Shown here in pieces: positions 1 through 64,000 of a stretch of DNA of 64,000 bases. Both the position numbers and the translations under genes were made by a program. The number at the start of each line of letters is the position of its first letter. Positions within the stretch are counted from its first letter, which is position 1. Under the pieces are notes generated by a model. It ran no database searches. It saw nothing but the letters and a program-made list of their open reading frames with translations, and was not told the DNA's origin. The stretch lies in assembly GCA_032433595.1 (NCBI GenBank), contig JASWJB010000203.1, positions 1 to 64,000 on the forward strand, given 5' to 3'. The stretch comes from Conoideocrella luteorostrata (lineage: Eukaryota; Ascomycota; Sordariomycetes; Hypocreales; Clavicipitaceae).

Positions 1-18
1 CCCCCCCCCCCCCCCCCC
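1..18. repeat. Poly(C) run at window start
   Basis: An uninterrupted run of 18 C opens the window. It may be a real homopolymer or an assembly or contig-edge artefact. No gene is associated with it; the FAS1 gene ends at 83. Confidence 0.9.
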
Positions 19-82
19 ACCATATCGTTGAGGACCCATTCATGGAATTTATCGCTATTCAGCATCAGCCCAAAAGACACGA

Positions 83-1336
83 TCAAAAGAAGAACAACCC
101 TGACAACCCATGAAGGAGACCAATGACTGTGAAGACGAGACAGAATGTTTTGGTAATAGCGCTGCCCGAGGTTGTGACTGGCTGAGGCGTGAGAGGCTGT
201 ATCGAAAACGATGCACGAGTTCAGATTATTAGCCCAACCGTATCTTTCAAACCTTATTGTAACATTATAGCTTGATAATAGAAAGAGAGGGGTAACATAT
301 AAACACACCTGGTCAATGATATGAGCGACGCCACTGTCGAGAATGATGTTCGGCTGTGTGATGAGAGCACCGTTGACGTAGTATCTACACTTATCGGCCC
401 TGATCGTAAGGGACAGGCCTGACCGCGTGTTCAATACGGCCCCATCCTTCAAGTCGGGAAGGTAGCCCACAAAATCTGACACGATGTGGTCAGATACCAG
501 CTTTGGGTCGGTCAAGGCGGGCTGGCCGGCGGTTGTAGAGAGCGCGGCGTTGGAGGGCAAGAAGAGGGTCACAGAGTGTAGCTTGTCCATCTGGTTGGTT
601 AAGTTGCTGTTCGCGGTCCAGTTGGCGAATGAGGTCTGCCCAGTAGCCACACATGTGTCGGAAAGCGACTGTGGGGGGCTGAAGTAGCTGTTGCGAAGCC
701 AATTCTTGTCAGATATTGGCCGTGGCGCATTGAAGACAAAGGTTACAAAGAGCTAACAAACCTGTCCGTAATGTGGATCACACCCCTGTCAAACTTAATG
801 TCTCCCTTGATGACATTCGTGATCTTTCCTAATCCAGAAGAGAGCCTCAACAAAGATTGCATTGTGACCCGTTTTGATTGCCGTCCCTGGATCCAAGCGC
901 CCGAGTCCCATCTCCTGGTGAGACCAGTCACGTTGGGTGGCCTCGTGTCGCTGACAACCACTTGTGAAGCACCTCCCAGCTTCAGCTCGGATTTGAAGGT
1001 GCGGAAAACACGACCTGGGATGGTCGCGCTCTGTGCCTCTAATGCAGCACGCTGTTCAGATCCTTGAGATTTTAAATCTCGCTGTTGTTGCAGACTTTCG
1101 TCTCGCTCTTGCAGCTCTAGGGCGGTTAAAAATTTGTCAGAGGGGGCAAAGACAGTCTTGACCTTGGTCAGAAACAGATTCAGCGTATCTGGGTCAGATT
1201 CAAGGCTGGCCGCGAACTTGGAGGCTCCCTCCCGCCTAAGAGTGGTCAAGAGATCAGATGAAGAAGATTGGCACGCCGATTGAGTGGCCATGCTCGTTAA
1301 GAGCAGGATACTACTACTCAACGACCACGCACGCAT
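83..1336 (-). CDS. FAS1 (fasciclin) domain surface protein, 3 exons
   Basis: The model is complement(83..196, 309..687, 762..1336), giving 355 aa. Introns at 197-308 and 688-761 have GT..AG ends and the spliced length is a multiple of three. The start chosen is the ATG at 1336, because it opens a classic signal peptide (MRAWSLSSSILLL...); the same frame stays open further upstream without one. Two fasciclin modules are visible. The first has a TVFAPSDKFL motif and ends GVIHITD. The second has TLFLPSNAAL and ends SGVAHIIDQ. A short Ser/Thr linker is followed by a hydrophobic C-terminus (FCLVFTVIGLLHG), which suggests a GPI anchor or a tail anchor. FAS1 proteins mediate adhesion at the cell surface or wall, and that is the likely role here. 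Divergence between the two modules is normal for the family. Confidence 0.87.
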
Positions 1337-3288
1337 CTTGCCCTTCGTGATAAAGAGCCTGGAGTTTAATTTAGCCTGCTGGAAACTGAATATCAAGTGT
1401 TTTGCCGCTGCAAAGTGAGGGAAAGCTAAGGGTATTTCCCAAAACAGTTGTTGAGGATACGGTGAGGAAGACTGGTTGTCAAAAGCTGTCAGATTGTTTG
1501 AGCGGTGCGTATTTTTATATCCGCGGATGTAATAGGATTGTGATGAAGAAGTAGTGAATTCGGACATCCTCCACGGGATGAGAGACTGTGGATCTCACAC
1601 TTGGACAGGTTTGGCTTGATTTCTCTATCAGACTGGGCTGGCATGCATCCCTAGCTTGTGCCACTGGAAGATGGGTTACCTTTTCCGGCCAGACCCTTGT
1701 TTGGAGGCTTTCCCCCGCAAGTTCAAATTGAGGCGCATGGATTATGGTGCGGATCCAGACTCTGGGACGGCGTTCTTTTCACCCAGAAGGGTAATACATA
1801 CTGTGCAATGCGCATATAAAGCATGAAACCCGGCCCTGTTGGGCGCCAATAGTGACGTCGGCGTTGCCTGGGCGTCAAGCATCCACCATAGGCGAAGCTA
1901 CCTCTTGTTATTAGATGATGTGGAACTGGGTTTTGTACGGAGAGTCTCAGCTACATGCTTGAAGTGATGAGTGATCGGCCTCCGCATGCAGTCAGACACA
2001 AGTTAAATACATACTTATGCCGGCAGATAGTAGTACACACAATCAGCGGAGAGGAGATGATTTGTATTGGGTAGCGATGTAGCAAGCACGGTCGCTCAGA
2101 GATAGTGGACGACAGGAATGACGGTCCCAATTAACATGAGGACGCTGGCTAATGCGTAAAGAGGCTTGACAACACTCCGAGGGCCGAACGTTTAGGGAAG
2201 CATGGACTGAAAGGTAGGGACGGTGGCCAAAAGTTGAACAACGATCAGCAGTGAGCAAAGCAGAGTGGATGCGAACGAAGCCTATCCTAAAGGTGCGCTC
2301 TCGAGACAGCCCAGATAGTCCGCGACATGCCAAGGCAGACATTCACGCGAGCCGCATATAGTATAGTTCTGGCTCTTCATTCTTTCTGTGAGCCATTTCA
2401 AAAGCTGGAAGCACCCCTCACGTCGATGCGCGCCAAGCCGTGATTGTACACGCCTGAACCGCAGCTGAAAATTTCTTCTGCAGCCAACTTCACTTACATT
2501 ATAATCTGTCAACTGAGAAATGCTGCTCGAAATAGGACTGGTGGAGGCCATGTCTTACGCTAATGCACCCGGCGGAAGTTGGGCACGACTGAACCACAGC
2601 CGACTGTTCTTCCCCGGCCACCCAGCTCATATCATGCCATCCATCACTTGAGAAATGCTGCATGAAAAGAATATTGGTTGGAAGCGATCTATTACCCCGA
2701 TGCACCACCCGATCAAGATTGAACATGTCTGAACCTCAGCTGAATGTCCTTCTGCAGCCAGCCAGCCACCCACCCCCAACTTGTGTCACAGTGTGTCAGC
2801 GGAAGAAATGTTGCTTGAAAGAGTATTGGTTAGAAGATATCTCTCGCACCAATGTGCCCATTCAAGATTCAGCACGTCTGAGCTGCAGCTGACCATCCTT
2901 CTGCAGCCACTTATCTTATATTGCAACCTTATACTTAAGAAATGCTGCTAGGAAGAGTATTGATAAAAGATGCCTCTAAATTTGATGCCACCAGCCAAGA
3001 TTGAACACGTCTGAGATGCGGCTGACTACTCCTCTGCAGCCAACTAACTCATATCGCGGTCTATCACTTAAGAAATGCGGCTGGAAATAATATAGGCAGG
3101 GACATAAGATGGTCGCGGCACCAACAGAAGGAGCTACCTCGTAGACCTCAAGGAAAAATCAAGATAGAAGTCGCAGAACATACAGCCGTCGAAATAAGAA
3201 CCGATTCTTTCCTACTCTCTATCAGCTATTTTGCACTCCTCGCTACCATTTTGAAGCCCCAAGTTACTTTAAAAGTCGGAACGTCGCC
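1337..3288. other. Intergenic region, no gene seen
   Basis: No open frame here has a recognisable domain or plausible splice-linked exons. The right half (about 2460-3110) holds a degenerate tandem repeat, listed separately. The rest is presumably promoter for the FAS1 gene on the left and the membrane-protein gene on the right. Confidence 0.6.
2460..3110. repeat. Degenerate tandem repeat, about 133-154 bp unit
   Basis: About five diverged copies of one unit are visible. The word AGAAATGCTGCT (or a close variant) recurs near 2516, 2651, 2805, 2939 and 3072. Each is followed by an A/G-rich stretch containing GAATATTGGTT-like sequence, then CAAGATTGAACACGTCTGA and CTTCTGCAGCCA variants (the latter near 2479, 2752, 2902 and 3034). 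Spacing is roughly 133-154 bp. The array ends about 180 bp before the next start codon, so it lies in that gene's promoter. Confidence 0.75.
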
Positions 3289-4974
3289 ATGGTCGTCTCT
3301 GGCACCAAGCAATTACCAGAAACCTACCAGCTTTGGCGGTGGTTCAAGTTTCCGATGGAGAGCGGATCCAAAGACGCTATCGCCGTCCCTGCGACATTTG
3401 CAAGTCAGCTCACTGCTGCCTATGCCATCATGATGACCATGATACTGGGGAATTTCTGGACCATTGTCATTTGCGTCATAGTCTACTTCAACTGGCACAA
3501 GAGCACAAGGCTCAGACCCCATCCGTTGTTTCCAACCCTCTGGAACCAGAAAGCCGAGCTCTTCAGTTCAATCACCGAGACATTCAAGTACAGTCGAAGG
3601 TCGTGGTCGAACCGGGAGGACGCGAAAATACACAAGGACAACATTTGGCTCATCCCTTTACTGTTTCTCGTCTCCTCGGTGTGCGTTGGGCAGAAGTTTA
3701 TGGAAATTCTAGTCCCCCCTCTGCTTACCCTCGGTGCCGCAGCACCCGTTAATCCAGACGCCATATACTTTCCCCGTGGATACACCGAAGGAGAGTCATA
3801 CCAGGTCACTGCGACTCGTTCCATCTTGGAAACACCCTGGGCCCTTCGCGCGCTGGGTAGCGTGGATCTGGGGAACAAGGAACTCCGCGAGAAAGTAAGT
3901 GTCAGTGAAGCGCTTTCAAATGGGGTATGGGCCTCCGACAAACCAATTCAGCGCGTCAACTATGCGTATAAGGTCACTGGAGTAGACCTTGGTCTGCAAA
4001 GATATCCAACACTTCTACTCAGCGTAACTGGCTCGTGTGTTACTGAGTACGGATGGTTCAATGGCACCGATAGAGAAACCCCGGATCTGTTGATAGACCG
4101 TTATAATCGGTTTGGTAACGCTTCCGTGCCGGTTGACGTCTCGATTCTTGATGGCCGCGCGACGGTGGGCAGGTTCTTCTTAGGAAAGCTGGCTCTCGAA
4201 GGCACACTGAAGGACAGCAATGCCACGTGGTCGGCATTTGTTTCGTCAGTTCAGCGAAAGAGCTTTAGCTCAAGTTCCGATCCTTGGTATTTCACAGACA
4301 AGATCGCAACCGAAAAGACGGGGGCTGATTACATAGTCAAAGAGGAGCGACCGGCACTTTCATGCTGGCAAGATGATGTCTGGTCATACAACGGGCGTAT
4401 TAGCACGGTTGTAGGTCTGAACAGCAAGATGCTTCCTGGCCTCGAGTTATCAGTTGCTATGCAGGAAGCCCTGTCGCTCAACCTGAATGCCCCTATGATA
4501 CAGCAGATTGGCCAGTCACTCGGCCCTTCTTCGCTCAAGTCGGCAACATCAACTATAGGTCAGATATTCAGTGCCAAGGACAGTGGTTTCCAGAAGGACC
4601 TTGAGCGTCTAGTGCTGGCGTCTTATATAGCCACGACTAACATCCTCACGGATTCAACGCAGTATCCCGCCGGGGCAGAGAGAGAGCTGGAAAATCTCTC
4701 CAGGGGTGCAGATGGCAAGATAAAGGATGGCGTTGCTGACTTTATTGTCTTCAGCTCGGACGTCTCTGCCTTATCCATGGCGGTAGTCATAGCAATTCCG
4801 GTCTTGCTCATTGTCACCTGGTGGTTATCTTATTTCTTACTCCGCTGTACTCGATTTGGAATTGTTGAATCACTCAACTCGAATCACATGTTTCAGGTCT
4901 TGACAACAAAACATGATGAGGCAGACAAGCTCATTGACGGAAAGAGCCCTACGACAGCTTGGAGGCTGGATTAG
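3289..4974 (+). CDS. Hypothetical membrane protein (561 aa)
   Basis: A single-exon frame opens at GCCATGG, a good start context. There are strong hydrophobic segments at about residues 41-68 and 119-150, and a third near 493-518. The large central region between the second and third segments carries several N-x-S/T sites, so it probably faces outside the cell or a lumen. A hydrophilic tail of about 43 residues follows the last segment. I do not recognise a named domain. The architecture (two N-terminal membrane segments, a large loop, one C-terminal segment) is common among uncharacterised ascomycete proteins. No function is assigned. A degenerate tandem repeat lies just upstream. Confidence 0.8.
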   Translation: MVVSGTKQLPETYQLWRWFKFPMESGSKDAIAVPATFASQLTAAYAIMMTMILGNFWTIVICVIVYFNWHKSTRLRPHPLFPTLWNQKAELFSSITETFKYSRRSWSNREDAKIHKDNIWLIPLLFLVSSVCVGQKFMEILVPPLLTLGAAAPVNPDAIYFPRGYTEGESYQVTATRSILETPWALRALGSVDLGNKELREKVSVSEALSNGVWASDKPIQRVNYAYKVTGVDLGLQRYPTLLLSVTGSCVTEYGWFNGTDRETPDLLIDRYNRFGNASVPVDVSILDGRATVGRFFLGKLALEGTLKDSNATWSAFVSSVQRKSFSSSSDPWYFTDKIATEKTGADYIVKEERPALSCWQDDVWSYNGRISTVVGLNSKMLPGLELSVAMQEALSLNLNAPMIQQIGQSLGPSSLKSATSTIGQIFSAKDSGFQKDLERLVLASYIATTNILTDSTQYPAGAERELENLSRGADGKIKDGVADFIVFSSDVSALSMAVVIAIPVLLIVTWWLSYFLLRCTRFGIVESLNSNHMFQVLTTKHDEADKLIDGKSPTTAWRLD

Positions 4975-5793
4975 GAGTGAATGAGGGTTATATTTTGCCA
5001 GATAAATTGTACGGCGCCAAAGGTGAGAAAAATCAGCGGGGACCACTGTTACTTGGTGAAATTCGACGTGAATGCGTATTGTGTTCTTGGTGTATGCCAT
5101 AACACAACGGGAGACGCGTCGGCTAACAACTATACCAACAAATAGCTCTATCGTAATGAATTTTGTTTTTCATATTTCATTAATGCCGAAGACTTCTGTG
5201 GCTGGCTTTATCTGGATGGAAGAAGTATTTGGAGCGTTTCAATCATCTGACGGCCATGAGTAATCAGAGGCTGTGAAATTTGACTTTAAATTTCTGTTGA
5301 TGCTCCCATCACTGGCTCGATCTAATGGCCATGTTTCACGCCGCAAATGACCCCATCGCCGCCCGTTGTGGCGCCGAGAGCAGCCTCACTCTCCCCTCAT
5401 GGCCATAACGGTCTGTTAAATGTTATGACGTACAATAATTGCTACGCAATTAGAGCATGTTCTTTGTGTCTTGATACAGTCTTTCAATTCATGGTAACAC
5501 CAGTCCGGGAACTGGTATCGTCGTGTGGGCTGAGATATATCATATTTGTAAACGACGGCATGGGATTGTAAACCAATGACTGACTACGCCACCAACAAAG
5601 TTGTGTCGATACATAAGTATGAGCGTTAATGCATCCCGACGATGTGCAAGATGTCAACCACCGTTTGGATGTTGGCCGTGGCGGCGGTATTCCCGCTCGG
5701 AGGAATGGAATCTCACCAGTTATTGTCACTGACGGATGGTTCTTGGTTGGGTAAAAAAAGGCAAAATTCTCATTCTCATTCCCTATAGGCAGT
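4975..5793. other. Intergenic region between convergent genes
   Basis: This is the 3' flank of two convergent genes. I see no coding signal, RNA gene or repeat; the short frames present lack homology cues and codon structure. Confidence 0.6.
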
Positions 5794-10403
<4,610 letters not shown>

Positions 10404-12128
10404 ATGACTTCCTTCGAGAAAAAGCAGCCCGATGTGGATCATCATGATCACACATTCGACGCTGGCGCTGTGATACAGCTCACCGAGGATCTTGACGAGA
10501 AAAAGAGCTCGCCGTGGACTTTTTCCTTGTTTCGGCTGTACATTGTTTTGGCTTGCGCCTACCTGTGCGGCTGCGTGGTAGGTCTTCACAACCAGTGGTT
10601 GAAATACTGTTGACTGACATTGATTTGGCTTAAGAACGGTTATGATGGCTCCCTCATGGGCGGTCTCAACGGTATGCGCTCGTATCAACGATATTTTGGC
10701 ATGTAAGTGTGAACATGGCACGGAAGTGTTGGTCAAAGGTCCTGGATTACCTCTAACAAGTATGAAAGGGAACTGGCAGATTCGAGCACGGGCCTGGTAT
10801 TTGCCATGTACAACATCGGCTCCGTGGCTGCTGTTTTCTTCACGGGCCCTATCAACGATTACTTTGGTCGGCGCTGGGGCATGTTCACTGGCGCTCTGAT
10901 TATCATTATTGGAACCTGCGTCCAAGCCCCATCAATCAACCGTGCCCAGTTCCTTGGCGGTCGATTTATACTTGGTTTCGGTGTTAGCTTCTGCTGTGTT
11001 TCAGCACCGTGCTACGTCAGCGAGCTTGCTCACCCGAGATGGCGAGGAACGCTGACGGGGCTCTACAATTGTACTTGGTACATTGGTAGTATCATGGCCA
11101 GCTGGGTCGTCTACGGATGCAGCTACATCGACACAACCACGGCTTGGAGGATCCCCATCTGGTGTCAGATGATTACGTCCGGCATTGTCGTGATGGGTGT
11201 ATTCTGGCTTCCCGAGTCGCCACGTTGGCTCATGGCACAGGATCGTCATGCGGATGCCATCAAGGTGCTTGCTACATATCACGGCGAAGGCGATGAGAAA
11301 CATCCTCTGGTGCAGCTCCAAATGCAGGAAATGGCCAGCCAAATCGCTGCCGAAGCGTCGGACAAGAAGTGGTGGGACTACCATGAGCTGTGGAACACCC
11401 ATAGTGCTCGTCGACGACTTATCTGTGTCCTCGGGATGGCTGTTTTTGGCCAGATCAGCGGCAACAGCCTGAGCTCCTACTACATGCCAGCCATGCTGAA
11501 GAACGCTGGAATCACCGAGGAAAAGAAAACCCTCGCTCTCAACGGCATCAACCCCGTGCTCAGCTTTCTGGGCGCCATCCTCGGTGCCAGGATGACTGAT
11601 GTTATCGGGCGAAGACCTCTACTCCTCTACACTATTGTCTTCGCATCATGCTGCTTTGCCGTCATAACTGGCACGAGCAAGATGTCTTTGGACGATCCGT
11701 CCAACTCCTCTGCTGCGAACACCACTGTGGCGTTCATCTTCATTTTTGGTGTCGTCTTCTCCTTTGGTTGGACGCCATTGCAGGCCATGTATATCGCAGA
11801 GACTTTGCCCACGTCGACTCGAGCCAAGGGCAGTGCTATTGGCAACCTCGCCAGCGCAGCAGCGTCCACGGTCATTCAATATAGCAGTGGGCCTGCATTC
11901 GAAAAAATTGGTTATTATTTCTACTTGGTCTTTGTGTTCTGGGATCTCTTTGAGGCTGCCATTATTTATTTCTTCTTCCCCGAGACAAAGGATCGAACTC
12001 TCGAGGAGTTGGCCGAGGTGTTTGAAGCTCCTAACCCGGTGACGAAGAGTTTGGAAAAGCGAAGTGCGCAAACCGTGATGAATACATTGCACGTGGCGGA
12101 CGATACTAAGACCGAGCACAGTGTTTGA
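10404..12128 (+). CDS. MFS sugar transporter, lactose-permease type, 3 exons
   Basis: The model is join(10404..10577, 10635..10702, 10769..12128), giving 533 aa. Both introns have GT..AG ends and keep the frame. Sugar_tr signatures are visible. Exon 2 encodes [10 protein letters not shown] in the first membrane segment. FGRRWG lies between segments 2 and 3, PESPRWL follows segment 6, GRRPLL lies in the second half, and [11 protein letters not shown] follows the last segment. Length and motif order match 12-TM fungal hexose/lactose symporters. Substrate cannot be read from sequence alone. Divergent pairing with an intracellular GH2 beta-galactosidase argues for lactose or another beta-galactoside, as for Kluyveromyces Lac12 and Aspergillus LacpA. 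The cytoplasmic N-terminus is His/Asp-rich. Confidence 0.9.
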
Positions 12129-13663
12129 TTGGTTAGTCGGTCATTATGTGCTTGCGCGGGTGAGATTACATGGCGTTACGGAGAACTTGAGACAGGAGGA
12201 TTACTGGAGGCGGGGCGGGGTTGATGCGCAGTGCCTTGTAATTAGGAAAAAAAAACTCACTTGCTTTTACCTCCAAGCGTAAAACTTGACTATGGTAAGA
12301 GATGATTTTTTCGGCAGTTGAACTTAATGACTTGAATAGTAAATGCCGGGCTGCATATTAACCTTCAAATATGCTTGAAGTGTTTATGACGGTGGGTTTA
12401 TGGAGACATTTGTGGCGCCAAGGACACATTGACTGTTCTCCCATCGGCCTCCTGTGTCTGTCCTCTGTGGGGCGTCAATCTTGGCAGGATGAAGAGTTTT
12501 CGTCTGTGCTGTCCCTTGATATTTGTAGTATGCATGAAGAAGAGGAAGAAGATCAGTTCAAACACTGATTTCGGTATGGTAGACAGTCTTGATAGACTTG
12601 CACTCGCTTGGCTCACGTTATGTCGAGTTTCCGTACCTGGGGGTAAGTGAGTCGTGAGAGGACTGGACGGGGGCATGGGACATGAGAGGTGGTAACTAAA
12701 CACCGACCGACCCAATTGCCGCGCACAACTTCAATACTCCACACCGCACTGTATTGCATCATATGACAGTCCATGGCTTGCGGTAACACACTGGTTAGTT
12801 TGAGCTCGCCAGTAGCGAATGTAATCGTGGCTTGGGGGATCATCTTTAAGCTGAAAGATGCTGAAACAATCAACTGGATTAGTTGAGCATCAGATACGGA
12901 AGTACAAACGCAATGACTAGGCACTTTGATTGCCCCGGAATCGGTAGATGCAGAAACTCGAGAAATCAGTTGCGGCGTATGGGGCGGTCTCAGCCACTTT
13001 CCCTAGGAAGGCAGGTGCTAACTAACCCCCTCCTGCCTACGGACATTGCCACCACGCAGCCAGACTCAACTCAATACTGTCTGGACCAGGTCCAACCGTC
13101 CCATTCCCATGATCCCTGTGCCATCACGCGTTGTACAATACTTCCCAGCCAATTCCATGCCTTTATCCAGAGTCTTTGAAATGCCAACCTGAAAAATTCT
13201 TGACAATTGCATTCCCGCCGTGGCCTAAACGACTGAGTGGCCTGTTCGCCGCACTGGCTTACTGCAATTGGGCAAGACCAGCCTGCGGTGTGCCGTGTCG
13301 ACTCGGAGGACGTCCACGAGACGCATGCAGCGTAATATAAAGTGGCTTCTGCTTTCGATCAGTAAATAAACTGTTTGTAGTCCAGGCGGGCAAGGAAACC
13401 CATCGGCAGCAGCTGGTTTTGCCGGGCCGACCCAAGACAGATGTGTCTGCGAGTCTGCATTTGATGTAACCACGGCATTGCAGCCGCTACGGAACAGAGC
13501 CGGGTACCCTCATGCGCCCCGTATGGAGCGAGGCTCCTACGTTTGTCTGCCTTGAATTCACTCGTCCTGGCCCGCTTCGGATCGAACACCTCGCCAGGCC
13601 GCGTCGGGGCGACTATCGTTATCGGCAGCTCGACAGGGCCTGCTCACAGGCTCAAAGCTGTCC
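12129..13663. other. Intergenic region, promoter of the Zn2Cys6 regulator
   Basis: There is no recognisable gene. Reading frames are short and have no domain cues. The right side is the presumed promoter of the regulator that starts at 13664. Confidence 0.55.
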
Positions 13664-16148
13664 ATGATGGACATGCAGGAAGTGATATCGGCCGAGGCGG
13701 CAGCAAGTTCGGAACGATCGAGGAAGCGCCTGAGGACTTCCCACGCGGTAAGCAACTTACGAGGATGCGACTGGGGTTCTCCAATCCACTATTACGCACT
13801 CTCAAGAAAGGGTTGGTTTCTGATATCGTACCTTTTTTTAAACAACAGTGTGATGTTTGCCGTAGCCGCAAGATAAGGTATTCTATCTTCTGTTGAGGGA
13901 TCCAATGAAACATGCTGACCGAATGTGACGACAGATGTGACGGCAACGTCCCTTGTGCTACCTGTGTTGCGTCAGACCAGACATGCGCGTATGGCTCTGA
14001 AGCCAACTCGTAAGATTGCTTAAACGGGCGGCCATAATTGGATCGCCAATGCTACAGTTGAATCTTCGCTAACAGTGAGCGCCTAGGCGTGGAAAGACTG
14101 ACTTGGTGCTTGATGGAGTCTTGCGTATTGAAAGAGCTCTATGTGAGATACACTCTACTCTTGTAAGGGATCGATTAGGACTAGCACCTGGATCATATGC
14201 TGAATAAATGATAGGCACAGCATAGAAATGGGAATGGATCTCTCAAAGTCCATCCCGTACCTGCCACCTCTCCTGCCGCCGTCCCGGCGTCAACCAGCCC
14301 TTACGTCGACTCATCTCCAGTCACGGATGCCGGATCTGCTCGTACGTCTCATCCCAATTCTAGGACACCAAATAGTGGACATGATAAAGGGCAGGACAAA
14401 GGCAACAGTTTCGAGAACGCAGTTATCGATTCCATGCATACTTCCACTACTGAATCGGTTCTATCATGGCCTCACTTTGATGTTTTCCCCTCGTTGCGCA
14501 ACGACTATGTTACCATCTTTCATTTAGAGCAGTCGCGCTTCTCATTACCAATCAAACAATCAACAGTCTATCCATATGTTACGCCAGAGGACGTCAATGC
14601 TGTTCTTGAGTCTTTTGAGCTCAATGTTAACTTTTGGTATCCAACCATGTCTCAGCGTCAGGTTGGGCAGACACGAACAATGCTTAACTCTGGAGTGACC
14701 CTTGACGACAGCCTTGATGCGTGCCTGGCCTTGCTGACTATGGCCCTCGGATGCGCCAGCCAGGTCACCACCGAAATGGAAAACGCGAGCGATATATCAG
14801 ATGAAGAGGTTAGGCGGAGAGCGTCAAGACGGCAAATGGGCGATGTTTACTTTGATGCGGCGCTGAAAAAAGCCTATGTAGCTCATCTTGGCGTGACTTC
14901 ATTATCAGCGCAATGTCTCTTCTTTGTTGGGTAAAACGCCGCCTCCGATTGACTGGATCAAACTTATGCGTAACGTTACTGACATCAAGAAATAGGTTGT
15001 ACTTCGCCTTTCTCGCGAGACCCCTTCAAGCCTGGGAGTATATTGGTGCCACGGCGGCAAAATGCATGCTGCTTTTGTCATATCCACCCGACCACTCATC
15101 TCACGAGGATAGAGAGCGCACGAGAAGGATATTTTGGTCTTGTTATATACTTGAAAGGTAAGATAGCCAGGCCTGGCGACTCCAATTTCCAAGAAGAAAA
15201 ACCCAAGAAGAAAGAAGGCTAATAATAATCCTTGAAAGTGACTACATTGCTGAACTGTCTGCGAACCCAGTTTCTGGCATCTCTCGGATAGAGTCTTCCG
15301 TCCCCTTACCGGCGTTCTACAATACCCACGCTGCTGTTCCGGATGAAGAGCAATCTGCGCTTTATTTTCTCGCCTGCATTAGTATGAGAAGACTTCTCAA
15401 TCGCGTGCACCAACTCCTTTACGCGCATGATACCGGGGCTGCACTCGATACGGCTCGCTTTCCACTCATAGTGGCAGAGCTTCAGCATCAGCTCGATGAA
15501 TGGCGCAATTGTCTGCCACCGACATTCGCATTCACAGTGGACACGCAACCAGCAGCCAATGCGGCCAGCGGTTTCCTAAGACAGAGATACTTGGCCTGCA
15601 GAAGTGTCATCTATCGACCTTATCTAATGTGGCTTCTCAGTGGGAGTCGAGGAGATTTCGACGATTTGAGCCAGGATGCTGGAAGTAATTGCAAAGAATG
15701 TCTGGATGCATGTCTGATGCACATTCTCAACCTTCGAGGGTTTTCGCAGACGGTTCTTGTCGATTCGTGGATCTGTTCACTTTCGTGGGTGTCTTGTCTC
15801 TTTCATCTTCAAGTGCTAATTGATGGTGAGATACTAACGGGTAGTAGCATGGCTTGCGCAATGCTAGTTCTGTTGGCTGCATGCCGCGTCCCGCATTTAC
15901 GGAGCTTTATTGACCAGGATGTCATACTAGCCGGTGATCATCTTAAACAGCTCTTAGGGGGGTGGCAACGAATTGTGGGAGGCCCGATAAGCCCTAGTGT
16001 TGAGCAGAGCATTCGAATCATTCAGGAAGCGGATAAGTTTATCCAAGAGGCGTGTCAGCCGAGCCCAAGACGGGGCTTTTCATTGCCGGAAAAACATACT
16101 GCGTCTCCTACTAGTCATGATTGTGGCGGCTATTCTCGCGGATGGTGA
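13664..16148 (+). CDS. Zn2Cys6 transcription factor with fungal_trans domain, 7 exons
   Basis: The model is join(13664..13747, 13849..13877, 13935..14009, 14087..14162, 14221..14930, 14996..15157, 15239..16148), giving 681 aa. All six introns are GT..AG and in phase. The zinc cluster has the exact spacing CX2CX6CX5CX2CX6C (Cys 29, 32, 39, 45, 48, 55), preceded by a basic stretch SRKRLR. A linker helix (LVLDGVLRIERAL) and a Ser/Pro-rich spacer follow. The fungal-specific regulator domain has TRRIFWSCY, SDYIAELSANP and a LYFLACI helix. The exon-4 acceptor TAG|GC was chosen because it restores the linker frame. It is the third gene in the block after the permease, so it could regulate lactose use, but that is inference. 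Exons 2 and 4 are very short. Confidence 0.87.
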
Positions 16149-17533
16149 GTGCGAAACCTGACCGGAATCGCAAAATTTGCAAGATACCTATATATCTACA
16201 GCATAGGAATGAATGGGAAGATGTAATCCGTAGAGTGAAGCTGCTCACTACTCGCGGACTGTGGGATACCAGGGGTACACTCTTTTGGAGTAAAAAAACA
16301 CAAAGTTCTATTCTGTAATCTCCGCACAAAGGGTATAGCAATACTAGCAGTCGAATTACAGACCTATCTGTGACTAGGAATATAAAATGTGGACAACTAC
16401 GACGCTCTTAGACATTGTCAAATTCCTGCACCTACGTACACAACTTGTAACTGGCGCTTGTTTGAGTGGTTATACGGGTTGTCTGTGAGCGAGTCTTGTC
16501 TCTGGTGGTCATGTATCAGTCCTATATGCTGGATGTGCATCTTTTTGCTCCTTGCTTAGACAGCACAACATACCATGAGTTCGCGCAGGGCATGAATATC
16601 TTTTGTCTATTGTAGCAGCTGTTCTACGATTAGATTGCTTGTAGGAAAGTCGACCAGCTGAATAGCCCATCCCTAATTAAGCGGCATGGCACAAGGAATC
16701 TTCGCTTGGTCGATGCTGGCCTTGGTGACGGCAATATGAATTCGAATCGCGTATCGGTTGTGGCTTCTGGGCATTAACGCGGACGTTATCTTAGCCCGTA
16801 GACTAGAAGCAGGCAAGCGCCAGCTAACCACTTTATCCTGCAGCGAAGTCGGAAGCCCCAGGATGCGTGACTAAGCGCTTGATGGGGCATAAGCGGGCAA
16901 AATCTTTGATTTCTTCTCTGCCGTGATGGGATTTTGTGGTGTCAGTGGCGGCGGTACAGCAATGGCACGCAGCTCCTTCCGTCGTGCGTCTAAGCAGTTG
17001 CGGCTCCTCGGGCAGTAACACTCTCAGGAATATTCAGGAACCAAGTGGCCCGTGAAACTCTGTCTCATCGGCATCTATTGATGGCGAGGTGGTAAGGCTG
17101 TTGAGGCGAGAATCGTTTCTGTCAGGAACTTCACTACGGTAATAGCTGAATTAGTGATGGAATTGAATAAATAGTTGGACGAGCCGTTATGTGACTGCAG
17201 GTGCGTTTTAGGTGGGCGAGGAACTCTCATAAAATCGCAGGAAATTACCGGACAGGGTTCGAATTTAGAGGTCTTGATTCTGGAGACAAATTGAAAGAGG
17301 TTCCCCGTGGATTGGGACGGCGGCGGGCACATACAAAGCGGCAATTGTATTGATGTGGTATTTGTCACCATGTGAACTTGCTCTATGGTTCTGGAACTCA
17401 TGAAATTAACAAAATAAAGCGCTTTCCACAGAACATTAAGCCAATTCCGATGTCTTCAAGATCGCGTCCACGATTTACATAGGTATGGCTCGGGGCTGTA
17501 CTCTAGGAGCCCACGCAGCGGCGGTAGGTTAGT
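16149..17533. other. Intergenic region
   Basis: No intact gene is visible. A roughly 60-bp sequence near 17092-17155 recurs elsewhere in the window and is listed separately. Nothing else was recognised. Confidence 0.55.
17092..17155 (-). repeat. Copy 1 of a dispersed ~60-bp sequence
   Basis: GTTGAGGCGAGAAT...CTGTCAGGAA...TAATAGCT resembles sequence near 20545 and 61405. Read on the minus strand all three can encode a variant of FLTGAILVST, a hydrophobic peptide, so this may be the decayed 3' end of a small membrane-protein gene family. Confidence 0.45.
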
Positions 17534-19204
17534 TTAGAGATATTTAAACCCGTTGTTCACTATGGTTCTTGGGACTCCAGAACCACTTTTGCGCTTTGCA
17601 ACAGCCCGCTTTATAGAGTTCTTGGAAATGTAATTGCAAAGTGAATCAGGCTTGGACTTGCCCAGGCTAAGGAGATAGGCGCCTAAGCCGGCAACATGAG
17701 TAGTGGCCTGTGCGGTACCGGAACCTAGCGCGGAACGGTGGTCTGGAACAGTACTGGGAATTAAGAAACCAGGGGCAAGAACATTCGCACTCTGGTCCCA
17801 ATTGGAAAAGGGAGCCAATTCATCTGACTTGGCGGTGGCTCCAACGACGCAAGCATAGTTCTTGGAAATTTCCGTTACGTCTTACCGGTCTCCATCGGAG
17901 GCAGCGACGACAAAGATGCCGCGCTGGATCATGTTTCGAGCGGCGTCGACCAAGGGCTGATGGTTCGAGCTATATACAGGCGTATACATAACCAAGCCTT
18001 TGGGGCATGATAATTCGCGAGTAGCCGCATCTCTGACGATGAAGTCCATAGCTTCGATGATTTTAGATCTAGGTAATCAAGAAATTAGTTAGATACTCTT
18101 GCCACCTGCAATTTAATAAGGTCTGCTTACGTTAAGGCAGTGCCATCTGAATTAATTGCCTTAACGCCCAGGAGAAATGTCTTTTTAGCAACACCGTACG
18201 TAGTTGATCCAATAATTCCCGCAACGTGAGTGCCATATCTTCTATCATCAGACGGTTGTTCATTAGTAAAGTTCTATATGAACTAAACGCGGCCAGAGAA
18301 TTCCTATTGACTTGTTTAGACTCAGTATAATTAGAAGGGGTTGAGAAGAAGACTAACTGGGTGGGTCTTATCAAGCCCTGAGTCGAGTACATAAACGCAT
18401 GTACCCTTTCCAGCTTCCTCAAAATACATGTATGAGTATTCTTTGGCTTTCGATGAGATATCTTGGCAAGATCCCAAGGAGCATGTTTCTGCCTCTTTAC
18501 ATCTCTACCGTTTATTTTCAAATTAAGGTGTGCGGTTTTAGTTGAGGTTGTTTTCGTAGTTTCCGTATGTTTGCTTATCTCGCCCTCAGGGTTGTTTAGA
18601 CGATAAACAACCTCCCCATTTTTTGTTTCCGGATGAATTCACCTGAAATGATCATATTATTCGGATATGTCACCTAATCGCAAGTCAATATTTCAACTTC
18701 TTAGAGGTGTAACTAATCATATTGATATTACTCTGCTTTCCTCTTTCACTGTTTGTTTCTCTTTTCTTAAGTTGTTGGTTTCTCGACGTAGATTGGTTGA
18801 ATATCAGCCACGTGGCTTAGTACGGACCCATCATATAACTTTATATCTGGCGAGACATATGCCACCCTGTTGCGAGAGTTAACGATCCCAAACGTTTTTC
18901 TTAGCGGCAAAACCAACCAGATAGGTTCATCTTACACCAGGGTCTGCCTCAAGCTTATTCTTCTGCTTGGGTGTCAAACTCGCGACAAACCGCGCAAAAC
19001 ATCAGAAAAGCTCTGGTCAGACTTTACACCAACGGAAGCAATCACACTATCCGCATTAGCCTCCATTTTATCGCGATTCATGACTGTAATATACTTGCCC
19101 TCAATCGATTCGTCATTGCGCGGCTTAAGCGCTCGAGGGTATTGCTGCTTGGAATCTACACTAACCACGAGTGGAAGCAAGCCCAAAAGTATGCTAGGCA
19201 GCAT
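17534..19204 (-). pseudogene. Decayed secreted subtilase (proteinase K/Pr1-like)
   Basis: Pieces of a secreted S8 peptidase can be followed from a signal peptide (start at 19204) through an I9-type propeptide (GKYITVMNRD) to the catalytic domain and a C-terminal block. The Asp motif is preserved (YVLDSGLDKTHP). The His motif reads RYGTHVAG, so the catalytic His is Tyr. The Ser motif reads GTAQATTHVAG, so the catalytic Ser is Ala. An in-frame TAA lies at 17882-17884 in the oxyanion-hole region, and the frame shifts between the HAPWDLAKIS block and the EAGKGTCVYVLD block (about 18420-18480). Two of three catalytic residues plus the reading frame are lost, so it cannot be an active protease. The rest is well preserved, so decay looks recent. 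It is unrelated in architecture to the intact subtilase at 21223. Confidence 0.8.
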
Positions 19205-19901
19205 TGAGTTAAAAGAGGCCACAGAATGCGACAAAGAAGGCCTTTAAGATGAACAGATGTTGTCACACAAAAAATGGCGTAGCCAGAGGCCACTTTTAAT
19301 GTGTAGTTATGACCCTTTAATAGGCTCATATTTTCCTGAGACAGATGTCATCTTAGAGTTAGTTTCCTGTTAAGATTGTAATTTGAAGTTTGCTTTTGTC
19401 CAAGCGTGCCTCCTATTTTAAGAATGGAAGTACTTGAAATATGTTTACAAGACGATAGACAATACAAGTCTAATGACTCAGATACATTGAATGGGATAGA
19501 ATGCCGTACGACTTTGTGTCTTCTTATACTGTATGCCCCAAACCTGCCTATGGATCCGCGATTGGGACAGATGTTATTTGCCGGGGACATGTGGTCCAAA
19601 AAAAAAGTTGCGGCGGAGCCCGAACAATAACAATCTATCAGTTAAATCTACCTGGCTGTCATGGGTATCCAAAAAAAGCAATAATACCGAAAATGGCCGG
19701 CTTGTGACCGGCGTAAAGCAGGCATTGAACAACTAGATCGGCTTCAGGAACGAGTCTTGTCTATTCCCTGTTGGTTGGTTTTAATTTAGCTAAAAGGAGA
19801 GCTCAACGCAGATAATCTCGCTTGTTGGCTAGGCCGGGTCGGTTAGGCCGGGGCGGACGTGAAAGTGCAAACCATACCGTTATCAGTCTCAACCCGATAC
19901 G

Positions 19902-20103
19902 GAGCAATTGCAGACAAAGTCACGTGGCCACCCTAGCGCGCCTCATTTATACAGCGCGCTCGGGGGCATTTCTTCTTCCTCTTCTTTCTTAGATAACCCA
20001 GATACAGATGAATTGAATTGTTCTGCTTCTTGTTCTGCTTCTTGTTTTGTTTCATCTTCTAGTACCGATACCCTCGTCACTCGAAGCCCCTGTGCTTCCT
20101 ACA
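19902..20103 (+). mobile_element. Solo LTR of copia-like family 2, 5' end diverged
   Basis: It is collinear with the intact solo LTR at 33865-34079 on the opposite strand. Shared blocks are CAATTGC-GACAAA, CACGTGGCCACCCTAGC, GCGCGCTCGGGGGCATT, a CT-rich stretch ending TTAGATA, and the terminal GTGCTTCCTACA. The first ~35 bases of the family (starting TGTTGGA) are not recognisable, so no target-site duplication can be assigned. Confidence 0.65.
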
Positions 20104-20503
20104 GAAACCTTTCAATGTGCTGGAGGGCACGACTTTGCCAAGACGGGAGCATGGGGATTGCGGCTGGTAGATCCGGGCACAGCCGCTAGTTAGTTACTGT
20201 TCGCTCCCCATGCAGACACAGCTTAACCCTGCACGAGTATTCCCACCACTATCTCCTTGAGGCCCGTAAGGCTCCTTTCTTGAATCCTGAGTCACGTTCC
20301 CCATTTTTGCCCTTGTTTTGATAGCAACTTCTAGTGACCCTCGCAGTATGCTAAACTTGCTGTCTGTAATGTAGCCATCTGTAGATAATGAACTTTCTGA
20401 AACTTGTATCATCATATAAAATACGTGGCAGATAGAGTAATCCGTACCTTTATTTTTATTGGTTCTGTTGGTTAGACTGCCCGATTAATACAAAAATGGA
20501 GCC

Positions 20504-20734
20504 TTACGGGGCCTCGAGGAGATAGCTGCAGAGCGTGCGTTGGACAGCTGTTGAGACGAGAATAGCTCCTGTCAGGATGATCAGCGCCATAAATAGCTCA
20601 AATCCTCGGATAGTGAGGCAGTGCCTCGGATAACGGTGCAATGCAAGGAAGGCAGAAGACATCGATAGAATGAAGAAAGGTGCTATAAATAAGAGGCTTT
20701 TAGGGCTCTTCAGGAAGGCGAGAACAACGGTCAA
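20504..20734 (-). pseudogene. Possible relic of a small membrane protein
   Basis: A minus-strand frame contains two hydrophobic segments (SLLFIAPFFILSMSSAFLAL and MALIILTGAILVST) separated by a basic loop. No family was recognised and neighbouring exons were not found. The second segment recurs in weaker form near 17.1 kb and 61.4 kb. It is probably the 3' part of a decayed gene. Confidence 0.3.
20545..20605 (-). repeat. Copy 2 of a dispersed ~60-bp sequence
   Basis: GTTGAGACGAGAATAGCTCC...GTCAGGA...AATAGCTC. This is the copy with the longest surrounding open frame. See the copies at 17092 and 61405. Confidence 0.5.
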
Positions 20735-21222
20735 TCAATTCAATCATCTTAAGCTATCACCGATCTATTCATTTGAATCCATCTATTTCTGCCGATTTAC
20801 ACTGATCCAAGTTGCTCTTGAATGCTCATGAAGGGACATAACGCAACAACAGCCCGCTAAGCCAGGCTTCCGACCCTCCTTGGCTGGCAGTGCAATTGGC
20901 ACCCAAAAGGCATTCAGCCGGCCTGGGTGATTTTTTGTATTAATTTGTAATTGAATACGGGAGGCAATTCTTGTAGGTATATGCAACAAGAAAAAAGAGA
21001 ACTTGAGAGCTTAAGATGGGTCAAATTCGTCATCAGCTTCATTAACGTAAGCTTACATCGAATAATTCTTGACATCATTCCCAGTGATAATTTCCTGGTG
21101 ACGCTTTCTACCCAGCCTCCTCAATTTCTCTCCCGACCTCTCTATTATCCAACAAAAATTCTGCAACCCTGACACGATACCTAGGTTTTAGGTTGGGTAA
21201 CTGCCAGAACAAGCTGTATTCC

Positions 21223-24079
21223 TCAATTAGGATAAATTGCAGTGATCCGTTCCGAGATCCTGTTCGCTATCGATGGTAAGGTCAATTTTTCCTGGCCGTC
21301 TAATCCACTTAACAACTTCCATGGCTCGATTAGGTTGTACACTCCAGATTCTTGCTTCTCAGTCATACACTCAAACAAGATATTTTCCATGACGCGTTTA
21401 TTCTTCAGCTTCCTCGCCCGAGTCACAGCTCCTTTCCCGCTCTGTCTAGCAAACTGCAAGACAAGAGCGGCAACCCCCGCGGCGATGGGGGTCGAACAAG
21501 ATGTTCCCGTTTGCCTTAGGACGGCCTCCCTATCCGCTAACCCAGTTGGCCACGCACCTTGGACGTTTTCTCCGATGGTGCTAAAATTGTACTTCCCTTG
21601 TTTACCAAGCTTGCAGAATCTGGATTGGATAGTCCGAGTCTTGTTAGAGTATATACAGAAGACTTCTGGGAGACAGGCAGGGAAGCCAAGTTTTTCATCA
21701 GTCTTGTTGGATGCTGCCGCAAAGAGAAGCACCTTGTTGTGATAATTGTCGATGGCCTCCTCGATTTCCTCATTTCTATACGGAAAGGCAAATGGCATGA
21801 CGATGATGTCGACCTTCCACTTGTCCACGGCGTATTTGATTGCCTATGTCCCCGTGATTAGCCATAAATGATATGAGTGAGTGGCTGGGGGACCACAAGT
21901 CATACGTCTGCAATTAATTTTCCCGTATTATCCTCTTCTCGTCTTGCTTTCCAGACTCTCCCACAAAATATCTCAGCCTGCGGTGCCGTCTTCGCCAGCA
22001 AATAGGCTGTGTGAGTGCCGTGCCCGACTTCATCGCACATATCGCCAGTATTTTTGACGAAATCCCTGCAGTTTTTACTTGGGACCCTTTCGCTGAGTAG
22101 TGGGTGTTGAAGATCGATGCCGGTATCAAGGATGGCGATTTTCACTTCTCCGCATTTTAAACTCCGCATAAGCGTATGGGTCTCCTGCTTAAGCTGTGTA
22201 AACCATTTATCTGATTCGGTGTTCCTGGAAAAGGTCAGTAAAAAGACCAAATTGCGTGTTTTCTCTGCGTCTCACATTAGTGGGCTTTGCTCGAGAGTCT
22301 TAACGGTGGACTCGTCGAAAATGACATCAGCTAGCGGTGTGACACCAGAGAGCTCTTGTTCCAAGTCCTTGAACGTGGCCTGTGGGCCTAGCATGGCAAG
22401 GAGGTTCTGCTCCAGTGGACTCACAACCTTCTGATATATGTCCCACATCCCAAGGTGGGGTGCCTGTGGCTCATAGTTGGCATATGTTCCGACAGCTAGA
22501 CAGGCTCTCATTGACACAACGAAGTTCTGTTTTGCCCACTCATCTTGGTCCAATTTCTCCACTCTGCTCAGCATCTTCGATGCTTTTAGAAGGTCTGAAT
22601 GTAGATTTTGAGTAAAATCCGGTGGGACCTGATATTCCTGTAGTTCTAGCTCGATGAGAAATCTTGCAAGTGTAACCATGTCTGGCATTGGGTGATAGTT
22701 TTGGTGAAGCTTTGCAGGTCGCCTACTGCTTTGTACTGCCATCCAGTAAGCGGCGAGGTAAGGGCGCCTGAAGTTGAATAATGCAGGGCCGCCGTTCCCG
22801 TCCAATTGGTAGAAGGAAATATCAGCACTATCCCAATACTGCTTTAGCCAAGGACCATCAAGCAGTTGCATGAAGGAGTACATCAAAATCACAGCTAGGA
22901 TCCTTCTTTCTCTTGGACGAAGAATAACACGGTCTTGAAGGATCTTTTGCAGCGACACACGTTTTCCAGGTTCATCGGACGCGACATCAACCGAAAAGAA
23001 TTCAGCGGCGAAGCCTGCAGGGGTGATTGGGGCTGCAACAATCTGCAGCTTGAAACCTCGTATACCATCAAAAAGAGCCTGGCATGGATGATCCAGCTTT
23101 ATTGCAGCCAACGGTGTAGGACTACTAAAATAAATAAGCCACTAGTAGTTTCCTGAAGCATCCATGCTTACCTCTGGGTTTGAATCATGATACTGCAGTG
23201 TAGAGGAGCTGATTCATGTTGCAAAATCATGTCATACTCCCCTTTGGCAAGTTTTGGGTGTGTCCAACCTGACTGAAGACATAGCATGATGTTCATGCAA
23301 CTACCGAGTTTATTTTCATGATCAGCTCCGCATGGACAAGGCCAGTATTCGCGTAATAAGCTATGGAGATCCTCATAACCACCGCATCGCGACAAGTAAA
23401 ATCGGAAATCCTTTTCCGAGCCCCACCTGTCCCGTTTCTGCGAGTATTCAGCAGCAGTCGGGGCGATCTCGCTCTGCGGGTTCTCCCGACAGAGGAGACT
23501 GTTAAAGCGGTAGACTAGCGAAGATAACAGCTTAATGCCATCTACGGACATGTTTTTGATGAGTGGACGCTGAATGTCGATTGTTTGTTTGTCTTTTGGG
23601 ATTTTCCGAACTAATGTTCGGAAAGTTTCCAAGTTCGCAATCTTCGACTCGCGACCCTTGTGATGTAGTTAGTGCGCCGGGGCTTTGAAAGGTTAGGCTT
23701 GTTGGGCAACTTGAAACTCCGCTGTGCTTACATTCGGGCTAGGACTATGAACATAATGGGGCGCAATTTCTCGCTCAAGGATATCTCGTATGCGACTAGC
23801 ATGAATCGTGCTGTTGAATCCTATAGCCACCTCATGTGCTAGAGTGTATAGTTCCTGACTGATTGGACCTTGTTGGTGGTCCATATAACCGTTTAAATTG
23901 AAGTCTAATTGCCAAAGTCGATAATTCAAGTGCTTTCGGTCTAATGTTTCTAGACTTCCATTCTGGAAACGACGGATGAGATGTTCGCGAAGTGTGCCGA
24001 TAATGTCTTGAAGCAGCTCTAGGAGCTCACAGGGCTCTTTAGGCAGGTCCACCAAAAGCTTGGCCTTTGGCTCGTCCAT
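21223..24079 (-). CDS. DUF7580-subtilase (S8) protein, cytosolic, 5 exons
   Basis: The model is complement(21223..21843, 21906..22224, 22276..23124, 23172..23656, 23732..24079), giving 873 aa with every junction in phase. The start is the ATG at 24079 (MDEPKAKLL); a longer upstream frame exists. Residues about 1-250 are helical and unassigned. Residues about 260-540 match the fungal DUF7580 type (RERRILAVILMYSFMQLLDGPWL). The C-terminal third is an S8 peptidase with all catalytic residues: Asp594 in ILDTGID, His629 in GHGTHT, oxyanion Asn713 in AAASN and Ser782 in GTSCSTP. There is no signal peptide or propeptide, so it should act in the cytosol. DUF7580 coupled to an S8 domain is known from fungal incompatibility/NLR-like proteins. 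It is divergent, 292 bp away, from the gasdermin-like gene, which is its likely substrate by analogy with HET-Q2/HET-Q1. Confidence 0.88.
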
Positions 24080-24371
24080 ATTGCGCGATGCTCGCGATAT
24101 GGGCAAAAATCTGAGCAGCAAAAGCGGAGCAAAAGTCTGCGCTGTATCATTAATGTTGATTAGGACCATGACCAAGTCTCCCCGCTTCGCCGCTCATGTG
24201 AACCGTTTGCTTATCTAACCAATCAAGGAGGAGATAGCGCTGACACAATACGCAGTTCTACCCGCCTCGTAAGAAAACCCCGCTCCTCTCAGCCTGATTC
24301 GAAATGTTCAGAATGCCAACTCAAAATAACGCACTCTCGGCACTCTCGGCACTCTCGCCCTGTCGCCCATT
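24080..24371. promoter_or_regulatory. Divergent promoter of subtilase and gasdermin-like genes
   Basis: The 292 bp between the two start codons hold a three-copy 9-bp tandem repeat (CACTCTCGG) at 24332-24358, only 13 bp before the gasdermin-like ATG and so probably in its 5' UTR. The compact shared promoter suggests co-expression. Confidence 0.55.
24332..24358 (+). repeat. Three tandem copies of a 9-bp motif
   Basis: CACTCTCGG is present twice exactly (24332-24340, 24341-24349) and once with a final C instead of G (24350-24358). It lies immediately upstream of the gasdermin-like start codon. Confidence 0.85.
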
Positions 24372-25196
24372 ATGAGTCGGACCTACGATGGATGGATCTT
24401 CACGAAGACGCGTAAATTTGCGTCCGATGGGCGCCTCCAAATCGGCCAGGTCCTAGGCAAGCCGTTCCAGCCCGAGTCGGCACTGATGCCGCGTGGGCCA
24501 CTTCCAGTGCCCAAGGATGTGATCATGGATGAGACGGAAGATAAAAATGTTTCTATTTCCTCCGAGAGCGAACTCAAAGTCTTGTTCCGTATGTGGGCAG
24601 AGCTTAATCCTGTCCCCGTCACTGGGGAGGCTAATATCCACGTCGACCATTCAGACTCGGCCTCATGGCACTTCGACTCATTGAGGAGCCAACAAATCAC
24701 GCCACCACTTACTTATGTCCAAGACTCAATGGAACATGATGAAGTGCCCCACCACTTGAAAAAATGGCGCTGGGATAGACGAGTATTCATTGTGACTGGT
24801 GTCACAGTTGCCGAAGGGGCAACAACAGCCAAAAAGAATGCACGAGCCGCCGGGTTCAAGACTTTGGCTTCTGGTGACTCATCGGGAACTGGTTCTACTG
24901 GACTGGGAATGGCTAGCGAGTTTGAAACCAACAAAGCTAATGAAGAGACAACTGGCGAATCAAGCAATTTCGTATTTGCATATAGTGTCAACGAGGTCTA
25001 CTATCGTAATATGGCCCATGCTCCATTCCGTAAAGGCGAAGTCCAAAGCGTGGGGGACGACAACGGAACGGAGTCTCGGGATGAAGCACCTGTTACAATG
25101 ATCGAAACTGTTGTTGTCGATGACATAGATGAAGAACCTTATCAGGGCGGCGATGAGGACGTCGACAAGGAAGAGGCTTGTGATGTTAAAGTTTGA
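24372..25196 (+). CDS. Gasdermin-like pore-forming protein (HET-Q1/RCD-1 type), putative
   Basis: A single exon encodes 274 aa, starting MSRTYDGWIF. I read it as a member of the fungal gasdermin-like family, cytosolic proteins that form membrane pores and kill the cell after release of a C-terminal inhibitory tail. Support: the length is close to HET-Q1 and RCD-1 (about 260-280 aa). Beta-strand-like blocks occur at WRWDRRVFIVTGVTVAEGA (about residues 135-155) and NFVFAYSVNEVYY (about 200-213). A short acidic tail (about residues 225-274) follows. Most tellingly, a cytosolic subtilase gene is divergent from it at 292 bp, the typical genomic setting of fungal gasdermins. No signal peptide or classical membrane helix is present. 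The family call rests on pattern memory and context, since no alignment was run. An LTR begins 35 bp after the stop codon. The frame is intact. Confidence 0.68.
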   Translation: MSRTYDGWIFTKTRKFASDGRLQIGQVLGKPFQPESALMPRGPLPVPKDVIMDETEDKNVSISSESELKVLFRMWAELNPVPVTGEANIHVDHSDSASWHFDSLRSQQITPPLTYVQDSMEHDEVPHHLKKWRWDRRVFIVTGVTVAEGATTAKKNARAAGFKTLASGDSSGTGSTGLGMASEFETNKANEETTGESSNFVFAYSVNEVYYRNMAHAPFRKGEVQSVGDDNGTESRDEAPVTMIETVVVDDIDEEPYQGGDEDVDKEEACDVKV

Positions 25197-25231
25197 GGTG
25201 TTAATGGGAGTTAGACGGTTACAACACAGAC

Positions 25232-25435
25232 TGTGGGTTGCACAGAGTGTTGTGCAATGCGGTATCGATACCACTTGCGGTCAAAATGCAATATATTTAA
25301 TAATCTCTGTATATCTAAGAAGAGGAAAAAAGTCAAGGTGGAAGGCTCGATATCGCCGTATAAATATCGTGGCCGAAAAGTGACCACGTGACCTGCTCAG
25401 TGCTCCCTGTTGTGCTTGACGGCAGGATTCCAACA
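25232..25435 (-). mobile_element. Solo LTR, copia-like family 1, copy A
   Basis: In its own orientation it runs TGTTGGAATCCTGCC...CAACCCACA, 204 bp, with TG..CA termini. It carries CACGTGGTCAC and a TATA-like TATTTATACGGCG. Flanking pentamers CAGAC and CAAAC differ at one base and look like an aged target-site duplication. It is closely similar to copy B (32326) in inverted orientation. No internal retrotransposon coding is nearby, so it is a solo LTR. Confidence 0.8.
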
Positions 25436-26245
25436 CAAACAGTCCTATGGCTGAGATCGTGGCACACTGTGGCAGCCACTATTGGGAAGGATAAGCAACT
25501 TACAAGAGACTATTGAGCTCGAAAAGAAGATTATGATAGCACAAAGAGGACCCATAGTCTATAGTAAAATAAGCAATATTGGGGCTCTTTGGTTTAAGGC
25601 GTCACAGCGACAGAGACTGACTCCAATTATGATCATCTAGGCCCAAAGGGCCCCTCACCACTAGTAATAGTAAAGGGCCACAGCTAGACCCTTTCCATAT
25701 ATGAAGAAAGACTCCTCTGCCTTTGCAAGCGACCCAAATTGTGACAAGAGATTAGCTAAGGATGAAAGCATTATAATTTCTCATTGGCCAGAGTAGGTCT
25801 CGTCACTCGGTCGCGCTCAAATATTCTACCAATTTACAGTGACACATGAAAGAAAGCTTAGTAGCGACATTCACGACCGGCGAACCGACCGCTCTGCGAG
25901 TGGTGTTTTAGCAATATTCTCAAGGTGACCTAGTCTGATCCGAAGCACTTCCAATAGCCCAGTAGCATTTGAAGTTTGGTGGTACTATTTCCTACTATCC
26001 AGGGTAAAGTGAGACCCGCGCTCAAGCATTTCCAGTCAGGCCGCCACACACAGCGTTGGAGAGGCCCACCAACCATAGGACAGACAGCCTGCGTGCCTCC
26101 GCCACTCGCAATGAAGATAGCCCCGACTCCGATGTACATTACCTATACCCCGCCCAGCATCCAGTGCTCGCCGCGGCTAAATCACTCACCTGAGTCGTTT
26201 TACGCCGGTATAGAGAGGAAGAAGCGTACGAAGCCCAAATGAACC
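25436..26245. other. Intergenic region upstream of the NLR gene
   Basis: There is no gene or further LTR; it is the presumed promoter of the NLR gene. Confidence 0.55.
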
Positions 26246-29200
26246 ATGGCGCCAGAGAACGCAATTTGCAACAAAGCCAGAGAGTGCTTGGCAGCTTTCA
26301 ACCATTGCATTGAGTCAATGACATCGACGCCATGGCCGCAAGACCAGCTTGACCGGTTCAACCTTTGGGCCGCCCACGGCGGCATCTTTGGAAGTTATCA
26401 GGGACGCACTTCCATGGACTGGCGCCTGCGCGAGCGACCGGAGCTGGTGGACATGATGCTGCAACTTCTAGATCTGCTGCACGAGTATTTGTCTGGTAAT
26501 TTCCACTCTCTGACCGACAACCTCGTGTTGCCATAATAATGCTTGATAGCAATCTATACCTTGGCCGATCCCGTAAGCGATCCCGTAAGCGATCTCAAGT
26601 TTCATGCCGGCAGGACTATCACCGCTACACAAGATGCAGGCCACCAGACTCAGCCACCTTCATCTCACACATCAGCATCAACTAGCTCATCAGAATGTTC
26701 ATTTGGTCTGGGTTCTGAAAAGCTGTCTGTAGTTGCAGATCCAGTCGATACAATGCGGGGGAAGGTGGAGCAGACAATTGCCGAACTTTTCAGAATCTCT
26801 GCAGCCATCCGCTCTGCCGGGATGAGCTACAGATATACTAAAGCGGCAAACTTTGTCGAGTGGCAAGATGGCGTGAATTTAACACTAAGATTCAAAGAAG
26901 GCGTAGAGTTGCTGTTGCGATACAAGAAACCTTCCCCCAGCGACTACATGGTGAAGCGGCTGGTTGAAACTGTTTGTTTACGGCAGAGGGAACTCGCATA
27001 CTCCCGCCGCAAGGGGATGGGCAGGAGCGGAAAGGAAGCGACGGAAGAGTCCATCAAATCCGACGGCGTGGCAAGCCTTCCACAGCGATCTACGGCTGGA
27101 TATCCCGGACAATGCGGCTCTGGTTCAACCATGTCCAAAATTACTCCCACAGCTATAGGTGCATCGCGTGAAAAGACGGCGCAGCCTAATACAGTTCAGT
27201 CAACAATATACACCGCCACGTACGTGCCTACAACGGTTTTTCCTCAAGCAAAGCCTGTGAAGACCTTGATAACGCGACCGCAGTGGCGTACAATAGACGA
27301 TTCCCTCACCAACCTTCCGCTATCACCAGAAGTGGGCGCAACGCTGGAGTTCGAATGCCCTTACTGTGCCATTCCGTTCGAAAGGACAAAATTCCAAGGA
27401 TCCTCTTGGAGGTATGACATGATGTACTCTTTTATTGCCCTCTTAATTTCGAACGTCTTTTGTAACTGATCCTCTTTAGAAATCACGTTTTGGAGGATCT
27501 TCGACCATATATTTGCATTCTGCCCGACTGTATAACACCACATGCCTTATACCAAGACAGCATTTCATGGATCAGCCACATGCAGACGAAACACAAAGTG
27601 GTAAAGTGGAAATGTGTCTCATCGTGCCACCCAGAGATACAGGCCTTCTCGACGGAAGCAGAATTCTTAGCACATACCGAGTTTGAACACAAAGAAGACT
27701 TCACAACCGAAGAGATGCTGGAGCTGGCAAATCTTGGAAGATACGAGATCACTCGCGAGCTTGAGGTTGACATTTTGCCAAAGTGCCCAATATGTATGAT
27801 CTCGTTCGAGAGCGAAGACTTTTTGAGTGTATACAGCCACATCGCTGAAGATCTTGTGGATTACGCTCGGATATCCCTCCCCGAGTCCCCACATGCCGAT
27901 GCAAACTCGTCCCAGGAAGATTCTTCAAAGTCTGCAAGCGTCGACGATGGTAGGATCGGTCAAAGGCGTGAAAGTGAGATCGAGGCCAACAGGATGTTTC
28001 CATGGTCGTTGTGGGATTTCGATAGCCCAGAAACAAGAGGAGATCTCGACTGCTACGATGATGGCCTCAATCGCATCCCAGATCCAAGTAATACCGATGT
28101 TGCAGTGTTGGCTGAAATCCGATACGATATTTGCAACGCAAGGCACAAACGTTTGCAGAAGAAGCCTGATCATAATCTACATTTGCTGAGACAATATAGA
28201 GAAGAACCTAATCCACACAAGGACGAAGATATGACCTTTTTTTTTAAAGACCCAGCGTTGCATACTAAAACTGCTAGTAACTTACCAGATCACCAATCCC
28301 AATCATCGGTTGAGGACTCGCAGAGCGAAAAGACCGACGAAGGGGTCACAACCATTCCTATGCTTCAGAGCTTCAATGATCACACTCATCTTCGAAAGAA
28401 TCATACTGGTATCGTATATGAAAACTATACTGTCGGGTGGATATGCGCCATAATCACAGAGTACGTTGCTGCACGACAATTTCTCGATGAAGAACATGAA
28501 GGACCAGTACACGTGTCGCTCAATGACAACAATGATTACACACTAGGGAAAATAGGGAAACACAATGTCGTCATTACTGTCTTGCCTCCCGTGGATCATG
28601 GCGCATCACCTGCTGCAAGTGTCGCAAGAGAGATGCTGCATAGCTTTCCTAATATGAGATTTTGTCTGATAGTCGGCATTGGTAGCGGTGCACCGAGCAA
28701 AGGGCATGATATCCGCCTGGGCGACATTGTGGTTGGCACTCCTCGATATGGGGAGGGTGGCGTGCTCCCGTACGACTTCGGCAGAACCATCCAACATCGG
28801 AGCCTCCAACACATCGGTGTTTTAAACCAGCCACCTACAGTGCTACTGGAGGCGGTGAATGAACTCCAGGCAAAGTACGAGATAAATGGCCACAGATTTG
28901 GAGAGAACATAGACAATATTCTTCGAAAGATGCCAAGGCTGCAGAAGAAGTACAGCCGGCCAGACCCAAGCAGTGACAGACTGTATCAGTCTAAAATTAT
29001 GCATTCTGCAAATAGCGACTCAAGCTGCGTAGCATCCTGTGGTACTGATCCATCAAAGCTGATACAGCGAACTGAGCGGACTCAAGACAAAGATAATCCG
29101 GTAATCCACTACGGCGTCATTGCCTCGGGAGACCAACTGATGGAGGATGCCTCGGTTAGGGATAAGCTTGCCGCAGAAGAGGACATTCTATGCTTTGAAA

Positions 29201-32200
29201 TGGGAGCGGCGGGGCTTATAAACCAGTTTCCTTGCCTCGTAGTCTGCGGTATATGCGATTACTCGGATTCTCACAAGAACATGGAGTGGCAGGGCTATGC
29301 AGCAATGGCGGCTGCTGCATATGCGAAAGATCTTCTTTGTCAAATAACCTTAGCCAAGGTTGAAGATGAGAAGACGTTCGGCGACATTCTATCCGGTAAT
29401 TCCAGGCGTTGCAATTATATACAATGAAAACATGCTAATTTCATGTACAGGTCTCCATAAAATTCAGGGAGAGAATTTGGACATTGCAAAAGAGCAGCTC
29501 CAAACCCAGAAAGAGCAAGAGTGTCACCAATTGTTCTGCCTCACAACTGACGACAGCGGCACATACGAGTGGTATAAAGACCGAGTAGAAGAAAGGGATG
29601 TAGGCACGTGCCTGTGGTTCTTGCAGCACGAGCACTTCCAGAGTTGGCTGAAACAGGAGACTGGCCCCTTGCTGGTAACGGCAGATCCTGGCTGCGGAAA
29701 GTCGGTGTTGGCTAAGTACCTGATCGACCACGCCCTACCACGATCGACAACTATTTGCTACTTTTTCTTTAAATACCAAGACCAGAATACCGTCCGCCAA
29801 GCGCTTTGCGCGCTGCTTCACCAGCTCTTCTCTCAGAAGCCGTTACTAATTAAACATGCTATGGCACAATACATCAAGGATGAGCAAGATATGATAAACC
29901 GGACAGAATCGCTTTGGAAGATTCTACGAAACGCTATAAAAGATCCTAAGGCAGGACCTATAGTTATTGTCCTCGATGCCGTGGACGAATGTGCTGAGTC
30001 AGACTTTTTGGACCTGATGCGGAATGTAGAGAGCCAATTCCATAACGACCAGTCTGGCCAGGGCAAGTTTAAGTATCTTCTAACATGCCGCCCGTATGAG
30101 CGGATCATATCTAAGTTCAGCGGCCTGTTGTCTGCCTTTCCAATTAGCTATATACCAGGAGAGGAAGAGTCGGACCACATTAGCCAGGAGGTGAATCGCG
30201 TCATTACGCGTCGGGTCAATCAGCTATCGGAGGTGAAGCACCTCCCGTCCATGATCAAGAGCCACCTAGAGAGAAGGCTACAAGAGATTACCCACCGTAC
30301 TTATCTCTGGGTATACCTCGTGTTCGAAAGCCTAGAGAAAACAGGCTTTAAGAAGACATTAAAGGGCATTGACTCCATGATCGCAAATCTCCCGAGGAGT
30401 ATCATTGAGGCATATGAGCAAATTCTCAACCAGTGTTACGACAAGGGACGGCAGATGGCTCGGAAAGTCTTCAGTATTATTTTAGCCGCGAGAAGGCCGC
30501 TAGCACTCTCGGAAATGAACGTTGCTGTGAACATAGATGCCAGAGCACACTCTATTAATGATCTCGACTTGGAAGACCAAGTGGCCTTTAAGAGTCGTCT
30601 TAGATCTTGGTGTGGACTCTTTATCTCAGTTCATCATAACAAGATTTATTTCCTTCATGAAAGTGCTCGCGAGTTTCTCTTAGCACAGTCGGCATCTCCA
30701 ATAGATGTTCCGTCGAAGCTGCATTGGCATCACTCCATTACTATTTGGGACGCACACGCTATTCTTGCAGAGGTCTGCGTTCTTTATCTTAACTTCTTCA
30801 ACTCCGACATTAGCCTTCGGACAGATGTGTACAGGAAAGCCAGCCAGTCCGTCAATAGTCGAGCCTTCTTAGCCTACTCGGCCCAAACTTGGGGCAGTCA
30901 CTTTCGCGAGGCTCGTTTCATGGACGATGCTAGTATTGTGCCTTTCGCTATGAGAATTTGTGATACAGATTCGGAGAGTTTCTCGGCATGGTTTAAAATT
31001 TATTGGAAGTCCACAGGCTGGCAGGCTACGAAGGATTTTACGGATCTTATGGTGGCAGCACATTTTGGACATAATGCCACTGCCAAGGTGCTTGTCGAGA
31101 AAGGTGCTAAGGTCAACGCGAAGGACAGCGGGTATAATAGAACTCCGCTCTTATGGGCGGCCGGGAACGGGCACGAGGCCGTTGTCAAGCTGCTGGTCGA
31201 GAACGGCGCCGACATCGAGGCGCAGGATAAATACGGTCTGACGGCGCTGTTGTTAGCCGCCGAGAACGGGCACGAAGCCGTGGTTACGCTATTGCTCGAC
31301 AGGGGCGCTAACGTTTGGCTGAAGGATAAACACGGTCAGACAGCGCTGTTGCCAGCCGCCGGGAACGGGCACGAGGCCGTTGTCAAGCTGCTGGTCGAGA
31401 ACGGCGCCGACATTGAGGCGCAGGATAAATACGGCCAGAAGGCGCTGTTGCTAGCCGCCGAGAACGGGCACGAAGCCGTGGTTAAGCTATTGCTCGACAG
31501 GGGCGCTAACGTTTGGCTGAAGGATGAACACGATCAGACGGCGCTGTTGCTAGCCGCCAAGAACGGGCACAAGTCTATTGTTAAGCTGCTGGTCGAGAAA
31601 GGCGCCGACGTCAAGGCACAGGATAAATACGGTCAGACGGCGCTGTTGCTAGCCGCCGAGAACGGGCACAAGGCTATTGTTAAGCTGCTGGTCGAGAGAG
31701 GTGTTAATATTGAGGCGAAGCATAATAAGAACGGCTGGACAGCGCTATTGCTAGCCGCCAAGAACGGGCATGAGGCCGTTGTCAGACTGCTAGTCGAGAA
31801 AGGCGCTGATATCGAGGCAAAGCATAATAACAACGGTTGGACAGCGCTGTGTTGGGCCGCTGAGAACAGGCGCGAAGCCGTGGTTAAGCTGTTACTCGAC
31901 TGGGGCGCTAACGTCGAGGCGAAGGATCAATTCGGTCAGACAGCGCTGTTGCTAGCTGCCAAAAACGGGCACGTGGCCGTCGTTAAGCTGCTGGTTGAGA
32001 AAGGCGCTGATGTTGAGGCGAAGCATAATAATGACAGTCGGACAGCGCTATGGTGGGCTGCTAAGAACAGGCGCGAAGCCGTAGTTAAGCTATTGCTCAA
32101 CATGGGCGCTGACATCGAGGCAAAGAATCAACACCGTCAGACGGCGCTGTTAGCAGCCGCCGAGTACGGGCATATAGCTGTCGTTAAGCTGCTAGTCGAG

Positions 32201-32311
32201 CAAGGCGCCGATGTTGAGGCAAAGGACATATACAGTCAGACAGCACTGTTGCTAGCCGCCACGAACGGGCACAAGGCAGTCGTCAAGCTGCTGCAGCGAA
32301 GGTCTCGATAA
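26246..32311 (+). CDS. NLR-like protein: C2H2 - PNP_UDP - NACHT - ankyrin repeats, 4 exons
   Basis: The model is join(26246..26495, 26550..27411, 27480..29395, 29451..32311), giving 1962 aa. The three introns (54, 68, 55 bp) are in phase. The order of parts is: an N-terminal region of unknown fold with Ser/Thr-rich linker (1-340); paired C2H2-type fingers (CPYCAIPFERTKF... and CPICMISFESEDF); and a nucleoside-phosphorylase-like domain from about residue 687 (YTVGWICAIITEY, GDIVVGTPRYG, EMGAAGLI). Next comes a NACHT STAND NTPase with Walker A ADPGCGKS (about 1088-1094) and Walker B IVIVLDAVDE (about 1180-1189), and finally 13 ankyrin repeats (about 1538-1960). This is the standard layout of fungal NLR receptors for allorecognition and immunity, where ankyrins sense and the N-terminal domain signals. 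Gene order places it beside a subtilase/gasdermin-like pair. The last ankyrin unit stops abruptly, and an LTR begins 14 bp beyond the stop. Confidence 0.92.
31036..32305 (+). repeat. Ankyrin array, 13 units of about 99 bp, highly homogenised
   Basis: The units encode TALLLAAxNGHxAVVKLLxxxGAxxEAKD variants of 33-34 residues. DNA identity between neighbours is high. A two-unit (198-bp) segment near 31150-31345 is nearly identical to the next one (about 31348-31543), including the unusual GANVWLKD unit. Such homogenisation is typical of fungal NLR repeat arrays under concerted and diversifying evolution. Confidence 0.85.
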
Positions 32312-32325
32312 CTACAAGACCAGGT

Positions 32326-32531
32326 TGTTGGAATCCTGCCGTCAGGTACAATAGGAAGCACGGAGCGGGTCACGTGGTCACCTTTCGGCCACGATATTTA
32401 TACGGCGATATCGAGCCTTCCAACTTGACTTGTTTTCTTTTTTTTAGATATACAGACAGATTATACAATATATTGCATTTTGACCGCAAGAGGTATTGAT
32501 ACCCCCAGCAAAACACCCTGTGCAACCCACA
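32326..32531 (+). mobile_element. Solo LTR, copia-like family 1, copy B
   Basis: 206 bp, TGTTGGAATCCTGCC...CAACCCACA. It is an inverted copy of A (25232-25435) with long identical stretches such as GATATCGCCGTATAAATAT (as read in A). It lies 14 bp after the NLR stop. The flanking pentamers (CAGGT and AGATT) do not match, so the original insertion context has been lost or rearranged. Confidence 0.8.
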
Positions 32532-32587
32532 AGATTCTATAAGTTTTTGGCGAGCAATGTTCACAAGAAACTAAGTGGGACTATAAC

Positions 32588-32794
32588 TGTGGGTTGCACA
32601 GGGGTGCTGTGCAAGTTGATCTAGATCAAATGCATCAAAATACAATATATTCAATAATAATCTCTGTCTGTCTAAGAGGGGAAAAACAAGTCAAGATACG
32701 ATGCCTACGATGCTCGTATAAATAGGGTGGCTGAAAGGTGACCACGTGACTCGCTCCGTGCTCTTGTTGTGTGCTTGGCGGCAAGATTCCAACA
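32588..32794 (-). mobile_element. Solo LTR, copia-like family 1, copy C, with perfect TSD
   Basis: 207 bp, more diverged from A and B than those are from each other. It is flanked by an exact 5-bp target-site duplication ATAAC (32583-32587 and 32795-32799). Terminal TGT..ACA and the internal CACGTG and TATA-like block are kept. It was inserted in opposite orientation only 56 bp from copy B. Confidence 0.88.
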
Positions 32795-32799
32795 ATAAC

Positions 32800-33429
32800 G
32801 CTGACTCTCCTTGGCTTAGGCGCTGCCTTACTGTCTTAATAGAAACTATACGCTTATACACACCAGTACTAGCTACCCAGTGGACAGGTTTATACACTTA
32901 CACACTTAAGGTCAATAAGAAGACCATCTTCATCCTGCCATAGACCATGGTTCTCCCTAGTTACTCTGCCATTTATACTTATTGTCAGAGGCCATCGCCT
33001 ATGAGGACATTCAAAGATCCCCGCGGAGGCCGCGTAACTAGTGATGCACCTAAGGCTACCGGGGAAAGAGTATCATGCAGCTAGCAAACTCTTCGCTGCG
33101 GGGTAGCGATGAGCATAAGTAGGGAGGAGAGGACAAAATCTTTAGAAGGTCAGAGATTAAGACCGTCAACAATAGAGTGCTACCTTGCTGCTACGAAGTA
33201 ACGAATACATCAGAAGTCTTGTTCATCACTCTGCTATATCAGAATCCAGGTCGAGACACTTATCCAAGATTCTGAGGTCCAGATCCTCTCGTTTGGCGAG
33301 CTTCTCACTGGATCATTGGTTCCTCTGAAGACAAAGAAGAATTAGTGGCTCCAGAACAGGGTACCTTCATCCCATGGTCCGAAGGAGAACGCTCCTGTCC
33401 TGACGAGAAGCCCTTGCAGGAGTTTATAC
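32800..33429. other. Gene-free stretch
   Basis: No open frame with domain cues. It is probably decayed DNA 3' of the LTR pair. Confidence 0.5.
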
Positions 33430-33864
33430 GTATATTGATTAAGGTATTCTCATAAGACGTTATTGCATATAAAACAATTTACAAAGTATGATACAAGATA
33501 TTATAAGATATTTATCTACTAATAAGTCAAATTCTCTATTTTATATATTAGATTTAATACATAACATAAGTAATCCCTACTAGTTATAGCTATCTTATTT
33601 AAACAAGTGCTGATATAAAAGAAAATAACTATTCACATAATATAATTAATATACATAGAGTGGAATTTATTTCTAGACACAATATATAGAGTAGGCTAGC
33701 ATAGAATATTATATTTATTGCTCCTAATCCTAATTTTCATTACTGAAGTAATTTATCAAGTCAAAAGAATATACCAAACACTCAACCTGACGTAGTGGTA
33801 TTATTCGGAATTAATTAAGTTGAATAGTTTAAATATTTAGTTAGTCTATATGAGGCAATTTAAG
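33430..33864. other. Strongly AT-rich tract
   Basis: The base composition is much more AT-rich than neighbouring genes, with many TATA and TTAT runs and no long frames. This fits a repeat relic mutated by RIP (repeat-induced point mutation), but dinucleotide indices were not computed. AT-richness also continues beyond the following LTR to about 34250. Confidence 0.55.
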
Positions 33865-34079
33865 TGTAGGAAGCACAAGGCTTCTGATTTGACGTCAAAC
33901 GGTTCTTGAACGAAGCAATAGATAAAATAAAGTATTTAATTCATTTATGACTGACTATCTAAGGGAGAAGAAGAAGATGAGGAGGAATGCCCCCGAGCGC
34001 GCCGTATTAAAGAGGCGTGCTAGGGTGGCCACGTGATTTTGTCCGCAATTGTTTGTATGCTTGACAAGGGACTCCAACA
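33865..34079 (-). mobile_element. Solo LTR, copia-like family 2, with perfect TSD
   Basis: 215 bp, in its own orientation TGTTGGAGTCCC...GTGCTTCCTACA. It is flanked by an exact 5-bp duplication TTAAG (33860-33864 and 34080-34084). It shares layout with family 1 (TGTTGGA start, CACGTGG, TATA-like ATACGGCG, TTAGATA), so the families are related. A diverged inverted copy lies at about 19902-20103. Confidence 0.88.
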
Positions 34080-34579
34080 TTAAGTTATCAGGAGTAAAAT
34101 ATTAAAATTATAAAGTGTTAATTAGCTTCACAAAGAAAGCATAGATTAAATTTCTTTCTAGGGAAAGCTATCTTAACTATACATACAATACACAAAGATA
34201 ACTAAATATCTCCTTATGAAATGAAATGTAATCTATAAAGTGGCCACCCTAAGTGGCTTCCTATCAAACAAGGAAGAGTAAAGTCAGGATTAAAGGCCAC
34301 ACCTGTCCCGAGATGGACCCGAACAAGATTTAGCGCCATGATAGTCCTTAGCCGCACCAGGATCCCCACGGCTAATAATAATGGCTCGAGGTGCGCTCCT
34401 CTCTAGGGATAGTAGGGACTCGATTTCTGCATAGCTGCAAATTTATTGAGAGCTATCCTATGCAATCTGTTCACTCGGACAAGTCCATTTTTGTAAAATC
34501 CTGACCATAGCATTGACAATATATTTTGACTCATAAATATATAGCCTAGTAAGAATCCCAAGTAGGGCATGTAGTCAGA

Positions 34580-35052
34580 GCAGGGCCCTTGATGGCGCAG
34601 GACGGATTCCATTGTTGTTAGCAACCCTACGCAGACACCACGCCATAGCAGAGAGACTGCTCGCTCGAGGCGCTGAGTACGACTTGAACGGCTTCTACCA
34701 AGGCCACACACCACTAACATATGCGGCATCAATTGGAGACGAAGGGTTTGTCGAAATGTTCCTAAGTAAAAAAGCCCAGGTTGAGTTGAAAGATGTTGCG
34801 TATGACCGAACGACGCTATTGTGGGCTGCCAAGAATGGACACCACGCCGTTTGCGAAGCTGCTTCTTAAAAATAGAGCGAACCTGGAAGCGAAAGACCGT
34901 GATTACGGTCATACCACTCACTTATGGGCGTCCCAAAGTGGTTACAGTCCCGGGCGAAAGATATTCAATGCGGCTTGAATCCGCTGGCTTGGGCCAAGAA
35001 AAACGGCCATCAAGCTGTCTTTCAACTGCTAAACAGATACGGTGTGAGTTGA
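34580..35052 (+). pseudogene. Ankyrin-repeat gene fragment with frameshifts
   Basis: Consecutive ankyrin units are readable: RIPLLLATLRRHHAIAERLL, TPLTYAASIGDEGFVEMFL and TTLLWAAKNGHHAV. A frameshift follows near 34850 (continuing AKLLLKNRANLEAKD in the next frame) and another near 34970 (continuing LAWAKKNGHQAVFQLLNR) before a stop at 35050. No start or N-terminal domain is present. It could be the lost tail of an NLR-type gene like the one at 26246, displaced by the LTR insertions, or an independent relic. Confidence 0.75.
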
Positions 35053-35290
35053 GGAATTTGAAAAATGTGGCGAGACTTCACTTGACCATTCAAAATTTGA
35101 TTTGCGTTCTTCACGTTTACACAAATGTAGCGAGCTAGTGTTACTGCTCGGTCCTGGCTTTCCGGGCGAAACCTACCCGGGGCGGTCCAACCCAATCGTC
35201 ACTCTTTTGCCCCTTGCTTGCAGCACACGCGTGAATTATGTGGGTCTTTAATTGCCCCATGTATTCCTCTCACGGTGCGGGTTGAGCTCG

Positions 35291-35465
35291 GAGTCGAGGC
35301 CCTCCATCTTGTGATTCAGAAGGCAAACTGGCTTGATGGCTGAAAAAGGTGGTGCCATTTACTAACGCCTGAAACACCGAGCCAATGCATTAGCAGCCTT
35401 GCAGAACCCTCGTGGACGGATCGATTCCGATTAATTGGACGCCGTCCAGTTTATTAGTAGTAAGA
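35291..35465. repeat. Diverged duplicate, copy 1
   Basis: GAGTCGAGGC...CTTGTGATTCAGAAGG...GGATCGATTCC-ATTAATTGG is collinear with about 37157-37310, with mostly transition differences. It is part of a decayed, duplicated tract downstream of the ankyrin relic. Confidence 0.75.
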
Positions 35466-36109
35466 CCACACGTACCACACTCGGATGTCGGGCTGTTCAG
35501 GTATGTGCCACCTTGCGTTTGTAGTGCGCCTGTGTACGGAACGTATCCAGGGACAAGGAGCACTTGAACAAGAAATGGAGGAGGGGTGGTTCCATTTTCA
35601 AGAGATGCTCCGGTTCATCGGCGCGCCGCACCATGATATGCTAGCTACTGTCCTCAAAATAGTGCTAAAACTCTATATGCCCAAAGTATTTTATACATCC
35701 TAATAATACGGCTGGACTCACAGGTCCGCACGCCGCACCGCGTGCGTGTTATTGTGGATGGCAAATTTTTGGCAAATTGGTAGCATAACGCCGGCATCTA
35801 CTGACTACTTACGAACCGAGACAACTCAACGAGGGATAAAAACAATAACCGTTGAGGGCTTATCAAGACTTTATTAATTTATTCAATGTATTGGTATATT
35901 TTATGTAGATTTGGTGCGATGGTGGGGTCGGCTCGTCACTTCTCTCCCGCTGTACTCTGGATATGTTAAGGGGCCCCCAACTCTGCCAGAACCGCTACTG
36001 AGTGCCTAATATGCGGCGGAAACGCCCTGGGCGGCACGGCCATATCCTGGTTTGACAAGGACCAAACAGCATAGCAACGTGCTGCTGCCAAGCTGGTGCT
36101 GGGAATACC

Positions 36110-36330
36110 TCGGCCTTTGCTCTAGAACACGCTTCTTATCTCATGGCTACCGTTCGAACATTGTCCAAGAGCTTGCTCTAATGTGCACGGATCAATCCAA
36201 CGCTAGCATCGCATTTTTTAAATTGTACCTTGGGGAGTGCTCTCTCCTACTAAAGGCTCATGGAATATTTCTGCATTGCTATATGACAATCCCAGCGAAA
36301 TTTTCCGGATTAGACTGCCAATTTTGGCAA
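36110..36330. repeat. Second diverged duplicate, copy 1
   Basis: CTTTGCTCTAGA...CTCATGGCTACCGTTC...GGAGTGCTCTCTCC resembles about 37322-37510 (CTTTGCTCCAGA...CTCGTGGTCATAGTTC...GGAGTGCTCCCTCC). Short peptide remnants such as KEKGADVNER nearby hint at a former ankyrin gene. Confidence 0.6.
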
Positions 36331-37156
36331 TCTTGTGCTGCATCAAAGAAAAGGGGGCGGATGTCAATGAGAGAAGTAAGCTGCCAGTCACCAGAGTGGA
36401 CTGGCATCCCACTGATTGCTAGTAGGCTTCAAAGCAACTGCCCATGTGGTGCAGACTGATAGGCTCGCGATATAATGGGCCATCTCAAAACCTGGGGTTT
36501 ATCTCAACAAAGGCTCCGTAGTTTAATAAAAAATAGAGGAACGTAGATGCTTCAATTGATGCAGCCAACCTTTTCTCCTGAATACCTGCGTCGACGGGCT
36601 TTCGCTCATCTGCACTCGCTCACTTCCCCCTGGTGTCCGCCCTACGCGTGCTTGCACACGCCAACCCGGCCGACCCGTAAGCATCATAGCCTACGCCACA
36701 TCCACCTACTCCGTACAGTGGGGGTCCAGTAGTTTCCAGCCCAGCTTGCGTGCCGCAGCGCGACTCTGGGGGTTGGAAATTTATGGGCACAGACTGTAAC
36801 AGCTGTAGATATAGGCAGCCTGCTTGGTTAATCCATATGCAGGACTGTTGGAAATCGGTTTCCGAGCCCTCTTGTTATTGATCTTGGTGGCATTCCTGCA
36901 CATGCACCCACCGCATGGACATCTCCGCCACTGACAAGCTTCATGCGCAGAGCAGAAATAGGTACCGCGCGCCAATGGGCGGCGTCCCTGTGTCTTCTGG
37001 GACTTTCGTGTTGCTGAATGTGCAGAGTGGTCAGTTGCAGGCTATATCTTGGGTTTCACAGCGTCATAGCCACCGATATTGTCACAGGCAATATAATATG
37101 CAATATTTGAGGCTTGCGCCAGATTGGACCAGAATTCCCCGCCCAGATCAAGCCTG

Positions 37157-37510
37157 GAGTCGAGGCTCTCCAGCTTGTGATTCAAAAGGCAAACTGGCCT
37201 TCATGACTGAAAAGGTGGTGTCATTTACACGACGGACCTGAGCTAATGGATCGGGCATCCTCACGGAAGGATCGATTCCAATTAATTGGGCACCGCTTAA
37301 TCTGCAGTATAACCCTAACCTTGGTCTTTGCTCCAGATACATGTTTTCCATCTCGTGGTCATAGTTCAAACATTGCATAAGAGGTTATCTTATTGTGCGC
37401 GGGTTAACCACACGCTTTTTTTTTATTGCATCCTGTGGAGTGCTCCCTCCCAAGGGATCATCAAATATTTCCGGATCGCTTACTGCCCCAGCCTTTGTGC
37501 TGCTATAACG
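37157..37510. repeat. Diverged duplicates, copy 2 of both blocks
   Basis: Here the two blocks that lie about 650 bp apart at 35.3 and 36.1 kb are adjacent, so one copy carries an insertion or the other a deletion. No intact frame remains. Confidence 0.65.
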
Positions 37511-38055
37511 TCCATTCTAGGCGACATCTGACTCCTTTTTACCCAAGCTAAACGCAGGTCAGTTAGACGTCCTTACAAGTTCCTTGGTTTGAGTGCTCGA
37601 GAATTAGGCATTTGGATAATAATAGGCAAAGTCTTTATTCTGATTGACATTGTCGTCGAAGTATTCGCTACATGGGTCATTATGGCTTCCCTGCTTAGTC
37701 TTATCGAGCGGTTAAAAGGTAAAACTATAAGTGTTGTCGTTACGACCGCCGAGCCGCCACAGACGTGATTGTGACCACTGCGCAAGCAGGTGGGCAAACT
37801 ACGCATAGAGAAAGGATCAAAACTGTCAATATAGCCGGTCAAGCACTCTTTCCACTTGCTTACTTGATGCCATCTAGATCGTTCGTGAAGTGCACAAGCC
37901 AAGCTAAATTAGCAGGCATTGCGAACGAGGATCAAACTAGGGAGAATAAACCACATGTAATTCTATGTGAAGCCCTCCTTTGTTACATCTAACCCACTAG
38001 GCATTAGAGATATGTTTTGAATGTATGTATATAACAACCATTCTCTCATGTGTAT
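37511..38055. other. Gene-free stretch 3' of the 330-aa gene
   Basis: I see nothing supportable here. Confidence 0.5.
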
Positions 38056-39048
38056 TCAACATAAATCAGACGTACATCCTACTGTAGATCCTCTCAAATT
38101 TGTCCGATCCTCTAGGCTCGTAGGAGTCAACTCAGAATCATCTTCTTTGCAATACCAAGCCTCGCCATGCTTCTGACCATGCGCATCGCTTAGAACTTGT
38201 TGTTTTAGCTTTCCCGGGTCTATTGTGACAGACATTGCAGTCGCTTTCTTCTTCACCCGAAATTCAACATCATTAAACCCCAGATTAGCAGTGAAACCGA
38301 ACCTCATCTTGAAAGCCCTCTCAACATTGTACGTGACGGCTATCGCGAATCTCAGTTGCTCTGGCACTCCCTGCCGCAGTGCCGCATCCTCCTTAACCTG
38401 CCATTTCACAATCGTCGTTTTGTCTCCATCACGAAGAGTGCGACCAATAACTTTGACATTACAGCTTTCAATGAACTGGGTGTTGTGTTGTCGTCGCATG
38501 TTGACGACCGGTTCAACCAGAGAACCACTCATCATCCCAATGCCTGCACCAAAAGTATTGGAAAACTCGTGCTTCACCTCCGTGGACTTGCCCGTGAAGC
38601 TTTCGGGGCAGAACATTACGATCTCTGGGGCCATTTTAAACCGGCCACCAGAGTCCTCGAACTCCACAGAGACATCGACTGACTTGAATCGCAGCAGTCG
38701 TCGGATCCGGTGGTAATGCTCGTCGTCAAATGTCTGGATCTCAAGGACCATGAGGCACGCGGGTGCGCCAAAAAAATTGCAGAGTCGTAATGGTCGTTTA
38801 AGAGATGCCCGGACACGCGAGTGCGCTATCAGGTTGGCATAGGTTTCGCCCTCTTCTTTGCATGTTGACTCTGGGTCAACACTGGCGTCTTGGTCACCAC
38901 CGGTAGAAAGATAGCCCGACGCCGCATTGTAAATCTCGAAAGGCACAAGAAGAACTGTGTCTTCGGAAAGGTCATCCTCATACAGGCCAGGCGGTGGAAT
39001 ACTAAGCTCTTGAAAGCTATCGGTCTTGACTGGTTGAGAATCCGACAT
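38056..39048 (-). CDS. Conserved fungal protein of unknown function, partner of CHAT gene
   Basis: A single exon encodes 330 aa, ATG at 39048 (MSDSQPVKTDSF). There is no signal peptide and no clear transmembrane helix. The N-terminal ~45 residues are acidic. The middle looks beta-rich: LLRFKSVDVSVEFED, then the motif APEIVMFCPESFTGKST, then a glycine-rich hydrophobic stretch (FGAGIGMMSGSLVEP, about residues 165-180), then VIGR...VKWQVKEDAALRQGVPEQLRFAIAV. I do not recognise a named domain, although the P-E-x-F-x-G and W-x-x-x-E blocks recall uncharacterised fungal proteins found beside NLR-type genes. It is divergent, 390 bp away, from a TPR-CHAT protease gene, the same geometry as the subtilase/gasdermin-like pair, so it may be the protease's substrate or effector. 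That role is inference only. Confidence 0.75.
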   Translation of the reverse strand: MSDSQPVKTDSFQELSIPPPGLYEDDLSEDTVLLVPFEIYNAASGYLSTGGDQDASVDPESTCKEEGETYANLIAHSRVRASLKRPLRLCNFFGAPACLMVLEIQTFDDEHYHRIRRLLRFKSVDVSVEFEDSGGRFKMAPEIVMFCPESFTGKSTEVKHEFSNTFGAGIGMMSGSLVEPVVNMRRQHNTQFIESCNVKVIGRTLRDGDKTTIVKWQVKEDAALRQGVPEQLRFAIAVTYNVERAFKMRFGFTANLGFNDVEFRVKKKATAMSVTIDPGKLKQQVLSDAHGQKHGEAWYCKEDDSELTPTSLEDRTNLRGSTVGCTSDLC

Positions 39049-39438
39049 GTTCTGAAGAAGCGACTTTTTGGATTGTAAGTTTAGAAGGAGTGATTATTCG
39101 GCTCTCCTACTAGTCACAGCAATCCGTTTATTTATGCGCCTTTGTTCGCTCAGGTGCTATGACTTAGTCCATGCAGTGTCCTGCGTAAGCTGCATGAAAT
39201 ATTGGTTCCAGCCGCAGTTGTGGCTGGAAATGGAGTAAGTAATTGGTGGGGTGTCACAAGAGTTTCAGCCGAGCGTGACATCTTGCATCCTCGGGCACCA
39301 TAGATTTCCTGCTGCTGCTGCTGCTTTGGACAAAATCTTTTCAATACACGTACTTAGGCAGGCTACTGTTTCTGAATAATTAAGAGTTTGTGTCTATGTT
39401 CATCTCAATTTAGCACAAACTTATGCGCATTCCGAGCA
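39049..39438. promoter_or_regulatory. Divergent promoter of the 330-aa protein and CHAT genes
   Basis: About 390 bp separate the two start codons. It contains a (CTG)5-type run near 39313. The frame of the CHAT gene is open back to about 39388 without an ATG, and an AG acceptor-like CAATTTAG precedes 39415, so a short upstream exon cannot be excluded. Confidence 0.5.
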
Positions 39439-42400
39439 ATGATATATCACGGAACACTCACCTCGCTCTACGGGACGCTACCATCACCCATGATACCTGT
39501 GCTTGAGGACGCAATTCTAAAGACCAAACTAAAGTTTTACAAGGCCGCAGAGGAAGCTTTTAACTGCCAGCTCTCTTCATATAACCAAGTGCCAATTGTC
39601 GCCATTGAGCGGTCAGAACTATACCTCAGCCAATTCAAATGCCTGCAAGGATTGCAAGCCCTGGATGCGGTCCGAACCCCTATTTCGGAGGCAAACGAAC
39701 GAGACTACGATGTCCAGAGATTAATAACAATTTCTCGCAGCATCTTTAAAATAAAGACAGAAGGAGATACAAAGACGGCGTTGAAAGCAGCTAAAAAAAT
39801 ACAAAAAGATTGGAAGGCTAAAGCAGTAGGCGACTATACGGATATCCAGGTATGCCAAAGGCCGTGGGAGGCGGGAGGAAAATTGCATTATTGAAACTAA
39901 TCATTTTAAAATCTTTACACAAAAGGTTGAATGCGTCCGGAAGTACGCCCTAGTTTGTATTTTTCTCGCTAGTAGCCGTGACCTTATCACGGAGGATATG
40001 AAGCTAATACCAACACCAATTCCTCCGAACCCCCCAACCCGTTGGCAAGGCATCACAGACCTGCGAGTATCTCTGGTCTCCCAAGGCCGGTTTATGGAGG
40101 CACTGAGATTCAGCACGGTTGAAAGGGCATTGTGTACAGCAGCTGGTCGCTACCATAATATCCAGACGATGCTTAAACTCGGACAGCAGCATCAAGAACT
40201 GGCGATGAAGACAGAGAACGAGATTTATTGGCGCGCGGCCATGCTGCGAGTGCGACTCGATCTGGCAACTCTCTTGACATCTTGGAAAATGAAAACCGAG
40301 GCTAGGGAGGCACTCTCAGTCCTAGAAAAGGAATTGGAGGATACTGTCTCATTATTCAATGGGAAAAGCAGTGTTCTAAGAGCTTCTAATGCATTGGATA
40401 CTTTAGGCATCGAGTTTTGCAAGCTTAAATTGCTCGGTGAGAACGAACGGACCATGTCTCAGTTTAAGCAGCTTCTCCGCCTTGGTGAGAAGATGTTAGC
40501 AGGAACCCATATCGAGACTGAACAGTGCCACCATCTAGCTATTGCTTGGGCCGAACAGCTGTATCCCGAGAAGCAATGCGTCGCGGTTAGGACCAATATT
40601 CAGCTTCAAACCCAGCACCTTTTTGAGAATGTTCAAGGGAGAGTTTTAGACGCCGCAGTAAACCTAGGCGAAATTTTGCTGCCGCGGTTCCAGAATATTA
40701 AGGAGACGGCGCAAAATATAGAGATGATAGATCTGTTTGAACAAAAGCATGGGAACATCTCTGGAACTGAAACGCAGAAATTCCTGTCCGACCTTCGCTT
40801 ATCATTATATGCACAGCGTGGAGACCGGGTACCTTTGCAACACGGGGGTTTGGGCTCGAATATTGGCACCGAATACAGGCTTCGTCGCCATATACCAAGC
40901 AAATCTCTAATTGAGGACGCTAAGTTCAAAAGTGTCATTGATAAGGAACACAATTCTATGCTCGATCATGATCAGCTGTGTGGATATTTCTCCAAACCGG
41001 TGGAAAATAGGGTCTCGAGGCTCTTACATGATCTTGTCACCCAGGAGACAATGCCGTCCACACTTACTGCAGCTGCACTGGGCCAGATATTTCTACTAGG
41101 CGGAACAGCTAGAAAGGTGACTAAGGCAGACTTTCTAAAATTGAACGGACAAGAAATGCTTCAGTCGTTGGCCGGCTCAGCAGATTCTCCAGTCAGCAAG
41201 GAAGAGTGGCTTAGGCGTGGCCCAGCTTTACGAGAATGGTTATTGAAGGACTGTCGACCCAATTTACCCGTCCGCCGATGTTTATGGGTAGAAATTCACA
41301 ATGCTCGATATGTTGCTTGGAAGCATCACTGCGAAGCCTCAATATGGACCCAGGGTGCAGCCGAGAGAAAGGCATATCCGGATGACTTCATTCCAGGAAC
41401 AAGTACGCCAGCAATTTCATTTTTCAACGATAGTAACCAGCTCATTAGCGCCATAGAGGATCGTGTTGAATTAGAAGAGGCGAAACTGGGCTACATGTTC
41501 AACCATTACGAACGGGAGACTCAACTGGTAGCATCTCTCCTGCCGTTAATGTATACTCAGGCATTCTTTTCGGCTTATATTATCGGAGGGAAGCTCAGCG
41601 TCACCACCCTTTCTCATCTGGATCGTGCAGAAAACCTTGCCCGAGAGCAATTAGCCCATTGGAAGTCTGTCGATAACCACGTGAATATTGCCATGCAGTC
41701 TATCAATATTGCGACAATTGCTCAGTACAAACTAGAGTGCGGCATTATAACAGAACCTGCTTTAGTTTACCAAACCCTCGAGGAAGCCCTGGGGCTTTTA
41801 GATGAGGTGGAGATGCTGTTTGGTACAACTCTCTACAATCTCGATCTTGACCATTCAATAGCATCGCTAGAGATAAAGATGCGTGCAGGCTCTAAAATGG
41901 ATATTTGGAGGGCAAGTAGTCTTGCGATAAGACTCTTGCTCAGTGCAATCCAATTTATCGAAGCCAGCAAAGACAGGACAGAAGGTATTGACGACGAGGA
42001 ATCCACTACTAATGGTCAAGAATCGATGACCCTGAGATTATGGCAATGGGTTCAACGAAGTAAAGCAAGGGCACTTGCGCAAAGCATAGGTCTAGATAAT
42101 ATAGCACAGGAGAGCCTGTTATTTGGTATCCGGAATTCGATCAGCGAGGGCCAAATCGGCCGAGATGATGACGATGCAGGCACAGACAATGACGATGAGG
42201 CACCAAGGCTGCAGACATTTGCATCCGTACCTCTGGAATTCCTCCCAGAAGCTTGCAAATTGTTGAAGGGCAGCAATATTACTTTTCCAAAACTGCACAA
42301 TAGGCATCTCACTAAGAAGACTTTTCTTTCCGACACCCCAGCAACACCACGCGTCGCCGCCACCCTAGAGGACATCACCTCACTCAGTCAAGACCTACAA

Positions 42401-43954
42401 AGTGTAGAGGTTCTTGCCGCAAGGATCAAGAGTCTTGATGAGGAGCAAACCGAAATCAGAAGGAAGCTTGAAGATCGTCTATCTAAACTCAATGATAACA
42501 TCAACGCAAGACCAGAGCTATGCATCATCCTCCAAATCGCAGACTTTTTGAACAAAGAAAAGGAACTGCTAGAGGTCATACAATCTAAAACATTTCTGGA
42601 TCTTCAAGACCGACTGCAAAGCCGAATCAATCTTCAGCGCCTCCGGGAGGAAATGAAAAACGTTCCCCTGCTCCAGCAGTTGCTCAAAGTCCGAGAAGGG
42701 TGGCCGCTGTCCCAAAACGACCTGCAGAAAATGGACAACCGGCGGAACAGTAAAGTTGTCTTTGTCGACTGGTTCAGTACTATAAGTCTCTTCAATACAG
42801 CCGAGAAGATATACATGATACTATGGCGGAACGGGACGTTCAGTCTAGTCGACCTGCATACGACTCTCAATGACATCGCTGATCCTATTCGACAATTCTT
42901 TGAAAACCCGGATGAATTTCTTCCAGAGGTTGAGCCTACGCCTATAAAAGCTATGGATCTCAAAAACATGGTTCCGAAGAACAGGACCAGCGATCTAGCA
43001 GAGCACAGGAAGTTGCGGAGCTGTTCCAAACTAATCGAGCCATTGCTTGATAGCACGCTAGTCAAGCCAGAAGACCTGCTCGTTTTCAGTGTCACCGAAG
43101 GCTTCAATAATTTTCCTCTACACGCGATTAATCACGATGACCACGAACCTCTGATAGTTAATCATCCTGTTGTTTATGTGCCGTCGCTGTCGGTCTTACA
43201 CAGATGCTACTGGTCCCGGCACGGCAAGACGCAGGTGCCACATCCTAAAAAGACCCATAAAGCCCTAGTCCTCGGCGGTGTCCGATGTAGGGATTCAAAA
43301 TACGATTATGGCATGCTTGGCGTCCAGAGATTCGGCGCCCTGCTCAACGTGCCTTGCGACACGTTCGAGGGTGCCGCTGCCACCTTGAGCAACCTTCAAG
43401 CATACATTTCCGACGCAGATCTTTTGCACTTTCACTTGCACACCAACTATAAGCTTTTGAAAGAGGACGCAGGGCATGATGCAGCCTTCACCGAATCGCC
43501 GCTCACTCAAGCCATCTGTTTCACCGATAATGACTTGACGACTCCCAACATCCTGACCCTTCAGCTCACGCCGGGGGCACACCTGAACCTGTTTGCTTGC
43601 GCAAGTGGGTTACAAGGAAAGTTCTCGCACGGAAACTCCCCGTGGGCGGGCAGAACGAACGAGGCGATGGGGTTAGTGCCTGCGTTTTTGATTGCAGGCT
43701 CAGGGTCGATGACGAGCTCATTATGGCCTATCCAGGACGAGCATGCGGCAGTTTTTGGCGGTGTTTTTTGGAAAGCCATCGGTGCTGCTTTAGATAGTCA
43801 TGAAAAAGGCTATAGTGAGGGAGTAATAGGGCAGAGCTGGGTTGATATTGCGGATATAATGAGAGCCACGGTGCTTACCATGAGAGATATGTATGGGTCA
43901 CCTGCCGCATGGGCTGGGTTTGTGCTCAGTGGGTATTGGCGGTTTGAGAAGTAA
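39439..43954 (+). CDS. TPR-CHAT (caspase-like) protease, about 1479 aa, 2 exons
   Basis: The model is join(39439..39849, 39926..43954), with the 76-bp intron in phase 0. The start at 39439 is the first ATG; the true N-terminus may lie in an unseen upstream exon. Most of the protein is alpha-helical with TPR-like units (for example CKLKLLGENERTMSQFKQLL, SRLLHDLVTQ). An acidic/charged linker and a coiled-coil stretch (about 770-880) precede the C-terminal CHAT domain. The domain carries LLHFHLH (His cluster about 1305-1309) and LNLFACASG (Cys about 1362), followed by AMGLVPAFLIAGSGSMTSSLWP, the usual CHAT tail. CHAT peptidases are caspase relatives that cleave gasdermins in bacterial and some fungal systems. 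The frame is intact. Partner choice (the 330-aa protein or the distant gasdermin-like protein) is open. Confidence 0.85.
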
Positions 43955-44543
43955 GGTGACCCGGAGCAGAAGTCCCCTGCTCGTTAAATGCAAAGAATAG
44001 GCATAATAACACAAGGACAGTATTCTCGTCAAGGACACAGTTCAATTCTGAAGAAGCAAGCAATTTAATTCGCGACCGTTACGTGCTGGAATTGCAAGCA
44101 AAGTGATGATATTCTTGTTATTGTTAATATTGTGTATTGTGTTGTGTGTTGTGTTCTAATCTAGCTATTCCGTACAGAAGAGGGGTCCTATGAGTCCAAC
44201 TTGCAGCGTGACTAATCCGCCTACACATCCGACAATCCTTATCGTAACACTAATAGTTAGGATATGACTTAGTCATCTCATCACCAAGCTTACCGGCTAA
44301 AATAAAGTTAGAAATAACTAATACCACACGTTACAGGAAGAGACGGGGAAGGGGGAGGAGGGGTCAAGTAACATTCTAAGATGTCACATACCGATGTCAG
44401 GGAATACAAAATGAGACTGCTGCCATGATTGCAGAACCAAAACCAGCAGAGCCAAACAGACTTTATATTTTGAACAACATGAACAACAACGCGATCCAAC
44501 GGCATTATCCAGAAATATCCTGCATATTTGTCTAAAATCTAGA
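43955..44543. other. Intergenic region between convergent genes
   Basis: The region includes a TTGT/TGTGTTG-rich low-complexity stretch near 44115-44155. No gene is seen. Confidence 0.55.
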
Positions 44544-45902
44544 TTACGTCGCCTCGGGCTTTCCCTGACCAGGCTCTTTCTTGGGTTTAGTAGGAGCTTC
44601 CTCCGAAGCGTCCTTCGATTTTTGAGCAGCTGAACTGCACCCCAGTGCCCAAGAACCGGCTCCTACATCACATGCCTTGCACAAAAACTTCTTTTTCCAC
44701 AACTGTTTATCGACAAGGTCCAGTGCAGTCAGCATCGGTTGCCAATCGGCGGAAGGCTGAAACTCTGCGAGTCCTGCGGGGGAGTAGCACAAATCGCTAT
44801 CTTTAATCAAAGTATCCTTAAACATGCCTTTTTTTAGCGTAGCCAAACGCAACGCATTCTTGCTAACATCTTTATCGATCGTGATGTTCTTCGCTGGGAC
44901 TCTAGACGCAATCGCCCAAGTTATCTGGTCCTCGGCATTCTTCAAGGAGCCCATGAACCGTCCGGCTAACTTGTATGCGGCTTTCCAGTCCTCGCTCCCC
45001 TCAGCGCCAAGTGTACCTTGGGTTATCAACTTTGCAGTCTTGTCAATGTCTCCTTTTCCGATCTGACCGCCGCCGCCCCCTGTCACCCACTTTTGGACCT
45101 TTTCATAGTGGCTGATAAGCTCAGTCTTTGCGCGCTCTAGGATTTTTTCCATCGCCTCCTTTTTCGCCTTATCTGCTTCAAGCATACCGTCGGACGGAAA
45201 TCTTTCGTCACAAGACTGCTCACCGCGTCTACGGGCTGCTGCGGCAAACTTTTCCGTCTCGAAAAGACTACACGCGCCCCGGAGCAACCATCGCTTGGCA
45301 GAATTTCCTGCTGGATGCTGCGTTGTGTTGGGGTCGTGGCATTTTGCGGGCCAGCCCGTATTGAGAAGCTCAAACTGGCCCAACCTGTTATTGCACGGCT
45401 CCGGTACCTCAATCGACGTATTATCCCCGAGTTCGCGAACACTGCTTTTACCACACTCGAAGATTTCACTAGACGACTTGCCTTCAAGCGCGCAGCCTCC
45501 AATGCCTAATAGGAAAGCAAGCACGACATTCCCCGGTTGGCCAGGGGTTTCATAGCGGATCTTTTTGAGTGCATTCTTTCCTACATTCTTAGACAGGCTT
45601 TGGACTTGTCCCGGCTTAATTTTTAGCGTAGAATCCAAGAATTCTTTAATCTTCTTGGCTTTTTTAGCCGCTTCATATATGTCGTATATAGTTTGTATGG
45701 CTTCTTTGCCCAGAGACCGAAGCTCTTCAGGGACTAGATTTGACAACTCCAGGCGCTTGTCTAGAGCGCTCAAGCGATTACTCTCGATGCCTGACGGATT
45801 GTGCTTGTCTAAGAAACCTGGAGGGGCCGCGAAAGCTAGTTCAAAGAATTCGGCACATAAAATGCCGGTAAAAGCGAGTTGAGTGAGTCGTAGTATACGC
45901 AT
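44544..45902 (-). CDS. Secreted protein of unknown function (452 aa)
   Basis: The start at 45902 gives a signal peptide (MRILRLTQLAFTGILC...FAAPP). An ATG 14 codons upstream would precede it with a polar leader, so the shorter start is preferred. The mature protein has a Lys-rich helical region (YEAAKKAKKIKEFL), a hydrophobic patch (VVLAFLLGIGGCALEG) and about nine cysteines. It also has a Gly-rich hinge (VTGGGGGQIGKGD) and a Lys/Glu/Pro-rich C-terminus. No enzymatic motif is visible. It vaguely recalls the non-catalytic C-terminal parts of large secreted fungal proteins, but I cannot name the family. It is convergent with the CHAT gene. It could be a secreted effector, but that is a guess. 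Confidence 0.72.
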   Translation of the reverse strand: MRILRLTQLAFTGILCAEFFELAFAAPPGFLDKHNPSGIESNRLSALDKRLELSNLVPEELRSLGKEAIQTIYDIYEAAKKAKKIKEFLDSTLKIKPGQVQSLSKNVGKNALKKIRYETPGQPGNVVLAFLLGIGGCALEGKSSSEIFECGKSSVRELGDNTSIEVPEPCNNRLGQFELLNTGWPAKCHDPNTTQHPAGNSAKRWLLRGACSLFETEKFAAAARRRGEQSCDERFPSDGMLEADKAKKEAMEKILERAKTELISHYEKVQKWVTGGGGGQIGKGDIDKTAKLITQGTLGAEGSEDWKAAYKLAGRFMGSLKNAEDQITWAIASRVPAKNITIDKDVSKNALRLATLKKGMFKDTLIKDSDLCYSPAGLAEFQPSADWQPMLTALDLVDKQLWKKKFLCKACDVGAGSWALGCSSAAQKSKDASEEAPTKPKKEPGQGKPEAT

Positions 45903-47944
45903 CGTGCAATTATATATGGTGCGAGGAATCAAAATGGTGAACACTGTATAAAATATTGTAAGGCATGTATGATCTGGTTTGTATAAACATAAAACTCCAG
46001 GCGGAACGCAGGTGATATATACTCTAGGTGTTATAATCAGCGATTTGTCTTATACGCCGGATTTGGGCGATTGCCGAGAATACAAACGCAAACTACAATA
46101 AGTAGTTACTCGAAACAGTTTGCCAACAAAGGCGGACGCTGAATGGATGGGATCTCATATTGCAGACTAGGAACCATAAGCCATAAGCAGCCAAGCATGA
46201 GTTATTCGGAAACAGTCAGATTATTTTAATGTTTGCGTGCGTGCCGATCTCTCTCTTAATGTATAGATAAGGAGTCTCCACTGGGTGCATAGCACTTGTA
46301 GTTGTTAATTTTGTCATCTATCTGAGACCACCCTCGTGGGCGAATACACGGCTAACCAAGTCGAAGAACTGGAATCATGTGGACTCCCGAGGATTACGGA
46401 GAGTATTGGGCGGGGGGCGGAGAGGTGGGGGGCACTACGGGGTTGATCCCAGCGCTCGCTCCAGATGAACCAGTGAGGACAGTTGTCACTAGATAAATGT
46501 TGATTTTCGCTCTTCAGTGATGAATCTTGGTCTACTCCGGGTACTACGTAGTTATGCTTGAGTTCCTATCCAGACAACAGACAACCCTCTGTCAGTGCTT
46601 GCCCCTGTCAAACCATTACGCTAATTCTTATCAGCAATTTAAGGCTTTCCGGGTAATTTTCAAACTAGCCTTATCCTCAAACCGAATGTTGTTCTCCTAT
46701 TACTCATAACTCATTCTCCATGTAATGGTTTTTTTTTTTCGTTCTCACTATTATTCCCACCTATCCGAAGTTTCACATGCGGATCTTGTTGCATCCCACT
46801 CGGTTTCATGTACTCCAGCTGCAGCCCAAACAGAACTAGCCAACTCAATACTGTATTAAATTGCGTTGCGGGGGGGTGGAGCTGGAAGAGTTTAAAATCG
46901 TGCATACCCATAACGATGAATTCTCTGTGTCCTGTCCCTTCCAATCCCTTTCAAATTCCTCCTTTTACACCCTTCACCATATTCATTATGTTCAATTAAC
47001 GGTCTTCACTACGGTGCCGAAATTCTATCTATAGAGCTCGCAACAGCCTGAGGATAATTTTAACAAGTATGGCTAGGGTGGCCGATGCAGCTGGGCACTG
47101 CTGCTGAACATAATAGTGAGACAAGAATAGACAACAAGCACCCCTTACCTAAACTACTTTGTTAATCCATGCATATTAGCATCGGGCTGCGTTTATATTC
47201 TTAGGACTGGCACACCGAATCGTGGTCAAGATTCGTTAACCAAATAATTCCCCGCGTCCCCCATCACGCAAGTGGCGGGGTGCTCTGCTGTTGGTGTTGC
47301 TTCCAATCTGGTTACGGCAGGCATTCTGGGGTATTCTTACTTTCGTCAATTGCCTGGCCAATACACTGCTGCTTATCAGCACCGCATACGCAAATTAGCT
47401 GACGGCGGCCAAGGCCCGGCAGTCAAAAATGTCGCCGAAAAAGGATCAAGTGTGCTGAACGGCGGTTACGCAACAAGTGGTTACAAAGATAAAAGTAATC
47501 TCGTTCTTTACAAGGAATTGCGGCTGTTGCCCACTCTATATACCGTTCCCGGCTTTAGTTGTAATGTTTATCCAAACATACGGCGACTCTCAATGCAAGG
47601 AAGTTAAGACGGATTAAATCCAACAACCATTCAGCATTGGAACCGGATGTAAATAGGCGCCTACGTATCGCCAGTCCCTCGCATCTCTAAATAGATGAGG
47701 CAAGCTTGAATTCTCGCATTCAACAGCAACCCGTGTTGCTCTTACCTAGCTTTCATCTCTGCTACTGTGTCTTGTTTCAGTCACATCCGGATTCTTTCAG
47801 TCTCGCTACAGCTATTTTGAGAGGAAGCGCTCTGGAAAGCGGCAAACAAATTGGACAGCCGGTCGCTACTATCGATGGGGGACTTGTTCCGAAACCCAAC
47901 ATTGAAAGTTCGAAGAAGTCACATTCGTTTCATATACCATCTAT
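45903..47944. other. Gene-free region
   Basis: About 2 kb without a supportable gene. The frame at 47272-47607 starts with GTG, has no domain cue and was not accepted. Confidence 0.5.
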
Positions 47945-49046
47945 TTATGAGTCTTTACCTTCCCACGTGACCACGCCACTGCCATGATAGCAGTTGGGCT
48001 CCGGCGCAGAACTCCAAAAAGGTGACGCATTTGGAGTTGAAAGTTGCAAGACAGGCCTTAGCAACTGAAACTCACCCCAAGGTCCTTGTAGAGTGGCGGA
48101 CATTTTCTTGAAGTACTCGGGAAGCACTTCCATCCACCCCTTGAGCGCAACATCCAGGAGTTCAAGGACGAACAAGTCTGGGCCTGTTTTGTTCCACTTA
48201 AGTTTCTCGTAACACTTCCTCACCACAGGACAATACAAGCCAATATCTTTCTGCAACGACAAAGAAGCTGCTGCCATCAAAGAGGCGGAAACATGATAGG
48301 AGCCTCGTTGGCGGGTCCTATCCCGGACTGCCATCATCGCGCCAACGGCAGCGATTAAGCAGGTCAACATACCAGGAACAGGAAACGCAGGCAGCAAGCA
48401 CGTACCGTCGGTATAGCCAAGGCTCCGTCCCGTGACGAATTGATGAAGGAGCAGCCGGAGGCGGCGTCGGCCACCTGCTGCATGGCGTATTTGGATCCAG
48501 GCCTATAGCTCGTAGTACTGGATCTACATTGAGTGATCCGTGTAGCTGATACCAAACGCCAGTGTGTTTAGTCAAACAATTCATTGTTGCGCGCAATCAT
48601 AGAGGCGTTGCGAACGTATCTTTCTCTATATCCTTGGGGAAGATACTCCCTAGCTTGCCGTTCTTGGCCAACTCCCGAACAGTTGACCCGTTGCGTCGAC
48701 TCATGTCGACACTGCCAAGCCAAAAGGCAGCATGATCCGTATTGACGGCGACCCGAGGATCGGAACGTTGGCCGTCTCTGGGGTCCAATATCTCATTGGC
48801 TACAATGCCACACATGCCATGCAAGGCAGCGGCTATGACAGGTGTCATGAGCAGACCTGGTCCTATCGGCTTTTTCATGCCTTCGAAGGTTACTGCATCT
48901 AGAACGGCACTATCTTTGGTGAACCCCGGGGTAGCACTCGCTAATAGCTGTAAGACTCGACTTGCATCTTGGGGTATAGAGGGAGCGTCCGCATCAATCT
49001 ATGATCCAGGTCCGTATACATCCGCCCCGGATATAGGTTTCGCCAT
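47945..49046 (-). pseudogene. CaiB/BaiF family CoA-transferase pseudogene
   Basis: Collinear pieces of a fungal class III CoA-transferase are readable from an ATG at 49046 (MAKPISGADVYGPGS) to 47945. Examples are SRVLQLLASATPGFTKDSAV, GPGLLMTPVIAAALHGMCGI, VNTDHAAFWLGSVDM, VWYQLHGSLNVDPVL, VADAASGCSFINSS and LTCLIAAVGAMMAVRDRTR. The gene is broken by an in-frame TAG at 48999-49001 and by frame changes near 48597, 48490 and 48410. A middle segment of about 60-80 residues, usual in the family after VLRAIGLDP, is missing. It would have transferred CoA between organic acids. It is not functional as it stands. Confidence 0.85.
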
Positions 49047-49499
49047 GGTAGCATGTTAAGATTCTGAAAAGGTTGGTGCCAACAGAAGACAATGCTGTAT
49101 TCATTTAAACGAGGGCACGTTTGCCGTTTATTAAACAGAATACTAGACGGGCTTAAATAAATATCCATTTGCTCATATCCTTCGGTTCATATTAAATGCA
49201 ATCATCACCTTTAAAAAGTAGCAATGTACCACTCAGGAATTCAATGTCTCCCGGTCCGGCCGGACCGTGAGGGGTGTTTGCGGTAGCTAGCCCACACCCC
49301 CTCCACACAAGTGCAATTCCCACCTCGATGCCGGAGTTTCACACCATGGCCGTTCTAGCCGGTGCCGGTCTACGGAGCGACGCCTCAATAGGTAAAGATA
49401 AGACAATATCGACATTAGCTCAGTCCCCACAGAATGCATCCAGGGATCCACGCACAGTAGCAAGTCTCGAGGAAAATATTAATTGCGTTATATAGATGA
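49047..49499. other. Intergenic region
   Basis: No gene is seen. It includes a GGTCCGGCCGGACC palindrome near 49254-49267. Confidence 0.5.
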
Positions 49500-50070
49500 C
49501 TATCTATTTTGTTTAACGTCTTGGTCTTCGGGTAATACAATCATTTCCGCTCCTTTGAACCTGTAGACAATGTTCTTAAATTGAGCTTCTGGAAAGACAT
49601 AGAGCCATTCTAGAGTTTCTTTAGGTCCACAGAATACGCCGTGCATAGCATCTCCGGGAATCCAGAGAACAGTTCCTGCCGATACGTGATTCGCTACTCC
49701 GTTAACCTCAACATTCCCGGACCCCGCAAGGATGTAGTACATCTCTGCTGGAGCATGTTGGTGCAGCGCAAGATGACCACCTGGTGGACATGTCGCGATG
49801 CCAGCACACATCGAGTCTGTCGGCGTGGCTGGGCTTGAAAACACTGTCTTCCAGACAACATTCCCATGAGCCGAATCTGGAAATGAGTGCAAGTCCATCT
49901 GAGAGATGGTCAGGTGTTCGATAACCTGGGGCGACAATGCCGGGTCTTCTCGAATTTGGCTCCGGACCTTGGGTTATAAGTTTCAGTCAGTCGAGCGAAC
50001 CCGTCATGGTTGTTGCGAACTCACGGAGTCTAACGAAAAGACTTACCGCACGGGAGGCGCAACCCCCCAT
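49500..50070 (-). CDS. Cupin-domain protein with N-terminal MGGCAS, 2 exons
   Basis: The model is complement(49500..49967, 50047..50070), giving 163 aa. A 24-nt first exon encodes eight residues (MGGCASRA) before a GTAAGT donor; the 79-bp intron ends CCCAAG and the frame is kept. The body is a single cupin-2 beta barrel with metal-binding motif 1 at HQHAPAEMYYILAGSG and a second motif region around WIPGDAMHGVFC. Small single cupins bind metal and act as isomerases, dioxygenases or sugar-binding proteins, and the reaction cannot be told here. The N-terminus resembles a dual myristoylation/palmitoylation signal (Gly2, Cys4, Ser6), unusual for this family. If no splice is used, the first ATG would be the internal one at 49898. 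It lies next to a decayed CoA-transferase and a decayed regulator, so it may be the survivor of a lost cluster. Confidence 0.78.
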
Positions 50071-50285
50071 CTTGTAGGATTTTTCAAGGCGCTAAATCGC
50101 TTTTCAAGGTCTCATTGCCAAGATAAAAACTTGGAGAGGAGGGTGAAAAGTTCTGAGGAGCTGGATGTGTTGAGAGAGAAATTGTGTCATCCAACTTCCA
50201 AACCAACTGAGGGATGGTCTTATAACGGTTTCGGTCAAGGGTCAACTTAGTCGCGGGCTTCAAAAATCCGGAGTACCTACTCCGT

Positions 50286-51320
50286 ATGGAGTATACTACG
50301 CCCTTTTCCTACCCCGCCCTGCAGTCAGCCGAGTTTGGTGATCATTGGTGGAGTTCTTCGCCAAGACATATCTACCAAAGCACTAGTTTCACACGGTCCG
50401 GTCAGGCCTGGTCCTCCTATCTGCCTTTCCGGTCGGGGAAACACATCGACTTGAGTGGCAGCATCTTCTTTCCGGTGCAACGCATTGCCCAGGCATGCTT
50501 GCAGTGCCGGTACGTAATTATTACATGACGACCGTTATCATAGACTTCTTCCCCTCCACCCCGGGGTAGACACTAACGCAGCCGTTTCATAGCCGTAAGA
50601 AATGCCGTTGTTCCGGTGTGCTCATGTCCAAAAGCGCATTACAGTTACCTTACGTAGAGCAAGAAGAGCGGAGACGAGTCTTTTGGCCCGTCTACCTCCT
50701 CGATCAGCTGGTCTCTTATGGCCGTCGCCGTCCACCAGCCATTGCGGATGCCTCGTGCCATCTCCAGTTGCCATGGACGAAGCCATTTGGAAGCATGGAC
50801 TGTGGTGCAGAACCCAAACACTCGACGAAATAACGGACCGCAGTGTATCTTTTTCCCAGCTACAAGGTTCCTTTGCCCAATTGATCGCAATATTCCAGAA
50901 TTTAGGGCGAAGCTCGCAATACATGCTCCAAAGCTACAATATCCGCAGTCCCCATCCCCCGTGGAATCCATGCTCGGATTTTGCCGCTCTTGAGTTTGAT
51001 CTTTTGCATTTTGGGACGTCTTTAAAACTCAATCGGCCGGTACGAGGTGTACTATCACCGTACGTCTCCGGCGAGCGGGTAGATTCCCACAATACCGGTC
51101 CCATTTTACTTTCTCGCGCACTATATCATCTTTCATATTGCTTATTGAATCACCCTTTCTTACTCAGACGGCGAATCAACACGTGCCGCACCTCCGCTCC
51201 GGTGAGCTTTCTCTCGCAATCATCCGACTTGGACTGGCTGCACGCTCAACAACTGATGGAGCTTGTGAGGGATGCCCGAGAGCTGGGATGGTTCTGTCAT
51301 GTGAGTGATTATCTTTTGTT
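50286..51320 (+). pseudogene. Zn2Cys6 transcription factor relic with internal deletion
   Basis: A zinc-cluster beginning is readable (QACLQC, then an intron 50510-50592 with GTACGT donor, then RKKCRCSG). It runs straight into the middle of a fungal_trans domain (EERRRVFWPVYLLDQLVSYGRRRPPAI). The second half of the zinc cluster and several hundred residues are missing. The frame then shifts after LQLPW; the continuation (AIWKHGLWCRTQ...LLHFGTSLKLNRP...ALYHLSYCLLNHPFLLRRR) lies in another frame, and the C-terminus is absent. The DNA-binding domain is incomplete, so it should not function. It may have regulated the neighbouring CoA-transferase/cupin genes. Confidence 0.72.
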
Positions 51321-51915
51321 GCGAATATTCTGTCCGCAACAGGATGTGTGTCGGACACCAGTGTACGTGGGTTGCGATTTGTGCTTTGGGTCGACAAAGT
51401 AGATAAGGTAGTAAAAGGTTTAACCTACATATATTAAAAGCTCTAGAAGGCTGGGGCATTGTGGACTAAGCGAATAGCAGCGACAACACCTTGCCCAATC
51501 GGGGTGCCGCTTAACTAACCCGGAGGGGCAAACAGTGCCTCCCATACTACAAGATAAATTGCACACTACATCATACGCTAAACTATATGTATAGCTGTTC
51601 TAAAGTGATAATATGCTAACAGCTTGTTCTTTTTATGTTGGCTAGCGGCGTGTACGTATATAATGTGAATATTAACGTTTTCGAGCCTATTATTCTACAG
51701 TTCCGAGTTGTGCTACTCAGCTCAGCTTACCCAGCTATTCACTGAGGATGCCGGGGATTGCAACGATCCAGGTACAGTTTTATTTAACACATGGCAGCTT
51801 TTTTGAGTTTCCGCAGGAGCATTGACATTACAAGGACGGAGTAGATTATATTGAAGAAGCATCGCTTTATGGGCCTTAGCGTTTAAGTAGAGAAGATTCT
51901 GCCATAGATGCAATT
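51321..51915. other. Intergenic region
   Basis: No gene is seen. Confidence 0.5.
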
Positions 51916-52853
51916 TCAAGGGGCCTCGTAAACTGGCTGTTGACGTACAGCCGACTTGCTAAACCGTTCATAGTCACCACCCATGTATACGCCTGAACAG
52001 GGTGCTTCATACACTGCTGGAGCACCCTCAGGCTGAGTGTTGCTTGGGCGAACATCTTGAACAGCATTTGTCCTTGTCCGTTGTTTCTTGATCACCCACC
52101 AGCTAATTGCTGCAATGATTGCAATCCCGATAACAGAGCCGCCCACGGCTCCTCCGATAACTGCCCCATTGCTTGAACTCGGCTCACTCGTACTAGTCGC
52201 AGTTGGTTGTTGCGATACCGAATCAGTTGGTTGCCGTACTGCAGAAACAGTAGGAGATGACGAGCTGGCTATGGAAGTGTTTTCTCGGCTTCTAGCCGAT
52301 GACGAGACCGTTGATGTGGCTCTGACCCCGATTGTTGTGATTATTGACGGCTTCCCTAGGGCGGAGAACTCATATTAGAAACAAACCATGGCATATGTTA
52401 TTCATCAGGCTGACGCGTACCTGGGAAGTAGAGCAAGTGTTCTCCCGTTTCGCAATTTTTCTGGTCGTTCTGTGCATTTATACAATAGTATGTATCCTGT
52501 ACCGACTGTTTGCATTTTGAGAGGCCCTCGCCGCCACCGACATTGTCGTAGGTCGGATTATTGCAGAACAGTGGACAGCCGGAACTTCTCCAGTCCTTGT
52601 CTGTACAACTGCCGCGCACAAACTCAGTTGCTCCTGGTCGCTTCAGCTCTTGGCCTGTGGCTTGACAAATTCCATTGCTTAGACATGCGTAACCTTGGCC
52701 GCAGCAAGCCGAGTGGGCGGTGTTGTCAACACACGGAATGTCATTCAAGGAAAGAGTGCCATCTGGGAAGTAACAGCTTCCTCCGGTACCGGAAGGGAAA
52801 ACAGTGAAGAAGATAAGACAATGAAGAAGCCTGTCATATTGTAAGAATGCCAT
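51916..52853 (-). CDS. Cys-rich secreted ectodomain with single transmembrane segment, 2 exons
   Basis: The model is complement(51916..52355, 52421..52853), giving 290 aa; the 65-bp intron (GTACGC..CCTAG) is in phase. The protein has a signal peptide (about residues 1-25) and a cysteine-rich ectodomain (CYFPDGT, ACCGQGYACLSNGIC, about 14 Cys in 120 residues). A Ser/Thr-rich stalk (about 150-205) is likely O-glycosylated. One transmembrane helix (GGSVIGIAIIAAISWWVI) is followed by a basic stop-transfer KKQRTR and a short cytoplasmic tail of about 65 residues. The tail contains a repeated VYEAP motif, once internal and once at the extreme C-terminus. This plan is common in ascomycete wall-sensor-like proteins. 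No enzymatic function is indicated. Confidence 0.85.
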
Positions 52854-54434
52854 TTGAGAATAGTAGGGTTGAGGCTGCCCGTTCGAAAGCTGTCAAGCTA
52901 ATTGTCACGACATTAAAAATGGTTGCGATAGAATATGGATGTGGCAGCGAAACCAGTAATGCTGAGCACCCGAGGCGTCGACAAATTAATCGAGACATGC
53001 AGAGTGCGCGGGAGGGCCCGATGTCTCGATTAAATCTGTTAGACGCGTGGCACGTTGGAAAGTGATGGAGTGGGACTGGTAGATGGTTGCGGTGGACAAT
53101 TTACATGACCCTTCACGGCTAACCCAACCACGCCGCAAAGGGTCACGTACATTGCCCCCTGCATGGATGGATCCCTAATAAACGACTCAGCCAACATGCA
53201 TTTGGGGGTCCTCTCATTCCAACCTCCGTCGCTGCGACGCTGATAGAGACTTTACGTGTCATCCATGTCCGCTTTGCCTACGGGACAAAAGAGGTGCTAA
53301 TCTCAGAAGTACCACGGGATGGTTTCGAGAGTAAAGTAAGGCTCTAGTAATACTTAACCTCCTCCTTCGCTGATTATGCCTTTAGGAGTTATCCATGTCC
53401 GCCCTAGCCGCTCACACGGGCAAGCAAACATGCAGCCTGACCCAACCCAAAACGTGTTAAGTGTCCCACCGCATATTACAGGGGGAGAAGTACGGCAGAC
53501 TTTACAGCAAACTTTACGGCAGACTCACAACAGACCTCGCAAAAGGCTACACAAGGGTTCTCACAGCGGTCGCGCCATAATGCGTGCAGCGCTGCACGTG
53601 TTACAGGCTAACGATGACATTAAAAACTTAAAAGGTACAGAGTACTCAGCGCTTCCGCAATCTTTGGTGGGGTAGGCCGGGCTGTATGTTTGAAATCGCA
53701 GTCTGGATGTTTGGTTACCCGACCAGCCAGCATGCCCGGTTCACACGGGGCCAAGGAAGCGCCGGCCACAAGAGCAGCTTGTCGTGGCACGAATGGCACT
53801 CGTCCGTTCCCTAATCGCCCCACCTAAATTGAACAGCGCTGGCTGGCAACGTGTCATATGAGGAGGGGAAATTACGAAGTAGTGGTTGATCACTGTGACG
53901 AGTACTCCGTGGAGTTACTGGTGATAAAAATAAATCCTTGCCAGGGCCGGGGCCGGAGCCTTGCCGGACTCAATGAGACAATAAGTGGCGCCTTGTGAGA
54001 TAGCCATTCTTGAGACCCGTATAAAGGCGCCTCTGTCGCGTGGGGGCCGTTTAACCAACCAACCAACAGAATTAAGTGTACATCAACTGCCACCTTTTTT
54101 GTATGATAACAAAAGTCCCAGCAGGCCTATTGTTTACGGATCGCTGCATCGCATACAGCAAGGTTTAGCAGGCTGGCACACTGGCACCTTGTCGTTACTT
54201 GCGGTGTTTGCCTCCTGCCATTTCTGCACCCCGCGGTATTTTTTGCCGTCTTGAAAGTCATGACATTTGCTCAGCGCAGGGAATTTCTTTAATATCGTCG
54301 CTCTCCTTGTCGGCGCGGCCCTTCGTGAGTCAAGCAAGTAATCAAGCACTATATTTTTCTCGTGTCTATGTCCATCGAAGCACGCACTTTGTTCTCACCG
54401 TGCGCGTTTTGCGAGAGACCATAGGACAGACATC
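52854..54434. other. Intergenic region, divergent
   Basis: About 1.6 kb between divergent genes. No coding signal was recognised. Confidence 0.5.
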
Positions 54435-56195
54435 ATGCCAGTTTTGAAGCACCGACACTTGGGGTTGCTTGCATTCACCTTGAGTCTTGTCTATCTGTAC
54501 TGCTTCTGGGGGCCCTCGGGTTATCCCTCCTACAGGGATAGCCGCGTGGTCCAGGATTGGCAAACACCAGAAGACAGCCAATATTTTTGGAAGGCAATTC
54601 CCACGCATTTCCCGCCCAGAGCAATCTCTCCGCTACCCAACGGTCGTGCCATCCGGTACCCAAAGGTTCAGGCCGCCCCACGCTCAGAGAGCGCGGCAGC
54701 TCGACAGGTTCGCAAGCAACACCAGCTCGCTGTTAGAGATACCTTTGTCAAATGCTGGAACTCTTACAAGCAACACGCGTGGAAAGCAGATGAACTGGCC
54801 CCAGTGTCGGGTGGCAAGCACGACCCTTTCGGGGGATGGGCAGCCACGCTTGTTGACTCCCTCGATACACTGTGGATTATGGACCTCGAATCCGAGTTTC
54901 TCGAAGCCGTCGAAGCAGCCACCTCGATCGACTTCACGCATACTGAGCTCAGTGAAGTGAATGTATTCGAAACAACTATCCGTTACTTGGGCGGCTTTTT
55001 GTCCGCATACGATCTGAGTCATGATGTGAGACTCCTTCGAAAGGCGGTCCAAGTGGGTGAAATGCTCTACAAAGCCTGCGACACGCCGAACAGAATGCCG
55101 ATCACCAGGTGGGACATCCACGCTGCTGTTCGGGGAGAAAAGCAGAGTGCGAGCTCATCATTGGTCGCGGAAATTGGAAGCCTGTCCATGGAATTCACAC
55201 GTCTTTCGCAGTTAACCGGTGATGCAAAATGGTACGATGCGATAAAGCGGATTACGGACGTCTTGGCCGACCAACAAAGCTCAACTGAGCTCCCAGGCCT
55301 TTGGCCGCTAGTTGTCAATACCAAGGATCAAATATTCAACGATGGCTCTCTGTTCACGCTCGGCGCCATGGCAGACTCGGTGTACGAATATTTACCCAAG
55401 ATGAGTGCCTTAATGGGCGGCCAGGAGACCGTTTACCAGACCATGTACGAGAAGGCAATTGACGCTGCCATCAAGCACACCATTTTTCGCCCCATGCTAC
55501 CGAATAATGACGATATACTGATGTCGGGAATCGCGCATACGAGTGACAACGCTGTGACTCTTCAGCCCCAGGGTCAACACCTCGTTTGCTTTCTCGGAGG
55601 CTTACTCGCATTGGGCGGCAAACTGTTTTCGCGAAAGCAAGATCTTCATGTTGCCGAAAAGCTTGTAGATGGATGCACTTGGACCTATAGGGCCTTCCCA
55701 CGCCACATCATGCCTGAGACCTTCTCCATGGTCCCTTGTCCGTCACACGAACCATGCGAGTGGAACGCCACCTTGTGGAAGTCGCACGTGTCGGATAAGA
55801 AACCCCACGAGACAGCCGATAACACGATAGCGAAAGAGAGGCTACCTGCAGGGTTTAGTGAAATATCAGATCGACGATACATTCTCCGCCCGGAAGCCAT
55901 CGAAAGCGTTTTTGTGCTGTACCGCGTGACCCGGAGGCAAGATCTATTAGAGTCGGCTTGGGATATGTTCACGAGCATTAATAGCACGACGAACACCGCC
56001 TTGGCCAATTCGGCGGTGTGGGACGTCACAGTTGATGAGCATGACAATCCTGGCATGGCGGACTCAATGGAGTCATTTTGGTTAGGAGAGACATTAAAGT
56101 ATTTTTATCTAATGTTCAGTGAGGAGAGTCTGGTGAGTTTGGATGAGTGGGTGTTCAATACTGAGGCACACCCTTTCCGAAGAACAGTAGCCTGA
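54435..56195 (+). CDS. GH47 alpha-1,2-mannosidase, type II membrane protein (586 aa)
   Basis: A single exon. A signal anchor at about residues 9-26 (LGLLAFTLSLVYLYCFWG) follows a short basic cytoplasmic end, placing the catalytic domain in the ER or Golgi lumen. Family 47 motifs run in order: RDTFVKCWNSYKQHAWKADEL, GWAATLVDSLDTLWIM, FETTIRYLGGFLSAYDLS, HLVCFLGGLLALGG, YILRPEAIESVFVLYRVT and DSMESFWLGETLKYFYLMF. It ends with FNTEAHPF, whose Thr binds the catalytic calcium. These enzymes trim alpha-1,2-linked mannose from N-glycans (ER mannosidase I/Golgi mannosidase I) or act in ER-associated degradation. Length and the clean set of motifs suggest an active enzyme. Exact localisation is not decidable here. 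Confidence 0.92.
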   Translation: MPVLKHRHLGLLAFTLSLVYLYCFWGPSGYPSYRDSRVVQDWQTPEDSQYFWKAIPTHFPPRAISPLPNGRAIRYPKVQAAPRSESAAARQVRKQHQLAVRDTFVKCWNSYKQHAWKADELAPVSGGKHDPFGGWAATLVDSLDTLWIMDLESEFLEAVEAATSIDFTHTELSEVNVFETTIRYLGGFLSAYDLSHDVRLLRKAVQVGEMLYKACDTPNRMPITRWDIHAAVRGEKQSASSSLVAEIGSLSMEFTRLSQLTGDAKWYDAIKRITDVLADQQSSTELPGLWPLVVNTKDQIFNDGSLFTLGAMADSVYEYLPKMSALMGGQETVYQTMYEKAIDAAIKHTIFRPMLPNNDDILMSGIAHTSDNAVTLQPQGQHLVCFLGGLLALGGKLFSRKQDLHVAEKLVDGCTWTYRAFPRHIMPETFSMVPCPSHEPCEWNATLWKSHVSDKKPHETADNTIAKERLPAGFSEISDRRYILRPEAIESVFVLYRVTRRQDLLESAWDMFTSINSTTNTALANSAVWDVTVDEHDNPGMADSMESFWLGETLKYFYLMFSEESLVSLDEWVFNTEAHPFRRTVA

Positions 56196-56876
56196 TGAGC
56201 GAACAGTGTGATGGGTTGGCGGAAGGGAAAGGGGAATGAACAACCGGAAACAGTGATAACATATGTACGATACAGATAGTTCAGGCATATGAAGGCAATT
56301 GATGCCGAATACACAGGCGGGAATAAACTCGATCTTCGCATTGTGGAGACACCCAAAAAGCACCAATGTCCATACAGCGCGATATTTTGTGCACCTTGAC
56401 ATCAAAGAACAGAATATAACTACTACTATCATCACCCGCTCATATAAATTCCACTGTACATATGTTGATGCCTAAGTATAACCATCAGTGGCGTCCAAAT
56501 CTGCTGAGTATTGCTCAGTCTATGTATCGCATATCAAGCCTTCCTCGAATCGTCAGGAAAATCTAAGACATTATTATCGAAAGCAGCAATAGATAAAACA
56601 TGTCCATCTACCCCACATAAAAACCTTTAGATACACGGCTCGATCGCATCTCATACCAGCTACTTCTGACACTGACACTGTGCACGGCGCGTTATCAAGG
56701 GCCCTCCTCCGAGATGACCGCCACCTTCCGAAAGAGGAAGGTTCAATCCAGCAGTGACATGGTTGACCACACGAATTCAGTCACAGACAGAATCTCAGGT
56801 TATTTACTATCTTCATCCCCATTCATCCACGCTTTGTACAAATCCCGGGTTTGAAGCGTCAAGCGCGCGTAGAGAT
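56196..56876. other. Intergenic region between convergent genes
   Basis: The 3' flanks of two convergent genes. No further feature was seen. Confidence 0.55.
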
Positions 56877-58028
56877 CTAGCCTCCAATCACACCGCCTGC
56901 CCCCGGTCCCCCTAGGAAAAAGTAACTCCCCCACCCATCCTGTCCTGACTTCCACTGCGCACTCAAACTATACCGATTCTCATCATCCACGCTCGTCCCC
57001 TGACTACCGTCATAATCGCCCTCGTTTTCCTGCGCATCTGTATAGGTAATCTGCTTAATATAAGCCGCTTTCTTATAACCTTCTTGCGCAAAATGCCCAC
57101 TTCCCATATCCGTCGTCGTCAGCGTCGTCTCACTCTGATATATCTCGCCGTAGTAGTATAACAAATCCCCCTTGCCCTCCAGACTGGTAGCGCTGGTGGC
57201 GCCGTTTCTCGAGAACATGCTCGCTGGGTAGTAACCTGCCCATTTATCGTTAATGCCAAGCCACCAGTTTCCCTCGCGGAGGAGATACCGGATCTGAAGA
57301 TCCTTCTGATCCCCGTCTACGACGGACAGGGGAAACACCATGCCTGGATGGTACTGTGAGTCTACTTGCACCCAGCCTTGGACATTCGTGTTCCAACCGC
57401 CGATGGAGTCCCCGTCAGAAGTGTGCGACACGGTTGTGAAGTATGTGAAGAGATGAGGGTCACTGATCTGCTGGGGGAAATTGATCCAGCCTGCCTCGAC
57501 AGTCTGGCGCTTCTGACCTGGTGCGCCGGGGACATTGGTGCGGACAACGGCGGTTTGGAGGAGGGAAAAATCGCCGGAGCGTTGGACATAGGCTTTGAAG
57601 CGCGAGAAGGTTGCGCTGCCGCCGTGGTTGTCTATACGCTGCGATGTGCTGGCGTACCAGTGCCTGCCGGCATAGTTGTCGCGCGCATGGGGATGGTTGG
57701 CTCGGCGGGACAGAGTGTTGTCTCCGGGAAGTTGCTTCTTCGGCATGGCATTGCCATACTTTGTGGCACGGAGGATTGGCACCGTGCCAGTTGGTCCCGA
57801 CGCCGCGCTGTCGTAGATGGTGATGTGACGCAGTGCGTCGACAGTGTTATTGAATGGCGCGAACGGGGGTGCTGCAGCAATGTCTCCTTGGGAGGAGCGA
57901 CGAACCCAGTCTATCACTTGGCCGTTTGGAAGCGTCGTTGTCTTGACAACAGGAATTCCATGCGGCGTGACAGAGTCAGCCGCGATAACAGCCGTGAAGG
58001 CTGCTAAGCAAAATGTCAGCGTCCACAT
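56877..58028 (-). CDS. Neprosin-family secreted protein (DUF239), 383 aa
   Basis: A single exon. The ATG at 58028 gives MWTLTFCLAAFTAVIAADS, a clear signal peptide; the frame extends a few codons further only from a TTG. After a propeptide-like region (to about residue 110) the neprosin fold is readable: RHWYASTSQ, QTVEAGWINFPQ, HLFTYFTTVSHTSDG, NWWLGINDKWAGYYPASMF and DLLYYYGEIYQ. Neprosins are glutamic-type peptidases first described from pitcher-plant fluid. The Glu in VEAGW and the Glu in YYGEIY are at the positions I would expect for the catalytic pair. Peptidase activity is therefore plausible but unproven. The protein ends in a Gly-rich stretch. Confidence 0.83.
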   Translation of the reverse strand: MWTLTFCLAAFTAVIAADSVTPHGIPVVKTTTLPNGQVIDWVRRSSQGDIAAAPPFAPFNNTVDALRHITIYDSAASGPTGTVPILRATKYGNAMPKKQLPGDNTLSRRANHPHARDNYAGRHWYASTSQRIDNHGGSATFSRFKAYVQRSGDFSLLQTAVVRTNVPGAPGQKRQTVEAGWINFPQQISDPHLFTYFTTVSHTSDGDSIGGWNTNVQGWVQVDSQYHPGMVFPLSVVDGDQKDLQIRYLLREGNWWLGINDKWAGYYPASMFSRNGATSATSLEGKGDLLYYYGEIYQSETTLTTTDMGSGHFAQEGYKKAAYIKQITYTDAQENEGDYDGSQGTSVDDENRYSLSAQWKSGQDGWGSYFFLGGPGAGGVIGG

Positions 58029-58590
58029 GTTGGGATGCAAGCCAATGGATCTGCCCCGACCTGGTCGTAAATACTCTACTTACCCAACTTCAGAACGATA
58101 TGTAATTGACCCTTTATATAATCTCTTAGAGCGACCTTCTGTTCTTCGTCAAATTCGCACGCGCTGCCCAGGGTCCATCTCACAGCTTCTTTACACATAT
58201 ATGGAAGGTGTCCTTCAAATGCACATGTGTAAGCCCAACTCCAAAAACGTGGGGGAGTGGAGCTAAACCTCGTGAACTAACTAATTGGGTATTCGGTATT
58301 TAACTAACGTGGCGTTTGTTTTTGGTTGCAGGGGTGAGGGAGGAGTCCGGACATAGTACTCGGATCTGCAGGCACCCAATCGCACAGGCCGGCCTTGTTA
58401 AAAGGGTGGCTGCACTTACCACGTTTGGAAGCTGCGTAGCGCGAAGAGCCATTATATCACGCCGAATTAATCAAAATCAGATAAACTCTGGTTGGAGTGT
58501 TGCTTATTCTGTAAGGAGGAGATAGTCCAGACTTTTTGCCGGATAGCCGGACACATGTTAGAAAAGGCGTGTTTGTGTAGCTGTAGCTTG
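58029..58590. other. Intergenic region
   Basis: No gene is seen. Confidence 0.5.
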
Positions 58591-59700
58591 TTATGCCAAT
58601 CTATCCTCTTGTTGATACCTTATTGCTGACTCATTCGTGCGAATGGATTCCGGAGATTCGTTATCCTTCATCTTTCCCTGTTTCTTTAGTTCGCTCCAAG
58701 CGTTATCGTGTTCCGGCTTGAGTTGTTCAAACGACTTAATGTAACGGTCGAGCCAGCAGTACTCGAAGCCTATGTGTTCGCTCCATGTTGTTAACTGGTC
58801 TTGTTCTTCAGGGTTTTCCGCTAGGTGGAACAGTTGCGTGAAGTTATGTTGGGCTAATCGCGCCTTTATTGCCACTTCATATTCGGAGAAGCTAGTGCAT
58901 CCAAGCTCGCGCAGGTATCGTCGCTGCCCGTAGCGGTGTCTTTGAATATAGTACCATGGCTCCCCTGGCCTCTTTAAACTTGAGGGGTCGGCTTCAATCT
59001 CAGCAGCACTATCGACCCATATCACTTCTATAAAACCACGCTTTAATCTCTCAGCATAAACCAAAAAAAACCATCGTCCCCATCCGCGATGTCAACCCTC
59101 TATTATTATGTTGCCACTTCCGGAAACCCCGCCACCTAAGCCATTGTCTTCGTATTACACCTTGAGCATCAAACTGATCTCTCTGCGACAGGATTTTCTA
59201 CCGGGGCTGTCGCCGAAATGGCTCTAGCATCTCGTAATACGCGTCGGGGTCTGTTGAGATTGATTCCACAAGGTCAATCGGGTACAGCGGGCAGCCGCTG
59301 TCATTAACAAGATTATTGTATGCTTCCATCTCTTGTTGCCTGTAGAACTCTTGTGGGTGAATATCCGGCGATTCGGTAATCCTTTCCCTTTCACGCGTCC
59401 GGTCTTGTGCTGAGACATACTCTTTGCTGCATACATCACGCAAAAGCACATCGACCTTGTCAAGATCAAGTGGGCGTGTGCTGGCCGTGGGACTATCGAT
59501 TATTGCTCGCTGTATCGACCTAAGTAAACATGAGCGGATGCAGTTTTGGATCAAGTAAATAAGGGAACAAACCGTAGTCTCTCGGCAAGGTAGTCTCGCT
59601 CGCTGTTAGACAATCTGTCCCAGTCATTGACGGGCAGGCTACACGAAACATTGAGTTGGCGGTGTTTCTGCGTAAAGTCACCTAGCTGTGTATCGCTCAT
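58591..59700 (-). pseudogene. Fungal gene of unknown function, broken by a poly(A/T) frameshift
   Basis: It starts at 59700 (MSDTQLGDFTQKHR). A short intron (donor GTTTGT near 59573, acceptor TTAG near 59526) links it to RSIQRAIIDSP...KEYVSAQDRTRERERITESPDIHPQEFYRQQ, with a possible second intron starting GTAGAA near 59200. The continuation (IRRQWLRWRGFRKWQHNNRG) runs into an eight-T run on this strand (59063-59070). The frame there changes to VYAERLKRGFIEV...SLKRPGEPWYYIQRHRYGQRRYL, which continues to a stop at 58591. The protein is very charged and helical. I recognise it as a recurrent uncharacterised protein of filamentous ascomycetes but know no function. The frame change could also be a homopolymer sequencing error, in which case the gene is intact. 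Confidence 0.6.
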
Positions 59701-60395
59701 GGAGAATATGTCGTCAACAGCCGTTGATTGCGTGCAAAACATAGTTATTGATAATATAGGTATGGTCTGCGTGTTCGCAGTCGTACGAAGAAAAGTAACT
59801 AGTATACTGATCAATCTTTGGAAGTGGGGGCGGCTAGCAGTGGTTCAGCATAGATTTAAATTATTCCTTTTATTATCACTTTTATTCTCTTATCCTCTCC
59901 TGTCTAGTTAGCCGTCGCCCTTTGTTACACTATGATTGACCACCACAAGAGTATGAAAAGTGTAGATGTGCTAGTTGCCCTCGATGATATGAAGATTGAG
60001 ATTGTGGATCGCGGTTAGCTTTTTAGGTGAGCGTGGGATCAGAAAGTGGCATTAGAAGCGATGAAAGTCGTGGTCGCAATTGCAGAAGAACTTTTCTATT
60101 CACGACCGTAAGCACGAACCTTGTTGTTACTGTTGCTGTTCATTCTTGTTGTTCATTGTACTGCCGCACTGTTTATTCTGCCGCACGCCGCGCCACACGC
60201 CGCCACACTACGTAAATCCGTAAGTCTTTTACCTCAAAATAGAAATATTAGTCAATGTTCTCCGGGAAGGTATAGCCAGCATCTAATGAGTATTTCTCAA
60301 TGTTAATATAAGTCCACAGGGGACAAGAATACTTTTCTACAAACATTATTTATTACTTTTTCTAAAGGGGTTGTAATTAGAGTACTCCTGCAGCA
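59701..60395. other. Intergenic region
   Basis: No gene is seen; it includes TTGTTGTTA-type low-complexity sequence near 60120-60170. Confidence 0.5.
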
Positions 60396-60995
60396 TTACT
60401 CACTCGAGGGCCGTGGCCCGGCATCCTCTTCCGAAGTATAATAGTATGCTCTACTCGATGTGTTTGCATTAGCAGATAAAAGCTGCCTGGCTATTTCGGT
60501 GACACCCCCAAGACAGCCTACCACCAATCTCCTCATATGATGACAGGACTGAATTCCAGGCTTAATCGCTGCCGCAACTAAATGTGACCATGGCGGAAAC
60601 CGAGGACATCTACAACCTTGTACGCAAGTGCAAGAACACATTCTAGGCGCGCAAGAAGAGAACGCTTGTAGAACTAACGCGCTGTACTGAAGCTCAAAAT
60701 ACTGCCTATCGGTGGCGGCGACCGCGTCGACCTGGTCATAATCTAAAAAGCGGTGGCATTCGCTGCTTTGAATCGCTTTTAGCCAACCATACAACTGGTC
60801 ACTCGAAAGCAATGCAAATTGTGCTGAAAGGCCGTATTCCGAGCATATCATGCGTCCATTATACAAATGAAAGTGTGGGTTCGACAAACAGAAGACATTC
60901 AGGCATCTGTTTACTCCAGCAAACACAGCCTTCTGTATAACCTGTCCATCTCCAGGCTCGATAACAAGCAGGCTCGTCGTCGGTTCGATGTGAAT
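60396..60995 (-). pseudogene. Fragment, C-terminal part of an uncharacterised Cys-rich protein
   Basis: A minus-strand frame is open from about 60995 (reading HIEPTTSLLVIEPGDGQVI) to 60396 without an ATG at a sensible start. It contains a cysteine cluster (RMCSCTCVQGCRCPRFPP) resembling the C-terminal Cys clusters of some fungal ankyrin proteins. No ankyrin units are visible upstream. It is probably a gene fragment or the last exon of an unrecognised model. Confidence 0.35.
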
Positions 60996-63815
60996 TGTGC
61001 AGTCATATGATTAAGTCATATGATTAGGGCCTGTCAGCATTTTGCTTAGTGCATTGCCCAGGCTATGGAAGCAGCTTTTACACACCTACTTCATTACATC
61101 CCAAATCCATCAAATACATCCGACAATAGTCACATCAAGCCGACCATGGCTTTTGGCTGACATCATAGTGTTCCGCAATACCACTTCCCCACTTCTGATG
61201 GCAGTCAAGGAGATAAGGGGACCTTCTCAGTCGAGGTAAAAGATATTGATGCTTGTAAAATACATAGCTTTTGAGGTCCATTGGGGAGTGACGACGGCCA
61301 GAGTTGTCCAGTCTGCTTCGGAAGCTCGCCTTGCTACGATATGTCGGGTTGACAGTACCTTTCTTAGGCACGTTTAACTCTGGGCGAGATGTACCCAATC
61401 GAAAGGATTAATATGTTGAGACGAGAATTGCTCCTGTCAGAAACACCAGCACAGTTAATAGCTAGCTCAATGAAGGATGCCTGAACAGCTGAAGGGGCTA
61501 GTGCACAGCTTCTCCCTGATTATCCATCAACATTGTTCTCTCAGCCTCTACAGTAAGAGAAGAGGAGAATATTATTGTCCGTCAATACAAAAGGAACAGG
61601 CTCCAGTTGCGCAGCAATTATTTCATAATATAACCTTTGACATTGTCGCTATCCAAAAAGTATTCTTAAAAGCGACCGCCACTAACAGTGGACCAACCAG
61701 CCAAACCCGAGCATCCATTCCCCCTCCCTCGTTATTGGCGCATCCACCCTCTTTGCAAGAAGGCTTTGTGCTCGGAAACCTGCGATACTCTTGCTCAGAA
61801 GACAAGGGCAATCAATCCAAAACCGTTAAAAAGCATAATAAGGTGGTAGACGAAGCTCGCTCGCTTTACCAGACATGAGCATGAGAGCAGTTTTATCTCG
61901 TGCCGAGGAGGGAATCATTATCTATAATAAGAGGAACAATTTGCGGAAACCACGAATAGAACGCTCATTCTCTTCAGTCAACCAGCCGTGAAGTGAGTAG
62001 AACAACCGCCATAGCGCTGAACGAGCACGTTACAATGCGAGGAACACAAGAGGTCCCGGCACCGGCCAACCCCCACTACCTAGGGAAATAATAAGAGTTC
62101 CGAGCCTCGGGCGCGGAGACGACCCCAGCCCGGAATCAACAGCGAGGCTTGTTTTCCAGAGTGCACATCCAAATACACCTTTTGGATCCAGTCAGGTCCA
62201 GGGTGCCCTGGGTGCCCGGGTGCGCTGTCATGGCGTGCTAGACGCCTACGTGGATCGCTGACACTCTTCTAGCAAGGCAGTTTTGCATTTTGGCAGTTTC
62301 AGCGGGAAACGTCGGCCGAAAGTACCGCTATCAGCGCCAACAGAATGGAGTTATGCGGGGCGGGCCGCCCAAGCTGCCACCGGTAGACGCCCCATCAGAT
62401 GGGACCTGTCCAGCGTCTGAGCCAGCCTGCCCATTAAAAACCCATGGCGGAAGACAAATGCTCAAAGTAGCATGGACGCACCCAAAGTATGCAGTCGAAC
62501 TACGTCGTCCAAGAGCGCCGCAAGCACTTTTGCGTCTCAAGATTATAAAATTCGCGCAGATAGCATCTCGAGAATTATGAGCCGAATGGGTCAACATGGT
62601 CGTCGCAAATCGCCCTGAAAGTCGATCCTCTGACGTGGCTTCCCATTCTGCCGTTCACTTTGCGGCGACCGGCCCATCGCCATTTTGCAGCATCCAGACA
62701 CGCGCGATATTCTCAAGGCTACCATCTCTTGCCTGCGAAGATGCTCGAAGGAGTAAAATAAATAGATAAAGCACCATGTTTACTAAACTGCGCTATGACA
62801 TAACGCATGGCCGGCTGGTGGCTTGGAAGTGTCATTCTGGCCATGTTTCAACCACATCAACAGTGGCGAACTCGAATGTAATGGCATAGCTTTTATTGAG
62901 CTCGAACCCAATTTGGCCATCGAATAACTGCTGCTCTGCGCCGTTCTGCCAGCATTTGGGATCGCATAATAACGAGATAGCTCGCATTCCGCCAATTACA
63001 AATTCTTTCCCGATACGATTGCACCCTTCAGGAAGGAGTGCATCATCGCCAAGCTCGTGCAATAGGCTGTCTCCTAGAGAGGAATCTTCCTCTAAGAAGA
63101 AACCCCCTGTTCAGGAGTAGATTTTCAGCATCCGGTGGCAAAGACACTTGTGGACGTTCTCCAAATTACCGAGCTGCTGGGTACGAAATCTCGCGCGTGT
63201 GCGGAAGCCGCGTGTGCGGGATGATTGAGTGTCTGAGACCGGGAGAACGGACTTGGATTATAGAGGGCATGTTCTCCGTACGGTAGAGGCGGAACCCAGG
63301 TCGCAGTACGGAGAAGAAGACATGCATGGGTCAAGGGGCTCGGTTTGATTGTAAGCCAACTTACTCACGGAATTACTAAACCAACCAATACTAATCCCTG
63401 TCAACAAGTTGTTAGCATATTTGACTGGGAGACTGTAGCGTCGATGTCATCTTTTTTTCTCTTTCCGCTTCCCTTCTTCCGTCATTCGTGAGCTCATATT
63501 AGTTCGCAGCCTTGGGATGTATGCTGGCTGTAACTGCCCTGTAGCGATGTATTGATCAACAATTCAATGGGAGATTTTCATATCCATGATAAAAAGTGTC
63601 TTTACGGGGGAGAAAAGCGCGATTGGATCAATTCATTTGCTCAATGATCTCCCATGGGTTCAACATTGGCCTGCAGTTTTGCAACAGGGGGACATTCTAT
63701 AACTAAAACATTCGGCTGCTAGGTTTCATGAACAATACAACGCGTATTCGCGAACAGTAAACACCATCCTGATTGATTGCGCAATGTATGATACCGACCA
63801 TGAAATAGGCGAAAA
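60996..63815. other. Mostly non-coding region
   Basis: A frame at 61477-61878 (133 aa, with ATG) lacks any domain or composition support. A minus-strand frame near 62832-63062 starts at TTG and is probably a fragment. Copy 3 of the ~60-bp dispersed sequence lies near 61405-61470. Nothing else was recognised. Confidence 0.5.
61405..61470 (-). repeat. Copy 3 of a dispersed ~60-bp sequence
   Basis: GTTGAGACGAGAATTGCTCCTGTCAGAAA...TTAATAGCT. On the minus strand it reads LLTVLVFLTGAILVST, very like the copy at 20545. Confidence 0.5.
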
Positions 63816-64000
63816 CTACGTCCCTTCGCGGACTATAGCAAAACGAACATCGACCTCGTTCTTGTAGGCGGCTAGCTGCTCCGTCTTTGTTCTTAAGAAC
63901 TGCTGCATCTCTGCGTGAGCATCCTCTTTGGACGGGTCGAAAAGATCGTCTCCAGCATGCAACTTGGCCCAATACACAGTGTCCAAGTCGAAGCTCTTTC
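63816..64000 (-). CDS. 3' end of a gene, unidentified
   Basis: A minus-strand frame enters from the window edge and ends with TAG at 63816-63818. It encodes about 60 residues including FDLDTVYWAKLHAGDDLF and KTEQLAAYKNEVDVRFAI. The composition is coding-like. The family is not recognised and the gene is cut by the window end. Confidence 0.6.
   Translation of the reverse strand, partial: KSFDLDTVYWAKLHAGDDLFDPSKEDAHAEMQQFLRTKTEQLAAYKNEVDVRFAIVREGT

Follow-up and report, generated by a model that had tools for sequence, protein, structure and literature searches.

In Podospora anserina, the subtilase HET-Q2 cleaves the gasdermin HET-Q1 at F238 and so removes a 40-residue C-terminal piece (accessible sections of PMC10989679 and PMC12881547). 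About 63% of fungal gasdermins cluster with S8 genes, and about one third of the ~1500 proteases of this kind have an annotated architecture (PMC10197012, section 15). The accessible sections of PMC12881547 also mention possible fusions of the protease domains to 'predicted kinase-like domains'. Here we describe a divergent gene pair of Conoideocrella luteorostrata, an insect pathogen (accessible part of PMC12352038), located in a window of 64 kb, the whole stretch of DNA that was analysed. We consider it very probable that this pair forms a two-gene regulated-cell-death unit composed of a gasdermin and its activating sensor-protease.

The first gene, on the plus strand (24372-25196), is an unbroken ORF of 274 aa. 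With 27 rows in a database search at E<=1, the query among them, the ORF is a genuine gene, although its protein matches no Pfam family at E<=1. The profile built from the protein and its 26 relatives matched RCD-1-1 (8jyz_A) at 1.9e-13 with positions 84-208 aligned and HET-Q1 (9uv9_A) at 7.5e-8 with positions 18-222 aligned, while the first non-gasdermin among PDB sequences appeared at 0.26. Used as a single sequence, the protein retrieved RCD-1-2 at 3.4e-5 and HET-Q1 at 1.2e-3. In the structural comparison, rows 1-8 were all gasdermins; the AlphaFold2 model (27 rows) is weak and is used as support only. Judged by these profile matches, the 274-aa protein is a fungal gasdermin; the sequence-only reading, which had proposed this from length and motifs, was right by profile, with weak support from the fold.

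On the evidence of the profile alignment to HET-Q1 and RCD-1-1, residues 1-222 (24372-25037) are the N-domain, predicted to be pore-forming. Of its five blocks, four had a majority-residue frequency of 0.68-0.75 in the 27-row family, and block 156-190 a low one (0.55). This frequency fell to 0.48 in the following linker, residues 223-243 (25038-25100), the predicted cleavage-site region, rose again to 0.70 in an acidic peptide, residues 244-266 (25101-25169), the predicted inhibitor, and was 0.38 for the last eight residues, 267-274. A variable stretch followed by a conserved acidic one fits a cleavable linker and an inhibitory peptide. The C-terminal 52 residues (223-274) carry a net charge of -16, which bears out, together with the ORF, the length and acidic tail claimed earlier.

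The second gene lies on the minus strand. Its model consists of five exons joined by GT..AG introns and encodes 873 aa: exon 1 (23732-24079), for an N-terminal region predicted as helical in a low-confidence model; exon 2 (23172-23656), with GT..AG borders; exon 3 (22276-23124); exon 4 (21906-22224), carrying the catalytic Asp594 (22125-22127) and His629 (22020-22022); and exon 5 (21223-21843), carrying Asn713 (21706-21708), the catalytic Ser782 (21499-21501) and the stop. From end to end, the product shows 100% identity with the deposited C. luteorostrata hypothetical protein QQS21_008669 (P0028). It contains DUF7580 at residues 338-519 (22401-22946; PF24476, 6.7e-17), kinase-like by family profile, and a Peptidase S8 domain at residues 587-810 (21415-22148, two exons, intron included; PF00082, 9.4e-21). 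Asp594, His629, Ser782 and the oxyanion residue Asn713 were conserved in all nine aligned proteins, and no signal-like hydrophobic stretch was seen by eye at the N-terminus. Foldseek with a weak model (AlphaFold2, 9 rows) gave subtilase-type structures for the 50 rows listed of 683; these rows contained nothing for the DUF7580 part, most of which has pLDDT <50. According to the gene models, the two divergent start codons are separated by an intergenic region of 292 bp (24080-24371). On all these points the earlier description was exact: the coordinates of the pair, the 292-bp divergent arrangement, the two domains and the positions of the intact triad.

We then consider whether the two genes stay together. 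Both share a contig in all four other named species in which both proteins were found: gasdermin and subtilase are on contigs of equal size in T. velutinum (4307291), Thozetella (1606639), Paramyrothecium (507297) and Neopestalotiopsis (248107). Among these four, adjacency itself is visible in Neopestalotiopsis only, where the gene numbers are consecutive (g3546/g3547). Searching the C. luteorostrata genome with the gasdermin gave 9 matches at 8 loci, for each of which the family profile reached an E-value of at most 3e-8, and an S8 match was present at <=2.5 kb, measured from first coordinate to first coordinate, at 8/8 of them; the share of the genome within 3 kb of an S8 match is 1.15%. A ninth gasdermin, on contig C291, also lies <=2.5 kb from S8; it is kept outside the unbiased count because it was discovered by looking beside a DUF7580-S8 gene. 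The nine loci, on nine different contigs, comprise two divergent, five convergent and two tandem layouts. Eight of the nine gasdermins were readable as one frame, and all eight end in an acidic tail of 41-68 residues with a net charge of -6 to -19. DUF7580-S8 genes on C5, C492 and C587 had no gasdermin found, the latter two being near contig ends, and no gasdermin at E<0.1 was detected in the stretches fetched around DUF7580 loci without S8 (C450, C512, C54, C555, C42, C2 and C74). A HET-Q/Q2L module is recognised by a gasdermin gene no more than 10 kb from a protease gene of the S8 or CHAT type, a distance within which the window pair falls, and the linkage whose loss in related species the sequence-only reading had held to be damaging is kept, both across species and at the paralogous loci. 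Given the gasdermin homology and this kept linkage, neither of the two results that it had named as adverse was seen.

The protein identities, intact catalytic residues, kept linkage, acidity of the tail and variability of the linker are observed, and the reading of the pair as a proteolytically triggered cell-death system is supported as the main line. A simple model would involve a gasdermin kept inactive by its short acidic C-terminal peptide behind the variable linker. The subtilase would be a cytosolic sensor-protease, helical at its N-terminus, with DUF7580 as a kinase-like domain and, C-terminally, a subtilase domain that has all catalytic residues. Its N-terminal half may sense a cue, for which non-self after cell fusion and a mycovirus or other parasite are candidates; the protease would then cut the gasdermin linker near residues 223-243, and the freed N-domain would insert into the plasma membrane as a ring-shaped pore and kill the cell compartment. 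Cleavage, pore and death are inferred by analogy with HET-Q1/HET-Q2; a sensing or relay role of DUF7580 is put forward more tentatively than these three steps. Such a unit would represent a long-sensor version of HET-Q with a small gasdermin, simple to rebuild in yeast.

To characterize the putative sensor half, we built a profile from 15 DUF7580 members, representing 15 of the 17 genomic loci (those on C291 and C74 have a stop inside the matched stretch and were excluded). The 60 PDB sequences listed, of 168 at E<=10, were all kinases or pseudokinases, with a best value of 1e-4. Taken singly, 3 of the 15 members matched Pkinase of Pfam (best 1.2e-5); the member in the subtilase of the window matched DUF7580 only. 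By family profile, DUF7580 is kinase-like. Inspection by eye of this region in the window subtilase revealed neither of the HRD and DFG strings of active kinases, so that the domain appears pseudokinase-like in this protein.

Of the nine S8 genes linked to a gasdermin, seven are accompanied by DUF7580 on their own strand. Both domains are within one frame or protein in the window gene and at C221; at the other five loci the neighbouring matches are 0.4-0.8 kb apart and probably belong to a single gene. At the eighth locus (C171), ankyrin repeats lie where the N-terminus would be expected, both by strand and by side, and the ninth (C4) has a different N-terminus with no further Pfam match. DUF7580 is thus the commonest putative switch of gasdermin-linked proteases at the loci found in the one genome examined. 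Its name was not found in the literature searched and, since annotated architectures account for about one third of the proteases, it may fill part of the gap. The suggestion that this half differs from known examples was only partly right: kinase-like fusions had already been mentioned (accessible sections of PMC12881547) and DUF7580 itself is kinase-like by profile.

Conoideocrella luteorostrata belongs to Clavicipitaceae and Trichoderma to Hypocreaceae. Between Conoideocrella and three named Trichoderma, gasdermin identity is 84-87%, and among the three it is 84-91%; for the subtilase, the values are 76-79% to Trichoderma and 76-91% among four named Trichoderma. Identity to Paramyrothecium is alike from the Conoideocrella and Trichoderma sides (53-55% for the gasdermin, 50-52% for the subtilase), and four further rows in the same comparison were 84-89% identical. 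As a control we used a GH47 enzyme encoded in the same window, compared over 14 rows that were selected among 120 listed, out of 5340: it is 64-66% identical to those of ten Trichoderma, against 69-93% within Trichoderma. The closeness of the gasdermin to Trichoderma, set against that of GH47, suggests a transfer of the pair, in either direction. Chances seem about even for a broader proposal, that the unit moved horizontally between Hypocreales families, involving Conoideocrella and Trichoderma or an unsampled relative, and that DUF7580 is the main, hitherto unnamed, pseudokinase-like switch of fungal gasdermin proteases, a pseudokinase-protease-gasdermin relay being common in fungal pyroptosis-like death. 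If the transfer is true, a lethal effector and its trigger can travel together. A narrow search of accessible literature returned no published report of such a transfer.

The most serious alternative is vertical descent of an ancient pair that most other Clavicipitaceae have lost and that is retained here under strong constraint, which we regard as a real, if somewhat less probable, possibility. The trees leave the relevant forks open and the control is a single gene: the closest named GH47 matches among those listed are at 67-68% (Moelleriella and Cladobotryum) and none of the 120 rows listed, out of 5340, is named Metarhizium, so that GH47 may be a fast or patchy paralogue and an imperfect control. 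Strong constraint is, however, at odds with a pair that is not slow: the gasdermin differs by 9-16% among the three named Trichoderma and by 13-16% from Conoideocrella, and the subtilase by 9-24% among the four and by 21-24% from Conoideocrella. The equal distance of Paramyrothecium from both sides and the greater divergence of GH47 from Trichoderma also speak against descent. Trichoderma DNA contamination was rejected because the same-window GH47 is so distant from the Trichoderma enzymes; a chimeric contig has a small residual probability. We also discarded carriage by a Starship-type element: the 17 DUF3435 matches of the genome include none on contig C203. No repeats of >=25 bases were found within 16000-30000 (seed 14). 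The pair has a GC3 of 0.50-0.51. Five frames of the window for metabolic or secreted enzymes are higher (0.56-0.64), as is the NLR ankyrin frame (0.60), but CHAT, the PNP frame and ORF 38059-39093 have the same value (0.49-0.51), so that GC3 is uninformative here.

A different functional reading is that the gasdermin works like RCD-1: it would be triggered when cell fusion brings it together with a different allele, and not activated by the protease encoded next to it. Among PDB sequences, RCD-1-1 and RCD-1-2 indeed match best, ahead of HET-Q1, and RCD-1 is not under proteolytic control (accessible sections of PMC12881547). Yet an S8 partner shares the contig in all four of the other named species checked and lies near every gasdermin locus found in the genome; together with the retention of an acidic tail behind a variable linker, this makes the RCD-1-like mode quite unlikely.

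An NLR gene and a CHAT-domain gene are present in the same 64 kb window, which therefore offers a place to test the hypothesis of fungal defence islands proposed in PMC10197012 (section 15). The CHAT neighbour, ORF 38059-39093, was examined as a second gasdermin and rejected on sequence: it was not listed by the widened gasdermin profile at E<=5, and its best PDB match was at 1.3. With the NLR and CHAT-domain genes in the window, clustering could be regional, the gasdermin and the subtilase being two immunity genes of a gene-poor, immunity-rich region whose proximity has no functional link, but this is very improbable given that all eight loci of the search adjoin S8 in varied layouts (on nine contigs including the ninth locus) and that neither the nine CHAT stretches fetched nor the window CHAT gene contained a gasdermin frame at E<0.1, with one gasdermin, on C30, ~8 kb from a CHAT match and outside the fetched stretch.

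How does the proposed gasdermin/sensor-protease unit compare with described systems? With HET-Q1/HET-Q2 it shares a gasdermin of similar size (278 aa for HET-Q1, 274 here) associated with an S8 subtilase (accessible sections of PMC10989679), as well as a comparable C-terminal piece, ~40 residues of which are removed in HET-Q1 and whose removal is predicted here. Unlike HET-Q2, of 388 aa in the same source, the C. luteorostrata protease has 873 aa with a kinase-like DUF7580 half; it thus does not have the HET-Q2 architecture and corresponds to a longer 'Q2L' protease. The label of HET-Q-type module, given by the sequence-only reading, accordingly holds for a gasdermin adjoining an S8 subtilase with intact catalytic residues, but not for the architecture of the protease. 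In addition, the C. luteorostrata pair is not known to have a role in allorecognition. RCD-1 of Neurospora crassa is the closest solved sequence to the C. luteorostrata gasdermin, but it is triggered by antagonistic alleles without a protease and is shorter (244-257 aa; accessible sections of PMC12881547). In bacterial operons a gasdermin also adjoins a protease gene, according to the same sections, and the bacterial gasdermins 7n51, 7n50 and 7n52 occupy rows 4-6 of the structural comparison made with the weak model; in sequence, by contrast, none matches significantly, the best listed being 7n50_A at 0.39. From the two-gene clusters of Q2L proteases and fungal gasdermins, finally, there is no difference in kind: both the clustering with S8 (PMC10197012) and kinase-like fusions (PMC12881547, accessible sections) are described. 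Kinase-like sensors are thus already in reviews, and what the C. luteorostrata pair adds is the name of a sensor domain, DUF7580, with its share of seven of nine loci in one genome, and a possible horizontal movement of the unit.

Elsewhere in the genome, two S8 (subtilase) genes lying beside gasdermin genes have N-terminal halves of other kinds. In one of them (L023, contig C171:45000-51000) this half shows ankyrin repeats, and in the other (L018, C4:321500-326000) it starts with a signal-like sequence and gave no additional Pfam match. For a further gene combining S8 with DUF7580, the kinase-like domain of the pair's subtilase, no gasdermin was detectable in a stretch covering both flanks (L025, C5:6500-15500).

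Within the window, a remnant of a secreted-type subtilase (17078-19234, minus strand; S8 match at 1.7e-6) has broken frames and appears to have decayed. An NLR-like region of one or more genes (27490-32308, plus strand) lies some 2 kb away from the gasdermin gene; one of its frames matches the Phosphorylase superfamily, and the next carries an NPHP3_N/NACHT-type NTPase and ankyrin repeats.

Further along, a 1374-aa frame (39830-43951, plus strand) encodes a protein with a C-terminal CHAT domain (2.8e-17). Divergent to it is a 345-aa frame (38059-39093, minus strand) with no Pfam match at 0.01, a best PDB match of only 1.3 and no further match in its own genome. Possibly, these two constitute a second sensor-effector pair besides the gasdermin pair. 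At 0.6 kb past the CHAT gene, a 501-aa frame (44547-46049, minus strand) shows a signal-like hydrophobic stretch, again with no Pfam match at 0.01. The NLR, the CHAT gene and the gasdermin pair all lie inside 23 kb (21223-43951), a segment that we regard as a candidate fungal defence island.
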